From NCBI RefSeq assembly GCF_001426885.1, contig NZ_LMFP01000028.1, positions 895,749 to 959,748 on the forward strand: a stretch of DNA of 64,000 bases. The letters are read 5' to 3'. Under the pieces are notes generated by a model. It saw nothing but the letters and a program-made list of their open reading frames with translations. It did no database searches and had not been told where the DNA came from. A program made the position numbers and the translations under genes. This document shows positions 1 through 64,000 of the stretch, one piece after another (positions within the stretch are counted from its first letter, which is position 1; each line of letters opens with the position of its first letter). This DNA comes from Pelomonas sp. Root1444 (GTDB lineage: Bacteria > Pseudomonadota > Gammaproteobacteria > Burkholderiales > Burkholderiaceae_C).

Positions 1-720
1 CACACCGGCACGCGCAACGCCGAAGCCGCCTACACCATCATGGCCAAGGCGCTGCGCGAGTCGGGCCGGGACATCGTGCTGTCCATCTGCGAATGGGGAA
101 CCGCCAATCCCGAGCGCTGGGGCCCGACGACCGGCCACCTGTGGCGCACCACCGGCGACATCTACGACGCCTGGGAAGGCCAGAAGGACTGGTCGCACGG
201 CATGACCAACATCCTCGACATGCAGGTCGAGCGCGCCGCCCATGCCGGCCCCAACGGCTGGAACGACCCCGACATGCTGGAAGTCGGCAACGGCGGCATG
301 ACGACGACGGAATACGAGAGCCACTTCTCGCTGTGGGCCATGCTCGCGGCACCGCTGATCGCCGGCAACGACCTGTCCAGGATGGACGCCGACACCGTGC
401 GCATCCTGACCAACAAGGACGTCATCGCCGTGGACCAGGATCCGCTGGGCAAGCAAGGGCGCCGGATGCTGAAGGAAGGTGACCTCGAAGTCTGGGTGCG
501 GCCGCTGCAGGGTGGTGAGTTCGCGGCCGTGCTGTTCAACCGCGGCAAGACGCCGGCCGACATGAAGCTGAAGTGGGACCGCCTGGGCCTGGCTACCGAA
601 CAGAAGGCCGACGTGAAAGACCTGTGGAGCAAGAAGGTCACGAAGGGCGTCAGCGGCAGCTACGGCGGCAAGGTCGCCCCGCATGGCGTGATCATGGTGC
701 GGGTCACGCCGCAGCGTTGA
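1..720 (+). CDS. GH27 alpha-galactosidase, C-terminal part (5' end outside window)
   Basis: The frame is open from base 1, so the start lies upstream of the window. Visible GH27 hallmarks are ICEWG, the block WRTTGDI (window residues 48-54) and WNDPDMLEVGNGG (about 86-98). By comparison with human alpha-galactosidase A, the Asp of RTTGD (residue 53) should be the acid/base; the nucleophile Asp (KYDNC-type motif) is not in the window. The last ~80 residues form the usual C-terminal beta-sandwich. Expected to release terminal alpha-galactose, or beta-L-arabinopyranose in some GH27 members, from plant oligosaccharides. A GH2 gene follows after 28 bases, suggesting one operon. Family assignment is firm; substrate is inferred. 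Confidence 0.9.
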   Translation, partial: HTGTRNAEAAYTIMAKALRESGRDIVLSICEWGTANPERWGPTTGHLWRTTGDIYDAWEGQKDWSHGMTNILDMQVERAAHAGPNGWNDPDMLEVGNGGMTTTEYESHFSLWAMLAAPLIAGNDLSRMDADTVRILTNKDVIAVDQDPLGKQGRRMLKEGDLEVWVRPLQGGEFAAVLFNRGKTPADMKLKWDRLGLATEQKADVKDLWSKKVTKGVSGSYGGKVAPHGVIMVRVTPQR

Positions 721-748
721 TTGTGCAGCCCAGGCCAAGGACGTCGAC

Positions 749-3337
749 ATGAAACGGCTTTTTCACCTCGCAGTGGCCCTGTGCCTGGGCTTACTCGCCA
801 GCATCGCCAGCGCGGTTCCGCGCAGCAGCGAACCCATCAACCGCGACTGGCTCTTTACCCTCGGCAACCCGGCCGGTGCGCACGCGGCGGAACACGACAC
901 CTCGCAATGGCGGCGCGCCGACCTGCCCCACTCGTTCTCGGAGCCTTACTTTCTGGGCACCGGCTTCTACGTGGGTCATGGCTGGTATCGCAGGAACCTC
1001 GAACTGCCCACCAGCGCGCAGGGCAAGCGCATCACGTTGGAGTTTGACGGTGTCTTCCAGGACGCCGTCATCTGGGTCAACGGCAAGCAGGCCGGTCGCC
1101 ACGTCGGCGGCTACACCGGCTTCAGCGTCGACATCACATCGCATGTGAAGACCGGCCGCAACCTGCTGGCCGTGCACGTCAACAACGAGTGGAACGCCCG
1201 CGTCGCACCACGCGCCGGCGAGCACGTGTTCTCGGGCGGCATCTACCGCAACGTGCGCCTGGTCATCACCGATCCTGTGCACGTGGCCTGGTACGGCACC
1301 TTCGTGACCACGCCGCAGGTGTCCGACGAGCGGGCCACCGTGCGCGTGCAGACCGAGGTGCTCAACGGCCGCCCCGCGCCGGCCAAGGTCGCCGTGGTGT
1401 CCGAAGTGCTGGACGCCGCCGGCCAGCGCGTGGCGCAGCATCGCAGCGAGCAGACCGTGCCCGCCGCGGGCAAGCTCGACTACGACCAGACCCTGCCCGC
1501 CATCCCCTCGCCGCGGCTGTGGTCGCCCGGACAGCCCTACCTCTACAAGATGGTCAGCCGCCTTTTCGTGAACGGCCGGGCAGTCGACCGCTTCGAGACG
1601 CCCTTCGGCATCCGCACGGTCAAGTTCACCGCCGACAAGGGTTTCTTCCTGAACGGCAAGCACCTCTACATGATCGGCGCCAACGTCCACCAGGACCAGG
1701 CCGGCTGGGGCGACGGTGTGACCGACGGCGCCGCGAGGCGCGACGTGAAGATGGTCAAGGACGCCGGCTTCAACTTCATCCGCGGCTCGCACTACCCGCA
1801 TTCGCCGGCCTTCTCGAAGGCGACCGACGAGCTGGGCATGCTGTTCTGGTCCGAAGCGCCCTTCTGGGGCATCGGCGGCTTCGGTGCGGACGGCAGCTGG
1901 CTGTCCAGCGCCTACCCGCCCGACCCGGCGGACCGTCCCGAGTTCGAGGCCAGCGTGCTGCGACAGGTCGAGGAAATGGTGCGCATCCACCGCAACCACC
2001 CGTCCATCGTCATCTGGAGCGCCAGCAACGAGCCCTTCTTCACCCAGGGCGAGGCGATGGGGGCGATGCGGGACTTCCTCAAACGCGAGGTGGCCTTCTT
2101 CCACCGCATCGACCCGACACGGCCGGTCGCCATCGGCGGTGCGCAGCGCGGCGAGATCGACAAGCTGGGCGACGTGGCGGGCTACAACGGCGACGGCGCG
2201 ACGCTGTTCCTGAACCCCGGCGTGCCCTCGGTCGTGTCGGAATACGGCTCGACGATGGTGGACCGCCCCGGTGCCTATGAGCCCGGCTTCGGCCTGATGC
2301 CCGACACGCCGGACCAGCAGGCCAACCCGCGTCCCTACTCGTGGCGCTACCCCTGGCGCTCGGGCGAGGCGCTGTGGTGCGCCTTCGACCACGGCTCCAT
2401 CGCTTCCATCGAGTTCGGCGCCATGGGCTTCGTCGACTACTTCCGCCTGCCCAAGCGCCAGTACCACTGGTACCGCCACACCTACGCCGGCGTGCCACCG
2501 CCCGCCTGGCCGGTGGACGGCAAGCCTGCGCAGCTGCAACTGGCCGCCAGCCAGACCGTCATCCGCGGCACGCAGGGGCTGGACGACATCCATCTCGTCG
2601 TCACCGTGCAGGACGGGACCGGCCGGGCGCTGAGCAACTCGCCGGACGTGACGCTGACCATCGTCAGCGGCCCAGGCAAGTTCCCCACCGGGCGCAGCAT
2701 CGCTTTCAGCAGCAAGTCGCCGGTCGCCATCCGCGACGGCCAGGCCGCGATCAGCTTCCGGTCGTACTTCGCTGGCGAGACCGTCATCGAGGCGACGTCG
2801 CCCGGCCTCAAGCCGGCGCGCATCACCATCACGACGACCGGGGCGGAGCGCTTCGTGCCGGGCCAGTCGCCCCTGGCGCCCGACCAGCCCGTCGTCAACC
2901 ACCCGCCGTTCACGCGCATCGCCTTCCCGGGCGACCCGGTCAACGTGACCATCAACCGGCCCACGGCCGTCAGCAGCGCGCAGCCTGGCCACGAAGGCCC
3001 GAAGGCCAACGACGATCAGGAGCAGACCTCGTGGCAGGCCGACCCCGTCGACGGCAGTGCGTTCTGGCTCGTCCACCTTGAGAACGTCTACGCCCTGCAC
3101 TGGCTGTCATTGGCTGTGCCCGGTGAGGGCGGCCCCGACTTTGTCGTTGAGATCAGCAAGGACTCCACCACCTGGCAGCAAGTTCACCAAGCCAAGGGCG
3201 GGCGCAAGAACTACGACTTCGCGCTGTTCGACAAACCCCTCACAGCGGCCTTCCTGCGCATTCGCTTCCCCACGGTGACGGCCGCACACCCGGCCGCACT
3301 CAGCGAGGTGAGGGTCATCGCAAAGCCGGCGAACTGA
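749..3337 (+). CDS. Secreted glycoside hydrolase family 2 (beta-galactosidase type) with C-terminal F5/8C-like domain
   Basis: 862 residues. A signal peptide of ~22 residues ends near ASIASA. Then come the GH2 jelly-roll domain (about 25-190), an Ig-like domain (about 190-285) and a TIM barrel (about 285-590). The likely acid/base is E428 in SASNEP and the nucleophile E498 in VVSEYGS. An Ig-like stretch (about 600-700) and a discoidin/F5-8C-like sandwich (about 720-860) end the protein; the last may bind carbohydrate. An AAGGA box precedes the ATG. With the upstream GH27 gene it probably strips galactosyl or related residues from plant glycans outside the cytoplasm. GH2 also contains glucuronidases and mannosidases, so the sugar specificity is not settled. 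Confidence 0.88.
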   Translation: MKRLFHLAVALCLGLLASIASAVPRSSEPINRDWLFTLGNPAGAHAAEHDTSQWRRADLPHSFSEPYFLGTGFYVGHGWYRRNLELPTSAQGKRITLEFDGVFQDAVIWVNGKQAGRHVGGYTGFSVDITSHVKTGRNLLAVHVNNEWNARVAPRAGEHVFSGGIYRNVRLVITDPVHVAWYGTFVTTPQVSDERATVRVQTEVLNGRPAPAKVAVVSEVLDAAGQRVAQHRSEQTVPAAGKLDYDQTLPAIPSPRLWSPGQPYLYKMVSRLFVNGRAVDRFETPFGIRTVKFTADKGFFLNGKHLYMIGANVHQDQAGWGDGVTDGAARRDVKMVKDAGFNFIRGSHYPHSPAFSKATDELGMLFWSEAPFWGIGGFGADGSWLSSAYPPDPADRPEFEASVLRQVEEMVRIHRNHPSIVIWSASNEPFFTQGEAMGAMRDFLKREVAFFHRIDPTRPVAIGGAQRGEIDKLGDVAGYNGDGATLFLNPGVPSVVSEYGSTMVDRPGAYEPGFGLMPDTPDQQANPRPYSWRYPWRSGEALWCAFDHGSIASIEFGAMGFVDYFRLPKRQYHWYRHTYAGVPPPAWPVDGKPAQLQLAASQTVIRGTQGLDDIHLVVTVQDGTGRALSNSPDVTLTIVSGPGKFPTGRSIAFSSKSPVAIRDGQAAISFRSYFAGETVIEATSPGLKPARITITTTGAERFVPGQSPLAPDQPVVNHPPFTRIAFPGDPVNVTINRPTAVSSAQPGHEGPKANDDQEQTSWQADPVDGSAFWLVHLENVYALHWLSLAVPGEGGPDFVVEISKDSTTWQQVHQAKGGRKNYDFALFDKPLTAAFLRIRFPTVTAAHPAALSEVRVIAKPAN

Positions 3338-3417
3338 GCCTCGTCTCCCCGGACGAGACATGGCCGTCATGGCCGCGCCGATGCGCCTCGAACGATCGCT
3401 CCGCTAAACTGACGTTC

Positions 3418-3780
3418 ATGCGGCGTGGCCTCACGAACTTCATCCTGATGCTGTGCATGTGCTGGCAAGCGCTGGCGCATGCGGGCATTGCCGCCGTGAT
3501 GGCGGACGATGAAGAGCAAGGCCATGCGCTGATGCACTTCGAGGGCCAGGGCCACCATCACGACGAGGTCGGCGCTGCGGACGGCGTCCACGAGGACCAG
3601 TCGCTCACATCGGCCCAGCACCTGGCCAGCGACTGCGGCGTCCACGCGCCGGTGCTGATGAGCTGCATGAACCTGAGCCTGCTGCAACTGCCGCCCGCGA
3701 TGCTGGTGCAGACCGCGGCGACACCCCCGCCGCCGCCCTGCTTGGCCGGCCCCGAGCGGCCACCCAAAGCCCTGTCCTGA
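3418..3780 (+). CDS. CzcI-like small exported His-rich protein
   Basis: 120 residues with an N-terminal hydrophobic signal (about 5-25), then an acidic, His-rich stretch (GHALMHFEGQGHHHDE), a Cys-containing middle and a Pro-rich tail. It sits directly upstream of a CzcC-type gene, the position of the small CzcI-type proteins that head czc operons in Cupriavidus and relatives. Those are thought to be periplasmic and to affect regulation, though their exact role is unclear. The His cluster suggests metal binding. Assignment rests on position, size and composition rather than a sharp motif. Confidence 0.6.
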   Translation: MRRGLTNFILMLCMCWQALAHAGIAAVMADDEEQGHALMHFEGQGHHHDEVGAADGVHEDQSLTSAQHLASDCGVHAPVLMSCMNLSLLQLPPAMLVQTAATPPPPPCLAGPERPPKALS

Positions 3781-3788
3781 TCGCCGCC

Positions 3789-3814
3789 GCGGCCTGCGCG
3801 TGACGCGCGGCCGC
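3789..3814 (+). terminator. Strong GC hairpin between CzcI-like gene and efflux operon
   Basis: GCGGCC-T-GCGCG / CGCGC-GGCCGC forms an 11-bp stem with one bulged T and a 3-base loop, starting 8 bases after the stop of the CzcI-like gene. There is no clean T run, so it may be a partial terminator or an mRNA-stability element that sets the ratio of the first gene to the efflux genes. Confidence 0.4.
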
Positions 3815-3902
3815 TTGTCGCTTCCCGGCGGCGGCGTCTTCTGCCTGACCTGCGCTGCGCTGGCGTCAGGCGGGTCGCCGCTCCTTTCGCATCAGGACCC
3901 TC

Positions 3903-5159
3903 GTGAAATCCCACCCATGGCTCGTTCCATGGCTCGCCGGCAGCGCCCTCGCTGCCAGCGCGCTCGGCTGTGTCGCCCAGGCGCAGCCCGCTTCAACCAC
4001 CGCGGCGTCTGCAGCAACCCGCCCTACGCTGGCCCAGGCCGTCGAAGCCGCCTGGCAGCGCTCCGTCGAGGCCACGCAGGCGCAAGGCCGGCAGCGCCAG
4101 GCGCGCGCCGACCAGGCCGTCGCCGGCAGCTGGCTCGCTGCGCCGCCAGCGCTGCAGCTGTCACAGCGTGAAGGTCGCGGCAACGCCGCTGACGGCCAGC
4201 GCGAAACCGAGGTCGGCATCGCGCTCCCGCTGTGGCGCCTCGGTGCCCGTGCCACCGCGGGCCAGGCCGCCCAGGCCGAGCTGGACTGGAGCGCCGCCGC
4301 CGAGCAGGCCGCGCGCCTGCATGTGGCCGGCCAGGTGCGCGAAGCGCTCGGCCAATGGACCGCCCTCGAGGCCGAACAGCGCCTCGCCGCGCTGCAGGGC
4401 GAGTTGCTCGGCCGCCTGGCCGAGGACGTCGACCGCCGCGTCCAGGCCGGCGACCTCGCGCCCGCCGATGCCATGGCCGCCCGCGCCGAATGGCTGGCGA
4501 GCCAGGCACTGGCGGCCGACGCGCAGCAGAAGTTGCGCGCACAGCAGGCGCAGTGGCAGCTGCTGACGGGCCTGGCCGTCTCGCCCCAGGCTCGACCTGC
4601 GGCCACGGCGGCCACCTTCGATCTCAGCGCTGCACACCCGGAACTGCAGCTCGCCGCGCGGGCTGTCGAGCGCGCCCAGCGCAAGCTGGCCCTCGCGCAA
4701 GCCCAGCGGGGCGATGGGCCGGAACTGGGCGTCAACCTGCGCCAGGAGCGCCCTGGCCAGGGCAATCCCACGCAGAACAGCGTCGGCGTCGCGTTGCGCC
4801 TGCCCTTCGGCACGCAGGCGCATGCCCAGCCGCGCATCGCGGCGGCGCTGTCCGAGGTCGACCTGGCGCTGACCCAGCAGCAGCGCACCCGCGACCGCCT
4901 CGCGGCCGAACTGGAACTGGCGCGCAGCCAAGTCCAGGCCGCGCAGGCCCAGGCCAACCTGGAGGCCCAGCGCGCCGCGCTGCTGCGCCAGCGCGCCGCC
5001 CACATCGACAAGGCCTTCAGGGCCGGCGAGTCGCCGCTGCCTGAACTGCTGCGCGCGCTCGGCGCCGCCGCACAGGCCGAAGCCGCCAGTGAACGCCAGC
5101 ACGCCCAGCTGCACCTTGCCCAGGCGCGGCTCCAACAAGCCCAAGGATTCCTCCCATGA
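3903..5159 (+). CDS. CzcC-family outer membrane efflux protein
   Basis: 418 residues, GTG start with an AGGA about 8 bases upstream; the nearby ATG is in another frame. A signal peptide is followed by two Ala/Gln-rich helical repeats typical of TolC/OEP proteins. The segment VGVALRLPFGTQA near residue 295 matches the beta-strand entry of the second repeat. It should trimerise in the outer membrane as the exit duct of the RND pump encoded downstream. It overlaps the next gene by ATGA, so translation is coupled. Metal specificity cannot be read from this subunit. Confidence 0.85.
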   Translation: MKSHPWLVPWLAGSALAASALGCVAQAQPASTTAASAATRPTLAQAVEAAWQRSVEATQAQGRQRQARADQAVAGSWLAAPPALQLSQREGRGNAADGQRETEVGIALPLWRLGARATAGQAAQAELDWSAAAEQAARLHVAGQVREALGQWTALEAEQRLAALQGELLGRLAEDVDRRVQAGDLAPADAMAARAEWLASQALAADAQQKLRAQQAQWQLLTGLAVSPQARPAATAATFDLSAAHPELQLAARAVERAQRKLALAQAQRGDGPELGVNLRQERPGQGNPTQNSVGVALRLPFGTQAHAQPRIAAALSEVDLALTQQQRTRDRLAAELELARSQVQAAQAQANLEAQRAALLRQRAAHIDKAFRAGESPLPELLRALGAAAQAEAASERQHAQLHLAQARLQQAQGFLP

Positions 5160-5797
5160 CCATCCCGATCTCCCTGCTGCGCGGCCTGGCCACGGCGCTG
5201 CTTGCGGCCACCTTCAGCCTTGGCGCCGCGGCCGGCCCGGGCGCCCACGGTCCCAACGGCGAGCACCTCGACGGCCCGGCGACCACCCCAGCGCCCGGCG
5301 GCAGCCGCCCCCGCATCGAGGCCAAGAGCGAACAGTTCGAGCTGGTCGCCACGCTGAGTGGTGGCGAGTTCTCGATGCTGATCGACCGCTTCGCCACCAA
5401 CGAGCCGGTGCTGAATGCGCGCGTCGAGGTCGAGTCGGGTGGCCTCAAGGCCAAGGCGCCCTTTCATGAAGACATCGGCGACTACGCCGTGGCCGACGAG
5501 GCCATGCTGAAGTTGCTCGGCAAGCCTGGCGACCACGCCGTGGTCATCACCGTCATCCACGGCAACCAGTCCGACCTGCTGGACGCCACGCTGAAGGTGA
5601 CGGCCGAACAGGCGCAAGCCGCCGCCGAAGCGCCGCACGCGCACGACCATGCCGGCGCCGCCGACCGCGGCCATGAGCACACCAGCGGTTCCCGCAAGTT
5701 GTGGATCGGCCTGGGCGTCGTCGCGGCGGTCCTGGTGGCCCTCGCCGCCTGGCGCCGCCGCAAGGGCGCCAAGACCTGGCACGGAGGCCAGGCATGA
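5156..5797 (+). CDS. Small exported His-rich membrane-anchored protein of metal efflux operon
   Basis: 213 residues. A signal peptide is followed by GPGAHGPNGEHLDGP, a motif repeated in the next gene's product ([13 protein letters not shown]), then a ~120-residue soluble beta-rich region. A His-rich linker (HAHDHAGAADRGHEH, about 160-174) precedes a C-terminal transmembrane helix (about 182-200) with a basic cytoplasmic tail. The shared GPxGEH motif suggests it arose as, or works with, the N-terminal sensor/metal-binding region that precedes some CzcB adaptors. It overlaps its neighbours by ATGA on both sides, so it belongs to the operon. Its precise role is unknown; periplasmic metal binding or delivery is an inference. 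Confidence 0.65.
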   Translation: MTIPISLLRGLATALLAATFSLGAAAGPGAHGPNGEHLDGPATTPAPGGSRPRIEAKSEQFELVATLSGGEFSMLIDRFATNEPVLNARVEVESGGLKAKAPFHEDIGDYAVADEAMLKLLGKPGDHAVVITVIHGNQSDLLDATLKVTAEQAQAAAEAPHAHDHAGAADRGHEHTSGSRKLWIGLGVVAAVLVALAAWRRRKGAKTWHGGQA

Positions 5798-6903
5798 AGC
5801 GCCCGCTGCTCACGCTCGGCCTGCTGCTCGCCACGACCGCCGGCCTGGCCGGCCCGGGCGCCCACGGCCCCGACGGCGAACACCTCGACCAGGCCGGGCC
5901 GGCCCACGCCTCGGGCCTCCTGCGCCTGCCCGACGGCAGCGTCAACGTGCCCAAGATCGCCCAGCGCCGCATGGGCATCCGCACGCGGCTCGCGCCCGAG
6001 ACCGAAGCCGCCGCGACGCTGGAACTGCCCGGCCGCGTCGTGCAGGACCCCAACGCCAGCGGGCGGGTGCAGGCCAGCCACGGCGGCCGCATCGAGCCCG
6101 GCCCCAACGGCTTGCCGGTGCCCGGCCAGGCGGTGCGCAAGGGCGACGTGCTGGCTTGGCTGCACCACCATGCCGAGCCGTTCGCGCAGGCCAACCAGGA
6201 GGCGCAGCGCGCCGAGCTGCGCGCCGGCCGCCAGCTCGCCGAGCAGCGCCTGAAGCGCCTCGAAGGCCTGGAAGGCACGGTGCCGCGCAAGGAGATCGAC
6301 GCGGCGCGGCTGGAGGCCCAGTCCCTGGCCGCGCGCGAACGCAGCATCGCTGCCAGCCTGGACCAGCGCGAGCCGCTGCGCGCGCCCGTGTCGGGCGTCA
6401 TCGCCCGCTCCGAGCTGATGGCCGGCCAGGTGATCGACGCGCGCGACGTGCTGGTCGACATCGTCGACCCCGCGCGGCTGATGATCGAAGCGCAGGCGGT
6501 TGACCTCACGCTGGGCCTACGCATCGCCGGCGCGGCGCTGGCGGGTGTCGAAGGCGTGAAGCTGCAGCTGGCCGGCGTGCCCCGCACGCTGCGCGACGGC
6601 ACCCTGCCCTTGAGCTTCCGCGCCCGGGCCGACATGGCAGCGCCGCTCGCAGTCGGCCAGACGGTCAGCGTCATCGTCGCGCTGAAGGACCGCGCCAAGG
6701 GCATCGTGCTGCCGGCCGACGCCGTCGTGCGCAGCCCCGTCAACGAGGCCGTCGTGTGGATCAAGACGGGCGCCGAGCGCTACCTGCCACAGCCGGTGCA
6801 GGTAACGCCGCTGGACGCCAAGACCGTGCTCGTCACGCGCGGCCTCGCGGCGGACAACCGCGTCGTCGTGCAGGGCGCCGCGCTGATCGCGCAGATCCGC
6901 TGA
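5794..6903 (+). CDS. CzcB-type RND periplasmic adaptor (membrane fusion protein)
   Basis: 369 residues; the ATG overlapping the previous stop (ATGA) is chosen over an upstream in-frame start because it begins directly with a signal peptide. Order of elements: [13 protein letters not shown] near the N-terminus, lipoyl half-motif ([21 protein letters not shown]), a helical hairpin (about 130-185), second lipoyl half ([20 protein letters not shown]), beta-barrel and membrane-proximal domain. It links the inner-membrane pump to the outer-membrane channel. The [13 protein letters not shown] stretch may bind metal. Confident for family, not for substrate. Confidence 0.85.
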
Positions 6904-6913
6904 AGGGCCGGCC

Positions 6914-9900
6914 ATGTTCAACTGGATCGTCCACACCAGCCTGCGCAACCGGCTCTTCGTGCTGGCCATCGCCGCGCTGCTGATGGCCTATGGCGGCCTG
7001 ACCGCGTGGCGAACGCCCGTCGATGTCTTCCCCGACCTGAACAAGCCGCAGGTCACCGTGCTGGCCGAGGCCGGCGGCATGGCGCCCGAGGAGGTGGAGC
7101 AGCTGGTCACCTTCCCCATCGAGACGGCACTCAACGGCATGCCGGGCATCACGCGCGTGCGCTCGACCTCAGGCGTCGGCCTGTCCATCGTCTACGCCGA
7201 GTTCGACTGGGGCACCGACGTCCATCGCAACCGGCAGCAGGTGGCCGAGCGGCTGGCGCAGCTGCGCGGCCAGCTGCCGGGCGACATCACGCCGGCGATG
7301 GGGCCGGTCTCGTCCATCATGGGTGAGGTGATGCTGATCGCGCTGCCGTTGGGGGACGAGGCGAACGCGATGCAGGCCCGCGAGTACGCCGACTTCGTGC
7401 TGCGGCCCCGTCTGCTGGCCATCCACGGCGTGGCGCAGGTCATCCCCATCGGCGGCGAGGTGCGCACCTTGCGCGTGGAGCCCGACACGGTGCGCATGGC
7501 CCAGCTGGGCGTGTCGCTCACGCAGGTCGAGCAGGCCCTGCGAAGCTTTGCCAGCAATGCCGGTGGCGGCTTCATCGACCTGAACAGCCGCGAGTACCTC
7601 ATCCGCCACCTCGGCCGCACCCACCGCACCGAGGACCTGCAAGGCATTGCCGTCGCCTGGAAGGAGGGCCGTGCGGTGCTGCTGGAGCAGGTCGCCAGCG
7701 TGCGCTTCGCGGCCGGACTCAAGCGCGGCGATGCCGGCTACAAGGGCGCGCCCGCCGTCATCGTCAGCGTGCAGAAGCAGCCCGCCGCCGACACGGTGCA
7801 ACTCACGCGGCAGATCGAGACCGCCCTGGCCGGGCTGAAGGCCGGGCTGCCCAAGGGCCTGAGCGCCCCCAAGGTGCTGTTCCGCCAGGCGGACTTCATC
7901 GAGGCCTCGATCGGCAATGTCACCGGCGCGCTGCGTGATGGCGCCGTCATGGTGGCCATCGTGCTGTTCGCCTTCCTGCTGTCGCTGCGCACGACGCTGA
8001 TCTCGCTGGTCGCCATCCCACTGTCGCTGGCGGTCACGGCGCTGGTGTTCCGCCTGCTCGACCAGTCCATCAACGTGATGACGCTGGGCGGCCTGGCGAT
8101 CGCCGTCGGCGAACTGGTGGATGACGCGGTGGTGGACGTCGAGAACATCCAGCGTCGCCTGCGCGAGAACCGCGCGCTGGCCGAGCCTAAGCCGGTGCTG
8201 GAGGTCGTGCGGGCCGCCAGCGTGGAGGTGCGCACCGGCATCGTCTACGCGACGCTGATCGTCGTCCTCGTGTTCGTGCCGCTGTTCGCGCTGCCGGGCA
8301 TCGAGGGGCGGCTGTTCACGCCGCTGGGCATCGCCTACATCGTGTCCATCCTGGCGTCGATGCTGGTGTCCATGACCGTCACGCCGGTGCTGAGCGCCTT
8401 CCTGCTGCCCCGCATGAAGCGGCTGACGCATGGCGACAGCCCGCTGGTCACGCGGCTCAAGCGCTGGGACGAACGGGTGCTGGCGTGGTCTTTCCCGCAC
8501 GCGAAGCTGTTGATCGGCACGGCCGCGGTCGCCGTTGCGGCGGCCGCGGCCAGCGTGCCTTTCTTCCCACGCGCCTTCCTGCCGGCGTTCAACGAGGGCT
8601 CGCTGGTGCTGTCGTTGATGTTCAACCCCGGCACGTCACTGGCGGAGGCCAACCGCATGGGCGCGCTGGCCGAGACGCTGATCGCGCAGGTGCCCGAGGT
8701 GACGCAGGTGGGCCGCCGCACCGGCCGTGCGGAGCTGGATGAACACGCAGAGGGCGTGCATTCGTCGGAGATCGACGTGGACCTGCGGCGCGACGGCAGA
8801 CCCATAGCCCGCGACGCCGTGATGGCCCGCATCCGCGCCCAGCTCGCCTCGCTGCCCGCCCAGGTCGCCATTGGCCAGCCGATCTCGCACCGGCTGGACC
8901 ACCTGCTGTCCGGCGTGCGCTCCCAGGTCGCCGTGAAGATCTATGGCGACGACACCGACACGCTGCGCGGCCTGGGCGAGCAGATGCGCGCAGGCCTGAG
9001 CGGCGTGCCGGGCCTCGTCGACCTCACCGTCGAGAAGCAGGTGCTGATCCCGCAGATCGCCGTGCGGCTGGACCAGCGCAAGGTGGCGCAGGCGGGGCTG
9101 TCCCCGGGTGAGGCGGTGCGCGTGCTGCAGGCGCTCACCGATGGTTCCCACGGCGCGCAGATCGTCGACGGCCAGCGCCGCTACGACCTGGTGCTGCGCC
9201 TGCCGGACGACCGTCGCGGCCCGCAGGACCTGGCACGCATGCTGATCGACACGCCGTCCGGGCGGCTGCCGCTGTCCAGCATCGCGACGGTGGAAGAGGC
9301 CGACGGCCCCAACCAGATCGGCCGCGAGAACGGCCGGCGGCGCATCGTCGTCTACGCCAACACGGACGGCCGCGACATGGGCCGCGTCATCGGCGACGTC
9401 CGCCAGGTCATCGCCAGGACCGCCTTGCCTACGGGCGCCTTCGTCAGCCTGGAGGGCCAGTTCCAGGCACAGGAGCAGGCCACGCAGCTCATCGTCGGCC
9501 TGTCGACGGTGTCGCTGGCGCTGATGTTCCTGGTGCTCTACACGCGCTACCGCTCGGCCGTGCTGGCCGGCGTCATCATGGCCAACATCCCGCTGGCGCT
9601 GATAGGCGCCGTCATCGCGATGTGGGTGGCCGGCGTGACGCTGTCGGTGGCGACGATGGTGGGCTTCATCACGCTGGCCGGCATCGCCACGCGCAACGGC
9701 ATCCTCAAGGTCAGCCACTACGTCAACCTGTGCCGGCTCGAGGGCGAACGCTTCGGCCAGCCCATGATCGTGCGCGGCTCGCTGGAGCGGCTCACGCCCG
9801 TGCTGATGACGGCGCTGGTGGCGGCCTTCGCGCTGACCCCGCTGCTGCTGGCCGGCGACGAGCCGGGCAAGGAGATCCTGCATCCGGTGGCCGTGGTCAT

Positions 9901-10036
9901 CTTCGGCGGCCTGGTCAGCTCCACGTTGTTGGACACGGTGCTCACGCCGGTCGTGTTCTGGCTGGTGGGCGAGCGGCCCTTGGCACGGCTGTTAAGGGAC
10001 GACGAGCCCGCAGCCGGCACACAGGAAGCGTTCTAG
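6914..10036 (+). CDS. CzcA/CusA-family heavy-metal RND efflux pump
   Basis: 1040 residues, about the normal length. It begins with the typical cytoplasmic/TM1 start ([16 protein letters not shown]) and shows the [13 protein letters not shown] and [11 protein letters not shown] motifs of the porter domain and two sets of TM helices. The TM4 proton-relay region reads [15 protein letters not shown] (about 397-411). The first Asp of the CzcA DFG motif is replaced by Ala, as in CusA, while the later Asp and Glu are kept. This argues against a classic Zn/Co/Cd CzcA and leaves Cu/Ag or another metal open. It lies 10 bases after the adaptor gene in the same operon. Confidence 0.9.
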
Positions 10037-10046
10037 CGCCACCGGC

Positions 10047-10133
10047 GTGAAGATCGCCCCTGGCGCCAAGGTTGTCGCCGTGCTGAACAACGTCGAAGCC
10101 AAGACCTCGACCCTGCGCTTCACCATCAAGTAA
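10047..10133 (+). pseudogene. Short orphan reading frame, possible gene remnant
   Basis: Just after the pump gene, in another frame, a GTG opens 28 codons ending LNNVEAKTSTLRFTIK. The frame is open only back to a stop at 9993-9995. The composition looks like the C-terminal beta-strands of a larger protein rather than random sequence, and an ATG for the next gene follows 8 bases later. It could be a decayed gene tail or a very small peptide. I do not recognise it. Confidence 0.25.
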
Positions 10134-10141
10134 AGGTCGCC

Positions 10142-10645
10142 ATGAAAACGCAACGTATGATCGCCGTGAGCCTGCTGTTGGCTGCCGGCACGCCGCTCCG
10201 GGCCGCCGACCCGCGGGACAACGCCGCGCTGGCCGCCAAGGCCGAGGCCGTGTTCGGCAAGCAGCCCGGCCAAAGCTTCGATGCCCAGGCAGTCAAGCCG
10301 AGTGGGCTGGCACCGCGCACCGAGACCGTGACGGTGACGCTGGCCCCGGGCAAGGGCGCCGAGGTCCAGGCCGAACTGGACGCCGGCCAGGGCATGGTCT
10401 TCCAGTGGTCCGCGAGTGCCGACGTGGCCGTGGACCTGCACGGCGAGCGGCCCGGCTCCAAGGACGAGTACACCAGCTACGACATCGACGCCGGGCAGCG
10501 CCAGGGCGCCGGCACTTTCATCGCACCATTCGCTGGAACGCATGGCTGGTTCTGGAAGAACCGCAGCCAGCAGCCGGTCACGGTGACGGTCACCATCACG
10601 GGCTTCCAGAAGCGCCTGGTCCGGCACGGCGGGCAGCCTTCTTGA
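10142..10645 (+). CDS. Periplasmic protein of metal-efflux locus, related to 'transmembrane anchor protein' C-terminal domain
   Basis: 167 residues with a signal peptide (cleavage near LRAADP). The C-terminal half carries DEYTSYD and FAGTHGWFWKNRS followed by a VTVTVTITG strand. As I recall, this pattern appears in small proteins annotated 'transmembrane anchor protein' near metal-resistance genes in proteobacteria; here no membrane helix is seen apart from the signal. It lies about 100 bases after the RND pump on the same strand and is probably co-expressed. Function is unknown. Confidence 0.55.
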   Translation: MKTQRMIAVSLLLAAGTPLRAADPRDNAALAAKAEAVFGKQPGQSFDAQAVKPSGLAPRTETVTVTLAPGKGAEVQAELDAGQGMVFQWSASADVAVDLHGERPGSKDEYTSYDIDAGQRQGAGTFIAPFAGTHGWFWKNRSQQPVTVTVTITGFQKRLVRHGGQPS

Positions 10646-11014
10646 AGGAGCCCTACCAGCGCACCGCCATGGCGACGGGCACCACGCTCGCCACGGGCGC
10701 TCTCGTCATGTCACGGGCCTGCCCGGACGATTCACCCCTCGCGGACGAATTTCCCACGGCGGGCGCGGTTCAAGTGGCCCATGTGCGCTACCGCACCGAC
10801 AGGGATCTCGAATCGATCGATGCTGGGTTCGACCATTCGGCTGCTTGGTCGACCGCGCACGCCCGCCCTTCAACCGACCGGGCCGAGCACCGCAGCTGCA
10901 CAGGGCGGATCCAGTGAGACGCTTGCAATCATGTTTTTCGCGGGGGGAGGCGGGCACGCAGGCCGGCGCGCGGCGCGCCTGCCGAGGCCTACACTCCTCC
11001 GCTCTTCCGCTCTG
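10646..11014. other. Intergenic region without a recognised gene
   Basis: 369 bases between the metal-efflux locus and the KaiC operon. Open frames here are short or shadows. A GC-rich near-palindrome lies around 10959-10984 (AGGCCGGCGCGCGGCGCGCC). The promoter of the downstream operon should be here, but I cannot point to convincing -35/-10 boxes. Confidence 0.4.
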
Positions 11015-11458
11015 ATGCCCCCGTCCATGGATAGCCGAGAGAGCAGCCGATGCACGGCTCCTCTGGCCCAACGCGTGGCTGAGGACGCCGACTCCCGCGA
11101 GATTGCCGACGCGATCGTCGGCATGTGGTCGGACGTCACGTCCGCCCTGCAAGCGGTGGTCGGCCGCCGCGGCGTGGCGGCCTTGTTCAGGCGCACGCTG
11201 CACCTCACCGCCGCTCGCCATCCATGGCTCGCGCCGCTCAAGGTGGAGCGCGCCGACGCGACGGACGACACAGCCGACCTGGCCACGCTCTTCGCCGCAC
11301 AGCCGCCCGCCGTTGCCATGGAGGTCGGCAGCGAACTGTTCACGACCTTTCGCGAGCTGCTCACCACCCTGATCGGCGCGCGGCTGAGCGAACGCCTGCT
11401 GCAAGCCGCCTGGTCGCCCCCTTCGAGCGCTCCTCCGGAGCAGGACCCTAGCCCATGA
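11015..11458 (+). CDS. Unknown protein encoded with KaiC-like ATPase
   Basis: 147 residues from the ATG at 11015; a second in-frame ATG lies at 11027, and the much longer upstream extension has non-coding composition. Mostly alpha-helical by composition: a conserved-looking core (REIADAIVGMWSDVTSALQ ... RTLHLTAARHPWL) and a C-terminal amphipathic helix (FTTFRELLTTLIGARLSERLL). The stop overlaps the start of the KaiC-like gene by ATGA, so the two are translationally coupled and the products probably interact. No known domain is recognised. Confidence 0.6.
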   Translation: MPPSMDSRESSRCTAPLAQRVAEDADSREIADAIVGMWSDVTSALQAVVGRRGVAALFRRTLHLTAARHPWLAPLKVERADATDDTADLATLFAAQPPAVAMEVGSELFTTFRELLTTLIGARLSERLLQAAWSPPSSAPPEQDPSP

Positions 11459-12921
11459 CATCCAAAGTGAAGATCAACAGCCTGTCGACGGGCGTGCCCG
11501 GGCTGGACGACCTGCTGGGTGGCGGCCTGCCCGAGTTCTCGTTCAACCTCATCGCCGGCCAGCCGGGCTGCGGCAAGACGACGCTGGCGCACCAGCTCAT
11601 GTTCTCGCTGGCCACCGAGGCACGGCCGGCGCTGTACTTCACCGTGCTGGGCGAGCCGCCGCTGAAGATGCTGCGCTACCAGCAGCAGTTCGCCTTCTTC
11701 GACGCGGCGGCCGTGAACCGCAGCGTGCACTTCGTCAACCTCTGCGAGGAGGCGATGGCGGGCGACCTGGACCACGTGCTGGCGCGCATCACCGAGGAGG
11801 TCGCCCGGCACGAGCCTGCGCTGGTCTTCGTCGATTCGTTCCGCTCCGTCGTGCTGGCCACGGACGGCGGCGGCAACGCGCACAACCACCTGCAACGCTT
11901 CATGCAGCAGCTCGGCATGCTGATGACGAGCTGGCAGGCCACGACCTTCCTGATCGGCGAGTACTTCACCGACACGGACGCCAACCCGGTGTTCACCGTG
12001 GCCGACGGCCTGATCTGGATGCGCCAGAGCGTGCAGCGCAACTCCATGGTGCGCAAGATGGAGATCATGAAGATGCGCGGCCAGCCGTCGCTGCCGGGGC
12101 TGCACCCGTTCCGCATCAGCAGGGACGGGCTGCACATCTTCGTGCCGACGCCGGCCGCCGCGCCACCGGCCAAGGACGGAGGCAAGGTCCCGCGGGCCTC
12201 CATGGGTGTCCGAGGGCTGGACGAGATGATGGACGGCGGCCTGCCGCGCGGCTACTCGCTGCTGGTGGCGGGGCCGTCGGGCTCGGGCAAGAGCATCCTG
12301 GCCGCGGCCTTCCTGGACGCCGGTGTGCGCAATGGCGAGACCGGCGTGATCGCCGCGTTCGAGCGCCGGCCCAACCGCGTACACAGCAGCACGCTGGCGC
12401 AAGCCATTGCGGACGACCGCGTCGGCGTGGTCGAGAGCCATGCGGCCGACGTGTCCATCGAGGAGGTCATGCAGTTGCTCGTCGCCGAGATCCGCAGGCT
12501 CAGCGCCAGCCGCGTCGTCATCGACTCGCTGTCGGGCTTCGAGCTGGCGCTTGGGCCGTCCTTCAAGGAGGACTTCCGCGAGTCGCTGCTGCGGCTGGTG
12601 ATGTCGCTGACCGGGCTGGGCGTGACGGTGCTGATGACTTCCGAGCTGGAGGACCGTTACACCGACCTGCGCTTCAGCCCCTACGGCACGGCGTTCATGA
12701 CGGACGCCATCATCGTGCAGCGCTACATCGAGGTGCAAAGCCGGCTGCGGCGCGTGCTGGCCGTCGTGAAGGTGCGCGACAGCCGCCACTCCGACGAGTT
12801 GCGCGAATACCGCATCGGCGACGACGGCATCGAACTGGGCACGATGCTTGCCGAACAGGAAGGCTTGCTGGGCGGTCGCCCGGCGACACGCGCCCCGGCC
12901 TCTCCCGCCCGCGGCGGCTGA
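11455..12921 (+). CDS. Two-domain KaiC-like (RAD55/RecA family) ATPase
   Basis: 488 residues with two RecA-like KaiC domains. Walker A motifs are GQPGCGKTT (35-43) and GPSGSGKSI (about 273-281); Walker B strands are LVFVDSF and RVVIDSLSG. Each domain starts with the family signature (STGVPGLDDLLGGGLP and GVRGLDEMMDGGLP). The paired catalytic glutamates of KaiC are not both kept: the sites read VLGEPP and FERRP. No kaiA or kaiB is nearby, so this is one of the non-clock KaiC-like signalling ATPases. It is followed by a diguanylate cyclase gene 39 bases on, suggesting ATP-dependent control of c-di-GMP or stress signalling (inference). Confidence 0.85.
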   Translation: MTSKVKINSLSTGVPGLDDLLGGGLPEFSFNLIAGQPGCGKTTLAHQLMFSLATEARPALYFTVLGEPPLKMLRYQQQFAFFDAAAVNRSVHFVNLCEEAMAGDLDHVLARITEEVARHEPALVFVDSFRSVVLATDGGGNAHNHLQRFMQQLGMLMTSWQATTFLIGEYFTDTDANPVFTVADGLIWMRQSVQRNSMVRKMEIMKMRGQPSLPGLHPFRISRDGLHIFVPTPAAAPPAKDGGKVPRASMGVRGLDEMMDGGLPRGYSLLVAGPSGSGKSILAAAFLDAGVRNGETGVIAAFERRPNRVHSSTLAQAIADDRVGVVESHAADVSIEEVMQLLVAEIRRLSASRVVIDSLSGFELALGPSFKEDFRESLLRLVMSLTGLGVTVLMTSELEDRYTDLRFSPYGTAFMTDAIIVQRYIEVQSRLRRVLAVVKVRDSRHSDELREYRIGDDGIELGTMLAEQEGLLGGRPATRAPASPARGG

Positions 12922-12960
12922 GCCACGCTGCGAACGGCAGTCAACGAGCAGGGATGCTGT

Positions 12961-13731
12961 ATGGCCACGGCTTCCGAACCACGCGATGCGCGACAAGTGC
13001 AAGCGGAACTGGCCGCGTTGCGTGCCCAGACTGCGGCCGCGCGTGCGGAGCTGGCCCACGTGCTGGCCGACCTGGCCGAGGCCCAGCGGCAGCTCAGCGG
13101 CCACCACCTGCATCAGTTGCTCGAAGCGAACGAGCAACTGGTAGTGGATGCCATGCGGTCGCGCGACATGGCCGAATCCACCGCGCTGCTGGTGGCGGAA
13201 CTGACCCGCTCCAGTGAACTGGACGCGCTGACCAGCCTGCCCAACCGGCTGCTGCTGCTCGACCGCTTCTCGCAGAGCCTCACCCAGGCCAGGCGCAACG
13301 ACGGGCGGCTCGCCCTGCTCTTCATGGACCTGGACAGCTTCAAGCAGATCAACGACAAGCACGGCCACACGGTCGGCGACGAGGTGTTGCGCGCGGTCAG
13401 CCGGTGCCTGGTCGGCTGCGTGCGCCAGATCGACACGGTCTGCCGCCTGGGCGGCGACGAGTTCATCGTGCTGCTGCCGGAGATCGCCGACGCGGCCAAC
13501 CCCGGGCTGGTGGCGCAAAAGCTGATGGACGCGTTGAGCCAGATCGCTGACGCGGGCGGCAAGCCCGTGCGCGTCGCCGCCAGCATCGGTATCGCCGTGT
13601 ATCCCGACGACGCGGACAACGTCGAGCAGTTGGTCGACTGCGCCGACCAGGCCATGTACCGCAGCAAACGCGCAGGCGGAGGCTGCTACAGCTTCTTCGC
13701 GTTGCATCAGACCGGGCCCGAGCACGGCTGA
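12961..13731 (+). CDS. Diguanylate cyclase (GGDEF domain) with N-terminal coiled coil
   Basis: 256 residues. The N-terminal ~75 residues are a Gln/Glu/Ala-rich coiled coil, without signal peptide or membrane segment. The GGDEF domain runs from DALTSLPNR (about 90) to the end. The active motif GGDEF is intact (164-168), and an inhibitory-site RQID (155-158) lies exactly five residues before it, so product feedback is expected. It should make cyclic di-GMP from two GTP in the cytoplasm. The coiled coil may dimerise it or dock to the co-encoded KaiC-like ATPase. No EAL domain is present. Confidence 0.9.
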   Translation: MATASEPRDARQVQAELAALRAQTAAARAELAHVLADLAEAQRQLSGHHLHQLLEANEQLVVDAMRSRDMAESTALLVAELTRSSELDALTSLPNRLLLLDRFSQSLTQARRNDGRLALLFMDLDSFKQINDKHGHTVGDEVLRAVSRCLVGCVRQIDTVCRLGGDEFIVLLPEIADAANPGLVAQKLMDALSQIADAGGKPVRVAASIGIAVYPDDADNVEQLVDCADQAMYRSKRAGGGCYSFFALHQTGPEHG

Positions 13732-13753
13732 GCACGCGGGGCACCGGCAAGCA

Positions 13754-13786
13754 CGGCGAAAGCCGCCGCCGCGGTCGGCCGTTTTT
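13754..13786 (+). terminator. Possible terminator after the KaiC/GGDEF operon
   Basis: A CGGC-GAAA-GCCG hairpin with a GNRA loop (13754-13765) is followed by further GC-rich sequence and a run of five T (13782-13786), about 25 bases after the GGDEF stop. The spacing between stem and T run is longer than ideal. Confidence 0.35.
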
Positions 13787-13935
13787 GCCGGTTGCTGCTG
13801 GGGCCCAAGGGGCGATGCGCCCTCGCGAATGGCCCCTCACGCCAGGCGCACCGGGGCTTTACACGTCAGGCATGCAAGCGGGTACCCGCATTGCCTCGTG
13901 ACCTTCACCGGATAACCGGCATATGAAAGTTCGAC

Positions 13936-14040
13936 ATGAACAGCAATCCATCGCAAGACCAGGGCCAGCAACAGCGGCAGTCCGGACAGGGTGACACCCT
14001 GGAAACGCCGGGCCAGCAGCACGCCGACGACGCCAACTGA
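13936..14040 (+). CDS. Small Gln-rich hydrophilic protein (34 aa)
   Basis: An ATG with GAAAG about 8 bases upstream opens 34 codons (starts MNSNPSQDQGQQQRQSGQ, ends QQHADDAN). It is very hydrophilic with no Cys, Trp or Phe, resembling the disordered mini-proteins found in stress-gene clusters. It lies 95 bases before a hemerythrin-like gene on the same strand. It could be a non-coding accident; composition and the plausible ribosome site make it worth listing. The rest of 13787-14135 holds nothing else that I recognise. Confidence 0.4.
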   Translation: MNSNPSQDQGQQQRQSGQGDTLETPGQQHADDAN

Positions 14041-14135
14041 CCGTATACCGGCGGGCCAACGCGGCCAACGCCCATCCACCGCAACCGCGAAGCACCTCGC
14101 AACGGCCCGGCAACCGCCGGGCGAAGGACAACACC

Positions 14136-14627
14136 ATGGCCAACACCCCCAAGACCACCGCGTCAACCGACGCCATCCAACTGCTGACCGCCGACCACAA
14201 GGAGGTCAAGGCGCTGTTCAAGGCCTATGAGCAACTGGTCGAAGCCGAGGGCGACGACGAAGAGAAGCAGCAGCTCGCGCTGGAGATCTGCACCAAGCTC
14301 ACCGTGCACGCCACCGTCGAGGAAGAGCTGTTCTACCCCGCCGCGCGCGACGTGCTGGAGGATGACGAGGACCTCGTCGACGAGGCCGACGTGGAGCACG
14401 CCTGCGCCAAGGATTTGATGGCGCAGATCATGCAATCCGCTCCCGAAGACCCGCTGTACGACGCCAAGGTGAAAGTGCTGGGCGAGTACATCGACCATCA
14501 CGTCAAGGAAGAAGAAGGCGAAATGTTCCCGAAGATCAAGAAGAGCGACCTCGACGTCGAAGCGCTCGGCGAGGAGATGGCCCAGCGCAAGGAAGAGCTG
14601 CTGGCCGAGATGGAAGAAGCGCAATGA
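14136..14627 (+). CDS. Hemerythrin HHE cation-binding domain protein
   Basis: 163 residues, cytoplasmic, strongly acidic. It follows the HHE pattern: LLTADHKEVKALF (first His-containing helix), LTVHATVEEELFYPA (H..E pair), an EHACAKDLMAQI helix and YIDHHVKEEEGEMFPK (HH..E..E). Such four-helix bundles bind a di-iron centre and are linked to oxygen, nitric oxide or oxidative-stress responses. The C-terminal AQRKEELLAEMEEAQ tail is a charged helix. It is in a block of stress and envelope genes (PRC-barrel, fasciclin, Crp/Fnr), consistent with a general stress role. Confidence 0.85.
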   Translation: MANTPKTTASTDAIQLLTADHKEVKALFKAYEQLVEAEGDDEEKQQLALEICTKLTVHATVEEELFYPAARDVLEDDEDLVDEADVEHACAKDLMAQIMQSAPEDPLYDAKVKVLGEYIDHHVKEEEGEMFPKIKKSDLDVEALGEEMAQRKEELLAEMEEAQ

Positions 14628-14721
14628 ACTGATCGCGCTTGACCTGCTCTTGGACGTGCGCAACCGCACCGACGCAAGCGGAGGGCCGCGTCACCATCCG
14701 CCTGCATCCCAGGAGCCTTGT

Positions 14722-15474
14722 ATGTTCACCAGCGTCAGCCAAGCCGTCACCGCCCGCGTGAAGGCGGTGGACGGCGACATCGGCCCCGTCGAGGACCTGC
14801 TGTTCGACGACCGGCGCTGGGTCATCCGCTACCTGGTGGTGGATGCCGGCACGTGGCTGGCAGAACGCGATGTGTTGATCTCGCCCTACTCGATCAAGCA
14901 GCCCTTGCGGCGGGACCGCGTGATCGACATCGCGCTGACGCGCCGGCTGGTGCGCACCAGCCCTGCGCTGGACATCGGCCAGCCGCTCTCGCGGCAGCAG
15001 GAGGATGAGTTCCAGCGCCACTACCACTACCCCGCCTACTGGGACGGCGGCGGGCTGTGGGCGCTGGGCGCCACGCCGTATCCGTCGGTTGCACCGCCGC
15101 CCAATGCCGATCGAGGTGCCGGCGGCGCATACCCTGCGGACATGCGGTTGCGCAGCAGCGGGCAGATGGACGGCTTCGAGGTGCAGGCCGTCGACCAACG
15201 CATCGGCGAGGTGGCGGACCTGATCTTCGACGATGAGAGCTGGGCGATCCGCTACCTCGTCGTCCACACGCAAAGCTGGTGGCCGGGCGGGCGCAAGGTG
15301 CTGGTCGGCCTGCCCTGGGTCGACCGCATCGACTGGGCCGCGCAGCAGATCCACGTGACGCTGACACGCGAGCAGGTCAAGTGCAGCCCGGTCTACCAGG
15401 ATGCCGCCTCCATCCACCGCGACTGCGAGGTGGTGTTGCACGCCAATTGCCAGCGCCCGGGCTGCTGGGCTTGA
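14722..15474 (+). CDS. Protein with two PRC-barrel domains
   Basis: 250 residues from the ATG preceded by AGGAG (14711-14715); the longer upstream frame is rejected. Two similar halves each carry the PRC-barrel core: GDIGPVEDLLFDDRRWVIRYLVVD (about 15-38) and IGEVADLIFDDESWAIRYLVV (about 160-180), each followed by VLxSPxxI/VLVGLPWVDRID-type strands. A Pro/Gly-rich linker separates them. No signal peptide. PRC-barrel proteins of this kind are common stress-associated proteins in Burkholderiales and rhizobia; the molecular role is unknown. Confidence 0.8.
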   Translation: MFTSVSQAVTARVKAVDGDIGPVEDLLFDDRRWVIRYLVVDAGTWLAERDVLISPYSIKQPLRRDRVIDIALTRRLVRTSPALDIGQPLSRQQEDEFQRHYHYPAYWDGGGLWALGATPYPSVAPPPNADRGAGGAYPADMRLRSSGQMDGFEVQAVDQRIGEVADLIFDDESWAIRYLVVHTQSWWPGGRKVLVGLPWVDRIDWAAQQIHVTLTREQVKCSPVYQDAASIHRDCEVVLHANCQRPGCWA

Positions 15475-15497
15475 AGAACACGTCCACGAAAGCGCAC

Positions 15498-15995
15498 ATG
15501 ACCTCCGCCTACCTCGCCGCCACCACCTCCGTGACGCCCGGCACCCCGCCGCCGGGCCAGGCAGCGGCGGCACCCAGCCGCACGCTGATGCAGACGCTCC
15601 ATGGCGCCGGCCACTTCAACGACCTCATTGCGGCCATCAAGGCGACCGGCCTGGCCAGCCCCTTCCATGCGGCAGGGCCTCACACGGTGTTCGCGCCCAA
15701 CGACCTCGCCTTCGGCAAGCTCGCCGAGGCGCTGCGGGCCGACCTGTTCAAGCCCGAAGGCAAGGCCAGGCTGACCGCCATCTTGAGGCTGCACCTGGTG
15801 CCCCGGCGCGTCAGGGCAGCCGCGCCGGGCGAAGAGCCGGCCACCTTCAAGTCGCTGCAGGGCGAGGACCTGGTCATGCACAGCGCGCACGGCCCGCGGG
15901 TGAACGCGGTGTGCATCGTCCAGCCCGACGTCCAGGCCGCCAACGGCGTGATCCACGTCATCGACACGGTGCTCATGCCGATCCAGGGCGGCTGA
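15498..15995 (+). CDS. Fasciclin (FAS1) domain protein
   Basis: 165 residues from the ATG at 15498; the upstream extension overlaps the PRC-barrel gene and reads as shadow. After a Pro/Ala-rich lead there is one FAS1 domain: TLMQTLHGAGHFNDLIAAIK, then PHTVFAPNDLAFGKL (H1 box) and NGVIHVIDTVLMP (H2 box). FAS1 domains mediate adhesion and are usually exported, but no clear signal peptide is visible. Start choice and localisation are therefore uncertain. Confidence 0.75.
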   Translation: MTSAYLAATTSVTPGTPPPGQAAAAPSRTLMQTLHGAGHFNDLIAAIKATGLASPFHAAGPHTVFAPNDLAFGKLAEALRADLFKPEGKARLTAILRLHLVPRRVRAAAPGEEPATFKSLQGEDLVMHSAHGPRVNAVCIVQPDVQAANGVIHVIDTVLMPIQGG

Positions 15996-16007
15996 CCGGA
16001 GATCGCC

Positions 16008-16733
16008 TCAGCGCGCTTCGCCGCCCTCGTCGAAGGCATGTGGCGCAAACTGCATGCCCAGCCGGTAGCTCGCGCGGTCCTGCGCGTAGCAGGCGCAGGC
16101 CGCCGCTTCCAGGCCGCTGCGGTCGCTGACCGTCACCCAGCCGCGGTGATAGTGGATCAGGCCGGCGGCTTGCAGGCTGCCCGCCGCCACCGTGACGCCG
16201 ACACGCCGCACGCCCAGCAGGTGCGCCATCGTTTCCTGCGTGACGGCAAAGCCATTGCCCGCGGCCCGGTCCTGCCCCATCAGCAACCAGCGTGCGAGCC
16301 GTTCTTGCAGCGCGTGGAAGTGCAGGCAGGCCGCGGCCGTGGCCGCCTGGCGCAACTGCACCAGCACATAGCGCATCAGCAGGCGTCGCAGCCCCGCGCC
16401 ACCGGCCGGTTCATGCCGCAGCACCTCGGCCGGCATGCTCCATGCCTGGCCGTCCTGCTGCACGACCACCGTCACCGGGCTGGCGGGCATGCCCAACGCC
16501 ACTTGCGCGCCCAGCACGCCTTCGCTGCCCACCATGCCGACCTGCAGCAACGGGTGGGCGTCCAGCGGCGTCAAGAGAGCCAGGCAGCCCCGCACCGGGA
16601 ACAGCAGCGCGCGCATCGGCGCATCCTGCAGCGCGATCTGCTCGCCGCTGCGCAAGGCCACCGGGTTGCACCGCTTCAACAGCCGCCGCTGCTCGACCGC
16701 AGGCAGGTGGGCTAGCAGGTGGTTGACGGTCAT
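16008..16733 (-). CDS. Crp/Fnr-family transcriptional regulator
   Basis: 241 residues from the ATG (MTVNHLLAHLP); a GTG 18 bases further up is possible. The N-terminal cyclic-nucleotide-type beta roll is followed by a dimerisation helix and a winged HTH (VTQETMAHLLGVRRVGVTVAAG, then IHYHRGWVTV). Fnr iron-sulfur cysteines are absent, though several Cys occur late (EAAACACYAQD). It is a paralogue of the next gene, arranged in tandem on the same strand. It ends 13 bases from the convergent fasciclin gene. Effector and targets are unknown. Confidence 0.82.
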   Translation of the reverse strand: MTVNHLLAHLPAVEQRRLLKRCNPVALRSGEQIALQDAPMRALLFPVRGCLALLTPLDAHPLLQVGMVGSEGVLGAQVALGMPASPVTVVVQQDGQAWSMPAEVLRHEPAGGAGLRRLLMRYVLVQLRQAATAAACLHFHALQERLARWLLMGQDRAAGNGFAVTQETMAHLLGVRRVGVTVAAGSLQAAGLIHYHRGWVTVSDRSGLEAAACACYAQDRASYRLGMQFAPHAFDEGGEAR

Positions 16734-16790
16734 GCGCCAGTCTGGGAGCACCCCGCCGGCAGCGCTGTGCGCTAACGAACCCTGGCAGCG

Positions 16791-17531
16791 TCAATGCGCG
16801 TGCGGCAGCGGCAACGGGCGATTTAGCAGCCGGTCGTACTCGTCCTTGACGACGCCATAGCACTCGCAGCTGCGCTTCTCGAGCCCGGCGCGGTCGATGA
16901 CGGTGATGTGCCCGCGCGCGTAGTCGATCAGGCCGAGCTTCTGCAGCTTGAGCGCCGCCTCGGTGACGCCTTCGCGCCGCACCCCGAGCATGTTGGCGAT
17001 CAGCTCCTGCGTCATCACCAGCTCGTCGCCGCTGATGCGGTCCAGGCTCAGCAACAGCCAGCGGCACAGCTGCTGCTCCAGCAGGTGGTGGCGGTTGCAG
17101 ACGGCCGTCTGCGACATCTGGGTCAGCAGCGCCTGGGTGTAGCGCAGCAGCAGGTGCATGCCCACCCCATAGCGGTTGAACTCGGCCTTGATGGCGGCGG
17201 CGCTGAGCCGGAAGCACCCGCCCGCGCTCTGCACGACCGCGCGGCTGGGTGTCGTTTCACCGCCCATGAACAGCGACACGCCGACGACGCCCTCGTAGCC
17301 CACCACCGCGATCTCGGCCGATCCGCCGTCCTCCAGCACATAGAGCAACGACACGATGGCCGTGGTGGGGAAGTACACATGGCTTTGCGGCCGGCCGGAT
17401 TCGTACAGCACCTGCCCCAGCTGCAGCGGCGCGCTCTCGAGCTGGCCGGCCCAGCGCGCCCATTCGTCCGCCGGCAAGGCCGCCAGCAGGCGGTTGCTGC
17501 GGGGTGATTGGGCATCGGTCGGTGCGGGCAT
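16791..17531 (-). CDS. Crp/Fnr-family transcriptional regulator (tandem paralogue)
   Basis: 246 residues. The cNMP-like domain contains SHVYFPTTAIVSLLYVLEDG and VGYEGVVGVSLFMGG; the C-terminal winged helix reads MTQELIANMLGVRREGVTEAA and IDYARGHITVIDRAGLE. A terminal CECYGVVKDEYDRLL matches the CxCY tail of the neighbouring paralogue. This subtype is frequent in Burkholderiales genomes. The two genes are separated by 57 bases and are likely co-transcribed. No canonical FNR box was found in the upstream region 17532-17671. Confidence 0.82.
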   Translation of the reverse strand: MPAPTDAQSPRSNRLLAALPADEWARWAGQLESAPLQLGQVLYESGRPQSHVYFPTTAIVSLLYVLEDGGSAEIAVVGYEGVVGVSLFMGGETTPSRAVVQSAGGCFRLSAAAIKAEFNRYGVGMHLLLRYTQALLTQMSQTAVCNRHHLLEQQLCRWLLLSLDRISGDELVMTQELIANMLGVRREGVTEAALKLQKLGLIDYARGHITVIDRAGLEKRSCECYGVVKDEYDRLLNRPLPLPHAH

Positions 17532-17671
17532 CGGTCCCTTGCGTGGCTGAGCGAAAGGGCCACTCTAGCCACGGCACGCCGGCCCGTGTGTTCGATAGCG
17601 CACATAAGCTGTTACACGGCGCAAACAGCGCCCTGCCCGCCCGGCAATCGGTCAGCGGCGCCGGGCGCGGG

Positions 17672-18598
17672 TCACTTCGGCACGGGATCCCCGGCCTGAT
17701 GGGCGAACACGACCTCCACGCGGCGGTTCATCTGCCGTCCGCCCGCGGTGTCGTTGCCGGCCACCGGGCGCTCCTCGCCGAATCCCGAGGTGCTGAGCTG
17801 CCCGCCCAACACGCCCAGCTGCATGAGCGCCGACATCACCGAATGCGCGCGGCGGTCCGACAGCGTCTGATTGGCGCCCGCGTTGCCGGTGCTGTCCGTG
17901 TAGCCCTCGATGGACGCGCGCCGGTCCGGATGGCGCTTCATGAAATCGGCCAACTGCGCCATGCTGCGCTGGCCGGCGGGGCGCAGGTTCGAGGCACCGG
18001 TGTCGAAGAGCACATCCCCGAGCGTGACGACCGTGCCGCGGTCCGTCTGGCGTGCGTTCATGTCCCGCAGCTGAGATTCGAGATCGCTGACCTTCGAATC
18101 GCGCCGGGCCACGCGCTCACGCTCGGCCTGCGTGGCAGCCTCGGCCTGCGCCAGTTGCACGCTCTTCATCGCCGAGGCCTGCTCGGCGGCCGTCTTCTGG
18201 GCCTGTGCCAGGTCGGCTTCACGGGTGCGCAGCGCCAGCCGCATGCGGTCGCGCTCCGCGCCGGCACCGGCCACCACCGCCTGGGCGTTGCGGCTCGTCG
18301 CCGTCTCCTCGGCGATCACGACCTGCTGCAGCGCCAGGTAGGCCAGGTGGTTCACCTGGGCCGTGTCGTCGCCATTGATCAATGCCTGGTCACCGCGGCG
18401 CAGGGCCTCGCGGGCGCGGGCCAGCTCCTCGGCGGCCATCTTCACGGTCTCCGGCTGCGCCTGCGCGGCATTGAGCCGGCTGCGGGCATGATCCAGCGCA
18501 CTGTTCTGGATCGGCGTGGATGAGCAGGCCGCCAGCAGCGCCAGGCCGGCGGCGGCGATGGCGCCCATCAAGGGGGTTCGGTGGAATCGGGTGTTCAT
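17672..18598 (-). CDS. OmpA-family lipoprotein with DUF4398-like N-terminal domain
   Basis: 308 residues from the ATG at 18598. A lipobox (LALLAACSS) predicts outer-membrane lipidation. A helical DUF4398-type region (about 25-110) and a long Ala/Gln/Arg coiled coil (to ~190) precede the OmpA peptidoglycan-binding domain (VLFDTGASNLRPAG ... IEGYTDSTGNAGANQTLSDRRA). It should tether the outer membrane to the cell wall. It is co-directional with a second DUF4398 lipoprotein 44 bases upstream, so the two likely form an operon. Confidence 0.85.
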   Translation of the reverse strand: MNTRFHRTPLMGAIAAAGLALLAACSSTPIQNSALDHARSRLNAAQAQPETVKMAAEELARAREALRRGDQALINGDDTAQVNHLAYLALQQVVIAEETATSRNAQAVVAGAGAERDRMRLALRTREADLAQAQKTAAEQASAMKSVQLAQAEAATQAERERVARRDSKVSDLESQLRDMNARQTDRGTVVTLGDVLFDTGASNLRPAGQRSMAQLADFMKRHPDRRASIEGYTDSTGNAGANQTLSDRRAHSVMSALMQLGVLGGQLSTSGFGEERPVAGNDTAGGRQMNRRVEVVFAHQAGDPVPK

Positions 18599-18642
18599 GG
18601 GAGGTCTTTCAAAGTGTTCGGAGCTGTTGGGTAGCCGTTCGG

Positions 18643-19008
18643 TCACGGGGCCGTGGGCTTGCGCTGGATTTCTTCGGCGAGCGCGCGGGCGGCGGCTTGC
18701 GATTCCTTGGCGGCCTTGCCCGAGCGCACGCTGTCCGCATGCAGCTCGGCCACGCGGGCGTCGACCTCGGCCTGCTCGGAGAGCAGGCGGGCGCGGGTGG
18801 CGTCGCCCGCGGTCACGGCAGCGCGGGCTGCGGCGAGCTTGTCGGTGGCCACACGCAGTTCAGCCGGCGCATCGGCCATCGTCGCGGGCGTGCTGGCCCG
18901 CTGCACGGCGGCTTCGGCGACGGCAAGCTGCGGCGGCGCCTTGGGTGCCGAGCCGCAGGCATTGAGCAGGAGAACGCAGCTGGCGGCTGCGAAGAGGGTG
19001 GAGTTCAT
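18643..19008 (-). CDS. DUF4398-type small lipoprotein
   Basis: 121 residues. The signal peptide ends in a lipobox (LLLNACGS), followed by a single helical domain (VAEAAVQRASTPATMADAPAEL ... LAAARAAVTAGDATRARLLSEQAE). The pattern is that of the N-terminal domain of the downstream OmpA-family protein, so this is a stand-alone version of the same module. Probable periplasmic partner in envelope maintenance; specific function unknown. Confidence 0.75.
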   Translation of the reverse strand: MNSTLFAAASCVLLLNACGSAPKAPPQLAVAEAAVQRASTPATMADAPAELRVATDKLAAARAAVTAGDATRARLLSEQAEVDARVAELHADSVRSGKAAKESQAAARALAEEIQRKPTAP

Positions 19009-19216
19009 GGGGGGTTCCTCGGGTCAAGCCGCGCGGGCGGCAAACGCCGGGCAGGCCGGCGACCCAGGGCGCTGCGCGGGGGAGTGACCCCGCAGCAGCG
19101 CGCTGTGCGATCGACTCTGGGCCTCTCAGCGCGCGCGGTCTGTCCGCCAGCGCACGGTGGGCAGCCGATGACCTGCGGCGCCTTCAAGGCGCGATGCGAG
19201 CGACGGGCTGGGTGAC

Positions 19217-20644
19217 TCAGCCGGAAACCGGCGCCGCCGCACCCTCAACCGCCGGGCGGCGGATCGGCAACGTCACGCGGAAGGTGGTGCCGCGGCCGAC
19301 CACGCTGTCCACCTCGATGCGGCCCTGGTGCTTCTGCACGATGCCGTACGACAGCGACAGCCCCAGGCCCGTGCCCTTGCCGACCGGCTTGGTCGTGAAG
19401 AAGGGTTCGAAGATGCGCGCCAGCGTGTCGGGCGGGATGCCCGAGCCGTCGTCGGCCACCTCCAGCCAGACCTGCTCGCCTTCGGTACCGGTGCGGATGA
19501 CGATGCGCCCCCGCGCATCGCCCATCGCATGCGCCGCGTTGACGACCAGGTTCATCACGACCTGGTTGAGCTGCGACGGCAGGCATTCGATGTCGGGGAT
19601 GTCGCCGTACTCCTTGACGACGTCGGCCTTGTACCTGATCTCGCTGGCGACGATGTTGAGTGTGGAGTCGATGCCGCGGTGCAGGTTGGCCCACTCGAAG
19701 TCCTGCGCCGAATCGACGCGGGAGAAGTCCTTCAGATCCTGCACGATCTGCCGGACCCGCGCGATGCCCTGCTTGGACTCGCGCATCAGCTCCGGGATGT
19801 CCTCCTTCAGGAACTGCAGCTCCACCTGTTCGCGCAGGTCGCGCAGCTGGCCGGCGACCTCGGGAGGGTTCACGCCCGGCTCGGCCCGCTCGTAGGCGGA
19901 CAGCATCTCTAACAGCTTGGCGAGATAGCCTTCGAGCGTGCCGAAGTTCGAGAAGATGTAGCCGATGGGGTTGTTGATCTCGTGCGCGACGCCCGCCGCG
20001 AGTTGGCCGATGGAGGCGAGCTTCTCGGCCTGCACCAGCTGGCCCTGCAGGTGCTTGCGTTCGCCGATCTCCGCCTGCAGCGTCTGCATCGCCTGCGTGA
20101 TCTCGCGGGTGCGTTCCCGCACCGCTTCCTCCAGCGCGTTGAGCTGGACCGCCGCGTCATGCGTCGTCTGCCACTTGGCCGTCAAGGTGCTGGCGAGCTG
20201 GTGCACCTCGATCGCATCGAAGGGCTTTTTCAGGATCAGCAGCCGGTCGCGCACGTCCAGGCGCTCCAGCACCTCGTTCCACGAATGGTCGGCGAAGGCG
20301 GTACAGATGACGACCTGCAAACGCGCGTCGGCCTGCCACAGCCGCTCTATCGTCTGCACGCCGTCCCAGCCGGGCGGCATGCGCATGTCGACGAAGGCCA
20401 TCGCATAGGGCTGGCCGGCGCTCAGCGCAGCCTCCACCAGGGCCAGCCCTTCCTGGCCCTGGTAAGCCGAGTCGATCTCGAAGCTCAGCGGCGCGGCCTT
20501 CGGTGCGTCGCCGAACAGCGCGGCCTCGACCGCGTCGAGCGCGTCTGCCGGCGCCGCGGCGGGCGCGAGGATCTTGCGGAAGTCGTCATGGATCGCCGGC
20601 ATGTCATCGACGAGCAGGATGCGCCGGTTCGTGGCGGTGTTCAT
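19217..20644 (-). CDS. Response-regulator/histidine-kinase hybrid (receiver followed by kinase)
   Basis: 475 residues. The N-terminal receiver starts RRILLVDDMPAIHDDF and carries the phospho-acceptor in AFVDMRMPPGWDG. A coiled-coil linker, a HisKA with H in GVAHEINNPIGYIFSNFG, and a HATPase domain (DDGSGIPPDTLARIFEPFFTT, GTGLGLS) follow. With no membrane segment it is a cytoplasmic sensor. Its ATG overlaps the stop of the upstream PAS kinase gene (ATGA), so the PAS kinase probably signals to this receiver. No DNA-binding output domain is present in either protein. Confidence 0.85.
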   Translation of the reverse strand: MNTATNRRILLVDDMPAIHDDFRKILAPAAAPADALDAVEAALFGDAPKAAPLSFEIDSAYQGQEGLALVEAALSAGQPYAMAFVDMRMPPGWDGVQTIERLWQADARLQVVICTAFADHSWNEVLERLDVRDRLLILKKPFDAIEVHQLASTLTAKWQTTHDAAVQLNALEEAVRERTREITQAMQTLQAEIGERKHLQGQLVQAEKLASIGQLAAGVAHEINNPIGYIFSNFGTLEGYLAKLLEMLSAYERAEPGVNPPEVAGQLRDLREQVELQFLKEDIPELMRESKQGIARVRQIVQDLKDFSRVDSAQDFEWANLHRGIDSTLNIVASEIRYKADVVKEYGDIPDIECLPSQLNQVVMNLVVNAAHAMGDARGRIVIRTGTEGEQVWLEVADDGSGIPPDTLARIFEPFFTTKPVGKGTGLGLSLSYGIVQKHQGRIEVDSVVGRGTTFRVTLPIRRPAVEGAAAPVSG

Positions 20645-22338
20645 CGTTGACCCTCCGCGGCCTCGATCGGCACGTCGAGCGTGAACGTCGCGCCCAGGTC
20701 GGCGCCCTCGCTGTGCACGTGCAGGACGCCGCCCATTTCCTGTGCGGCCAGCACGCAGCTGTGCAGGCCGAAGCCATGGCCGTTGCGGCGCGTCGTGAAG
20801 CCGTGCGAGAAGATCCGCGTCAGGTTCTGCGCCTCGATGCCTTCGCCGTTGTCGGAGACGCTGATGCGCAAGACCCGCGCCGGCGCCTCGCCGGCCAGCA
20901 TGGCGTGCAGCCTGATGCAGGGCTCGCGGTCGCTCAAGCCGTTCAGCGCCTGCTTCGCGTTGCTGATCAGGTTCACCAGGATCTGCAGCATGCGATGGCG
21001 GTCGAGCATCAGCGCCGGCAGATCGACCAGCGTCTTCACGACCTCGACCTTGTGGCGGGTCAGTGCGCCGGCGTTCATGCGCAGCGCGTCATCCAGCAGC
21101 TCGCCGACGTTGACGGCCTCGACCACGCATGACGCACCGGCGTATGACTGCTGCGTCGCGATCACTTCCTTGATGTGGTCGACACTTTTCGCAAGGGTCG
21201 CGAGCTCGTCGGCCATCGCCACCTGCTCGGCGCGCAGCGCTTGCGCCAGGTCGCGCAGGTAGGTGGGCAGCAGCTTGCCTCGGGGGTCCTGCGTCAGGTA
21301 GTCGCCCAGGTCGCCGGCGTGTTCGTCGATCAAGCCGACGGCGCGCTCCAGGCCCTTGAGCTTGGAGTTGCGCAACCGGTCACCGACCATGCCGGCGGCA
21401 ATGTTGACGCTGTTCAGCACGTTGCCCACGTTGTGCAGCACGTTGGTCGCGATCTCGGCCATGCCGGCCAGGCGCGATGCCTCGACCAGCTGCTTGTGCA
21501 CGACGGCGATCTCCCGCTCCGCGGCTTTCAGCTCGGTGATGTCCTTGGTGATGCCGAAGGTGCCGATGATGTTGCCGTCGCGGTCGCGCAACGGCAACTT
21601 CGTCGTCAGGCACCAAGTGTCCGGCCGCCCGTCGATCCAGGTTTCCTTCTCCACCTTGCCGATCATCGGCACGCCGGTGCGGATGACTTCCTGCTCGTCC
21701 TCGAAGGCCGGGCGGGCATGCTCCTCGGAGAAAACGTCGAAATCCGACTTGCCCACCAGCCCGTCGGGGGTCGGCATGCCGAACTGGCGCGCCTGGCCGG
21801 CGCTGGACTTGATGAAACGCGAGTCGAGGTCCTTGAAGTAGATGTGGTCGGGCGAGTGGTCCAGCAGGTTGCGGAGCAGTTCACGCTCTTGAGCCAGCGC
21901 CTGGTCGGCCTGGCGGCGCTGGCTGATGTCGAACAGGATGCCCTGGCTGCCGACAGGCCTGTCGCCCGGCCCGAGCACCGCCGACTGGACCACCAGGACG
22001 TGCCGCTGCGCGCCGCCCGTACCGGCAGCGGGCCAGGCTTCCTCCCGCTCGATGGTCTGGCCGGTCTGCATGATGGACGCGTGCTGCACCGCGGCTTGCG
22101 CGGCGAACTCCGGGCGCCACGGCGAGGCGGCGTCGGCCGACTCGCGCTCGGCGATTTCCGCGGCGGTCCTGCCCAGGATCTGTTCCGCCGGCATGGCCTT
22201 GAGCCGGCAGAACGCCGGGTTCACGAAGATGAAGCGGCCGGTCGCGTCCGTGCGGAAGATGCCGACGGGCAACTGCTCGACCACCGCAGCAGCGTCGGTC
22301 GGGGTTGAGGCAGGGATGGGCTCGCTTCGCATGGTCAT
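20641..22338 (-). CDS. PAS-domain sensor histidine kinase
   Basis: 565 residues from the ATG at 22338; in-frame starts at 22407 or further upstream would add sequence without domain character. First PAS about 15-125 (VEQLPVGIFRTDATGRFIF), second PAS about 150-265 (LLDHSPDHIYFKDLDSRFI). The phospho-acceptor region is NVLHNVGNVLNSVNIAA, a variant HisKA in which the H-box reads LHNVGN. The HATPase has DNGEGIEAQNLTRIF and GHGFGLH. No transmembrane helix. It is the first gene of a two-gene operon with the receiver-kinase hybrid. Confidence 0.83.
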   Translation of the reverse strand: MTMRSEPIPASTPTDAAAVVEQLPVGIFRTDATGRFIFVNPAFCRLKAMPAEQILGRTAAEIAERESADAASPWRPEFAAQAAVQHASIMQTGQTIEREEAWPAAGTGGAQRHVLVVQSAVLGPGDRPVGSQGILFDISQRRQADQALAQERELLRNLLDHSPDHIYFKDLDSRFIKSSAGQARQFGMPTPDGLVGKSDFDVFSEEHARPAFEDEQEVIRTGVPMIGKVEKETWIDGRPDTWCLTTKLPLRDRDGNIIGTFGITKDITELKAAEREIAVVHKQLVEASRLAGMAEIATNVLHNVGNVLNSVNIAAGMVGDRLRNSKLKGLERAVGLIDEHAGDLGDYLTQDPRGKLLPTYLRDLAQALRAEQVAMADELATLAKSVDHIKEVIATQQSYAGASCVVEAVNVGELLDDALRMNAGALTRHKVEVVKTLVDLPALMLDRHRMLQILVNLISNAKQALNGLSDREPCIRLHAMLAGEAPARVLRISVSDNGEGIEAQNLTRIFSHGFTTRRNGHGFGLHSCVLAAQEMGGVLHVHSEGADLGATFTLDVPIEAAEGQR

Positions 22339-22795
22339 GGCTTCGAAGTGGGCATGCCGGCCTGAGCGGATGGGCGGGCTCGATGCGCCGCGGGCGGGCG
22401 CCGACATGCCGTCGTCCGAACGATTCTGGCGGCTGAGCGCAAACCTGAGTGCGCCTTGGCTGGGCCAAACGGCGGGAAAACGTCGGCAATGACACGGATT
22501 GCGCATCGCTGGCGTGCGGCCGAGCCGCGTCCGAACGGCATGGCGTGGTGCACGGCGTGGCACCGCAAACGCGCGGGAAATGGCTCGATAAAGCGCATCA
22601 ACCCTTCTTCGGTGCATGCCGCGGGCGCGTCTCTGCAGCTTCGGCCACGACGCCGCACGCGCGCCGACCTGCCCCGCTACGCCAGGCGTCAACGGCCCTG
22701 GCACGCGGGCCCGGCCAGCGCTGCAGCGGCGCCCGGGCGGTGTTCGAAAAGGCTGGCACGGCTCCTGCTCATGCTGACTTGTCATAACGAGTTGG
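22339..22795. other. Divergent intergenic region
   Basis: 457 bases between the PAS kinase gene (leftward) and the GntR-type regulator gene (rightward). No reading frame here has convincing coding character. It should hold two promoters, but no strong boxes or inverted repeats stood out. Confidence 0.4.
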
Positions 22796-23623
22796 ATGGC
22801 CATGAGCAAAGGCGCTCTTGCAGCTGCGAAACCGCTGACGCTGGTGACCGCCCCCGAGGCGGACGGCGCTCAACGCATCAAGCTGTCGTCACCGCTGCCG
22901 CTGTACACGCAGATCAAGGAGATCCTGCGCGCACGCATCCTCGACGGCAGCTACCAGCCGCATCAGCAGATGCCGTCGGAGGCCGACATGATGGCCGCGT
23001 TCGGCGTGAGCCGCATCACGGTGCGCCAGGCGCTCAACGACCTGCAGAACGAGGGCCTGATCTTCCGCATCCATGGCAAGGGCAGCTTCGTGTCCAAGCC
23101 CAAGGCCTTCCAGGACCTGGGCCGCCTGCAGGGTTTCGGCGAGGCGATGCGGCAGATGGGCTACGAGACCTTCGCCCGCGTGCTGGCCATCAAGACGGTG
23201 ACGCCGTCGGCGCAGGTGGCGGAGAAGCTGCAATGCCCCAAGCGCGGCAAGGTCACGGAGCTGCAGCGCCTGCGCTTCCTGAACCGCGAGCCGATCTCGC
23301 TGGATGTGACCTGGGTGCCTGCGGCCATCGGCCAGCGCCTGGCCAAGGAAGACCTCGCCGCGCGCGACATCTTCGTCATCCTCGAGAACGACTACGGCCT
23401 GGCCCTCGGCCACGCCGAGCTGCAGATCGGCTCGACGCTGGCCGACGAGACGCTGGCCGCGCAGCTCAAGGTGGAGGCCGGCTCACCGGTGCTCTTCATC
23501 GAGCGCACCACGCACACGGCCGATGGCGCGCCCATCGACTACGAACACCTCTATTACCGCGGCGACGCCTTCCAGTACAAGGTCAGGGTCGATCGCGTTC
23601 CCGTCTCAGAACGAGCCTCTTGA
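22796..23623 (+). CDS. GntR-family regulator with UTRA ligand-binding domain (HutC type)
   Basis: 275 residues (an ATG two codons later is also possible). The winged HTH is at about 38-105 (PLYTQIKEILRARILDG ... PSEADMMAAFGVSRITVRQAL). The UTRA effector domain runs about 125-270 (LQRLRFLNREPISLDVTWVP, IDYEHLYYRGDAFQYKV). It lies 10 bases upstream of the flavoprotein gene and heads the whole gene set to 32527, so it is the likely local regulator. HutC-type GntR proteins usually repress and are released by a small pathway metabolite. The ligand here is unknown. Confidence 0.88.
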   Translation: MAMSKGALAAAKPLTLVTAPEADGAQRIKLSSPLPLYTQIKEILRARILDGSYQPHQQMPSEADMMAAFGVSRITVRQALNDLQNEGLIFRIHGKGSFVSKPKAFQDLGRLQGFGEAMRQMGYETFARVLAIKTVTPSAQVAEKLQCPKRGKVTELQRLRFLNREPISLDVTWVPAAIGQRLAKEDLAARDIFVILENDYGLALGHAELQIGSTLADETLAAQLKVEAGSPVLFIERTTHTADGAPIDYEHLYYRGDAFQYKVRVDRVPVSERAS

Positions 23624-23633
23624 GGAAAGCGAC

Positions 23634-25361
23634 ATGGAAACGATCGAACACGAATACGACATCGTCATCGTCGGCGGCGGCACCGGCGGCCCCATGGCCG
23701 CGGTGAAGGCCAAGGAAAAGAACCCCAAGCTGCGCGTGCTGGTGCTGGACAAGGCCAACGTCAAGCGCAGCGGCGCCATCAGCATGGGCATGGACGGCCT
23801 GAACAACGCCGTCATCCCCGGCCATGCCACGCCCGAGCAGTACACCAAGGAGATCACCGTCGCCAACGACGGCATCGTCGACCAGAAGGGTGTCTATGCC
23901 TACGCGGCCAACAGCTTCCCGATGATCGAGGAGCTGGACCGCTGGGGCATCAAGTTCGAGAAGGACGAGACCGGCGACTACTCGGTGCGCAAGGTCCATC
24001 ACCTGGGCAGCTATGTGCTGCCCATGCCCGAGGGGCACCACATGAAGCGGGTGCTGTACCGGCAGCTCAAGCGGGCGCGCGTGGAGATCACCAACCGCGT
24101 CGTCGCGACGCGGCTGCTGACGGGGCCCGACGGCGAGATTTCCGGCGTCATGGGCTTCGACTGCCGCACGGCGGACTTCCACGTCATCAAGGCCAAGGCC
24201 GTGGTCATCTGCACGGGCGCTGCCGGGCGTCTCGGCCTGCCGGCCAGCGGCTATCTGTTCGGCACCTACGAGAACCCGACCAACTGTGGCGAGGGCCATG
24301 TGATGGCCTATCACGCAGGCGCCGAGCTGACCAACCTCGAGTGCTTCCAGATCAACCCGCTGATCAAGGACTACAACGGCCCGGCCTGCGCCTACGTGAC
24401 CGGGCCCTTCGGTGGCTACACGTCCAACAACGCCGGCCAGCGCTTCATCGAGTGCGACTACTGGAGCGGCCAGATGATGATGGAGTTCTTCAACGAACTC
24501 GAAGGCGGCCGCGGCCCGGTGTTCCTGAAGCTCGACCACCTGGCTGAAGAAACGATCAGCGAGATCGAGCACATCCTGCACACCAACGAGCGGCCCAGCC
24601 GCGGCCGCTTCCACGAAGGCCGCGGCACCGACTACCGCAAGCAGATGATCGAGATGCACATCTCGGAGATCGGCTTCTGCAGCGGCCACAGCGCCTCGGG
24701 CATCTGGACCAACGAGCGCGGCGAATGCTCCATCCCCGGCCTGTACGCGGCGGGCGACTGCGCCAGCATCCCGCACAACTACATGCTGGGCGCCTTCGTC
24801 TACGGCAAGTTCTGCGGCGAGAACGCGGCGGACTATGTGTCAGGCATCGCCTCGCCCAGCTTCGACGCCGGCCAGATCGAGAAGGAGAAGGCCCGCGTCT
24901 ACGCGCCGCTGGGCAAGACCGAGGGCCTCACGCCCTTCCAGGTCGAATACAAGACGCGCCGCATCGTCAACGACTACCTGCAGCCGCCCAAGGTCACCCG
25001 CAAGATGGAGATCGGCCTGCAGCGCTTCGACGAGATCCGCGAGGACCTGCAGCACATGGGCGCCGCCGACCCGCACGAGCTGATGCGGGCCATGGAGGCC
25101 CACACCATCCGCGACTGCGCCGAGCTGGCCGCCCGCGCCTCGCTCTACCGCACCGAGAGCCGCTGGGGCCTGTACCACCTTCGTGTGGACCACCCCGAGA
25201 AGAACGACGCCGACTGGTTCTGCCACACCAACGTGACGAGCGACGCCAACGGCAACGCGGTGTTCCGCAAGCGCGCCGTGGAGCCCTACGTCGTGGAGCT
25301 GAACGAGGAAGAGAAGTCCGCCTACCAGCGGCTGCGCGTGGCAACACCTGCAGCCGCCTAA
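23634..25361 (+). CDS. AprA/FrdA-superfamily flavoprotein (adenylylsulfate-reductase-like; AsfA-like candidate)
   Basis: 575 residues; the ATG after GAGGAAA is chosen. FAD-binding Rossmann motif GGGTGG (14-19); KRSGAISMG (44-52) resembles the AprA segment RSGAVAQG rather than the histidyl-FAD site of fumarate reductase. The second FAD motif is GLYAAGDC (about 369-376). An AprB-like ferredoxin gene follows after 13 bases. This favours an AprA-type enzyme working with an iron-sulfur partner. From memory, the AsfA/AsfB pair needed for arylsulfonate desulfurisation in Pseudomonas putida S-313 is also a reductase-ferredoxin pair. Substrate and reaction direction remain open. Confidence 0.8.
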   Translation: METIEHEYDIVIVGGGTGGPMAAVKAKEKNPKLRVLVLDKANVKRSGAISMGMDGLNNAVIPGHATPEQYTKEITVANDGIVDQKGVYAYAANSFPMIEELDRWGIKFEKDETGDYSVRKVHHLGSYVLPMPEGHHMKRVLYRQLKRARVEITNRVVATRLLTGPDGEISGVMGFDCRTADFHVIKAKAVVICTGAAGRLGLPASGYLFGTYENPTNCGEGHVMAYHAGAELTNLECFQINPLIKDYNGPACAYVTGPFGGYTSNNAGQRFIECDYWSGQMMMEFFNELEGGRGPVFLKLDHLAEETISEIEHILHTNERPSRGRFHEGRGTDYRKQMIEMHISEIGFCSGHSASGIWTNERGECSIPGLYAAGDCASIPHNYMLGAFVYGKFCGENAADYVSGIASPSFDAGQIEKEKARVYAPLGKTEGLTPFQVEYKTRRIVNDYLQPPKVTRKMEIGLQRFDEIREDLQHMGAADPHELMRAMEAHTIRDCAELAARASLYRTESRWGLYHLRVDHPEKNDADWFCHTNVTSDANGNAVFRKRAVEPYVVELNEEEKSAYQRLRVATPAAA

Positions 25362-25374
25362 CGGAGAAACCGCC

Positions 25375-25608
25375 ATGACCATCGCCATCACCCGCACCCA
25401 GGCCCCCGTCGTCATCGATGAGGACAAATGCATCGCCGACAAGGGCTGCACCGTCTGCGTCGACGTCTGCCCGCTCGACGTGCTGGCCATCGACCTGACC
25501 AAGAACAAGGCGTTCATGAAGTTCGATGAATGCTGGTACTGCATGCCCTGCGAGAAGGACTGCCCCACCGGCGCCGTGCGCGTCGACATCCCTTATCTCG
25601 TGAGGTGA
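25375..25608 (+). CDS. AprB-like 2x[4Fe-4S] ferredoxin (AsfB-like candidate)
   Basis: 77 residues. Eight cysteines fit two [4Fe-4S] clusters: C19, C25, C28, C32 (CX5CX2CX3CP) and C53, C56, C59, C63 (CX2CX2CX3CP). The second motif, FDECWYCMPCEKDCPTGAV, closely follows the AprB pattern (CWECYSCVKICPQGAI). It should pass electrons to or from the flavoprotein encoded just upstream. It lacks the long C-terminal tail that wraps AprA in sulfate reducers, so it is a minimal AprB-type subunit. The HEAT gene begins 5 bases after the stop. Confidence 0.85.
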   Translation: MTIAITRTQAPVVIDEDKCIADKGCTVCVDVCPLDVLAIDLTKNKAFMKFDECWYCMPCEKDCPTGAVRVDIPYLVR

Positions 25609-25613
25609 ACGCG

Positions 25614-26564
25614 ATGGCCACCATCCATGAACGGCTGCGCAACCCCGATGCCGGCGTGCGCCGCATCGCCGTCATCGACCTGCCCTACACCGACGAGGAA
25701 GACGACATCGCGCCGCTGCTCGTCGAAGCGCTGTCGGACGCCGATGCCACCGTGCGGCTGGAAGCCGCCAAGGCGCTCGAAGGCTTCGAGGAGCCCGAGG
25801 TGCTGGCCGCCCTGGCGCCGCTGCTGAAGGACGAGGACGCCGACGTGCGCGCGGCCGTCGCCTACACGCTGGCCGAGCTGAAGGACCCGGCCTCCGCCAG
25901 CGCGCTGCTGCCCTACCTGGGCGACGCCGACCCCGAGGTGCAGGCGGCCGCGCTGCAGGCCGTGAAGGCGCTGCGCGTGGATGCCGCCTTCGACCCGGCC
26001 CTGGCGGCGCTGGCACATGCGGACGCCAAGGTGCGCCGCGCAGCCGTCAGCGTGCTGGGCTACCTGAAGAAGCCCCAGGCCATCTCCGCGCTGACCGAGG
26101 TCGCCGCGCACGACACCGACGCCGAGGTGCGCCGCGTCGCGGTGGGCGCGCTGAGCTTTGCCAACGATGCCGAGGTCAGCGTGCATCCGGCGCTGAGCCG
26201 CGCCCTCGCCGATCCCGAGTGGCAGGTGCGGGAGGAAGCGGCCACGACCTTTGCCAAGACCGGCTCGGCGCTGGGCGTGCCCAACCTCGTGCGTGCCATG
26301 GACGACGAGTACTGGCAGGTGCGCGTGAAGGCCGCCCGCAGCCTGGGCAAGCTGAAGGCGCGCGACGGCGTCATGGCGCTGGTGGAGGCGCTGATCCACC
26401 CGGTCAGCAACCTGCGCAAGGAGGCCGTCATCGCGCTGGGCGAGATCGGCGACCCGCGCGCCATCACGCCACTGGAGCGCACGCTGCGCGACCCCGACCC
26501 GGACGTGCGCAAGCTGTCCAAGCTGGCGCTCACCACGATTCAAATGAATGGAGGCGCCGCATGA
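25614..26564 (+). CDS. HEAT-repeat (PBS-lyase-type) protein
   Basis: 316 residues built almost wholly of about nine ~31-residue HEAT repeats, each with a D(A/P)(D/E)xxVRxxAAxxL signature, for example DADATVRLEAAKAL, DEDADVRAAVAYTL, DPEWQVREEAATTF, DPDPDVRKLSKLAL. No signal peptide or catalytic motif. HEAT proteins of this type are scaffolds or maturation factors. Its place between two ferredoxin genes, overlapping the second by ATGA, points to assembly of the flavoprotein/iron-sulfur complex (inference). Confidence 0.85.
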   Translation: MATIHERLRNPDAGVRRIAVIDLPYTDEEDDIAPLLVEALSDADATVRLEAAKALEGFEEPEVLAALAPLLKDEDADVRAAVAYTLAELKDPASASALLPYLGDADPEVQAAALQAVKALRVDAAFDPALAALAHADAKVRRAAVSVLGYLKKPQAISALTEVAAHDTDAEVRRVAVGALSFANDAEVSVHPALSRALADPEWQVREEAATTFAKTGSALGVPNLVRAMDDEYWQVRVKAARSLGKLKARDGVMALVEALIHPVSNLRKEAVIALGEIGDPRAITPLERTLRDPDPDVRKLSKLALTTIQMNGGAA

Positions 26565-26899
26565 GTTTCGTCGTCACCGAGGCTTGCATCCGCTGCAAGT
26601 ACACCGACTGCGTCGCGGTCTGCCCCGTGGAGTGCTTCCACGAAGGCCCGGACTTTCTCGTCATCGACCCGGCCGCCTGCATCGACTGCGGCGTCTGCGT
26701 GCCCGAGTGCCCCGTCGAGGCCATCTTCGACGAGAAGGACCTGCCACCCGAACAGCGCGAGTACGTCGAGCTGAACCGTCGCCTGGCCGCCCAATGGCCG
26801 CTCATCACCGCCGCGCAGGACCCGCTGCCCGATGCCGAGCACTGGGCCAACCAGCCGGACAAGCGCGCGCTGCTGACCGAAAGCGCCGAACAGGTTTGA
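26561..26899 (+). CDS. fdxA: Seven-iron ferredoxin (FdxA type)
   Basis: 112 residues. The N-terminus VVTEACIRCKYTDCVAVCPVE is characteristic of FdxA-type [3Fe-4S][4Fe-4S] ferredoxins, with the second cluster motif CIDCGVCVPECP and the C-terminal helix EYVELNRRLAAQWP. It probably shuttles low-potential electrons between the ferredoxin-NADP reductase encoded downstream and the flavoprotein/AprB-like pair. Being placed inside this operon rather than at a separate housekeeping locus suggests a dedicated role. Confidence 0.88.
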   Translation: MSFVVTEACIRCKYTDCVAVCPVECFHEGPDFLVIDPAACIDCGVCVPECPVEAIFDEKDLPPEQREYVELNRRLAAQWPLITAAQDPLPDAEHWANQPDKRALLTESAEQV

Positions 26900-26909
26900 C
26901 GACCGGTGG

Positions 26910-26929
26910 AAGCCGCTGCGCAGCGGCTT
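26910..26929 (+). terminator. Perfect 20-base palindrome between ferredoxin and binding-protein genes
   Basis: AAGCCGCTG-CG-CAGCGGCTT is self-complementary over 20 bases, followed by TCG rather than a T run. Located between two genes of the same operon, it may weaken read-through or protect the 3' end of the redox-gene message so that transporter genes are expressed at a different level. Confidence 0.45.
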
Positions 26930-26963
26930 TCGTGAATGTGACCCGACAGCCCAGGAGATTGAG

Positions 26964-28439
26964 ATGAGGATTGCCACGCTCTCGAATGTTCCCGCCGCCA
27001 TCCTGCGATGCCTGACCGGCCTCGCGCTCGGCATGACTCTCCTGCCCGCCCACGCCGCCAAGGAGGTGGTGACGATAGGCATCGGCACGCAGAACACCAC
27101 CACCAACACCGTCACCGGCGGCGTCGTGCTCAAGGAGCTCAAGCTGCTGGAGAAGCACCTGCCCAGGACGGGCAAGTACGCCAACATCGAGTGGAAGCTC
27201 GACTGGCAGAACTTCACCTCCGGCCCGCCCATTACCAACGGCATGGTCGCCGGCAAGCTGCAGATCGGCATGATGGGCGACTACCCGCTGCTGGTGAACG
27301 GCGCCACCGGCCAGCAGAACAAGGGCAACGAGACGCAGCTCGTCGCCGTCATCGCCTACAACGCCTTCGGCTCGGGCAACGGCGTGGTGGTGCACAAGGA
27401 CAGCCCCTACTACGAGCTGGCCGACCTCAAGGGTAAGACGGTGTCGGTGCCCTTCGGCTCCGCCGCGCACGGCATGATGCTGCAGGCCATGCAGGAGCGC
27501 GGCTGGCCGGCGGACTACTGGAACCTCGTCAGCCAGAGCCCCGAGGTCGGCACGACCAACCTGCAGGAAAGGAAGATCGACGCGCACGGCGACTTCGTGC
27601 CCTTCGCCGACCTGCTGCCGCAGCGCGGCTTCGCCCGCAAGATCTTCGACGGCGCGCAGACCAAGATCCCGACCTTCCACGGCGTCGTCGTGCGCAAGGA
27701 GTTCGCCGACAAGTACCCCGAAGCCGTCGTCGCCTACATCAAGGCGCTGATGGAGGCCAACGACTGGGTGCGCAAGGACCCCAAGCTCGCCGCCGCCAAG
27801 ATCGAGGCCTGGACCAAGATCGAGAAGGAGGTGGTCTACCTCTTCCTCGGCCCGGGCGGCATCCACACGCTGGACCCGAGCATCAAGCCGCGCTGGGTCG
27901 AAACCATCAAAATCGCCCACGGCGTTTTGTCCAAGCTCGGCCGCGTGAAGGAGTTCGACGTCGCCGCCTGGGTCAACGAGAGCTATCTGCGCGAGGCCTT
28001 CAAGCAGCGCGGCCAGGACTACGAGGCGCAGAAGCAGACGCTGGCCAACTACGACATCGCCGGCAACGACCCCATCTGCAAGCTACCGGTCACGCGGCCC
28101 AAGGAGGCCGGCGAGATCTGGCTGGCCAGCGGCGAGATCGTCGTGGCCAGCTCGCCCGCCTGCCTGCTGGCCGGCGTGAAGCAGTACGAGGCGGCGGGCA
28201 AGACCGTCAAGGTGGCCTACCTGTACGACAAGGCGCTGGGCATCAAGGTCGTCGCCGACAAGGCCTTCTACGCGATGGACGCCAGCAACCCAAAGGCGCC
28301 GCTGGCCGTGCCCTTCCTGTTGAAGAAGGACGCCGAGGCCTACGCCGCCAAGACCAACGCCAGGCTCGCCACCTACGCGGAAGCGCTGGGCCAGGCCACC
28401 GCCACCGTCGTTGCCTCCGGCACGGCCAGCACGAAGTGA
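26964..28439 (+). CDS. ABC substrate-binding protein (SsuA/NrtA type) fused to a C-terminal NosL-like domain
   Basis: 491 residues, ATG preceded by CAGGAG. A signal peptide (cleavage near HAAKE) leads into a type-2 binding-protein fold (about 35-350; IGMMGDYPLLVNG, SVPFGSAAHGMMLQA) like SsuA/TauA/NrtA. From about 366 onward the sequence changes: DPICKLPVTRPKEAGEI, then a FYAMDASNPKAPLAVPF stretch and KDAEAYAAKTNARLATYAEAL. This resembles NosL, with its C-x-x-C-type start and ...A..V.gS...PF...A..fa... end. Here only one Cys of that motif is present. NosL is a copper-binding accessory lipoprotein; the fusion is unusual. Confidence 0.8.
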   Translation: MRIATLSNVPAAILRCLTGLALGMTLLPAHAAKEVVTIGIGTQNTTTNTVTGGVVLKELKLLEKHLPRTGKYANIEWKLDWQNFTSGPPITNGMVAGKLQIGMMGDYPLLVNGATGQQNKGNETQLVAVIAYNAFGSGNGVVVHKDSPYYELADLKGKTVSVPFGSAAHGMMLQAMQERGWPADYWNLVSQSPEVGTTNLQERKIDAHGDFVPFADLLPQRGFARKIFDGAQTKIPTFHGVVVRKEFADKYPEAVVAYIKALMEANDWVRKDPKLAAAKIEAWTKIEKEVVYLFLGPGGIHTLDPSIKPRWVETIKIAHGVLSKLGRVKEFDVAAWVNESYLREAFKQRGQDYEAQKQTLANYDIAGNDPICKLPVTRPKEAGEIWLASGEIVVASSPACLLAGVKQYEAAGKTVKVAYLYDKALGIKVVADKAFYAMDASNPKAPLAVPFLLKKDAEAYAAKTNARLATYAEALGQATATVVASGTASTK

Positions 28440-28444
28440 CCGCC

Positions 28445-29371
28445 ATGACCGCCCTGCACCGCATCGACACCTTCGCGCCGCCGCCCACCGCGGCGGCCAC
28501 GCAACCGCCCCCCAAGACGGTCCCGCCGGCCCATGTCGGCCAGGGCGTGACGCCCCTGCCCCTGCCAACACCGCAGGCGGCCGCGCCCGGCCGCTGGCGC
28601 CGCTTCTGGCAGGGCCGCGGCGCCACCCTGCTGATGGGCGCGCTGTCCATCGCCAGCGTGCTGCTCTTCTGGCAGCTCGCCACGCAGTACAAGCTCGACG
28701 CCTACATCCGCTTCAACAACATCCCCACGCCGGCGCAGGTGCTGGAGAAGGTGGTCGAGGTCAATAGCAGCCCGAAGTTCGCCACCAACATCGGCATCAG
28801 CGTGCGGCGCATCCTGCTGGGCTTCCTGGTGGCGACCGTGACCGGCGTGGGCCTGGGCGTGCTGGTCGGCCGCTACCGCAGCGTGCGCGGGCTGGTGATG
28901 CCGGCGATGGAGGTGTTCCGCCCCATCCCGGCGATCGCCTGGGTGCCGATGTCCATCATGCTGTGGCCCGACAACGAGGTGAGCATCGTCTTCATCACCT
29001 TCCTCGGCGCCTTCTTCCCCATCCTGCTCAACACCGTGCATGGCGTCGAGGCCATCGACCCGGTGCTGCTGCGCGCGGCCCGCACGCTGGGCGCGGGCGA
29101 GGCCAGCCTGCTGCGGCACGTGGTGCTGCCCGGCGCGCTGCCGCACATCTTCACCGGCCTGGCGGTGGGCATGGGCGTGGCCTGGGTGTCGCTGATCGCG
29201 GCCGAGATGATCTCGGGCCAGTTCGGCATCGGCTATTTCACCTGGGAGGCCTATTCGCTGATCAGCTATGCCGAGATCGCCCTCGGCATGATCACCATCG
29301 GCGTGCTGGGCCTGCTGTGCAGCGGCGCCATCCGGCTGCTGGCCAAGCTCGCCATGCCCTGGCATTCATGA
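28445..29371 (+). CDS. ABC transporter permease (SsuC/TauC type)
   Basis: 308 residues from ATG; a GTG at 28436 overlapping the previous stop (GTGA) is an alternative start. A ~55-residue Pro-rich cytoplasmic N-terminus precedes about six TM helices. The EAA loop reads DPVLLRAARTLGAGEASLLRHVVLPGALPHIFTG. This family imports sulfonates, taurine, nitrate or other small oxoanions. It pairs with the binding protein and ATPase on either side; the substrate is inferred only from context. Confidence 0.87.
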   Translation: MTALHRIDTFAPPPTAAATQPPPKTVPPAHVGQGVTPLPLPTPQAAAPGRWRRFWQGRGATLLMGALSIASVLLFWQLATQYKLDAYIRFNNIPTPAQVLEKVVEVNSSPKFATNIGISVRRILLGFLVATVTGVGLGVLVGRYRSVRGLVMPAMEVFRPIPAIAWVPMSIMLWPDNEVSIVFITFLGAFFPILLNTVHGVEAIDPVLLRAARTLGAGEASLLRHVVLPGALPHIFTGLAVGMGVAWVSLIAAEMISGQFGIGYFTWEAYSLISYAEIALGMITIGVLGLLCSGAIRLLAKLAMPWHS

Positions 29372-29538
29372 AGCCCCTCGTCCAAGGCGTACCTTGGCCG
29401 GTCCCCCGAGGGGACGGCGATGCACGCGGCATCGAGCCGCATGCACATCGCCAAGGCGGGCCGGCTTGGGAGCGGCCCGGCGCTCGGCCCGAAAAACTCA
29501 AGCATCGCATGCACCCCCTCACTCACCGGAGACCCGAC
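29372..29538 (+). repeat. GC-rich intergenic repeat element between permease and ATPase genes
   Basis: Contains the 35-base block 29458-29492, which recurs exactly at 52610-52644 between sbp and cysT. Both copies are preceded by GCACATCGCCA. The block can fold (GGGCC...GGCCC outer, GAGC...GCTC inner stem). The left part has a CCCTCG...CGAGGGG-type hairpin like other intergenic elements in this window. Confidence 0.7.
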
Positions 29539-30405
29539 ATGGACAAGACCGTTGCATCCCACGGCCGCGTCGACGTGCGCGACGTGCACATCCGCTTCCA
29601 CACCAAGGGCCAGGAGTTCGAAGCGGTGCGCGCGGCCAACGTGCATGTGCGGCCGGGCGAGTTCGTGTCGCTCATCGGGCCCTCGGGTTGCGGCAAGTCG
29701 ACGCTGCTGAACGCGGTGGCCGGGTTCCTGAAGCCCAGCAGCGGCCAGGTGCTGCTGGACGGCCAGCCCATCACCGGCCCGGGGTCCGACCGCGGCGTGG
29801 TGTTCCAGCAGTACTCGCTGTTCCCGTGGATGACGGTGCGCGCGAACGTGGAGTTCGGGCTGCGCATGAAGGGCGCGTCGGCCAGCGAACGCGAGGCGCA
29901 GGCACGCACGCTGCTCGGACTGGCCGGCCTGCTGTCGTTCGAGAACCACTACCCCGACCAGCTCTCCGGCGGCATGAAGCAGCGCGTGGGCATCGTGCGC
30001 GCGCTGGCCACCAGCCCGCAGGTGCTGCTGATGGACGAGCCCTTCGGCGCGCTGGACTCGCAGACCCGCGTCGTCATGCAGGAGATCCTGACCAACATGT
30101 GGCAGCGCCTGCGCATCTCGGTGCTGTTCATCACGCACGACATCGACGAGGCGGTGTTCCTGTCGGACCGCATTTACGTGATGACGGCGCGCCCCGGCCG
30201 CATCAAGGCGGAGCTGGCCGTGCCGCTGCCGCGGCCGCGCACGCCCGAGATGACCGCCACGCCCGAGTTCGCCGCCATGGTGCGGCAGATCAAGGGCCTG
30301 ATCCGCGAGGAGAGCATCGCGGCGATGGGCGGCGAGCTCAGCGACGGCGGCCTGGCTGGCCTGTGCGCCGAGGTGGGCCCACGCGGCGTGGGGCAGCTGG
30401 TGTGA
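29539..30405 (+). CDS. ABC transporter ATP-binding protein (SsuB/TauB type)
   Basis: 288 residues from the ATG at 29539; a longer upstream frame runs through the repeat element and is rejected. Walker [11 protein letters not shown]-loop [11 protein letters not shown], signature LSGGMKQR, Walker [13 protein letters not shown] and H-loop FITHDIDEA are all intact. It drives the importer formed with the preceding permease and binding protein. Its stop overlaps the next start (TGATG), coupling it to the DUF971 gene. Confidence 0.9.
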
Positions 30406-30701
30406 TGGCCGCGCCGACCGAGATCGTGTGGCACCAGGCCAGCGGCGCGCTGTCGCTGGCCTGGGCCGATGGCCGCGAGGCGCGCCTCACGGCCGCGGGC
30501 CTGAGGGCGGCCTGCAAATGTGCCGCCTGCGAACAACGCCGCCGCGACGGCCGCCCGACGGCCGTGCCCGCCGGCACCGCGCTGACCGCCATCCACCCCG
30601 TCGGCGAGATGGGCGTGCAGCTGGTGTTCAGCGACGGCCATGACCGCGGCATCTATCCCTGGCCCTATCTCCACCAACTTGCCTTGGAGCCTTGCGCATG
30701 A
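30405..30701 (+). CDS. DUF971 / GBBH-like N-terminal domain protein
   Basis: 98 residues: EIVWHQASGALSLAWADGRE, then LRAACKCAACEQ with a C-x-C-x2-C cluster, and a C-terminal GMGVQLVFSDGHDRGIYPW-type strand (here GEMGVQLVF). DUF971 matches the N-terminal zinc-binding domain of gamma-butyrobetaine hydroxylase, and stand-alone versions are often encoded near iron-sulfur biogenesis genes. The overlap with both neighbours (TGATG and ATGA) suggests it serves the operon's iron-sulfur enzymes, but no function is proven for the stand-alone form. Confidence 0.82.
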   Translation: MAAPTEIVWHQASGALSLAWADGREARLTAAGLRAACKCAACEQRRRDGRPTAVPAGTALTAIHPVGEMGVQLVFSDGHDRGIYPWPYLHQLALEPCA

Positions 30702-31471
30702 GCAACCTCTTCGACGCCCAGGTGCTGGACGTCCGCCACTGGACCGACCGCCAGTTCTCCTTCACCTGCACCCGCGACCCGGGCTTTCGCTTCCAGAGCG
30801 GCCAGTTCACGATGCTGGGCCTGATGGTGGACGGCAAGCCGCTGCTGCGGGCCTACAGCGTCGTCAGCCCGCATTGGGAGGAGACGCTGGAGTTCCTCAG
30901 CATCAAGGTGCCCGACGGCCCGCTCACGTCGCGGCTGCAGCACATCCGGCCGGGCGACACGCTGCAGATCGGCCGCAAGGCCTCGGGCACGCTGCTGACG
31001 CAGAACCTGCTGCCCGGCCGCCACCTCTACCTGCTGGCCACCGGCACGGGCGTGGCGCCCTTCATGGCCATGGTGCGCGACCCGGAGGTGTACGAGCAGT
31101 ACGAGAAGGTCATCCTCGTGCACGGCTGCCGCCAGGTGGCGGAGCTGGCCTACGAAGAAGTCATCACCCGCGAGCTGCCCGACAACGAGTACTTCGGCGA
31201 CGAGGTGCGCGACAAGCTCATCTACTACCCCACCGTCACGCGCGAGCCCTTCCGCAACCAGGGCCGCATCCCGACCCTGATGCAAAGCGGCAAGCTCGCT
31301 CAGGACATCGGCCTGCCGCCGCTGTGCGTGGCGAACGACCGTTTCATGCTGTGCGGCAGCCCGGAGATGCTGCGCGACACGCGCGCTTTGTTCGACGACA
31401 TGGGCATGGCCGAGGGGAACATGAGCCACCCGGGGCACTTCGTCATCGAGCGCGCCTTCGTCGAAAAATAG
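30698..31471 (+). CDS. Ferredoxin--NADP(+) reductase (FPR type)
   Basis: 257 residues, ATG overlapping the DUF971 stop. FAD-binding motif RAYSVVSP (R-x-Y-S), NADP-binding region LLATGTGVAPFMAM, and a C-terminal MSHPGHFVIERAFVEK ending like bacterial Fpr proteins (aromatic ring supplied as F in VIERAF). It should move electrons from NADPH to the operon's ferredoxins. With fdxA and the AprAB-like pair it completes a self-contained electron chain in the cytoplasm. Confidence 0.9.
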   Translation: MSNLFDAQVLDVRHWTDRQFSFTCTRDPGFRFQSGQFTMLGLMVDGKPLLRAYSVVSPHWEETLEFLSIKVPDGPLTSRLQHIRPGDTLQIGRKASGTLLTQNLLPGRHLYLLATGTGVAPFMAMVRDPEVYEQYEKVILVHGCRQVAELAYEEVITRELPDNEYFGDEVRDKLIYYPTVTREPFRNQGRIPTLMQSGKLAQDIGLPPLCVANDRFMLCGSPEMLRDTRALFDDMGMAEGNMSHPGHFVIERAFVEK

Positions 31472-31477
31472 CCTGGG

Positions 31478-32527
31478 ATGCTGGCCCGCGCCGCCTTCTT
31501 CGACGCCCAGGGCCAGGCCCTGCGGCGCGTCTGGCCGGGCTGGGCCACCTGCGTGCTGATCGCGCTGGCCGCCTCGTTCGTGGCCGCGCTGCACCAGGGG
31601 CCGCCCATGCTGTACGCGCTGCTGTTCGGCACCGCCCTGCACTGCCAGAGCCCCGAGGACCGCACCGCCGCCGGCGTGGAGTTCTGCAGCCGCACGCTGC
31701 TGCGCCTCGGCGTGGGCCTGCTGGGCGCTCGCATCACCTGGGAGCAGGTGGCGGGCCTGGGCTGGCCGACGGTGCTGGTCGTGCTGGGGGCGGTGGCGAG
31801 CACGCTGGCCTGCGGCTGGTGGCTGGCCAAGGCGCTGCGCCTGCCCTGGATGCTGGGCGTGCTGGCGGGCGGGGCCACGGCCATCTGCGGCGCCTCCGCG
31901 GCGCTGGCCATCGCGGCGGTGCTGCCGCGGGCGCGCGACGGCGAGACACCGACCGAGCAGCACGGCCTGGTGGTGGCGGTGATGGCCACGCTGCTGTCGA
32001 CGGCGGCGATGGTGGCCTACCCGCTGATCGCGCGGCAGCTGCACCTGTCGGCGGCCGGCGCCGGGCTCTTCATCGGCGGCAGCATCCACGACGTGGCCCA
32101 GGTGATCGTGGCCGGCTACGCCATCTCGCCGGCGGCCGGCGACACCGCCTCGCTCGTGAAGCTGCTGCGCGTGAGCCTGCTGGTCGTGGTGGTGCTGGGC
32201 GTGTCGCTCGCCTGCCGTGCGCCGGGCCAGGCCGGCCAGCAGCCACCCGCGCTGATGCTGCGGCTGCGCGGCCTGGTGCCGGGCTTCCTGTGGCTGTTCG
32301 TCGCGCTCGCCGCGCTCAACTCGCTGGGCTGCCTGCACCTGTTGCAGGAACCGCTCAACGTGGCCTCGCGCGCCTGCCTGATGCTGGGCGTGGCCGGGCT
32401 GGGCATGAAGACCTCGTTCCTGCGCCTGGCCAGCGCCGGGTGGCGGCCGGTGCTGCTGATGCTGGCGACCAGCGCCTGGCTGGCCGGCGTCTCGCTGGCC
32501 GCAGCGTGTGGGCTGGGGCCGCGCTGA
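31478..32527 (+). CDS. YeiH-family putative sulfate/sulfite exporter (UPF0324)
   Basis: 349 residues with about ten hydrophobic helices. Family hallmarks are LLRLGVGLLGARITWEQV, the Gly-rich GGATAICGASAALAIAAV and FIGGSIHDVAQVIVAGY. YeiH-type proteins are annotated as putative sulfate exporters, and in enterobacteria yeiH is controlled by YeiE, a regulator linked to sulfite. The start is 6 bases after the reductase gene, so it is the last gene of the operon. Its presence suggests that inorganic sulfite or sulfate is released by the pathway. Confidence 0.85.
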   Translation: MLARAAFFDAQGQALRRVWPGWATCVLIALAASFVAALHQGPPMLYALLFGTALHCQSPEDRTAAGVEFCSRTLLRLGVGLLGARITWEQVAGLGWPTVLVVLGAVASTLACGWWLAKALRLPWMLGVLAGGATAICGASAALAIAAVLPRARDGETPTEQHGLVVAVMATLLSTAAMVAYPLIARQLHLSAAGAGLFIGGSIHDVAQVIVAGYAISPAAGDTASLVKLLRVSLLVVVVLGVSLACRAPGQAGQQPPALMLRLRGLVPGFLWLFVALAALNSLGCLHLLQEPLNVASRACLMLGVAGLGMKTSFLRLASAGWRPVLLMLATSAWLAGVSLAAACGLGPR

Positions 32528-32551
32528 GCGGCGCCGCGGAGGGCTGGCCCC

Positions 32552-34444
<1,893 letters not shown>

Positions 34445-34528
34445 GGTGGCGGGTGGCTTCGCTGCTGTAGGTATGCCCAGCATGATCAAGGCGAGGCCCG
34501 CCGATTCCAAGTGTGAAACAGGCACTTC

Positions 34529-34549
34529 AGCCCCGGGAATGCCGGGGCT
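34529..34549 (-). terminator. Hairpin between BON gene and ftsH-like gene
   Basis: AGCCCCGG-N5-CCGGGGCT, an 8-bp perfect stem, lies 64 bases past the BON-gene stop (leftward transcription). No T run follows, so it is a weak or factor-dependent terminator, or an RNA-stabilising element before the protease gene. Confidence 0.35.
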
Positions 34550-34612
34550 TACAAGTTGCGCCGTGAAAGCGCGAAAAAATTCCAGGCCGCGGGGGCCCGT
34601 TCAATCCAGACG

Positions 34613-35239
34613 TTACTGTGGCTGGGCCGGCTGCGACGCGGCGCCGGCCACGGCGACGACATTGGCCACCGGCTGCGGCAGTGTCAGGCGGTTGTCGACC
34701 GCACGCACGCCCTGCGGCGCGGCGGCCAGCACCGTGGCCCGCTCCTTGGCTGCGGCGTCGGGCGCGGGGCCGGACAAGCGGACGACGCCGTTGTCGGTCT
34801 GCACGTCGATGCGCGAGGCGCTCAGCGCCGGGTCGACGGCCAGCGCGGCCTTCACCTTGGCACTGATGCCGGTGTCGTCGATGGCCGCGCTGACGCCGTC
34901 CACCACGTTGCGCGAGGCCTGGACGGCGGCGTTCTGGGAGTCGGCCACGCTGCGCTCGGCCTCGCTGCCGAGGTTGCGCACGCTGGCGACCGCGTCGTCC
35001 AGCTGCGTGCCGACGCTGCGCGGGTCCTGCATCGCGATCACCGCCACGATGGCGATGACCGCACCCAGGCCGAGGGCCAGCAGCCAACCGGCTATCCCCG
35101 ACGAGCGGTGCGGCTCCACGCGCTTGATCAGCCGCGGCCGCGGCGCGGCGGCGGCGGGGTGCAGTTCGGCGGTCTGCAGCGGCTCCTGCGGATGGTCGGG
35201 CCAGCCGTCGGCGCGGTGACGCTTCGCAAAGATTCTCAT
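34613..35239 (-). CDS. BON-domain protein with single membrane anchor
   Basis: 208 residues. A basic, Pro-rich cytoplasmic N-terminus, one TM helix (about 49-69), a helical linker and one BON domain (about 118-185: DTGISAKVKAALAVDP ... IDVQTDNGVVRLSGPAPD ... GVRAVDNRLTL). A Gln/Pro/Ala tail ends the protein. BON domains bind phospholipids and support envelope integrity under osmotic stress. It resembles the BON lipoprotein two genes away and lies next to a ferritin-like gene. Confidence 0.82.
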   Translation of the reverse strand: MRIFAKRHRADGWPDHPQEPLQTAELHPAAAAPRPRLIKRVEPHRSSGIAGWLLALGLGAVIAIVAVIAMQDPRSVGTQLDDAVASVRNLGSEAERSVADSQNAAVQASRNVVDGVSAAIDDTGISAKVKAALAVDPALSASRIDVQTDNGVVRLSGPAPDAAAKERATVLAAAPQGVRAVDNRLTLPQPVANVVAVAGAASQPAQPQ

Positions 35240-35261
35240 GGCGGTCCCCTTGTGCGGGCGC

Positions 35262-35798
35262 TCAGGCCCGGGTCATCCAGTCCTTGAGCTCGTCGGCATG
35301 CTCTTCCTCGTCGGCGAGGATGTCCTCCAGCAGGCGGCGCGTCGTGGAGTCCTTGTCGGCCACCAGCTTGATCATCTGGCGGTAGGTCTCGACGGCCACC
35401 CGCTCGGCAATCAGGTTGGAGCGGATCATGCCCTTCAGGTCATTGACGGCGTCGTACTCGGCGTGGCTGCGCTCCAGCAGGCCGGCCGGATTAAAGTCCG
35501 GCTCGCCGCCGAGTTGCACGATGCGCTGTGCCAGGCGGTCGGCATGCGACAGCTCCGCATTCGCGTGGACGAGGAACTCCTCGGCAATGGTGGGCGACTC
35601 CAGGCCGTTGGCCATGAAGTGATGGCGCCGGTAGCGCAACACGCAGGTCAGCTCGGTCGCCAGCGCGCCGTTAAGCAGGCCGACGATGTCGTCGCGCCAA
35701 AGCCCATAGGCGGGCGTGACGGCACCGTCGTCCAGGTCGCTGCGGGCGGCGTTCAGCCCGGCTTCATCCAGCTTCAGGGGCGTGCGCTGCTCAGCCAT
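35262..35798 (-). CDS. Ferritin-like / bacterioferritin-type protein
   Basis: 178 residues from MAEQRTPLK; the extra upstream frame overlaps the BON gene and is rejected. A four-helix bundle with di-iron type pairs: ATELTCVLRYRRH (E..H), HANAELSHADRL (E..H), IAERVAVETY and DEEEHADEL (E..H). It likely oxidises and stores iron or protects against peroxide. The start overlaps the preceding gene's stop by 8 bases, coupling it to the BON lipoprotein. Confidence 0.83.
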   Translation of the reverse strand: MAEQRTPLKLDEAGLNAARSDLDDGAVTPAYGLWRDDIVGLLNGALATELTCVLRYRRHHFMANGLESPTIAEEFLVHANAELSHADRLAQRIVQLGGEPDFNPAGLLERSHAEYDAVNDLKGMIRSNLIAERVAVETYRQMIKLVADKDSTTRRLLEDILADEEEHADELKDWMTRA

Positions 35799-36234
35799 TG
35801 CGGGCCACCACGAGCTGGTTGTCCACGGAGCGCACACCGTCGACCGCATTGGCCAGCGTCGTCGCGCGCTGCTGCGAGCTGGCGTCGGGCGCGGTGCCGG
35901 TGAGCGTCACGCGGCCGTCCTGCGCCTTCACGTCGATCTTGAGCGCCTTGAGTTGGTCGTCGGCCACCAGCGCGGCGTTGATCTTGGTGACGATGGCTGC
36001 GTCGGTCACCGCCTCGGAAGTCGCGTTGGCGGCCTCCTTCATCTTCACTTCGGCGGAATCGGCTGCCCGGCTGGCATCGGTCTTGGCCTCGGCGCCGGCC
36101 TGCTTGGCTTCGGCGATGGCGCCGTCCAGCTTCTGGCCGGCGGTGCGGTCATCCTGCTTGCTGCAGGCGGCCAGCGAAGCGGCCAGTGCCAGTACACCGA
36201 GGAGCGGGAGGCGTGAGGTGGTGATGCGGTTCAT
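35791..36234 (-). CDS. BON-domain lipoprotein (OsmY-like)
   Basis: 147 residues. A signal peptide with lipobox SLAACSK, then a Lys/Ala/Glu-rich helical stretch (about 25-75) and one BON domain (TDAAIVTKINAALVADDQ ... IDVKAQDGRVTLTGTAPD ... GVRSVDNQLVV). Likely periplasmic, membrane-attached and stress-induced like OsmY. First gene of the leftward run BON lipoprotein, ferritin-like, BON membrane protein. Confidence 0.85.
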   Translation of the reverse strand: MNRITTSRLPLLGVLALAASLAACSKQDDRTAGQKLDGAIAEAKQAGAEAKTDASRAADSAEVKMKEAANATSEAVTDAAIVTKINAALVADDQLKALKIDVKAQDGRVTLTGTAPDASSQQRATTLANAVDGVRSVDNQLVVARNG

Positions 36235-36363
36235 GTCGAGGTCCTTTCTCAGCCGGGGTGTGGATGGTTACCGCTACTCTCGGTCCTGGCCGCGCATGGC
36301 GGCATCGGCTGCGGTGCTGAGCGGCTGTCGGACAGTGCTGACGCGTGCCTGGCGAACCGGCCC

Positions 36364-36392
36364 CAAAAGCAAACGGCCCCTCGCGGGGCCGT
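36364..36392 (-). terminator. Rho-independent terminator of the DUF3563-like gene
   Basis: On the minus strand, an ACGGCCCC / GGGGCCGT stem with a 4-base loop is followed by TTTGCTTTT. It begins 25 bases after the stop of the 58-residue gene. This is the cleanest intrinsic terminator in the window. Confidence 0.75.
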
Positions 36393-36416
36393 CGGTGGCG
36401 CTTGGCGTCGCAGGGT

Positions 36417-36593
36417 TCAGCGGCCGATGTTCATGGCCGCAGCCGACAGGTGGTCGTGCGACTGGGCGGCGATGCGGCGCTCCAGGTCGGCGTGGTCCGC
36501 TGCGGCGGCGAGGTAACGCTCCTCGACGTCGATTTGCGTGTCGACGCTCAGCGCATGGCGCAGGGACAGGAAGAAGTTGTGGATCAGGGTCAT
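36417..36593 (-). CDS. Small DUF3563-like protein (58 aa)
   Basis: 58 residues, starting MTLIHNFFLSLRHALS and ending AAAMNIGR. The central segment EERYLAAAADHADLERRIAA follows the DUF3563 pattern (E.YLA.s.D..DLE.R...). DUF3563 proteins are short and common in Burkholderiales, and their function is unknown. The gene is flanked by its own sigma70-like promoter (36642-36670) and an intrinsic terminator (36364-36392), so it is a complete monocistronic unit, which supports it being real. Confidence 0.75.
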   Translation of the reverse strand: MTLIHNFFLSLRHALSVDTQIDVEERYLAAAADHADLERRIAAQSHDHLSAAAMNIGR

Positions 36594-36641
36594 GGTCTTG
36601 GGTTCGGGCTCGTGGCCCTCCGTCTCACTAGGGTAAACCCG

Positions 36642-36670
36642 ATTATAGGGTTAACACTTATTCGACGCAA
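36642..36670 (-). promoter_or_regulatory. Sigma70-like promoter with overlapping inverted repeat for the DUF3563-like gene
   Basis: On the minus strand, TTGCGT (36670-36665) and a perfect TATAAT (36647-36642) are separated by 17 bases. An AACCC-N7-GGGTT inverted repeat (36636-36652) spans the -10 box and could be an operator. The gene starts about 50 bases downstream. This short AT-rich island stands out strongly against its GC-rich surroundings. Confidence 0.65.
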
Positions 36671-36693
36671 CCAGCCGATCACAGCGGCGCCAG

Positions 36694-37617
36694 CTACACG
36701 GCTTCCAGCGACAACCCCGCCTGCTGCCAGGCGTCGATGCCACCGCGCAGCACGCGCGCCTGGTAGCCCTGCGCCTTCAGCCACTGCGCGGCGCGGGCGG
36801 CAGACACGTCGTTGGGGCAGGCGCAGTAGGTGACGAACTCGGCCTCGGGCGGCCAGCCGGCCACCGCCGGCCCACCCAGGGCGCCAAGGTCCAGATGGCG
36901 CGCACCGGGGAGGCGGCTGTCGCGCGGGCCGCCGCGCACGTCGACGAAGATGACCTGGCACCCCTGCTGGCGCAGCGCGGCCACTTCGGCCGGGTCCAGG
37001 CGCTCCAGACGGTTCAGTTCGCGCCGCACGGCCGAGCGGCGCCACAGCCGCCAGCCAAGATAAGCCGCCACCACCGCCACACCAAGGGCGATGGCGGCGC
37101 TGCCCAGCTGGCTCAGCTCGCGCAGCAACGCGTCGATCTGCGCATGGAAGGCCCAGCCGGCCGCCAACCCCGCGCCGGTCCAGAGGGCGGAGCCAAGCAG
37201 GTTCCACGCGAGAAAGCGGCCCGTCGACATGCCCAGGGCTCCGGCCAGCGGCGGCGCCAGCATGGACAGGCCCGGCACGAACTTGGCGATGAGCAAGGTC
37301 AAGACGCCCCTACGGGCAAAGCTGACCTCGTTCTGGCGCACGCAGCTGTCCGGCGAGATGGAGATGCGGCACAGCGCCGCCAGCACGCGCCGCCCGAGGC
37401 GCCGGCCGGCCCAGAACCACAGCGCGTTGGCCACCATTGCCGCACCGGTGACCGTGCCGAAGGCGCGCAGCGCGAAGCCGTCGCGCGAGGCCGACTCCGC
37501 GCCCAGCAGCAACAGCAGCGGCGTGGACGGCAGCGGCGCGCCGAGCTGGTGCAGCAGCACGGCCACGGCCACGGCAAGCAGGCCGTGGCGGGAGAAGAGT
37601 TCGGTGATCAGGTCCAT
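36694..37617 (-). CDS. DedA-family membrane protein fused to rhodanese domain
   Basis: 307 residues from MDLITELF; the upstream extension to 37698 runs into the ModE box. The DedA (SNARE-associated) part spans about 1-195 (GAPLPSTPLLLLLGAE, FARRGVLTLLIAKFVPGLS, then several TM helices). The C-terminal ~100 residues form a rhodanese domain (VIFVDVRGG, YCACPNDVSAARA, VLRGGIDAW) with a Cys-containing loop. DedA proteins act in lipid flipping and membrane homeostasis. The fusion is a known arrangement and places a sulfur-transfer or redox domain on the cytoplasmic side. Divergent from modB. Confidence 0.87.
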   Translation of the reverse strand: MDLITELFSRHGLLAVAVAVLLHQLGAPLPSTPLLLLLGAESASRDGFALRAFGTVTGAAMVANALWFWAGRRLGRRVLAALCRISISPDSCVRQNEVSFARRGVLTLLIAKFVPGLSMLAPPLAGALGMSTGRFLAWNLLGSALWTGAGLAAGWAFHAQIDALLRELSQLGSAAIALGVAVVAAYLGWRLWRRSAVRRELNRLERLDPAEVAALRQQGCQVIFVDVRGGPRDSRLPGARHLDLGALGGPAVAGWPPEAEFVTYCACPNDVSAARAAQWLKAQGYQARVLRGGIDAWQQAGLSLEAV

Positions 37618-37671
37618 AGGCGGGACCGCCAGCATAGAGCCGCCCGCTTCTCCGCGCCGGCCGCCGCCCAT

Positions 37672-37695
37672 CGCGATGTAGTTGGATACATTACG
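37672..37695 (+). promoter_or_regulatory. Putative ModE box upstream of modB
   Basis: CGCGATGTA-N6-TACATTACG. The right half matches the E. coli ModE half-site TACATAACG in 8 of 9 positions, the left half its complement in 7 of 9, and the core ATGTA-N6-TACAT is perfectly symmetrical. It ends 5 bases before the modB ATG; ModE is encoded in the same operon, so molybdate-dependent repression is expected. Confidence 0.75.
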
Positions 37696-37700
37696 CATCC

Positions 37701-38384
37701 ATGCCTACCGACCTCTGGCGCCAGTTCGACGCCGCGCCGCTGCTGCTGACGCTGCGCGTCGCCGGCGTGGCGACGCTGCTGGCCCTCGCGCTGGGCGTGG
37801 CGCTGGGCTGGGTGTTCGCGCGCACGAAGCTGCCGGGGCGCGGCCTGCTGGAGGCCGTCTGCATGCTGCCGCTGGTGCTGCCGCCCACCGTGCTGGGCTA
37901 CGGCCTGCTGGTGCTGGCAGGCCGGCGCAGCGCTTTGGGCGGCTGGCTGCGCGAGCATTTCGACTACACGCTGATCTTCAACTGGCATGGCGCCGTCGTC
38001 GCGTCCACGCTGGTGGCCCTGCCGCTGGTGCTCAAGGGCGCCAGCAGCGCCTTCGCCCAGGTGGACCGCAGCCTGGAGGCCGCCGCGCGCACGCTGCGCC
38101 AGTCGGGCTGGAGCACCTTCCTGCGCGTGACGCTGCCACTGGCCTGGCCGGGCATCCTGGCCGGCACGCTGCTGGCCTTCGCCCGCGCGATGGGCGAGTT
38201 CGGCGCGTCGCTGATGGTGGCGGGCTCCATCCCCGGCCAGACGCAGACGGCCTCCATGGCCATCTACGACGCGGTGCAGGCCGGCCGCGACGACCTGGCG
38301 CTGATGCTCGCCCTCATCGTGTCGGCCGTCTCGGTCGCCATCCTGCTGCTGTCCAACCGCTACCTGCAACGCGCGCCGTCATGA
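37701..38384 (+). CDS. modB: Molybdate ABC transporter permease
   Basis: 227 residues, five predicted TM helices. Typical ModB motifs: LPLVLPPTVLGYGLLV and the EAA-loop region LEAAARTLRQSGWSTFLRVTLPLAWPGI, then [19 protein letters not shown]. It forms the membrane channel for molybdate (possibly tungstate) with ModA and ModC. The ATG is only 5 bases after the ModE box, which is unusually close, and its stop overlaps modA (ATGA). Order modB-modA-modC-modE differs from the enteric modABC. Confidence 0.92.
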   Translation: MPTDLWRQFDAAPLLLTLRVAGVATLLALALGVALGWVFARTKLPGRGLLEAVCMLPLVLPPTVLGYGLLVLAGRRSALGGWLREHFDYTLIFNWHGAVVASTLVALPLVLKGASSAFAQVDRSLEAAARTLRQSGWSTFLRVTLPLAWPGILAGTLLAFARAMGEFGASLMVAGSIPGQTQTASMAIYDAVQAGRDDLALMLALIVSAVSVAILLLSNRYLQRAPS

Positions 38385-39112
38385 AACGCCTGCTGCTGCT
38401 CCTCACCGCCCTGCCCTGGCTGGCGTCTGCCCAGCAGCTGACCGTTTCGGCCGCCGCCAGCCTGACGGACGCCTTCAAGGCCATCGCCCCGCGCTTCGAA
38501 GCCGCGAGGCCCGGTGCGACCGTGCGCTTCAACTTCGCCGCCTCCGGCGTGCTGCTGCAGCAGATCGCCCAAGGCGCGCCGGTGGACGTGTTCGCCAGCG
38601 CCGACCAGGAGACCATGGACCGTGCCGCCGCGCAGAAGCTCGTCGCGGCCGGCACGCGGCGCGATTTCGCGGCGAACTCGCTGGTGCTGGTCACGCCGCC
38701 CGGCGGCGCCGTCGCAAGCATGCGCGACCTGGCCGGTGCCGGCGTGAAGCGCATCGCCATCGGCAAACCGGCGTCCGTGCCGGTGGGGCGCTACACGCAG
38801 CAGGCGCTGGAGAACGCGCGGCTCTGGGCCGGCCTGCAACCCAAGCTGGTGTTCGCCGACAACGTGCGCCAGGTGCTGGACTATGTGTCGCGCGGCGAGG
38901 TCGAAGCCGGCTTCGTCTACCGCACCGACGCCGAGCTGGCCAGGGGCAAGGTCGGCATCGCGATGACGGTGGCCGGGCATGCGCCGGTCAGCTACCCGGC
39001 GGCCGTGGTGGCCGACAGCAGGCAGGCGGCGCTGGCGCGCGACTTCGTCGCCTTCCTCGGCGCTGCCGAGGCGCAGGGCATCCTCGCCAAGCACGGCTTC
39101 GACAGACCTTGA
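38381..39112 (+). CDS. modA: Molybdate-binding periplasmic protein
   Basis: 243 residues with a signal peptide (cleavage near ASAQQ). ModA motifs: LTVSAAASLTDAFKAIAP, FNFAASGVLLQQIAQGAPVDVFASAD, IGKPASVPVGRYTQQAL, VRQVLDYVSRGEVEAGFVYRTD. These place the Ser, Val/Ala and Tyr ligands that hold the oxoanion in the family. It delivers molybdate to ModB. It overlaps modB by ATGA and modC by TTGA. Confidence 0.93.
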   Translation: MKRLLLLLTALPWLASAQQLTVSAAASLTDAFKAIAPRFEAARPGATVRFNFAASGVLLQQIAQGAPVDVFASADQETMDRAAAQKLVAAGTRRDFAANSLVLVTPPGGAVASMRDLAGAGVKRIAIGKPASVPVGRYTQQALENARLWAGLQPKLVFADNVRQVLDYVSRGEVEAGFVYRTDAELARGKVGIAMTVAGHAPVSYPAAVVADSRQAALARDFVAFLGAAEAQGILAKHGFDRP

Positions 39113-39819
39113 TCGACATTGCGCTCAAGCTCTCGGTCAGCGACGCCCGCCGCCGCTTCGACCTCGACATCGCCTTCGAGTCCGACGCGCCCTTCGTCGC
39201 GCTGTACGGCCCGTCGGGCGCCGGCAAGTCGCTGACGCTGCAGGCCATGGCCGGGCTGCTGCCGGTGCGGGCCGGCCATGTGATGCTGGGCGGCCGCGTG
39301 CTGCTGGACACGGCCGCCGGCATCGACCTGCCGCCCCAGGCCCGCGGCATCGGCTACCTGTTCCAGCATTACGCCCTCTTCCCGCACCTCAGCGTGCGCG
39401 ACAACATCGCCTTCGGCTTGACGGACTGGTGGCGCCGCCTCACGCCCGCGGACGCAGCGCGGGTGGACGAACTGATCGAGTCCTTCGGCCTGGCCGGCCT
39501 GGCGCGCAGCAAGCCGGCCACGCTGTCCGGCGGCCAGCAGCAGCGCGTGGCGCTGGCGCGGGCGCTGGCCTGCAAGCCGCAGGTGCTGTTGCTGGACGAG
39601 CCCTTCGCCGCACTGCACACGACGCTGCGCCGCCAGCTGCGCGAGGAGTTGCGCGAACTGCGGCGACGGCTGGGCATCCCGGCCCTCATCGTGAGCCACG
39701 ACGCCGAGGACGTGAAGGCGCTTGCCGAAGAGGTCTTCATACTCGACGGCGGCGGCCTGCAGCGCCGGCTGCGTGTCGATGACCCGGATCTCGCCGCGGC
39801 GCTGGAGCAGGTCGGGTGA
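39109..39819 (+). CDS. modC: Molybdate ABC transporter ATPase
   Basis: 236 residues, TTG start overlapping the modA stop (TTGA); the translated start reads (M)IDIALKLSV. Walker A GPSGAGKS, Q-loop GYLFQHYALFP, signature LSGGQQQR, Walker [12 protein letters not shown] and H-loop IVSHDAED are present. The D-loop, normally SALD, reads AALH, so its Asp is missing. At 236 residues it lacks the C-terminal regulatory MOP domain of E. coli ModC; the operon's ModE carries two MOP domains instead. Confidence 0.9.
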   Translation: MIDIALKLSVSDARRRFDLDIAFESDAPFVALYGPSGAGKSLTLQAMAGLLPVRAGHVMLGGRVLLDTAAGIDLPPQARGIGYLFQHYALFPHLSVRDNIAFGLTDWWRRLTPADAARVDELIESFGLAGLARSKPATLSGGQQQRVALARALACKPQVLLLDEPFAALHTTLRRQLREELRELRRRLGIPALIVSHDAEDVKALAEEVFILDGGGLQRRLRVDDPDLAAALEQVG

Positions 39820-40613
39820 GCACGCAGGACCACCCGCTGCTGCAGGGCGAGCTGCGCCTGGGCGGCCGGCTGGACGGGCGCTTCTTTGACCTGCTGGCCG
39901 CGCTGGCGCTGACCGGCTCGCTGCAGAAGGCCGCGCGCACCGCTGGCTACAGCTACAAGGGCGCCTGGCTGGTGCTGGACGCGGCGGCCGCGCTGACGCA
40001 TGCGCCGCTGGTCGACAAGGCCACCGGCGGCGCCGGCGGTGGCGGCACGCGGCTGACGGCCGAGGGCGACGCGCTGCTGGCCGCCTGGCGAGAACTTCAA
40101 GCCCGGCACGCCGCCTTCCTGCACGAACAGGCCGCCTGGCTGGCCACGCAACCGGCGCTCGATGCGCTGCTGAAAAGGATGAGCATGAAGACCACCGCCC
40201 GCAACCAGTTCCTGGGCCGCATCTCGGCCGTACACGCCGGCCCGTCGACGACGACGGTGCGTGTCGCGCTGGACGGCGGCCAGCAGGTCACGGCCTCGCT
40301 GACGACCGAGGCTGCGCACGAACTCGAAGTCAGCACCGGCCAGCAGGCGCTGGCGCTCGTCAAGTCCAGCGAGGTCGTGCTGGTGACGGACTTTGGTGGC
40401 TATCGCCTGTCGGCGCGCAACCAGCTGGCCGGCACCGTGTCGCGCGTGGAGCGCGGCGCGGTGTCGTCGCTGGTGGGCCTGACCTTGCCGGGCGGCACGG
40501 TCGTGACCGCGAGCGTGACCAGCGACGCGGTAGATGGACTGGGCCTGACCGTCGGCCAGCAGGCGACGGCCGTGTTCAAGGCGTATGCAGTGATGCTGGC
40601 GGTGCGCGCCTAG
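39816..40613 (+). CDS. modE: Molybdate-responsive regulator ModE
   Basis: 265 residues, GTG start overlapping the modC stop (GTGA). The N-terminal winged HTH ([31 protein letters not shown]) is followed by two tandem MOP/TOBE domains ([21 protein letters not shown] and [20 protein letters not shown]), each ending SSEVVLVT or similar strand. It binds molybdate and then the ModE box upstream of modB, shutting off uptake. Its 3' end overlaps the convergent DUF1348 gene by four bases. Confidence 0.92.
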
Positions 40614-41083
40614 AGCCCCAGGTCACTCAGGCTCGGATGCTCGTCCGGCCTCCGGCCCAGCGGCCAGAAGAACAGCCGCGCCGACTCGGCGATGGGCAGG
40701 TCGTTGATGCTGGCAAAGCGCCGCCGCATCAGGCCCTCGTCGGTGAACTCCCAGTTCTCGTTGCCATAGCTGCGGAACCAGTGGCCCGAGTCGTCGTGCC
40801 ACTCGTAGGCGAAGCGCACGGCGATGCGGTTGCCGGTGAAGGCCCACAGCTCCTTGATGAGCCGGTAGTCCAGCTCGCGCGCCCACTTGCGCGTCAGCAG
40901 CGCATGTACCTGCTCGCGGCCGACCGGGAATTCGGCGCGGTTGCGCCAAACCGTGTCGTCCGTGTAGACGCCGACGACGCGGTCGGGGTCGCGGCTGTTC
41001 CAAGCGTCCTCGGCGAGGCGCACTTTCTGCGTCGCGGACTCAAGGGAAAACGGTGGCAAGGGTGGGCGCATGGCCTGCTCCAT
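40610..41083 (-). CDS. DUF1348 (NTF2-like) protein
   Basis: 157 residues. Near-complete DUF1348 pattern: [64 protein letters not shown]2-like cone fold, cytoplasmic. These proteins are widespread, often stress- or detoxification-linked, with no defined reaction. It is on the same strand as the cyanase operon, separated by a hairpin-rich repeat. Confidence 0.88.
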
Positions 41084-41109
41084 TGAGCTTCACGGAGTGA
41101 AGCGACTCA

Positions 41110-41195
41110 TCCAGCGGCCGCCGTGGATCTGGCTCTGCCAGGCCACCAGCGGCGCCCCCTCGAAGGGGGCCGGCGAAGCCGGTAGGGGGTGGGCC
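41110..41195 (-). repeat. Tandem-hairpin intergenic element after cynS
   Basis: Contains GCCCCCT-CGA-AGGGGGC (41154-41170) and CGGC-GAA-GCCG (41171-41181), back to back, ending a few bases from the cynS stop. This is the CCCCCTC...GAGGGGG type of element common between genes in related Burkholderiales. It probably ends or trims the cyanase operon message. Confidence 0.6.
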
Positions 41196-41197
41196 AA

Positions 41198-41641
41198 TCA
41201 GTACGTCTTGTAGGGCAGGAACTTGCCGCTCATGACGATGCTGACGCGGTCGCCGGCTGCGTTGGGCTCGCGCTGCAGGTCCATCTTGAAGTCGATGGCG
41301 CTCATGATGCCGTCGCCGAACTCTTCATGGATCAGCTCCTTGAAGGTCGTGCCGTAGACGCTGATCAGCTCGTAGAAGCGGTAGATCAGCGGGTCGGTCG
41401 GCACGCTGGTCGGCAGGCTGCCCTTGTAGGGCACGACCTTGAGCCACTGCGCCTCGGCTTCGGTCAGGTCGAAGGTCTTGGCCAGCTTGGCGGCCTGCTC
41501 GTCGTTGAAGGTCATCTGGCCCAGGCAGCCGGCCGTGACCCATTCCTTGCTGAGGCCGATGTCGGCGGCGACGTCGGCCCACTTGATGCCCTTGGCAACC
41601 TTGGTGGCGATGATTTTTTCGGTGACTTCGAGGCGGCTCAT
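41198..41641 (-). CDS. cynS: Cyanate hydratase (cyanase)
   Basis: 147 residues, the standard length. Catalytic triad conserved: R88 and E91 in YRFYE, S114 in GIMSAIDF. It converts cyanate and bicarbonate to ammonia and carbon dioxide, detoxifying cyanate and giving nitrogen. The N-terminal helical domain (KIIATKVAKGIKWADVAADIG) matches the family. It is the last gene of a four-gene operon with a nitrate/cyanate-type ABC importer, overlapping the ATPase gene by ATGA. Confidence 0.96.
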   Translation of the reverse strand: MSRLEVTEKIIATKVAKGIKWADVAADIGLSKEWVTAGCLGQMTFNDEQAAKLAKTFDLTEAEAQWLKVVPYKGSLPTSVPTDPLIYRFYELISVYGTTFKELIHEEFGDGIMSAIDFKMDLQREPNAAGDRVSIVMSGKFLPYKTY

Positions 41642-42519
41642 GCGGTGCTCCTGTGGATGGCGGGGTGGGTGTCGAGGGGAATGACTTCGGCGGGCTCCGG
41701 CAAGCCGGGGCGCACTTCGGGTGGATGCTCCGGGGCGCGGCCGTGGGACAAGGTCGCGCTGCGCTCGACGAGGAAGTCGACGAGGTGGTTGCGGATGCGG
41801 TAGTACTGCGGGTCGTGGTGCAGCGTGGCGCGCTGGCGGTCACGGCTCATCGTGTTGACGACGATCTCCGCCACGCGCGCCTGCGGGCCGTTGGCCATCA
41901 GCAGGATGCGGTCGGCGAGAAGAATCGCTTCGTCCACGTCGTGCGTGATCATGAAGACGGTCTGGCGCGTGGCGGCGCAGATCTTCAGCAGCTCGTCCTG
42001 GATGGTGCCGCGCGTCAGCGCGTCCAGCGCGCCGAAAGGCTCGTCCAGCAGCAACATGCGCGGCTCGATGGCGAAGGCGCGCGCGATGCCCACGCGCTGC
42101 TTCATGCCGCCGGAGAGCTGGCTGGGCTTCTTGTCCAGCGCGGGTGTCAGGCCCACGAGGGCGACGTACTTCTCCACCTGCGCGTCGACCTCGGCACGCT
42201 TCCAGTCCGGCCACTTGCTGCGCACCGCGAACGCGATGTTCTGGCGCACCGTGAGCCAGGGCATCAACGCGTGGCCCTGGAAGACGACGCCGCGCTCCAG
42301 CCCTGGCGCATTCACCTCGCGCTGGGCCATGAAGACATGGCCGTCGCTCGCCTGCTCCAGGCCGGCCAGCACGTTGAGGATGGTCGTCTTGCCGCAGCCG
42401 CTGTGGCCGATGATGCAGACGAACTCGCCCTCGGTCAGCGTGAAGTTGACGTTGTCGAAGACGGTCGCGTCGCCATAGCGCTTGGCCAGGCCTTGCACTT
42501 GCACGAGTTCAGTCGACAT
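41638..42519 (-). CDS. Nitrate/cyanate-type ABC transporter ATPase
   Basis: 293 residues. Walker A GHSGCGKTT, Q-loop VVFQGHALMPW, signature LSGGMKQR, Walker [14 protein letters not shown]-loop MITHDVDEA. It resembles NrtD/CynD ATPases. A ~40-residue Pro-rich tail follows the domain. It is encoded between permease and cynS with overlaps on both sides, so it very likely powers cyanate import. Confidence 0.9.
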   Translation of the reverse strand: MSTELVQVQGLAKRYGDATVFDNVNFTLTEGEFVCIIGHSGCGKTTILNVLAGLEQASDGHVFMAQREVNAPGLERGVVFQGHALMPWLTVRQNIAFAVRSKWPDWKRAEVDAQVEKYVALVGLTPALDKKPSQLSGGMKQRVGIARAFAIEPRMLLLDEPFGALDALTRGTIQDELLKICAATRQTVFMITHDVDEAILLADRILLMANGPQARVAEIVVNTMSRDRQRATLHHDPQYYRIRNHLVDFLVERSATLSHGRAPEHPPEVRPGLPEPAEVIPLDTHPAIHRSTA

Positions 42520-43378
42520 AGGTGACGGCCTTCTGCGCGCGGGCGAAGAGCAGGTCCAGCGCCATGCCCACGAGGCCGATGACGAGGATGGCGAAGATGA
42601 CGTTGGGCAGGCTGAGGTTGTTCCACTCGTTCCAGACGAAATAGCCGATGCCCGTGCCGCCCACCAGCATCTCGGCGGCGACGATGACCAGCCAGGCGAT
42701 GCCCATGCTGATGCGCATGCCCGTCAGGATGGTGGGCGCCGCGGCCGGCAGGATGACCTCGAAGGCGCGGCGGATGGGGCTCACCTCCAGCGTGCGCGCC
42801 ACGTTCAGCCACTCGCGCCGCACGCCGGCCACGCCGAAGGCCGTGTTGATCAGCATGGGCCACAGGCTGCAGATGAAGATGACGAAGATGCCGCTCGCCG
42901 CCGAGTCCTTGATCGTGTAGAGCGCCAGCGGCATCCAGGCCAGCGGCGAGATGGGCTTGAGCACCTGGATGAACGGGTCCAGCGCCTTGTAGACCAGCGG
43001 GCTCATGCCGATGACAAAGCCCAGCGGGATGGCCACCAGCGCCGCCAGCAGATAGCCCAGCCCCACGCGGCCCAGCGAGTAGGCCAGCTGCAGGCCGATG
43101 CCCTTGTCGTTGGGACCGCGGTCGTAGAAGGGCTCGGACAGGTGGTGCACCACCGTGCGGCCCATCACTGCCAGCGTCGGGAAGCCGCTCTTCGCGGCCA
43201 CCGGCGTCGCGTCGAAGGGCTTGCCCATCAGCTTGGCGTACTCGATCTGCTCGGGCGTCATGGCCGCTGACGCCGCAGCCTGCATGCCGCCCAGCGTGGC
43301 GAGATGCCACAGGCCGAGCAGGCAGCCGAGCAGCAGCAGCGACAGCAGGCCGGCGCGGAAGTTCAACGAGCGTTGCAT
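42509..43378 (-). CDS. Nitrate/cyanate-type ABC transporter permease
   Basis: 289 residues from MQRSLNFRA, which starts one base after the upstream stop; the longer frame is unnecessary. About six TM helices. The EAA loop reads VRREWLNVARTLEVSPIRRAFEVILPAAAPTI, followed by WLVIVAAEMLVGGTGIGYF, typical of NrtB/CynB permeases. It carries a long periplasmic insertion after TM1. It overlaps the ATPase gene by 11 bases. Confidence 0.9.
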   Translation of the reverse strand: MQRSLNFRAGLLSLLLLGCLLGLWHLATLGGMQAAASAAMTPEQIEYAKLMGKPFDATPVAAKSGFPTLAVMGRTVVHHLSEPFYDRGPNDKGIGLQLAYSLGRVGLGYLLAALVAIPLGFVIGMSPLVYKALDPFIQVLKPISPLAWMPLALYTIKDSAASGIFVIFICSLWPMLINTAFGVAGVRREWLNVARTLEVSPIRRAFEVILPAAAPTILTGMRISMGIAWLVIVAAEMLVGGTGIGYFVWNEWNNLSLPNVIFAILVIGLVGMALDLLFARAQKAVTYVD

Positions 43379-43379
43379 G

Positions 43380-44762
43380 TCAGGCCCGCTTGATCGCAAA
43401 GCTGTTGACATAGGCATCGGCCTTGGCCGGATCGAACTCCTTGCCCATGACCTTGAACTTCGGATAGCCGCCGGCCTTGTCGTCCGGCACGGCCAGGTCC
43501 AGCGCCTTCATCTGCTTCTTCGCGTCCGTCAGCAGGAAGACTTTCTCGGCGATCTGCTTGTAGTTCACGTCGCCCTTCACATAGCCCCAGCGCTTCATCT
43601 GGCTCAGGATCCACACGGCCATGCTCTGCCAGGGCATGGGGTCGAAGTCGGCGCGGTCGGGCACGACCTTCACATTGCCCAGGCCGTCGGCGAACTTGCC
43701 GGTCAGCACCTGGGCGATGACGGTCTCCGGCTGGTTCAGGTAGGCCTGCGGCGCGATGACCTTGGCGATCAGCTCACGGTTCTTGGCCTGGCGCGCCATC
43801 GCGGCGGCCGTCAGCACGGCGCGGTACAGCGCGATGAAGGTGTTGGGGTTCTGCTGGGTGAAGGCCGTGCTGGTGCCGAAAGCGCAGCAGGGGTGGTCGT
43901 CCCACAGCTCCTTGGTGAGCAGGTGGATGAAGCCCACCTCCTCGAACACCGCGCGCTGGTTGAACGGGTCCGGGCCGAGGAAGCCGTCGATGTTGCCGGC
44001 GCGCAGGTTGGCCACCATCTCGGGCGGCGGCACCACGCGGATCTGGATGTCGCGGTCCGGGTCCAGCCCCGCTTCCGCCACGTAGTAGCGCAGCAGGAAG
44101 TTGTGCATCGAATACTCGAAGGGCACGGCGAACTTGAAGCCCTTCCACGTCGCCGGGTCGCGCTTGTCTTTGTGCTTGACGCTGAGCGTGATGGCCTGGC
44201 CGTTGGTGTTCTGGATGGTGGCCACGTTCATCGCCGTGGCCGGTGCGCCCAGACCCAGGCTGATGGCCAGCGGCATCGGCGACAGGAAGTGCGTGGCGTC
44301 GTACTCCTTGTTGATCATCTTGTCGCGGATGAGCGCCCAGCCCGCCGTCTTCACGACCTCCACGTTCAGCCCCTGCTTGGCATAGAAGCCCAACGGGTGG
44401 GCCATGATCAGCGGCGTGGCGCAGGTGATGGGGATGAAGCCGATCTTCAGGTCCTTCTTCTCCAGCGCGCCTTTGGTGTCCTGCGCCATCGCCTGCAGAC
44501 TGGCCAGCGGCAACATGCTGCCGATGGCCGCCATCGCGGTGTTGCGGCCGACAGCCCTCAGGAAGCGGCGGCGCAGCGCGTCCTGCGGGAACAGCGCCTT
44601 CACCAGCGTGGCTTCGACAAAGCTGGCCGACTCGGCTTCGAAGTCGGCGGACTCGCTGCGGGCGCGTAGTTCGGCGGCGACGTGGTCGGCCGCGCTGGCG
44701 TGCTGGCCGCAGGCGCAACGCATCAGCAGGGGTCGGTCGGCGTCGTAGGGATCGTGGGTCAT
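43380..44762 (-). CDS. NrtA/CynA-type ABC substrate-binding protein, Tat-exported
   Basis: 460 residues. An unusual ~60-residue acidic N-terminus with CACGQHASAADH precedes a Tat-type signal (RRRFLRAVG, then a hydrophobic stretch to LQAMA). The binding domain begins KKDLKIGFIPITCATPLIMAHPLGFY, the NrtA/CmpA signature. The N-terminal CxCGxH segment is a recurring extension in Burkholderiales NrtA-like proteins and would stay in the signal region. With cynS in the operon, cyanate is the likely substrate; nitrate or bicarbonate are alternatives. Confidence 0.87.
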   Translation of the reverse strand: MTHDPYDADRPLLMRCACGQHASAADHVAAELRARSESADFEAESASFVEATLVKALFPQDALRRRFLRAVGRNTAMAAIGSMLPLASLQAMAQDTKGALEKKDLKIGFIPITCATPLIMAHPLGFYAKQGLNVEVVKTAGWALIRDKMINKEYDATHFLSPMPLAISLGLGAPATAMNVATIQNTNGQAITLSVKHKDKRDPATWKGFKFAVPFEYSMHNFLLRYYVAEAGLDPDRDIQIRVVPPPEMVANLRAGNIDGFLGPDPFNQRAVFEEVGFIHLLTKELWDDHPCCAFGTSTAFTQQNPNTFIALYRAVLTAAAMARQAKNRELIAKVIAPQAYLNQPETVIAQVLTGKFADGLGNVKVVPDRADFDPMPWQSMAVWILSQMKRWGYVKGDVNYKQIAEKVFLLTDAKKQMKALDLAVPDDKAGGYPKFKVMGKEFDPAKADAYVNSFAIKRA

Positions 44763-45068
44763 CGAGTGCTCCTCAGGATGGGAGCGACTCTAGGAACGGG
44801 CGGGCCGTCGCGGAATCGTGGTGGGCGGCGAGTTTCTGTAGGGGTGGAACTACGAGGGAAAACCTGAACATTCGTTGCTCGGCGGCGACTCCGCACCGGA
44901 CGCTACATGTGTGCATGTCGGCCACTTGCAGCAGAAGCGGTCGTCTACTGGTATGCGACGGCATGGCCGGTACTCACAGCAATAGTCCGACGGTCGTTGT
45001 CGACCGCATGCTGGCAGGCTTGTCGGCTAGAGTGCCCGACAGAGGAAGCCGCCCAGCGGCCTACGAGC
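44763..45068. other. Divergent intergenic region, cyanase operon / HEPN-like gene
   Basis: 306 bases with lower GC than the surroundings. It must contain the cyanase-operon promoter (leftward). The frames that run through it lack coding character. No cynR-like gene is adjacent, and I could not identify a convincing operator. Confidence 0.4.
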
Positions 45069-45827
45069 ATGCCTACAAGCGAAGAACACGAAGCGACGCT
45101 GGCGCAGATTGAAGCCAACTCGGTGCTGCAGCTGACTCGCATCGAGCGCAAGTTGGGTCTGCCTCAGGGCTACTACACGAGCCTTCGTGACGGCGGGACC
45201 GACTGGGAATTCGCGATCAAGCTTGTTGTTGTATTGGAGGCCGCTCTAGGCGCAGTTATCGCCGCGCACGCTCACAACCCGATCCTGGCTGAGCACTGCG
45301 CCCGGTTGGGCCTTGAGGGGCGGGCAGGCAAGCTGAATCTAGCGGTGGACCTGGGCATCCTTGCGAAGACGGAGCGCACCGCATTTCAAGCGCTCGCTAA
45401 CGTCCGCAACACGTTTGCCCACCACGTCCAGAACATCGAGCGCACCCTCGAGAAGTTCGCACTTTCGTTGGAGGAAGCGCAGCGCACCAAGCTGGTCAAA
45501 GAGGCCCTGCAGGTGCCGAAGGAAATCGAGGAGAAGGTGCAGTTCCTTTGGAGCGACCCGGGGTCAGTCTCTCTCACCTTCAGGAAGCTGCTTTGGACCG
45601 CAGGCTCAATGCTTCTCGAGGGCTTGGCTGCTCAGGACTTCAAGGCGGAAGTGGAGGCCGAGCGCCGCAAACGCCTTGAAAGCGGGGCCATATGGACGCT
45701 AGGTGACATGTTCCGAACAGGCGGCTTTGGCATGCCCTCGCTGACTACGTCCGAGCTAGGTGAAGCCAACAACCTCGGCATCGGGGGCGCTGGCACACAC
45801 GTACGCGGCGGGCTGCTGGGCGATTAG
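45069..45827 (+). CDS. HEPN-like / MltR-like helical protein
   Basis: 252 residues from MPTSEEHEA; upstream codons have no coding character. All-helical. The core RLGLEGRAGKLNLAVDLGIL ... ALANVRNTFAHHV carries R113-N-T-F-A-H118, fitting the Rx4-6H motif of HEPN domains and resembling the RNxFAH of the MltR family. Codon use is less GC-biased (many TTG, CTA, GTT codons) than its neighbours, pointing to acquisition. It stands alone on a lower-GC segment flanked by repeats. A role as an RNase toxin or regulator is conjecture; no antitoxin partner is visible. Confidence 0.55.
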   Translation: MPTSEEHEATLAQIEANSVLQLTRIERKLGLPQGYYTSLRDGGTDWEFAIKLVVVLEAALGAVIAAHAHNPILAEHCARLGLEGRAGKLNLAVDLGILAKTERTAFQALANVRNTFAHHVQNIERTLEKFALSLEEAQRTKLVKEALQVPKEIEEKVQFLWSDPGSVSLTFRKLLWTAGSMLLEGLAAQDFKAEVEAERRKRLESGAIWTLGDMFRTGGFGMPSLTTSELGEANNLGIGGAGTHVRGGLLGD

Positions 45828-45828
45828 G

Positions 45829-45868
45829 CGCCTCCAAAGCCCGAGTAGTTGGCCGCCTCCAAAGCCCG
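45829..45868 (+). repeat. 15-base direct repeat downstream of the HEPN-like gene
   Basis: CGCCTCCAAAGCCCG occurs at 45829-45843 and 45854-45868, starting one base after the HEPN-like gene's stop. The second copy runs directly into the palindromic element. Confidence 0.85.
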
Positions 45869-45950
45869 TAGGTTGGGGTGAGCAAGGCGAACCCCAACAC
45901 GTTCATACCTACCGCATCAGTTGGGGTTCAGTTCCTCCACCCCAACCTAC
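45868..45950 (+). repeat. 83-base nested palindromic element
   Basis: Outer arms GTAGGTTGGGGT (45868-45879) and ACCCCAACCTAC (45939-45950) are perfect inverted repeats. Inner arms GAACCCCAAC (45889-45898) and GTTGGGGTTC (45920-45929) are also perfect. The GTAGGTTGGGG...GAACCCCAAC pattern is a dispersed repeat type that I recall from many proteobacterial genomes. It may be a miniature mobile or REP-like element, and can also fold as a strong terminator. Confidence 0.75.
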
Positions 45951-46107
45951 CCACTGAACCGCAGCCAGGGCGGGCGATCTCCAGAACTTCGGCAAAACCC
46001 GAACAAGCAGCAGAGCAACGCTGCCGCTGTCGATCCGGCACGCCGTCGTTCGTCTTCATCGTGAAGCGGCGGAACCGTCTCGCCGCGCCACGACATGAGG
46101 ATCCGTC

Positions 46108-47337
46108 ATGCCTTCCTGGACAAACACCCTGCGCGCCCACTACCGCTGGGTCATCGTCGCCGTCGGCGGCCTGCTCGGCTGCGTGGTCATCGGCGCGCTG
46201 TTCTCGCTGCCCGTGCTGCTGCGGCCCATTGCGCTGGACACGGGCTGGTCCACCACCGGCATCTCCGCCGCGATGACCATCGCCTTCGCGGCGATGGCGG
46301 TCGGCAGCATGGCCTGGGGCGCGCTGTCGGACCGCGTCGGGCCGCGCGCCGTGCTCATCGCGGGCTCGCTGCTGCTCACCGCGGGCCTGGCACTGGCGAG
46401 CGTTGCGACGTCGCTGCTGGCCTTCCAGCTGCTGTTCGGCGCGGTCGTCGGTCTGGCTGCGGCGGCGATCTTTGCGCCGTTGATGGCTTGCGTGACAGGC
46501 TGGTTCGACACGCGGCGCAGCCTGGCCGTGTCGCTGGTGTCGGCGGGCATGGGCATGGCGCCGCTGACCATGTCGCCGCTGGCCGCCTGGCTGGTGCAGA
46601 CGCACGACTGGCGCACGGTGCTGCAGATCATCGCGGCGGTGGTGGCCGGCATCATGTTGCCCGCAGCGCTGCTGGTGCGCCGCCCGCCCGCGTTGGCCCA
46701 GGCCGCCACCGCAGACGATGCCGGCGCGTCGCACCAACCGGGCATGACCGTCGGCCAGGCCCTGCGCTCGGCGCCCTTCCTGATCCTGGTGCTGACGAGT
46801 TTTCTGACCTGCGCCACCCACTCGGGGCCCATCTTCCACACGGTGAGCTATGCCGTCACCTGCGGCATCCCGCTGATGGCGGCCGTGTCCATCTACAGCC
46901 TGGAGGGGCTGGCCGGCATGGGCGGGCGCCTCGTGTTCGGGCTGCTGGGCGACCGCTTCGGCGCGGCGCGCACGCTGGTGCTGGCGCTGCTGGCCCAGGC
47001 CATCGTCGTGCTGGGCTATGTGCAGGCGCGCGAGCTGGGCAGCTTCTACGCCGTGGCCGCGCTGTTCGGCTTCACCTACGCGGGCGTGATGCCGCTGTTC
47101 GCGGTGATCGCGCGCGAGAACTTCCCGCTGCGCATGATGGGCACCGTGATCGGCGGCACCACCATGGCCAGCAGCATCGGCATGGCGCTGGGGCCCGTGC
47201 TGGGCGGCTTGATCTACGACTCGACGTCCAGCTACACGTGGCTGTTCGTCGGCGCCTTCGCGATGGGCATCGGCTCTTTCCTCTGCGCCCTGACGTTCAT
47301 GAGGCTGCCGCAGCGGCTGGCGACGGCGGCGGTCTGA
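46108..47337 (+). CDS. Major facilitator superfamily transporter (oxalate/formate-antiporter-like)
   Basis: 409 residues, about twelve TM helices. MFS motif A is visible after TM2 (GALSDRVGPRAVLIAG) and again in the second half (GLLGDRFGAARTLVLA). The start MPSWTNTLRAHYRWVIVAVGG follows GAGGAT. The central loop (about 195-215) is Ala-rich and short. Likely a carboxylate or drug/metabolite permease; the substrate cannot be deduced and no catabolic partner is adjacent. Confidence 0.83.
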   Translation: MPSWTNTLRAHYRWVIVAVGGLLGCVVIGALFSLPVLLRPIALDTGWSTTGISAAMTIAFAAMAVGSMAWGALSDRVGPRAVLIAGSLLLTAGLALASVATSLLAFQLLFGAVVGLAAAAIFAPLMACVTGWFDTRRSLAVSLVSAGMGMAPLTMSPLAAWLVQTHDWRTVLQIIAAVVAGIMLPAALLVRRPPALAQAATADDAGASHQPGMTVGQALRSAPFLILVLTSFLTCATHSGPIFHTVSYAVTCGIPLMAAVSIYSLEGLAGMGGRLVFGLLGDRFGAARTLVLALLAQAIVVLGYVQARELGSFYAVAALFGFTYAGVMPLFAVIARENFPLRMMGTVIGGTTMASSIGMALGPVLGGLIYDSTSSYTWLFVGAFAMGIGSFLCALTFMRLPQRLATAAV

Positions 47338-47490
47338 GCCGCAGCGGGACTGTCGCGCTCCGTCTCCGCAGCGTCTCTCGTCCTCGCGATTGATGACGGC
47401 GCCCCCTCGCCATGGGGCTTTGAATCGACGCTCGCGACCGCGAGAGTGACGGGCGCAGTCTTGCGGTCGAACGGCCGCGAAGGAGCCGCC

Positions 47491-48696
47491 ATGAAGCTTT
47501 CCCTCCCAGTATGGGCCCTGGCCGCAGCGCTGCTTCCTGCTCTGCACAGCGCCCGCGCCGACGTCGTGACGGACTGGAACGTCACCGCCCTGAGCCTGAC
47601 GCAGTCCAGCCCGCCGCCGATCGAGATACGCGCGCTGGCGCTGACGCATGTCGCGATGTTCGACGCCGTCAACGCGGTCACGCGCACGCACGAGGCCTAC
47701 ATGAAGCCCGCACCCACCGCGCCGGCCGGGGCGTCGGCTGAGGCCGCCGCGGCCGCTGCGGCGCATGCGGTGCTGCTGTCGATCTACCCGCAGCAGAAGC
47801 CGGCGCTCGACACAGCGCTGCAGGCCTCGCTGGCCAAGCTGTCCGACGAAGGTGCCAAGAGCGCCGGCAGCGCGCTGGGCCGCCGGGTGGCCGAGCAGTG
47901 CATCGCCATGCGCAGCGGCGATGGCTGGAATGCGCGCGTCGCCTACACCCCGCCGGGAACGCCCGGCAGCTGGCAGCCCGCGCCGCCATCGATGGGCACG
48001 TTCGCGTCGGTCGCATGGGCCGAGGTCAAGCCGTTCTTCGTGAAGTCGTCGACCGAGGTGACCGTGCCCGGCCCGTTGGCCGTGGACAGCCCGCAGTACC
48101 TCAAGGAGCTGGACGAAGTGCGCCGGCTGGGCGGACGCTACTCCACCGAGCGGACGGCCGACCAGACCGCCGCGGCGATCTTCACGCTGCTGAACGGCGG
48201 CCAGATGTGGAACGCCGCCGCGCGCGCCGGCGCGGCCGCCAAAGCCACCACGATGCCGGAGAACGCACGCATCTTCGCCGTCATCAACATGGCCGCGATG
48301 GACGCGCTGATCACCGGCTGGGAGGTCAAGCGCAAGCTCGGCACCTGGCGTCCGCTGACGGCGATCCGGGCCGCGTCCCGCAACCCCGACCCGTCGTGGG
48401 AGCCGCTGATCAACACGCCGCCGCATCCGGACTACGTCTCCGGGCATTCGGTGACGTCGGGCGCCTGGTCGCGCTCGCTGCAACTGCTGTTCGGCACCGA
48501 TGCCGTGCCCTTCACCGCCACCTTCGCAGGCGCACTGACGCGCCACTTCACCAGCTTCTCGCAGGCCGCGATCGAGATCGAGAACGCCCGCATCTGGGCC
48601 GGCATCCACACCCGCACGGCCGACGAGCACGGCTTGGCGCTGGGCCGCCAGGTGGCGGAGCTGGCCGTGCAGCGGGCGATGAAGAAGATCGAGTGA
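47491..48696 (+). CDS. Exported vanadium-dependent haloperoxidase-like (PAP2-fold) protein
   Basis: 401 residues, ATG after AAGGAG. A signal peptide (cleavage near SARADV). The vanadate-site pattern of the family is recognisable: KRKLGTWRP (Lys and Arg), HPDYVSGHS (usual PSGH reads VSGH) and ARIWAGIHTRTADEHG (Arg/His region). Family members are haloperoxidases or acid phosphatases. The altered site residues leave the activity open; the fold assignment is sound. Export to the periplasm is expected. Confidence 0.8.
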   Translation: MKLSLPVWALAAALLPALHSARADVVTDWNVTALSLTQSSPPPIEIRALALTHVAMFDAVNAVTRTHEAYMKPAPTAPAGASAEAAAAAAAHAVLLSIYPQQKPALDTALQASLAKLSDEGAKSAGSALGRRVAEQCIAMRSGDGWNARVAYTPPGTPGSWQPAPPSMGTFASVAWAEVKPFFVKSSTEVTVPGPLAVDSPQYLKELDEVRRLGGRYSTERTADQTAAAIFTLLNGGQMWNAAARAGAAAKATTMPENARIFAVINMAAMDALITGWEVKRKLGTWRPLTAIRAASRNPDPSWEPLINTPPHPDYVSGHSVTSGAWSRSLQLLFGTDAVPFTATFAGALTRHFTSFSQAAIEIENARIWAGIHTRTADEHGLALGRQVAELAVQRAMKKIE

Positions 48697-48714
48697 CGGC
48701 GCCGCCGTCGAGCG

Positions 48715-49509
48715 TCAGGCGCCGGTGGCCGTCGCCTTGGTGATCTGCACCTGCACCTCGCCGACGCCGCCGAACACGTGCCGCGACTGCTGGCCGATGC
48801 GGATGTCGTGCACGCCGGTGATCATGCCGGTGGAAATGACGTCGCCGGCCTTCAGCGTCTGTCCCTGCTGCGCACGCTTGTTCAGCGTGAACGCCAGTGC
48901 GCCCAGCGGGCCGGGTTGGATGGCGACCTTGCCGGTGCCGACCGACCGGCCGTCGATGAAGGTCTCGACGGCGATCGTCTCCAGCTCGCGCCAGTTGGCG
49001 ATCTCAGGGCCTACGACGACGCCCCAGTTGTTGCCGAAGTCGGAGATGACCGCCCCCGGGCCGATGTCGTTCAGCGTGGCGAGCGGGCTGCTGGCGACTT
49101 CGACGCCGATGTGCATGGACTTCACGAGCGGGATGACGGACTCCGCCGTCCAGTCGCTCTTGCCCGCTGGCGAATCGGCCGCGACGACGATGACGACCTC
49201 CGCCTCGACGGCCGCGAGGCCGCCTTCGAACACGGGGCATTGCGCCGTACCGCCCTGCGCGACGCGATGGACGTTGCGAGCGAACGCGGGGCCGATCAGC
49301 CGCTCTTCGGGAAACTGCGCGGCGAAGGCCGGGTTGACGCGGGCGACCTTCCAGCCGGCCACGGCTTCGGACCAGCGCGCGATGGCCGCAGCCTGGATGG
49401 CATAGGCCTCGGCCAGTGTGGCGGGCGGCGTGCCGGGATAGGCGTCGATGGCGCGGCCAGCGGCGCGGGCGGTGGTGAAGGCTTCGGCGATCTGCTGGGT
49501 GGCACTCAT
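48715..49509 (-). CDS. 2-keto-4-pentenoate hydratase / fumarylacetoacetase-like hydratase
   Basis: 264 residues from MSATQQIAEA; a longer frame adds unlikely sequence. MhpD-type pattern: AYAIQAAAIARW, GWKVARVNPAF, ECPVFEG-type region with EAEVVIVVA (metal-binding Glu), ISDFGNNWGVVVGPEI and LKAGDVISTGMITGV. This superfamily hydrates 2-oxopent-4-enoate or decarboxylates 4-oxalocrotonate in aromatic meta-cleavage. No other aromatic-pathway genes are adjacent, so it is an orphan copy. An inverted repeat upstream (49566-49593) may be its operator. Confidence 0.83.
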   Translation of the reverse strand: MSATQQIAEAFTTARAAGRAIDAYPGTPPATLAEAYAIQAAAIARWSEAVAGWKVARVNPAFAAQFPEERLIGPAFARNVHRVAQGGTAQCPVFEGGLAAVEAEVVIVVAADSPAGKSDWTAESVIPLVKSMHIGVEVASSPLATLNDIGPGAVISDFGNNWGVVVGPEIANWRELETIAVETFIDGRSVGTGKVAIQPGPLGALAFTLNKRAQQGQTLKAGDVISTGMITGVHDIRIGQQSRHVFGGVGEVQVQITKATATGA

Positions 49510-49565
49510 GGCGTTCTTTCTGTGCGCCGGCTGGCGCGGTGATGCATGCGGCCGGCAATGTAGCG

Positions 49566-49593
49566 CCAAAATGAAACAAGGTTTTGATTTTGG
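49566..49593 (-). promoter_or_regulatory. Inverted repeat upstream of the hydratase gene
   Basis: CCAAAAT-N14-ATTTTGG, perfect 7-base arms in an AT-rich patch 57 bases upstream of the hydratase start. Size and symmetry fit a dimeric repressor or activator. It ends 6 bases from the stop of the response-regulator gene. Confidence 0.45.
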
Positions 49594-49598
49594 GTGGC

Positions 49599-50246
49599 CT
49601 ATCCCAACTGCGCCATGCGCACGGCGAACAGCGCCAGCTCCACGTCGTTGCGCACGCCGATCTTCTCCAGCACCCGGGCCCGGTAGGTCGAAACGGTGTT
49701 GGGCGACAGCACCAGCTGCTCGGCGATCTCGCCGACGCTGCGGCCGGCAGCGAGCAGCTGGAAGACCTGGTGTTCGCGGTGCGACAACCGCTCGTGCAGC
49801 GGCTTGTCGTCGTCCAGCGGCCGCCCGCCCGCGCCCACGGCGCCCGCGAGCAGCTCGGCCACGCTGGGCGTGATGAAGAGCCGGCCGCGGGCCACGCTGC
49901 GCACCGCGTCGATCATCTGCTCGCTGTCCGCGCTCTTGTTCAGGTAGCCGGCCGCGCCGAGCTTGAGGCTGCGCACGGCGTACTGCCGGTCGGGGTAGGT
50001 GGACAGCATCAGCACCGGCAGCTTGGGGAACTCCGACTTCAGCGCCTTGAGGATGTCCAGCCCGTCACGCTGCGGCATGGCGATGTCGAGCAGCACGACG
50101 TCCACGCCGCCCGCCCGTGCCTGTTGGATGGCGTCCGGCCCGTTGGCCGCCTCGCCGACGACGCTCACGTCCTCGGCCTCGGCCAGCACCTGCTTGATGC
50201 CCTGGCGGACGATGAGGTGGTCGTCGCAGATCAACACGCGGATCAC
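49599..50246 (-). CDS. NarL/LuxR-family response regulator
   Basis: 215 residues, GTG start overlapping the kinase stop (GTGA); longer frames upstream are shadows of the kinase gene. Receiver domain with acidic DD near the N-terminus (VLICDDH), phospho-acceptor in DVVLLDIAMPQRDG and K in LNKSADS. The C-terminal LuxR HTH reads LSHREHQVFQLLAAGRSVGEIAEQL and SPNTVSTYRARVLEKIG. It is the output partner of the kinase encoded just upstream. Target genes are unknown; sbp-cysTWA is divergently adjacent. Confidence 0.92.
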   Translation of the reverse strand: MIRVLICDDHLIVRQGIKQVLAEAEDVSVVGEAANGPDAIQQARAGGVDVVLLDIAMPQRDGLDILKALKSEFPKLPVLMLSTYPDRQYAVRSLKLGAAGYLNKSADSEQMIDAVRSVARGRLFITPSVAELLAGAVGAGGRPLDDDKPLHERLSHREHQVFQLLAAGRSVGEIAEQLVLSPNTVSTYRARVLEKIGVRNDVELALFAVRMAQLG

Positions 50247-51406
50247 GGCGAGGCCTCCAGCGGCATGACGATCCGCACCGTCGTCCCGCGGCCCGGGAAG
50301 CTCTCGATGCCCACCCGCCCGCCGAAATGCGCCGCGCGCTCGCGCATCCCCAGCACGCCGTAGCTGCGGGCATCGTTGAGCGCTTCGGGCGCCGCGCCGA
50401 TGCCGTCGTCGCGCACCTGCAGGTAGAGCACCGGTGCGGGCGGCGCATCCACGTCGATGCGGATGTCGACGTGGCGGGCGTGAGCATGCCGCGCCACGTT
50501 GGACAGCACCTCCTGGAAGATGCGGAACACCGCGATGGCCAGGCCCCCTTCCGGCGGCACCACGTCCGCCGCGACGTGCATCCTGAAGACCACCTCGCGC
50601 TCGTCGCTGCCGGCGAGCTGGAACTCCTGCGCCTGCCACTCCAGCGCGGCCCACAGGCCCTGGTGGTCGAGGATGCTGGGGCGCAGGTCCGTGATGATGC
50701 GGCCGACGGCGTCCACGGCCGTGTCCACGAGGCCGCCCATGCGCTGGCATTTGTCCACCATGGGCTCGCGCTGCGCGGGGTCGCCCACGCGGCGGGCCAG
50801 CCAGTCGATGTCCATCTTCAGCGCGACGAGCAGCGAGCCGAGTTCGTCGTGGATCTCACGGGCGATGCGCTTGCGCTCGGTCTCGCGCATGGCCTCCAGG
50901 TGGTGGGCCAGCTCGCGCAGCTCGGCCGTGCGCTCGGCCACGCGCTGCTCCAGTTCGTCGTGGCTGGCGCGCAGCAGCGCCTCGGCCTGGCGGCGGGCGG
51001 AGATGTCGACGAAGGTGACGACGGCCCCCTGCACCTCGCCGCCCTCGATGACCGGATAGCTCGAATACTCGGCCGGGAAGAGGCTGCCATCGGCCCGCCA
51101 CAGCACCTCGTCGTCGATGCGGCAGGGCTCGCCGCGGCGGAAGGCGTTGAAGATCGGGCAGTCGCACTCGGGGTAGTGGGCACCGTCCTGCCGCGAGTGG
51201 TGGATGAGTTCGTGCATGTTGCGGCCCAGCACCTCGTCGACGCGCCAACCCAGCGCTTCGCAGGCGGCGCGGTTGACGAAGGTGCAGCAGCCGGCCATGT
51301 CGATGCCGAAAATGCCCTCGCCGGTGCTCTCCAGCAGCAGCGCCAGCCGGCGCGTGGCCTCGGCGGGCGCGGCGGGGGCATCGGTCAGGGCAAACGGCAT
51401 GCTCAT
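50243..51406 (-). CDS. PAS-domain NarL-type sensor histidine kinase
   Basis: 387 residues, cytoplasmic. PAS domain about 20-135 with a Cys-rich patch (YPECDCPIFNAFRRGEPC), PAC segment, coiled coil, HisKA_3 (TERKRIAREIHDELGSLLVA with the phospho-His) and HATPase (FQEVLSNVARHAHA, DDGIGA). It signals to the response regulator encoded next. No membrane helix, so the stimulus is internal; the Cys patch might sense redox or metal (inference). An ATG two codons downstream is an alternative start. Confidence 0.88.
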   Translation of the reverse strand: MSMPFALTDAPAAPAEATRRLALLLESTGEGIFGIDMAGCCTFVNRAACEALGWRVDEVLGRNMHELIHHSRQDGAHYPECDCPIFNAFRRGEPCRIDDEVLWRADGSLFPAEYSSYPVIEGGEVQGAVVTFVDISARRQAEALLRASHDELEQRVAERTAELRELAHHLEAMRETERKRIAREIHDELGSLLVALKMDIDWLARRVGDPAQREPMVDKCQRMGGLVDTAVDAVGRIITDLRPSILDHQGLWAALEWQAQEFQLAGSDEREVVFRMHVAADVVPPEGGLAIAVFRIFQEVLSNVARHAHARHVDIRIDVDAPPAPVLYLQVRDDGIGAAPEALNDARSYGVLGMRERAAHFGGRVGIESFPGRGTTVRIVMPLEASP

Positions 51407-51444
51407 GAGGTTACCAAGCCCGCCGCAGGGCAATGCCCCGGACC

Positions 51445-51482
51445 GAATAAGGAAATAAGAAAACTGTCCTTCCGCGAATAAG
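51445..51482 (+). promoter_or_regulatory. AATAAG-rich upstream region of sbp
   Basis: Three AATAAG hexamers (51446, 51454 and 51477) lie in an AT-rich patch 48-84 bases upstream of the sbp ATG, between divergent genes. CysB-type LysR regulators bind AT-rich sites before sulfate-uptake genes, so this may be the activation region; no consensus match is claimed. Confidence 0.35.
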
Positions 51483-51529
51483 CGACTTTGGGCACCCTCA
51501 CGCCTTTCGTTCATTCGACTGGCCCTGCC

Positions 51530-52540
51530 ATGCCCTTCCTTCTGCCCACCCGCCGTGCGGTCCTTGCACTGGTCGCCGCCACCGCCGCCCTGCCCGCGTT
51601 TGCCGCCGACCCGACGCTGCTGAACGTCTCCTACGACGTTGCCCGCGAGCTCTACAAGCAGATCAATCCGGCCTTCGTCGCCGCGCAGAAGGCCAAGGGG
51701 CAGGCCGTCAGCGTCAACCAGAGCCATGGCGGCTCCAGCAAGCAGATCGGCGCCGTCATCGGCGGGCTGGAGGCCGACGTCGTGACGATGAACCAGGCCA
51801 CCGACGTGGACCAGCTCGCCGCGAGCGGCCTGACGCCGGCCGACTGGCGCAGCCGCTTCCCGAACGGCGCGGCCCCGTACTCGTCCACGATGACCTTCCT
51901 CGTCCGCAAGGGCAACCCCAAGGGCATCAAGGACTGGGCGGACCTCGCCCGCCCCGGCGTGCAGGTCATCCTGCCCAACCCCAAGGTCACGGGCAACGGC
52001 CGCTACAGCTACCTCGCCATCTGGGGCAGCGTGCTGGCCACCGGCGGCACCGACGCGCAAGCCAGGGAACTGGTCGGCAAGGTGCTCGCCAACGTGCCGG
52101 TGCTGGACGGTGGCGGCCGCGGCGCGACGACCACGTTCACGCAGCGCGGCATCGGGGACGTGCTCGTGACCTTCGAAGCAGAGGTCGAGCTGATCGAGAA
52201 CGAGTTCGGCAAGGGCAACTTCGAGCAGGTCAACCCCAGCATCTCCATCGAGACCGATGCACCCGTGGCCATCGTCGACAAGGTCGCAGCCAAGAAGGGC
52301 ACGGCCGCGCTGGCCAAGGCCTACCTCGACTTCCACTGGAGCCCGGAAGCCCAGGAGATCATCGCGAAGAACAACTTCCGCCCGCGCGACCCGGCCGTCT
52401 TCAAGAAGCATCAGCAGCGCTTCGCCAACATCAAGCTGTTCACCGTCGACCAGACGCTGGGCGGCTGGGCCAAGGTCAGCAAGACGCACTTTGCCGACGG
52501 CGGCACGTTCGATCAGGTGATGGCTTCGATCAAGCGCTGA
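51530..52540 (+). CDS. sbp: Periplasmic sulfate-binding protein
   Basis: 336 residues from MPFLLPTRRAV; a TTG 42 bases upstream is rejected because the signal peptide (to PAFAAD) starts here. Sbp/CysP hallmarks: LLNVSYDVARELYKQIN, VNQSHGGSSKQIGAVIGGLEADVVT, LPNPKVTGNGRYSYLA. It captures sulfate or thiosulfate for the CysTWA importer encoded next. The gene is divergent from the two-component pair. Confidence 0.94.
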   Translation: MPFLLPTRRAVLALVAATAALPAFAADPTLLNVSYDVARELYKQINPAFVAAQKAKGQAVSVNQSHGGSSKQIGAVIGGLEADVVTMNQATDVDQLAASGLTPADWRSRFPNGAAPYSSTMTFLVRKGNPKGIKDWADLARPGVQVILPNPKVTGNGRYSYLAIWGSVLATGGTDAQARELVGKVLANVPVLDGGGRGATTTFTQRGIGDVLVTFEAEVELIENEFGKGNFEQVNPSISIETDAPVAIVDKVAAKKGTAALAKAYLDFHWSPEAQEIIAKNNFRPRDPAVFKKHQQRFANIKLFTVDQTLGGWAKVSKTHFADGGTFDQVMASIKR

Positions 52541-52547
52541 TGTGAGA

Positions 52548-52644
52548 ACCCCTCGCCCAGTCGCGCCGCGCTGAACGCGGGCGCGCCTGCCGGTCGCACA
52601 TCGCCAGACGGGCCGGCTTGGGAGCGGCCCGGCGCTCGGCCCGA
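52548..52644 (+). repeat. GC-rich intergenic repeat between sbp and cysT
   Basis: Its right end (52610-52644) is identical over 35 bases to 29458-29492, and GCACATCGCCA (52596-52606) also recurs. It folds into a GGGCC...GGCCC hairpin. It separates the highly expressed binding-protein gene from the permease genes, a place where such hairpins often protect the upstream mRNA. Confidence 0.7.
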
Positions 52645-52666
52645 GAAACAAAACCAACATCACCCC

Positions 52667-53530
52667 ATGGCTCTGTCCTTACGACGACGCGTCCTGCCCG
52701 GTTTCGCACCGACGCTGGGCTTCACGCTGTTCTACCTGTCGCTGATCGTGCTGATCCCGCTGGCTGCCGTGTTCCTGAAGTCCTCGGGCCACGGCCTCGA
52801 AGCCTTCTGGGCGGCCGCCACGTCGCCGCGCGTGATGGCTTCGTACAAGCTCAGCTTCGGCGCCTCGCTGATCGCCGCCTTCATCAACCTCTTCTTCGGC
52901 CTCATCCTGGCCTGGTGCATCGTGCGCTACGAGTTCCCGGGCAAGAAGCTGGTCGACGCGCTCATCGACCTGCCCTTCGCGCTGCCCACCGCCGTGGCCG
53001 GCATCGCGCTGACCGCCCTGTATGCGCCCAACGGCTGGGTCGGCTCGCTGTTCGCACCGGGCGGGCTGCTGGCGCCGCTGTTCGGCCCCGAGGGCGTGAA
53101 GATCGCCTTCACGCCGCTGGGCGTGCTGCTGGCACTGATCTTCATCGGCCTGCCCTTCATCGTGCGTACCGTGCAGCCAGTGCTGGAGGACATGGAGACC
53201 GAGCTGGAGGAGGCCGCCGCGTCGCTCGGCGCGCAACGCTGGACGACCTTCCGCTACGTGGTGCTGCCGACGCTGCTGCCGGCGCTGCTGACCGGCTTCG
53301 CGCTGGCCTTCGCGCGCGCCGTGGGCGAGTACGGCTCAGTCATCTTCATCGCCGGCAACATCCCCATGGTCAGTGAGATCACGCCGCTGATGATCATCGC
53401 CAAGCTGGAGCAGTACGACTACGTCGGCGCCACGGCCATCGCGGCCGTCATGCTCATCGCCAGCTTCGTGCTGCTGCTCGTCATCAACGGCCTGCAGGCC
53501 TGGAGTTCGCAGCGGGGAGGCCGGAAATGA
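52667..53530 (+). CDS. cysT: Sulfate ABC transporter permease CysT
   Basis: 287 residues, about six TM helices. Motifs: [44 protein letters not shown] and [31 protein letters not shown] (EAA loop), then [16 protein letters not shown]. It forms the channel together with CysW. A short repeat element separates it from cysW. Confidence 0.94.
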
Positions 53531-53609
53531 TGAGCCCCCACGTTCGCTTCGCTCTCCGTCCTCCGAGGGGGCGTGCAGCCCGCCTTGGGGCGGCCCGGCG
53601 GGAGGCGCG
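53531..53609 (+). repeat. Intergenic repeat between cysT and cysW
   Basis: CCCCCACG...CCTCCGAGGGGGCGTG followed by GCCCGCCTTGGGGCGGCCCGGCGGG. This is the CCCCC...GAGGGGG plus CGCCTTGGGGCG hairpin type common between genes in Burkholderiales. Its place inside an operon argues against a full terminator. Confidence 0.55.
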
Positions 53610-54494
53610 ATGAGCACCGCATTGCACATCGCACCGCCCCGCGCCCGCGCCAAGTACCAGGACAACCCCGCCACGCGTGAATCACCGGCCGTCCGCTTCA
53701 CGCTGCTGGCGCTGGGCCTGGGCTTCTTCGCCATCTTCCTCGTGCTGCCGCTGGTCGCCGTGTTCACCGAGGCGCTGCGCAAGGGCTGGGAGGTCTACTT
53801 CGCGTCCTTGGCCGACGAGGAGACCTTCTCGGCCATCAAGCTCACGCTGATCGCGGCCGCCATCGCCGTGCCGCTGAACCTGGTGTTCGGCCTGTGCGCA
53901 TCCTGGCTGATCGCCAAGCACGAGTTCCGTGGCAAGCAGATCCTCATCACGCTGATCGACCTGCCCTTCTCGGTCTCGCCGGTCGTGGCCGGCCTGATGT
54001 ACGTGCTGATCTTCGGCGCGCAGGGCTGGTTCGGGCCGTGGCTTCAAGAGCACGACGTGAAGATCATCTTCGCCGTGCCGGGCATCGTGCTGGCCACCGT
54101 GTTCGTGACCTTCCCGTTCGTCGCGCGCGAGCTGATCCCGCTGATGCAGGCGCAAGGCCGCGACGAAGAAGAGGCCGCGATCGTGCTCGGCGCCAGCGGC
54201 TGGCAGACCTTCCGCCGCGTCACGCTGCCCAACATCAAGTGGGGCCTGCTGTACGGCGTCATCCTCTGCAATGCGCGCGCGATGGGCGAGTTCGGCGCGG
54301 TGTCGGTCGTGTCGGGCCACATCCGCGGCCTGACGAACACACTGCCGCTGCACGTCGAGATCCTCTACAACGAATACCAGTTCGCCGCGGCCTTCGCCGT
54401 CGCGTCGCTGCTGGCGCTGCTGGCGCTGGTGACGCTGGTGATCAAGCAATTCATCGAATGGCGTGCCAGCCAGTCGACGACCCGGGAAGAATGA
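53610..54494 (+). CDS. cysW: Sulfate ABC transporter permease CysW
   Basis: 294 residues, about six TM helices. Motifs: [75 protein letters not shown] and [19 protein letters not shown]. It pairs with CysT. It ends one base before the cysA start. Confidence 0.94.
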
Positions 54495-54495
54495 G

Positions 54496-55548
54496 ATGGG
54501 CATCCAGGTTCAGAACATCCACAAGAGCTTTGGCAACTTCACCGCGCTCGGCGACGTGTCGCTGGACTTCCCCACCGGCGAACTGGTCGCGCTGCTGGGC
54601 CCGTCGGGCTGCGGCAAGACCACGCTGCTGCGCATCATTGCCGGCCTGGAGCAGGCTGACGCAGGGCGCGTGCTGCTGGACGGCCAGGACGCGTCGGACA
54701 CGCATGTGCGCGAGCGCCAGGTCGGCTTCGTGTTCCAGCACTACGCGCTGTTCCGCCACATGACCGTGTTCGACAACGTCGCCTTCGGCCTGCGCGTGAA
54801 GCCGCGCAAGCAAAGGCCCAGCGAGGCCGACATCAAGAAGCGCGTCACCGAGCTGCTCAAGCTGGTACAGCTCGATTGGCTGGGCGACCGCTTCCCGCCG
54901 CAGCTTTCGGGCGGCCAGCGCCAGCGCATCGCGCTCGCCCGCGCGCTGGCCGTCGAGCCGCGCGTGCTGCTGCTGGACGAGCCCTTCGGCGCGCTGGACG
55001 CCAAGGTGCGCAAGGAGCTGCGCCGCTGGCTGCGCCGCCTGCACGACGAGCTGCACATCACCAGCATCTTCGTCACGCACGACCAGGACGAGGCGCTGGA
55101 GGTGGCAGACCGCATCGTGCTGATGGACCATGGCCGCGTGGAGCAGGTCGGCACACCGCAGGAGGTCTACGAGCGCCCGGCGACGCCGTTCGTCTACGGC
55201 TTCCTGGGTGCGGTCAACCGCTTCGTGGGCCATGCGCGCGGCGGCGTGCTGCACATGGGCGAGCACCAGCTGCCGGGCGCGCACGGCGAGGGTGAATTCC
55301 AGGCCTATGCGCGGCCGCATGAGCTGCAGATCGAGACGGACGAGTCGGCGCCCGGCTTGGCCGCAACTGTGGAACGGGTGCTGTCGTTCGGCGCCAGCGC
55401 ACGGGTCGAGCTGATCGGGCCGGATGGGCAGCCGCTCGAAGCGGAGCTGACGCGAGACCAGGCGGAGGCGCTGCAGTTGCGGGGTGGGCAGCGGGTGAAG
55501 CTGAGTGCGGCCAAGCTGAGTCTGTTCGAGGCTGGCGCGGGAATCTGA
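54496..55548 (+). CDS. cysA: Sulfate/thiosulfate ABC transporter ATPase CysA
   Basis: 350 residues from [13 protein letters not shown]. Walker [11 protein letters not shown]-loop [13 protein letters not shown], signature LSGGQRQR, Walker [14 protein letters not shown]-loop FVTHDQDEA. The C-terminal ~110 residues form the TOBE-like regulatory domain ([15 protein letters not shown] ... [10 protein letters not shown]). It energises sulfate import with CysTW and Sbp. Confidence 0.95.
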
Positions 55549-55639
55549 TAGACGCTTTGCGCATGCGCTGCTGCGCAAGCATTCGTTCCCTGACGTCACG
55601 GCGTTGCGCACACTGAGGGCTCCCCATCCAGGAGTCTCC

Positions 55640-55858
55640 ATGAGCATCACCGCCATCAACGTGCGCAACCAGTTCCGCGGCACCATCAAGGAAATCATCG
55701 AAGGCTCGGTCGTGTCCGAAGTCGACGTCATCACCCGCAACGGCGACATCGTCACGTCCGTCATCACGACGCGCTCGGTCAAGGACCTGGGCCTGGAGGT
55801 CGGCCGCGAGGTCGTGGCGCTGGTCAAGTCGACCGAGGTGTCGATTGCGACGCTGTGA
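55640..55858 (+). CDS. Molbindin-type MOP/TOBE domain protein
   Basis: 72 residues, ATG after GGAG. A single MOP domain: INVRNQFRGTIKEIIEGSVVSEVDV ending VVALVKSTEVSIATL. Stand-alone MOP proteins bind molybdate as oligomers and act as storage or buffering proteins. It is placed right after the sulfate importer, whose substrate is chemically similar, while the mod operon is 15 kb away. It may buffer molybdate entering through the sulfate system (inference). Confidence 0.88.
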   Translation: MSITAINVRNQFRGTIKEIIEGSVVSEVDVITRNGDIVTSVITTRSVKDLGLEVGREVVALVKSTEVSIATL

Positions 55859-55874
55859 CGACGCCATGAGCGCG

Positions 55875-55935
55875 ATCGCACGGCCGCCCGAAGAGGCGCT
55901 CGCGTCCCTCCCGGAGGGGCCCGCGAAGCGGAGGG
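55875..55935 (+). repeat. Intergenic repeat between molbindin and hydrolase genes
   Basis: CCCTCCCGGAGGG hairpin followed by CCGCGAAGCGG, of the same general GC-hairpin class as the other intergenic elements listed here. It lies between two co-directional genes. Confidence 0.45.
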
Positions 55936-55942
55936 TGCACCA

Positions 55943-56530
55943 ATGAGCTACAAGGCCCCGCGCATCCTCATCATCCCGGGCCTGCACGACAGCGGCCCGG
56001 CGCATTGGCAGAGCTGGCTGCAGGGCCAGTACCGCGACGCCCGACGCGTGACCCAGCGAGACCCGAGCAAGCCTGCACTGGAACGCTGGGCCGAGCGCAT
56101 CCAGCGCACCCTGGAAGTGGCCGGCAAGGGTGAATGGCTGGCGGTGGCCCACAGCTTTGGTTGCCTGGCGCTGGCCCGTCACCTGGACGACCATCCCGAC
56201 TCGCCGATCCGCGAGGCTCTCTTCGTGGCACCCGCCGAGCCCGACAAGTTCGGCATTGCCGAGTCCCTGCCCCACCACCGCCTGCCGCGGCGCTCGCGCC
56301 TGATCGCCAGCAGCAACGACCCCTGGATGAGCGCCGCCAGCGCCGCGCGATGGGCGCACCGCTGGGGCGCCAGCTACAGCAACCTCGGCGCCGTGGGCCA
56401 CATCAACGCCGAGGCCGGCTTCGGGCCGCTGCCGGTGGCCAAGAGCTGGGTCGAGGCAGCGCGCGCACGCGCGGCCGCCGAACAGCGGCCGCGCCATGCC
56501 GAGTTCAGCGAATGGGCATTCGCCGTTTGA
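55943..56530 (+). CDS. RBBP9/YdeN-family serine hydrolase
   Basis: 195 residues. Alpha/beta-hydrolase fold: ILIIPGLHDSGPAHWQSWL at the N-terminus, nucleophile elbow VAHSFGCLA (Ser), Asp in SSNDPWM and His in VGHINAEAGFG. This is the RBBP9/YdeN (DUF1234-like) pattern. Small cytoplasmic hydrolase with no defined bacterial substrate. In several Burkholderiales it lies near sulfate-uptake genes, as here. Confidence 0.85.
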   Translation: MSYKAPRILIIPGLHDSGPAHWQSWLQGQYRDARRVTQRDPSKPALERWAERIQRTLEVAGKGEWLAVAHSFGCLALARHLDDHPDSPIREALFVAPAEPDKFGIAESLPHHRLPRRSRLIASSNDPWMSAASAARWAHRWGASYSNLGAVGHINAEAGFGPLPVAKSWVEAARARAAAEQRPRHAEFSEWAFAV

Positions 56531-56568
56531 GTGCCGGCTGTGCCAACTGCATCGCCCGGCGCGCCCCT

Positions 56569-58671
56569 TCACTGCGACCAGATGAAGCGCGCACCGTCGC
56601 TGTCGTCCGGCATGGGGCCGGGGCTGTCGACCTTGATCTCCTTGGTCTGCGGATCGATGCGCAGGAAGCGGTGGTTGGCCAATGACATCAGCACCAGTTC
56701 GCCCGTCGGGGTTTCGATCCATTGGAAGGTTTGCGCCGTGCCGGGCCGGCCGGCCCCAAGCGTCACATCGCCGTCCTGGTCGACCGTGACATAGCGGCCG
56801 CCCGATCGCAGGGCGACGCGGCCCAACCGGCGGTCAACGACCTCGAACCGCGTCGGCACGCCCGAAGCCAGGCGCCCGCCGCCGGCCGCCAAACCGGTCG
56901 TCGCGCGAAACGACGCCAGCTGGATTGATCGGCCATAGGGAATGGGCCGCATCAGGCCGCGCGGATGCGGCTGATGCACGTCGATGCTGTCGAAATCGGC
57001 AAACCCGCCCTCGGCGCCGGTCGTGCTGTAGTTGAACAAGCCGTAGCGAACGCCCTGGAAGGTGAAGGTCTGGTAGAGCAGCTCGACCTCGTTGCCGATG
57101 GGCGTGAAGGTGGCGCCGTCGGACGAATGGCTGAAGCGCGCCCGCTCGGTGAGGAAGTCGCAGTCGGCCCGAAGCCAGATGCGCGTGCCGTTGATCTTCA
57201 CCCGCACCCGCTGGTCCAGGCGCTGGTCATGAAAGACGACGTTGAGTCCGTCGGCGTTTCTTTCGACGCCCACGGTCGCATACGGCAGATTGAGCAGCCC
57301 CAGGCCGGCCGTGTCGCCGGGCTTCAGGTGCGACGCGTCCAGCAGCACGGTCGGCGTGGACGTCGGCCCGATGGCCCGTTGCGTCAGCGTGTTGCGAGCG
57401 TCGTAGAACGAGGTCGCCGGCAGCGCGTGCAGCCGCAGGAAACCCGGGCGTTCCGACAACGACCACTTGCCGTCGACCGGGACGTGGTTCCACTGCCACA
57501 GCGGCTGCAGGCGCGGCGCCGAGAAATCGTCACTGCGCTGAAACGGCACGCGCACCGGCTGCGGTGTGGCGGTCTTGGGCTTCACCCAGGTTCGCGGCGT
57601 GCGCGTCAGGTTGCCCGGCAGTCCGAAGTAGGGCCAGCCATCCTTCCAGGTGATCGGGGACAGGCTGAGCAGGCGGCCGACGGCATTGAAGTCCATCATT
57701 GAAAAGCCCCACCACTCGCCCGCAGGTGTCTGGACGATGCCGCCCTGGTGCAACGCCAGGCTGTGCTTGGCGGCGGGGTCGGGCCCCCAGGTCTCGAATG
57801 GCGGCTTGGGCGTGCCCAGGCGCTTGCTGGACGCCATGCCGAAGTCCTCGTGCAAGCTGATCGCCTGGTGGACCTCGTAGGGCCCCAGCACATGATCCGC
57901 CCGCGCCGCCGGCATGCGGAAGCCGCCCGCGTAGTTGGCGCTGATGATGTAGTACTTGCCGTCGATCTTGTAGAAGTGCGCGCCCTCGCCCATGCCGGCG
58001 TCCTTGGCGAACAGGACGCGCTCGGTGCCCGGCACGATGTCGGTCAAGTCCTCCGTCAGCTGGGCCAGGCGCATCTCTTGGTGATCCCAGACCACATACG
58101 CCTTGCCATCGTCATCGAACAGGACAGACAGGTCGTGGAAGCTGCGCTTCATCGGCGTGCGTGTCCACGGCCCCTTCGGATCGGTGGCCGTGAACATCTG
58201 GGTCGCCTGGCCGTTGACGTTGGTGAAGATGTAGAACTTGCCCCTGTGATAGCGGAAGGACGGCGCCCAGATGCCCTGGCCATAGATGTGGTTGCCGCCC
58301 TCCAGCCGGAAGGCCGGGCCGAGGTCGAGCTTGTCCATCGCGTAGGCAACGAACTCCCAGTTGATCAGGTCCTTGGAACGCAGGATCGGCACGCCCGGCA
58401 TGGTGTGCATGGTCGTGCCGGTCAGGTAGAACCAGTCGTCGACGCGGATCAGGTCCGGATCGGAGAACTCGTCATAGAACAACGGGTTGGTGAAGGTGCC
58501 GTTGCCGTTGTCGGGCGTCCAGGTGGCGGTCGACAGGCCCTTGGGCGCGCTACCCGCCGCACCGTCCCGGTTCATCGCAGAGGCCGGCGCAATGTGCGCG
58601 ATCAGCGCCGCAACCATGCACAACCCCAGCCCGGACAAGGCAACTCCGGTGGATTTGGACCCATGCCGCAT
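56569..58671 (-). CDS. Secreted GH43 hydrolase with beta-sandwich and fascin-like beta-trefoil domain
   Basis: 700 residues from MRHGSKSTG; the longer frame upstream is not coding. A signal peptide (to about 38), GH43 five-blade propeller (about 50-360: FSDPDLIRVDDWFYL with the base Asp, VLFDDDGKAYVVWDH, GEGAHFYKIDGKYYI with the acid Glu), then a concanavalin-like sandwich (about 370-570). The last ~120 residues (FRATTGLAAGGGRL ... RYVTVDQDGDVTLG ... HRFLRIDPQT) look like a fascin/ricin-type beta-trefoil, probably sugar binding. Expected xylosidase or arabinofuranosidase. Divergent from the next GH43 gene. Confidence 0.87.
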   Translation of the reverse strand: MRHGSKSTGVALSGLGLCMVAALIAHIAPASAMNRDGAAGSAPKGLSTATWTPDNGNGTFTNPLFYDEFSDPDLIRVDDWFYLTGTTMHTMPGVPILRSKDLINWEFVAYAMDKLDLGPAFRLEGGNHIYGQGIWAPSFRYHRGKFYIFTNVNGQATQMFTATDPKGPWTRTPMKRSFHDLSVLFDDDGKAYVVWDHQEMRLAQLTEDLTDIVPGTERVLFAKDAGMGEGAHFYKIDGKYYIISANYAGGFRMPAARADHVLGPYEVHQAISLHEDFGMASSKRLGTPKPPFETWGPDPAAKHSLALHQGGIVQTPAGEWWGFSMMDFNAVGRLLSLSPITWKDGWPYFGLPGNLTRTPRTWVKPKTATPQPVRVPFQRSDDFSAPRLQPLWQWNHVPVDGKWSLSERPGFLRLHALPATSFYDARNTLTQRAIGPTSTPTVLLDASHLKPGDTAGLGLLNLPYATVGVERNADGLNVVFHDQRLDQRVRVKINGTRIWLRADCDFLTERARFSHSSDGATFTPIGNEVELLYQTFTFQGVRYGLFNYSTTGAEGGFADFDSIDVHQPHPRGLMRPIPYGRSIQLASFRATTGLAAGGGRLASGVPTRFEVVDRRLGRVALRSGGRYVTVDQDGDVTLGAGRPGTAQTFQWIETPTGELVLMSLANHRFLRIDPQTKEIKVDSPGPMPDDSDGARFIWSQ

Positions 58672-58746
58672 GACGATCGACCTTTCAAATGGACTTGTTT
58701 TCAGCTGACGCCCAGCCAGCATGCAGCAGTCGGTTGCCGATTGGAA

Positions 58747-58801
58747 TTGGTAGGACCACCTGAAGTCATACCTCACTGACGCAAGTAAACTGGTCAGACC
58801 G
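58747..58801. promoter_or_regulatory. Two operator-like palindromes between divergent GH43 genes
   Basis: TTGGTAGGACCA (58747-58758) and TGGTCAGACC (58791-58800) share the TGGT-N3-ACC core. Their centres are ~43 bases apart, about four helical turns. Such symmetric GGT...ACC sites suit a GntR/FadR- or LacI-type sugar regulator acting on both promoters. The rest of 58672-58906 shows no gene. Confidence 0.55.
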
Positions 58802-58906
58802 CCCGCGTTGATAACCACGTGGTCCCGCGGCTCCCCGTCGTTTGCAGTGGGTTGCCTGGACCACACCGGGTGCCACCAACAACCTATCGAAGGTTCACAG
58901 CCAGTC

Positions 58907-60508
58907 ATGCGCCTCGCCCCCCTGCTGCACCGCGTCACCCTTTGCTGGGCCGTCCTCGCTTGCACAGCCGTGTCGGCTGCCGAGCCGGCGCCTGGCGCCA
59001 ATCCGGTGCTGCGCGACCGCTTCACCGCCGACCCCGCGCCGCTGCGCGTGGGCGACACGGTCTACCTCTATGTCGGCCGCGACGAAGCCAAGGGCGACGA
59101 CTTCTTCCTCATGAAGGAATGGCTGGCTTATTCGTCCAAGGACCTGCGCACCTGGACTTCGCACGGCGCCTTCATGAAGCCCACCGACTTCAAGTGGGCG
59201 GTGGGCGATGCCTGGGCCGCGCAGGTGGTGCAGCGCAACGGCCGCTTCTACTTCTACGCCACCGTGCAGCACGACAACACCCACCCCGGCAAGGCCATCG
59301 CCGTGGCGGTGGCCGACAACCCGCTGGGCCCGTTCAAGGATGCGCGCGGCTCGGCACTGGTGACCGACGCCATGACGCCGGGCCCCTACAACTGGAACGA
59401 CATCGACCCGACCGTCCTCATCGACGACGACGGCACCGCCTGGCTGGCCTGGGGCAACCCGGTGCTCTACCTGGCCAAGCTCACGGCCAACATGACCGAG
59501 CTGGACGGGCCCATCGAGAAGATCGCGCTGCCCAACTACACCGAGGGGCCGTGGCTGTCCAAGCGCAAGGGCACGTACTACATGACGTATGCGTCCATGG
59601 CACACCAGAACGTCTGGGAGCACCTGTCCTACGCCACCGCGCCCAGCCCGCGCGGCCCTTGGACCTACCAGGGCGTGCTGACCGGCCCGACGAAGAACAG
59701 CTTCACCATTCACGCCGGCATCCTGGACGACTTCAAGGGCCAGTCCTACCTTTTCTATCACAACGGTTCGGTGACGCTGACCGACGGCCAGACCGGCAAC
59801 GGCAACCGCCGCTCCGTCACGATGGAGTACCTCCACTACGACGCCGACGGTCGCATGTGGCCCGTCACGCAGACCGAGGCGGGTGTCAGCACGCCCGCGC
59901 AGCCGCCCGTCGGCAAGGTGCCCGCGCTGCCGGACCCGGGCCGCTCCGACCCACGTGTGGCGGTGCAGCAGTTCGCCCAGGGCTATCCCGAAACCTGGCC
60001 CGGCAGCCCGGCGCTGGCCTCGGTCACCCGGCCCTTCGAGCAGACCCCTGAACCCGTGGGCTTCCACCGCGACGGCGGCGGCGCCAGCCGGCTGGTGCAG
60101 ACCTTCGTGCCGCGCGCCGACATCCCGCTGGGCCGGCTCAGCCTGTACGCCGGCGACGGCCACGGCACGGACGCCACGCGCTCGCTGCGGCTGTCGCTGC
60201 GTGACGTGGAGGCCGGCACCGAACTGCTCGGTGAAGGCCAGGGCCTGGCCATCGCCTACCGGCCGCAAGGCGCCGGGCTGCTGAGCTTTGATTTCGGCGC
60301 CCATCCGCCGGTCGTGCTGAAGTCCGGTCGCCGCTACGCGCTGGCGCTGCAGGGCGAGAAAGACGCGCTCACGATCAACCTGCGCGCCAGCCGCAGCGAC
60401 GTCTATGCCGACGGCGAGGCCAGCCTCGATGACCGTCCGCTGAAGGACCGGGAGAGCGGCCGCCCCGCCGACTTCGCGTTCGCGCTCTACGCGCTCTACG
60501 CGCGCTGA
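58907..60508 (+). CDS. Secreted GH43 family hydrolase (arabinosidase type)
   Basis: 533 residues from MRLAPLLHR. A signal peptide ends near VSAAEP. The GH43 propeller covers about 25-320: base Asp in FTADPAPLRVGDTVYLY, pKa-modulating Asp in DIDPTVLIDDDGTAWLAWG, acid Glu in YTEGPWLSKRKGTYYMTY. A ~160-residue C-terminal beta domain (VTRPFEQTPEP ... LGRLSLYAGDGHGTDATRS) may bind carbohydrate. It probably releases arabinose from arabinan or arabinoxylan. The gene starts the rightward GH43-GH43-GH51 set. Confidence 0.87.
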   Translation: MRLAPLLHRVTLCWAVLACTAVSAAEPAPGANPVLRDRFTADPAPLRVGDTVYLYVGRDEAKGDDFFLMKEWLAYSSKDLRTWTSHGAFMKPTDFKWAVGDAWAAQVVQRNGRFYFYATVQHDNTHPGKAIAVAVADNPLGPFKDARGSALVTDAMTPGPYNWNDIDPTVLIDDDGTAWLAWGNPVLYLAKLTANMTELDGPIEKIALPNYTEGPWLSKRKGTYYMTYASMAHQNVWEHLSYATAPSPRGPWTYQGVLTGPTKNSFTIHAGILDDFKGQSYLFYHNGSVTLTDGQTGNGNRRSVTMEYLHYDADGRMWPVTQTEAGVSTPAQPPVGKVPALPDPGRSDPRVAVQQFAQGYPETWPGSPALASVTRPFEQTPEPVGFHRDGGGASRLVQTFVPRADIPLGRLSLYAGDGHGTDATRSLRLSLRDVEAGTELLGEGQGLAIAYRPQGAGLLSFDFGAHPPVVLKSGRRYALALQGEKDALTINLRASRSDVYADGEASLDDRPLKDRESGRPADFAFALYALYAR

Positions 60509-60517
60509 GCGGGCTGA

Positions 60518-60534
60518 GACGGCCGCCGGCCGTC
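60518..60534 (+). terminator. Hairpin between two GH43 genes
   Basis: GACGGCC-GCC-GGCCGTC, a 7-bp perfect stem 10 bases after the stop of the first GH43 gene. No T run follows, so it is likely an attenuating or mRNA-stabilising hairpin inside the operon. Confidence 0.4.
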
Positions 60535-60584
60535 AGGCTTGGCCGGCGCCGCCGTGCCTCGCATAACTACTCCAGAGACAAAAC

Positions 60585-62237
60585 ATGGACAAACACACTG
60601 GCAGCCTGCGCCGCCCCTCAGGCGGTCTCATGAACCGCCCGCTTTCCTGCTTCCTGATAGCCGTCGTGCTCTCGGCCGCGTCTCAGGCCGCTCCGGCAGC
60701 AGAGGCAGCGCAGGCCGCTCCTGCCCACAACCCCCTCATCTGGGCCGACGTCCCGGACATCGCCATCATCCGTGTCGGCAAGACCTACTACATGAGCAGC
60801 ACGACGATGCACATGAGCCCGGGCCTGCCGATCATGAAGTCGACGGACCTGGTGAACTGGCGCATGGCCTCCTACGCCTACCAGACCCTTGCCGACAACG
60901 ACGCCCTCCGCCTCGACAACGGCAAGAACGCCTACGGTGAAGGCTCCTGGGCCAGCAGCCTGCGCTACCACGATGGCGTGTTCCATGCCTCGACGTTCGC
61001 CGCGAATACGGGGCGCACCCACATCTACACCACGCGCGATCCGGAACGGGGCCCGTGGAAGGAGACGAGCTTCGAGCCGCTGCTGGGAGACCACAGCCTG
61101 TTCTTCGACGACGACGGTCGCGTCTACATGGTTTACGGGGGCGGTCGCATCATGCTCACCGAGATGAAGCCCGATCTCTCCGGCCTCAAGCCCGGCGGCG
61201 TGAACAAGGTCATCGTCGAAAACGTCAACGCCCTTTTCGGCGCCGATCAGGGCGGGCTCAAGGGCGAGGGCTCGCAGCTTTTCAAGGCCCACGGTCGCTA
61301 CTACCTCTTCAACATCGCCTCGCCGGGTAGCCGCTGGGCGCGCACCGTGACCATCCACCGCGCCGACACCATCGACGGCCCCTACGAGGGCCGCATCGCG
61401 CTCGATGACCGCGGCATCGCTCAGGGCGGCCTCATCGACACGCCAGAAGGCAAGTGGTACGCCTATCTCTTCAAGGACAACGCCGCCGTCGGCCGCATCC
61501 CCTACCTCGTGCCCGTGACGTGGAAGGACGGCTGGCCCGTGCTCGGCAAAGACGGCAAAGTCCCCATGACACTGGACATCCCCGCCGGTGCACAAGGTGT
61601 CTCGGGCGCCTCCGGCATCGTCGCCTCCGACGAATTCGACCGCCGGCCCGGCGACCCCGACCTGCCCCTGGCCTGGCAATGGAATCACAACCCCGAGCCA
61701 CGTGACTGGTCGCTCACCAAGCGCCCGGGCCACCTGAGCCTCACCACCAGCCGGACCGTTCCCACACTGCTCGAGGCCCGCAACACCCTCACCCAGCGCA
61801 CCTTCGGCCCGCGCAGTTCGGCCACCACCCGCATCGACGTGAGCGGCATGAAGGACGGCGACTGGGCCGGCCTGGCCGCTTTCCAGCGGCAGTACGGTTT
61901 CGTGGGCGTGAAGATGAACGACGGTGCGAGGTCGCTCGTCAAGGTGAGCGCCGAAACCGACAAGCCCGAAGAGATCGCGTCCATCCCCCTCGCTGGCAAG
62001 ACCGTGCACCTCAAGGTCGACTGCGAATTCGAGCCCGCGCCCGAAGTCGCCCGGTTCTCCTACAGCCTCGACGGCAAGACCTGGACCCCGATCGGTCGTC
62101 CCTCTAGCTTGAAGTACACCTTCCCGCACTTCATGGGCTACCGCTTCGGCCTCTTCTATTACTCGACACAGACCGCTGGCGGCCGTGTCGACTTCGATTA
62201 CTACCGAGTCGGGCAAGGCACGGAAGACCCGCGCTGA
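60585..62237 (+). CDS. Secreted GH43 family hydrolase (xylosidase/arabinofuranosidase type)
   Basis: 550 residues; an ATG at 60630 (MNRPLSCFL) would give a more usual signal peptide. The GH43 propeller covers about 45-335: WADVPDIAIIRVGKTYYMSS with the base Asp, HSLFFDDDGRVYMVYG, KGEGSQLFKAHGRYYLF with the acid Glu. It is followed by a concanavalin-like C-terminal sandwich (about 350-545; LTQRTFGPRSSATTRID, YRFGLFYYSTQTAGG). It has the same core layout as the GH43 at 56569-58671 but no trefoil. Likely removes side-chain pentoses with the neighbouring GH51 enzyme. Confidence 0.87.
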   Translation: MDKHTGSLRRPSGGLMNRPLSCFLIAVVLSAASQAAPAAEAAQAAPAHNPLIWADVPDIAIIRVGKTYYMSSTTMHMSPGLPIMKSTDLVNWRMASYAYQTLADNDALRLDNGKNAYGEGSWASSLRYHDGVFHASTFAANTGRTHIYTTRDPERGPWKETSFEPLLGDHSLFFDDDGRVYMVYGGGRIMLTEMKPDLSGLKPGGVNKVIVENVNALFGADQGGLKGEGSQLFKAHGRYYLFNIASPGSRWARTVTIHRADTIDGPYEGRIALDDRGIAQGGLIDTPEGKWYAYLFKDNAAVGRIPYLVPVTWKDGWPVLGKDGKVPMTLDIPAGAQGVSGASGIVASDEFDRRPGDPDLPLAWQWNHNPEPRDWSLTKRPGHLSLTTSRTVPTLLEARNTLTQRTFGPRSSATTRIDVSGMKDGDWAGLAAFQRQYGFVGVKMNDGARSLVKVSAETDKPEEIASIPLAGKTVHLKVDCEFEPAPEVARFSYSLDGKTWTPIGRPSSLKYTFPHFMGYRFGLFYYSTQTAGGRVDFDYYRVGQGTEDPR

Positions 62238-62296
62238 CAAGGCGCGACCGCATGCCGCCTTCCTCCACCTGCACCGCGCTTGAATAGACGACCCCA

Positions 62297-63832
62297 GTGA
62301 ACACCATCAAACACACCCTCGCCGTCCTCGGCCTGATCACGGCACCGGCTTTTGCCGCCACCCCGGTCAGCATCAACATCGATGCCGGCAAACCCGGCCC
62401 GGTCATCAGCAAGTACGTGTACGGCCAGTTCGCCGAACACCTCGGCACCGGCGTCTACGAAGGCATGTGGGTCGGCACGAAGTCCAGCATCCCCAACACC
62501 CGGGGCTGGCGCAATGACGTCGTCGGCGCACTCAAGGAACTCCATGTGCCGCTGGTGCGCTGGCCGGGCGGCTGCTTCGCCGACACCTACCACTGGCGCG
62601 ACGGCATCGGCCCGCAGGACAAGCGCCCGAGCAACATCTACGGCAGCCACATCGAAGAGATCAACGCCGTCGGCACCCACGAGTTCTTCGACCTGATCGA
62701 GATGATCGGCGCCGACGCCTACGTCAACGGCAACGTCGGTACCGGCAGCGTGCAGGAGATGGCCGACTGGGTCCAGTACATGACTGCGGAAGGTGGCTCG
62801 CCGCTGGCCAGGCTGCGCGCTCTGAACGGGCGCGAGAAACCGTGGAAGGTCGCCTACTTCGGCATCGGCAATGAGTTGTGGGGCTGCGGCGGCAACATGA
62901 AGCCCGACTACTACGCGAACCTGTACAGCAACTACGAGCACTTCCTGTGGGCGCCTGAGAAGTCCCGGCCGAAGATGATCGCCAGCGGCGGCAGCGGCTT
63001 CGACACGGCGTGGACCCAGGTCCTGAGCAAGGAACTGAAGGGCCGCACGATCGGCATCACCGTCCACCAGTACACCGTCCCGACCGGCAACTGGGAAGTC
63101 AAGGGCAAGGACCTCGGCTTCAAGGAAGGCGAGTGGATCTCGACGCTGGCCAACACCTTGAAGATGGATCAGCTGATCAAGGACCACGTGGCCGTGCTGG
63201 ACAAGAGCGACCCCGAGAAGAAGATCGGACTGATGGTCGACGAGTGGGGCACCTGGTATGACGAAGCGGGCGCCAGAAGCGCGCTGTTCCAGCAGAACTC
63301 CCTGCGCGACGCGCTCGTGGCGGCGCTGAACTTCCACATCTTCCATGAGCACGCCGAGCGGGTCACGCTGACCACCATCGCGCAGATGGTCAACGTCCTG
63401 CAGGCGATGATCCTGACGGACAAGGAGAAGATGGTCCTGACCCCGACGTACTACACGTTCCAGATGTATGCGCCGTTCCAGGATGCCAAGTCGCTGCCGC
63501 TGGCCATCGCCGACAACACCAGCTACACGCTCGGCACCACGACCATTCCTGGCGTGAGCGCTTCTGCGGCCCGCGCCAAGGACGGCAAGGTCTACCTGTC
63601 GCTGGTCAACACCGACCCGCACAAGGCGGTCGATGTCGCCGTCAACGTCAGCGGCACGAAGGTCAACGGTGCAGCCGGCAAGGTGCTGACCTCGGCCGCG
63701 ATGGACGCGCACAACACGTTCCAGAACCCGCAGGTCATCAAGCCGGCGGCGTTCAGCGCACGTGCCGCGGGCGGCAAGCTGTCGATCAAGGTGCCTGCCA
63801 AGGCCGTGATGGTGGTCGCCTTGGAGGAGTGA
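62297..63832 (+). CDS. Secreted alpha-L-arabinofuranosidase, GH51
   Basis: 511 residues, GTG start. A clear signal peptide (to PAFAAT) is notable because many bacterial GH51 enzymes are intracellular. GH51 pattern: ISKYVYGQFAEHLGTGVYEG, VRWPGGCFADTYHW, acid/base Glu in FGIGNELWGCGG, nucleophile Glu in VDEWGTWYDE, and VNVLQAMILT. A beta-sandwich domain ends the protein. It should cleave terminal arabinofuranose from arabinan and arabinoxylan. Last gene of the GH43-GH43-GH51 group. Confidence 0.93.
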   Translation: MNTIKHTLAVLGLITAPAFAATPVSINIDAGKPGPVISKYVYGQFAEHLGTGVYEGMWVGTKSSIPNTRGWRNDVVGALKELHVPLVRWPGGCFADTYHWRDGIGPQDKRPSNIYGSHIEEINAVGTHEFFDLIEMIGADAYVNGNVGTGSVQEMADWVQYMTAEGGSPLARLRALNGREKPWKVAYFGIGNELWGCGGNMKPDYYANLYSNYEHFLWAPEKSRPKMIASGGSGFDTAWTQVLSKELKGRTIGITVHQYTVPTGNWEVKGKDLGFKEGEWISTLANTLKMDQLIKDHVAVLDKSDPEKKIGLMVDEWGTWYDEAGARSALFQQNSLRDALVAALNFHIFHEHAERVTLTTIAQMVNVLQAMILTDKEKMVLTPTYYTFQMYAPFQDAKSLPLAIADNTSYTLGTTTIPGVSASAARAKDGKVYLSLVNTDPHKAVDVAVNVSGTKVNGAAGKVLTSAAMDAHNTFQNPQVIKPAAFSARAAGGKLSIKVPAKAVMVVALEE

Positions 63833-63841
63833 CACATCACA

Positions 63842-63856
63842 CGCGAGCGCCTCGCG
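63842..63856. terminator. Hairpin between convergent genes
   Basis: CGCGAG-CGC-CTCGCG, a 6-bp stem with a 3-base loop between the GH51 stop and the convergent gene's stop. It could terminate both directions, but has no T run on either strand. Confidence 0.35.
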
Positions 63857-63861
63857 AGTGT

Positions 63862-64000
63862 TCAGGAACGCGGCAACCCGCCGATCTGCTGCATCAGCCC
63901 AAGCAGGTCAGGTTGCCCCACTTCGGAGATGATCTTCCCGGCCGAGAGCCGATAGATGTTCAGCGCTTGCACAGCAATCGCCTTGCCGGTGGGAGGCACG
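63862..64000 (-). CDS. SnoaL-like ester cyclase/NTF2-fold protein, C-terminal fragment (5' end outside window)
   Basis: Only the last 45 residues are in the window, including ALNIYRLSAGKIISE, then QPDLLGLMQQIGGLPRS and a stop. The order I-YR-x-GGKI-E...D-LGLMQQ-G is the typical end of SnoaL-like ester cyclases. The beginning of the gene is beyond base 64000, so length, start and domain order cannot be judged. Confidence 0.7.
   Translation of the reverse strand, partial: VPPTGKAIAVQALNIYRLSAGKIISEVGQPDLLGLMQQIGGLPRS

Follow-up and report, generated by a model that had tools for sequence, protein, structure and literature searches.

A conserved GntR-led operon with a predicted role in releasing sulfur from sulfonate-type compounds

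Described relatives and the layout of the operon

The well-known assimilatory desulfonating enzymes, SsuD and TauD, require oxygen. SsuABC and TauABC, the importers found with them, resemble the locus described here in importer type and in binding-protein fold; differences lie in the operon, which holds no oxygenase, and in the binding protein, which carries an extra NosL-like domain. Other systems share its redox components: AprAB joins an FAD flavoprotein to a 2[4Fe-4S] partner, and AsfAB comprises a flavoprotein and a small ferredoxin linked to sulfonates, under a LysR regulator. According to excerpts of its description (PMC10322725), the assimilatory PAPS reductase of Methanothermococcus thermolithotrophicus releases sulfite, pairs an FAD-bearing alpha subunit with a ferredoxin-like beta subunit holding two [4Fe-4S] clusters, and keeps the catalytic residues of APS reductase. 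Work on Salmonella reports that YeiH is required for sulfite resistance (PMC12880088).

The window is the whole stretch of 64,000 nucleotides analysed here, from Pelomonas sp. Root1444, a soil or water bacterium. Within it, eleven same-strand genes from a GntR regulator to a YeiH-family exporter form a real operon (Table 1), in which eight of the ten gaps between neighbours do not exceed 13 nt (10, 13, 5, -4, 64, -4, 167, -1, -4 and 6 nt in gene order). An earlier, sequence-only reading had counted ten co-directional genes: the shared strand was borne out, but the number was not. Its gene identifications held, each at its place, and, as it had stated, no sat, dsr, sox or ssuD was seen adjoining the operon. 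Genes for a sulfate importer, CysT-CysW-CysA, are found 20 kb downstream (52667-55545), and elsewhere the genome carries an SsuD gene, NIR_SIR-family genes (sulfite or nitrite reductase) and a second copy of the system, overlooked in that reading.

Table 1. Positions of the operon's genes, candidate operator and binding-protein domains in the window
Feature	Position	Strand	Remark
Candidate GntR operator, imperfect palindrome	22777-22792	+	core CTTGTCATAACGAG at 22778-22791
GntR/UTRA regulator	22796-23623	+	Pfam GntR + UTRA
PRK08275-type FAD flavoprotein	23634-25361	+	FAD_binding_2/Succ_DH_flav_C; NF006131
2[4Fe-4S] ferredoxin, 77 aa	25375-25608	+	Fer4 families
HEAT-repeat protein	25614-26564	+	HEAT_2, 5 stretches
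FdxA ferredoxin	26561-26899	+	NF045490
Substrate-binding protein	26964-28439	+	NMT1
SsuA/TauA-like domain	about residues 33-360 of binding protein
NosL-like C-terminal domain	about residues 366-480 of binding protein
ABC permease, Ssu/Tau/Nrt type	28436-29371	+	BPD_transp_1
ABC ATPase, Ssu/Tau/Nrt type	29539-30405	+	Tau/Sao-type ABC ATPase
DUF971 (GBBH-like N-terminal) protein	30405-30701	+	GBBH-like_N = DUF971, PF06155
Ferredoxin--NADP reductase-type protein (FNR)	30698-31471	+	FAD_binding_6/NAD_binding_1
YeiH-family exporter	31478-32527	+	PF03601

The palindrome ahead of the regulator, which is of the HutC type, is probably a conserved GntR operator. The window contains three matches to CTNGTNNNNACNAG, of which it is one, where 0.46 would be expected; CTTGTCATAACAAG, with up to two mismatches, occurs within 350 nt upstream of gntR at 49/82 loci versus 2/749 control stretches, and CTYGTCATAACRAG has a single exact match in the 5.89 Mb genome. 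It had been missed when the sequence was first read.

Related loci were fetched as the best 80 of 204 by similarity, and the sample therefore leans towards close relatives. Among these the core gene order recurs, with variants, so that the arrangement is not due to chance. Flavoprotein, ferredoxin and HEAT genes are each kept in all 65 long loci, the importer in 64, a GntR match in 63 (in a stretch scanned from -3.5 to +11.5 kb of the flavoprotein), DUF971 in 58 and FdxA in 54. The core was also found in a cyanobacterium (Pseudanabaena), where an Mrp/NBP35 iron-sulfur carrier follows HEAT, and in an actinobacterium (Tsukamurella). At E 1e-3, 6475 of 8000 scored candidates match the flavoprotein, a count that includes other flavoproteins of the superfamily. 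The gene set is conserved and widely traded among bacteria; the sequence-only reading recognised the operon but missed this breadth.

A flavoprotein family beside AprA and PAPS reductase

By sequence, the 23634-25361 product belongs among the FAD flavoproteins of the AprA/PAPS-reductase superfamily. It exceeds the cut-off of NCBIfam PRK08275 (NF006131, 1074.5 bits vs 587), a family named 'fumarate reductase/succinate dehydrogenase flavoprotein subunit'. That identity was rejected: the TIGR01812 score is 165 bits against a cut-off of 567.3, and in a quick tree, with two SdhA/Frd-like rows only and long branches, the family separates as a clade (SH-aLRT 92) both from these rows and from AprA. 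The earlier reading had named a grouping with ordinary fumarate reductases as grounds for refuting its hypothesis, and no such grouping appeared. The nearest solved relative is the PAPS reductase alpha subunit (PDB 8a8o, 204 bits), with AprA next. The two differ in setting, in that a PAPSR-like gene pair in Ilyobacter adjoins cysC and cysD whereas the window flavoprotein adjoins an importer, and in that PAPS reductase, in the excerpts cited above, keeps the APS reductase residues whereas the window flavoprotein has Leu for Arg.

Residues were surveyed in 92 members (the window and 91 loci, all Pseudomonadota) and compared with 12 AprA from the same class, with Arg265 and Trp234 as A. fulgidus numbers counted on the PDB-match alignment. 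The position of Arg265, catalytic in AprA, holds Leu in 92/92 members and Arg in 12/12 AprA; that of Trp234, a substrate residue, holds Tyr in 92/92 and Trp in 12/12 (Leu243 and Tyr212 in the window). Asn74 and His398, residues of the flavin site, are matched by Asn and His in all 92 members and all 12 AprA (Asn57 and His352 in the window). His122-His123, Cys237, Cys252 and Cys349 are invariant in the family. Because Arg is replaced throughout, APS reductase chemistry is not transferable as it stands.

These substitutions speak against the alternative offered in the sequence-only reading, oxidation of sulfite by an AprAB-type step. Such a step would join sulfite and AMP to form APS, or run backwards, and importer and exporter would then move sulfur oxyanions. 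The common superfamily, the 2[4Fe-4S] partner and the shared Asn and His speak for it, but AprAB identity was rejected and the step itself seems highly improbable and largely refuted: Arg and Trp are replaced in 92/92 members, the family forms a separate clade, and the loop that contacts APS in AprA differs in sequence here. Scores lie far below the cut-offs for aprA (159.1 vs 641.75 bits; best 109.6 bits when the whole genome was searched with this model) and aprB (38.4 vs 135.65 bits for the 77-aa ferredoxin, on a model of 132 positions). Nor was a sat or apr partner seen in the flank families common to more than five loci, clusters that were judged by eye and annotated in part.

The eight-cysteine pattern of the 77-aa ferredoxin, noted at first reading, recurs in 90/90 homologues examined, and this protein is probably the partner of the flavoprotein. 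FdxA exceeds its family cut-off (NF045490, 158.3 vs 135 bits). We infer the roles of the HEAT and DUF971 proteins (PF06155 66.9 bits, scored on the stretch from 30465), the former being probably a scaffold of the flavoprotein. In Tsukamurella flavoprotein and HEAT are joined in one protein of 893 aa that matches the flavoprotein-HEAT fusion NCBIfam PRK13800 (1568.1 bits vs 1196); this fusion belongs to the same superfamily branch and has Fd, importer and GntR genes around it, with no DUF971, FNR or exporter annotated within its 12 kb flanks.

Kinship with AsfAB, also proposed earlier, is unlikely on present comparisons. On NC_007974.2, presumably the CH34 replicon with asfRAB, the best matches to the flavoprotein reach 27% and 26% identity; the candidate AsfA, which we take to be one of these two, reaches 56.2 bits with the family model (cut-off 587), and its branch in the quick tree is 8.5 changes per site long. 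Host genera do overlap, according to part of the AsfAB literature (PMC9694294), and both pair a flavoprotein with a small ferredoxin, which favours an AsfAB-like electron chain feeding an arylsulfonate oxygenase encoded elsewhere; such a chain appears very unlikely, given the distant matches, a GntR instead of a LysR regulator in most loci, and extra HEAT, DUF971, FdxA, FNR and exporter genes in the window operon.

Importer, exporters and sulfur neighbours

The importer agrees with the sulfonate/taurine type suggested earlier, a reading that overlooked its NosL-like domain. SsuA and TauA are closest to the binding protein in fold, with CmpA/NrtA also near; on SsuA_fam the binding protein stays under the cut-off (129.2 vs 163.5 bits), and nitrate, bicarbonate and other ligands are bound by proteins of this fold too. 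Homology of the C-terminal domain to NosL is indicated by hhalign (97.9%, E 3.7e-13) and by the binding protein of a homologous operon, which passes the Pfam NosL cut-off (28.5 vs 24 bits); the window protein has no Pfam NosL match of its own. We know of no prior description of such an SsuA-NosL fusion. The NosL fold is related to that of MerB, and its Cu(I)-binding motif consists of Cys and Met, with Met binding the metal; here the Met is not conserved, and a Cys pair is present in type A binding proteins and absent from type B. In NCBIfam the permease matches SaoP best and the ATPase SaoA (the ATPase scoring 245.6 bits as a taurine ATPase), and membership of the SAO ABC system was rejected, as both fall below their cut-offs (153.8 vs 295 and 268.4 vs 360 bits).

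Such features could instead suggest a system unconnected with sulfur, which would take up some different small anion, or an organometal, for redox conversion, and whose YeiH would export anions in general. Work on metals or organometals would suit the NosL-like domain, the Sao matches, though below cut-off, point the same way (Sao being, in an extract of PMC10418091, the selenocysteine-assisted organometallic operon), and CmpA/NrtA are near in fold. We consider this quite unlikely, since the joining exporters belong to sulfite-type families, sulfonate genes lie in several plasmid flanks, the NosL Met is not conserved, and type B lacks the Cys pair.

The window YeiH exceeds the PF03601 cut-off (194 vs 24.5 bits), falls below that of TIGR00698 (109.8 vs 232.6 bits) and most likely carries sulfite. 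YeiH lies downstream in 24/84 loci searched. Upstream of the operon, 14 loci carry a divergent LysR-YeiH pair, recalling the YeiE-YeiH sulfite resistance pair, and TauE/SafE is added in nine; the window YeiH, by contrast, is the last gene of a GntR operon, and shares only 30-34% identity with the eight upstream copies that it matches. Both exporters occur at the Pseudanabaena locus and TauE/SafE at that of A. olei (families confirmed on example proteins), and no YeiH or TauE/SafE match was found nearby in 27/61 complete loci. Sulfonate, sulfate or sulfite genes flank 6/10 plasmid copies versus 0/10 control stretches from the same plasmids (p 0.005), by a criterion set after the cases were seen and with one of the six positives weak. 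Among 15 annotated plasmid copies, eight lack a clear neighbour with a link to sulfur, and 7/8 alphaproteobacterial plasmid copies adjoin Crp/Fnr-type regulators, which could point to another signal.

A candidate ferredoxin-driven route

The FNR is below its family cut-off (NF008178, 158.1 vs 390 bits). An FNR occurs in 35/65 long loci, an NfnI-like fusion in 11 and neither in 19; the two never co-occur (0/65, p 6e-5, which like the plasmid-flank value is optimistic in that loci share descent), and from this pattern we read them as exchangeable ferredoxin reductases that substitute for each other. Together with the SsuA/TauA-like binding protein and sulfite-type exporters in several arrangements, this replacement makes a sulfur role for the operon well supported.

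Our preferred reading, at a probability of roughly 0.55, is a dedicated sulfur-scavenging module: import of a sulfonate-type compound, cleavage driven by NAD(P)H and ferredoxin, release of sulfite and overflow export; it keeps the organosulfur import, ferredoxin-driven cleavage and sulfite export of the sequence-only reading, which the binding protein, exporters, plasmid-flank sulfonate genes and exchangeable reductases support. The operon, its gene families and their conservation, the operator motif, the residue replacements and the association with exporters and reductases are read directly from sequence; from these data we infer the substrate, the electron direction and sulfite as product. 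GntR would repress its own operon through the operator until released by substrate or product, and the importer would bring in R-X-SO3-. Electrons would pass from NAD(P)H via FNR to FdxA, then to the 77-aa ferredoxin and the flavoprotein, and the HEAT protein would hold the assembly together; reduced FAD would attack the sulfonate sulfur, as proposed for APS reductase, giving sulfite and R-XH. Sulfite would feed assimilatory sulfite reductase, with any excess leaving via YeiH.

Conservation of the core (65/65) and importer (64/65), recurrence in a cyanobacterium and an actinobacterium, NIR_SIR-family genes in the genome and a nearest solved enzyme that reduces PAPS to sulfite (in excerpts) favour this reading. 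It is weakened by the loss of the AprA Arg, by the loci lacking an exporter match, by the plasmid copies lacking a clear sulfur neighbour or adjoining Crp/Fnr-type regulators, by the range of ligands the binding-protein fold serves, and by the SsuA_fam, TIGR00698 and FNR scores below cut-off.

FNR and Nfn-like enzymes are reversible, which leaves room for oxidation. Uptake and sulfite release would then proceed as above, but the flavoprotein would dehydrogenate or desaturate the sulfonate, sulfite would be eliminated, and ferredoxins would carry electrons to NADP+. The fold common to fumarate/succinate-type enzymes and the retention of the invariant Asn and His but not the APS-type Arg are consistent with this, yet we hold it to be unlikely: among solved enzymes PAPS reductase and AprA come nearest, the former making sulfite reductively (in the excerpts cited), and two ferredoxins with two interchangeable reductase types fit electron supply better, without proving it.

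More tentatively than the preferred reading, and at somewhat less than even odds, the system might be an oxygen-independent, ferredoxin-driven 'sulfonate reductase', in which a sulfonate pocket (Leu243, Tyr212 and the invariant His122-His123, Cys237, Cys252 and Cys349) replaces nucleotide recognition, within a HEAT-scaffolded ferredoxin complex encoded by a mobile sulfur-scavenging cassette with importer and sulfite valve in at least three phyla. Oxygen-free sulfur release by such a gene set seems not to have been studied before. If true, cells short of oxygen would gain access to sulfonate sulfur by a reductive route linked to ferredoxin, a large flavoprotein family, with close members now labelled fumarate reductase, would acquire a function, and there would be an example of the APS reductase fold turned to a new substrate. 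Being compact and equipped with a candidate operator, the system is directly testable. On two rhizobial plasmids, genes of the SsuABC/TauABC and SsuD/TauD kind lie in the flanks of the operon copies.

Layout, copies and spread of the operon

The GntR-to-YeiH operon (Table) likely has a sulfur role, and its best reading is one in which a sulfonate-type compound would be imported and cleaved with electrons from ferredoxin, releasing sulfite, of which any surplus would be exported as overflow; we infer both the reductive nature of the reaction and the identity of the substrate. No literature describing this operon was visible in the titles and abstract openings of open-licence papers. The sequence-only reading had proposed a co-directional operon of ten genes: the shared direction stands, the count is corrected to eleven, and the gene families it guessed are those found by profile searches. 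Eight of the ten junctions do not exceed 13 nt, and four of these eight are overlaps; wider gaps lie 5' of the binding protein (64 nt) and of the ATPase (167 nt). The contig that carries the window measures 1.40 Mb and the genome 5.89 Mb; Rfam and tRNA scans of the window gave no match. The flavoprotein shares 98% identity with that of Pelomonas sp. Root1217, which makes a Pelomonas/Roseateles-like betaproteobacterial host probable.

Coordinates of the operon, related loci and neighbouring genes
Feature	Location	Strand	Description
Operon	window 22796-32527	+	eleven same-strand genes
Predicted operator	window 22778-22791		palindromic site upstream of gntR
Second copy, type B	L092 (own genome, contig C7) 3345-11068		GntR, flavoprotein, ferredoxin, binding protein, permease, ATPase, HEAT, DUF971
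Nfn-like fusion	L060 (homologous locus) 16839-20420		1194 aa, PRK06567-related; occurs where FNR is absent (11/65 loci)
Ilyobacter cluster	L116 (plasmid) 9402-12881		cysC, APS/PAPS-reductase-like flavoprotein and ferredoxin, cysD; follows a DASS anion symporter
Pseudanabaena LysR	L114 (homologous locus) 9637-11652		670-aa regulator
Two-component-type genes	window 19217-22809	-	two neighbouring sensor kinase/response regulator-type genes, divergent from the operon (read from translations)
FtsH-like AAA protease	window 32555-34525	-	directly 3' of the operon; 657 aa; 423.6 bits against an FtsH cut-off of 600
Mod genes	window 37701-39816		ModB gene (over cut-off), ModC-like gene (below cut-off)
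Cyanase	window 41204-42519		cyanase adjoining a nitrate-type ABC ATPase (both over cut-off)
Sulfate importer	window 52667-55545	+	CysT, CysW and CysA-type genes, 20 kb downstream of the operon

The gene order from GntR to YeiH (GntR, flavoprotein, ferredoxin, HEAT, FdxA, binding protein, permease, ATPase, DUF971, FNR, YeiH) was seen again, with variants, among the best 80 of 204 loci from a protein search (one genome per species). When presence is counted as a match within the scanned stretch of 65 long loci (61 from the set of 80 and four from plasmids), the flavoprotein, ferredoxin and HEAT protein occur in all 65, the binding protein, permease and ATPase in 64 each, GntR in 63, DUF971 in 58, FdxA in 54, FNR in 35 and YeiH in 31. 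In a second arrangement, type B, the importer stands ahead of HEAT, and FdxA, FNR and YeiH are missing in the copies seen; the window's own genome carries one such copy, whose flavoprotein is 74% identical to the window's and which has upstream a palindrome resembling the window's operator. A survey of the flanks of the 80 for additional partners gave eleven ORF clusters common to more than five loci: one is an Nfn-like protein, one a LysR gene, and nine look by eye like antisense ORFs.

Within the order the flavoprotein family is sparse, 150 genomes having yielded 8 above the cut-off, and the module core is found on plasmids of Acidithiobacillus, Acinetobacter, Methylobacterium, Methylocystis and rhizobia, as well as of the cyanobacterium Pseudanabaena and the actinobacterium Tsukamurella. 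In Tsukamurella, flavoprotein and HEAT form a single 893-aa protein, a fusion which argues that the HEAT protein may act on the flavoprotein. Seven of 15 annotated plasmid copies are flanked by genes for sulfonate, sulfate or sulfite transport or for sulfonate-type monooxygenases, the weakest of the seven showing LLM monooxygenases accompanied by M20 and GNAT genes; a further copy would be an eighth if its TSUP gene, at a distance of 7 kb, were counted. By a criterion set after the cases were seen, sulfur genes flank 6/10 plasmid copies (5/10 without the weakest) against 0/10 control stretches from the same plasmids (p 0.005), one control stretch with cysteine desulfhydrase and C-S lyase genes having been left out of the count.

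The flavoprotein and its relatives

With 1074.5 bits against a cut-off of 587, the flavoprotein falls within NCBIfam PRK08275. Three other affiliations were considered. Firstly, it might be an ordinary fumarate reductase, a reading rejected on its score against the SdhA/FrdA model (165 bits, cut-off 567.3) and on phylogeny: in a quick tree built from 29 proteins, in which long-branch attraction is a risk, a single clade (SH-aLRT 92) unites all 16 family rows, those from Pseudanabaena and Tsukamurella among them, and the grouping with ordinary fumarate reductases for which the sequence-only reading had wanted a phylogeny was not obtained. Six AprA and an Ilyobacter PAPS-reductase-like protein form a separate clade (SH-aLRT 100).

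Secondly, an AprAB-type oxidation of sulfite had been offered as an alternative. The aligned AprA positions Asn57, Lys245, His352, Pro380 and His381 are kept in all 92 members compared with 12 AprA (the window plus 91 loci, all Pseudomonadota, cyanobacterial and actinobacterial copies being left out). Against this, every member has Leu243 and Tyr212 where 12/12 AprA carry Arg and Trp; His122, His123, Cys237, Cys252 and Cys349 are present in 92/92 members and 0/12 AprA; the loop ahead of residue 135 is unlike AprA's in sequence and length; and the AprA model gives 159.1 bits against a cut-off of 641.75. The alternative is thus not supported, and AprAB membership was rejected on residues and score; the kept positions, swapped residues and altered loop together suggest that the flavoprotein uses the AprA framework on what appears to be another substrate. 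The AlphaFold model is poor (mean pLDDT 67; 187/575 residues below 50, including most of 237-354) and was for that reason set aside.

Thirdly, kinship with AsfAB had been suggested. Passages on the CH34 genome place asfRAB on chromosome 2 (PMC2864759). Record NC_007974.2 (2.58 Mb), presumably that chromosome, holds two distant relatives of the flavoprotein (27% and 26% identity), one of which is paired with a small ferredoxin, has ABC-importer-like ORFs close by (by eye), reaches 56.2 bits with the model of the family and is probably asfA. In the quick tree, with its long branches, this candidate's own branch measures 8.5 changes per column. The record holds no close homologue, and AsfAB membership was rejected. 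An SAO reading, which concerns the ABC importer, was likewise discarded, the SaoA and SaoP scores falling below cut-off. The best solved relative of the flavoprotein is the methanogen PAPS reductase, an enzyme that forms sulfite by reducing PAPS according to passages of PMC10322725; the Ilyobacter plasmid cluster is one bacterial relative of it.

Proposed electron supply, import and export

FNR (35 loci) and the Nfn-like fusion (11 loci) are mutually exclusive in the 65 loci, 19 having neither (p 6e-5, kinship of loci ignored). The fusion is similar to each of the two subunits of the ferredoxin:NADP oxidoreductase NfnI, with a weak match to the smaller (E 1.3e-4); it scores 584.5 bits against PRK06567 (cut-off 1072), and no Pfam family matches its N-terminal ~290 residues. 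Two unlike ferredoxin reductases in one slot would fit an electron flow from NAD(P)H through ferredoxin to the flavoprotein.

On the import side, profile comparison points to a NosL-like C-terminal domain in the binding protein, the test having been rerun with 11 rows after 4 of the profile's 15 were removed as mis-framed or odd. The best 50 rows of each binding-protein fold search contain no NosL or MerB chain, as the large domain takes up the list.

Exporter genes are placed variously. YeiH lies downstream of the module in 24/84 loci, and a divergent LysR-YeiH pair lies upstream in 14, nine of them with TauE/SafE (families checked on examples); one such LysR scores 172.8 bits against the YeiE model (cut-off 480). 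Pseudanabaena has YeiH and TauE/SafE 3' of the module, and Aquabacterium olei has TauE/SafE immediately 5' of it. Across the 61 complete loci of the 80, 28 have YeiH alone, six YeiH with TauE/SafE and 27 neither. Such varied placements suggest that exporters may have joined the module separately, with sulfite as the probable product. Sulfite resistance of Salmonella requires YeiH, transport itself not being demonstrated in the passages concerned (PMC12880088); in passages on the Rhodococcus IGTS8 proteome, YeiH is named yet undetected (PMC8557817).

The predicted operator

The site CTTGTCATAACGAG ends 4 nt upstream of the first gntR start codon and is, by position and shape, the predicted operator of what would be a local, self-regulating repressor. 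Searching for CTYGTCATAACRAG, the window site is the sole exact match in the genome, with one other site at one mismatch. In the 350 nt preceding gntR, CTTGTCATAACAAG with up to two mismatches occurs in 49/82 loci, against 2/749 control stretches, and a stricter pattern, CTNGTNNNNACNAG, in 29/82; the 82 count one genome twice (L152 and L060 agree in length and sequence and are one contig). The LysR regulator of Pseudanabaena carries an extra NMT1-type binding-protein domain towards its C-terminus and perhaps senses a ligand resembling the importer's.
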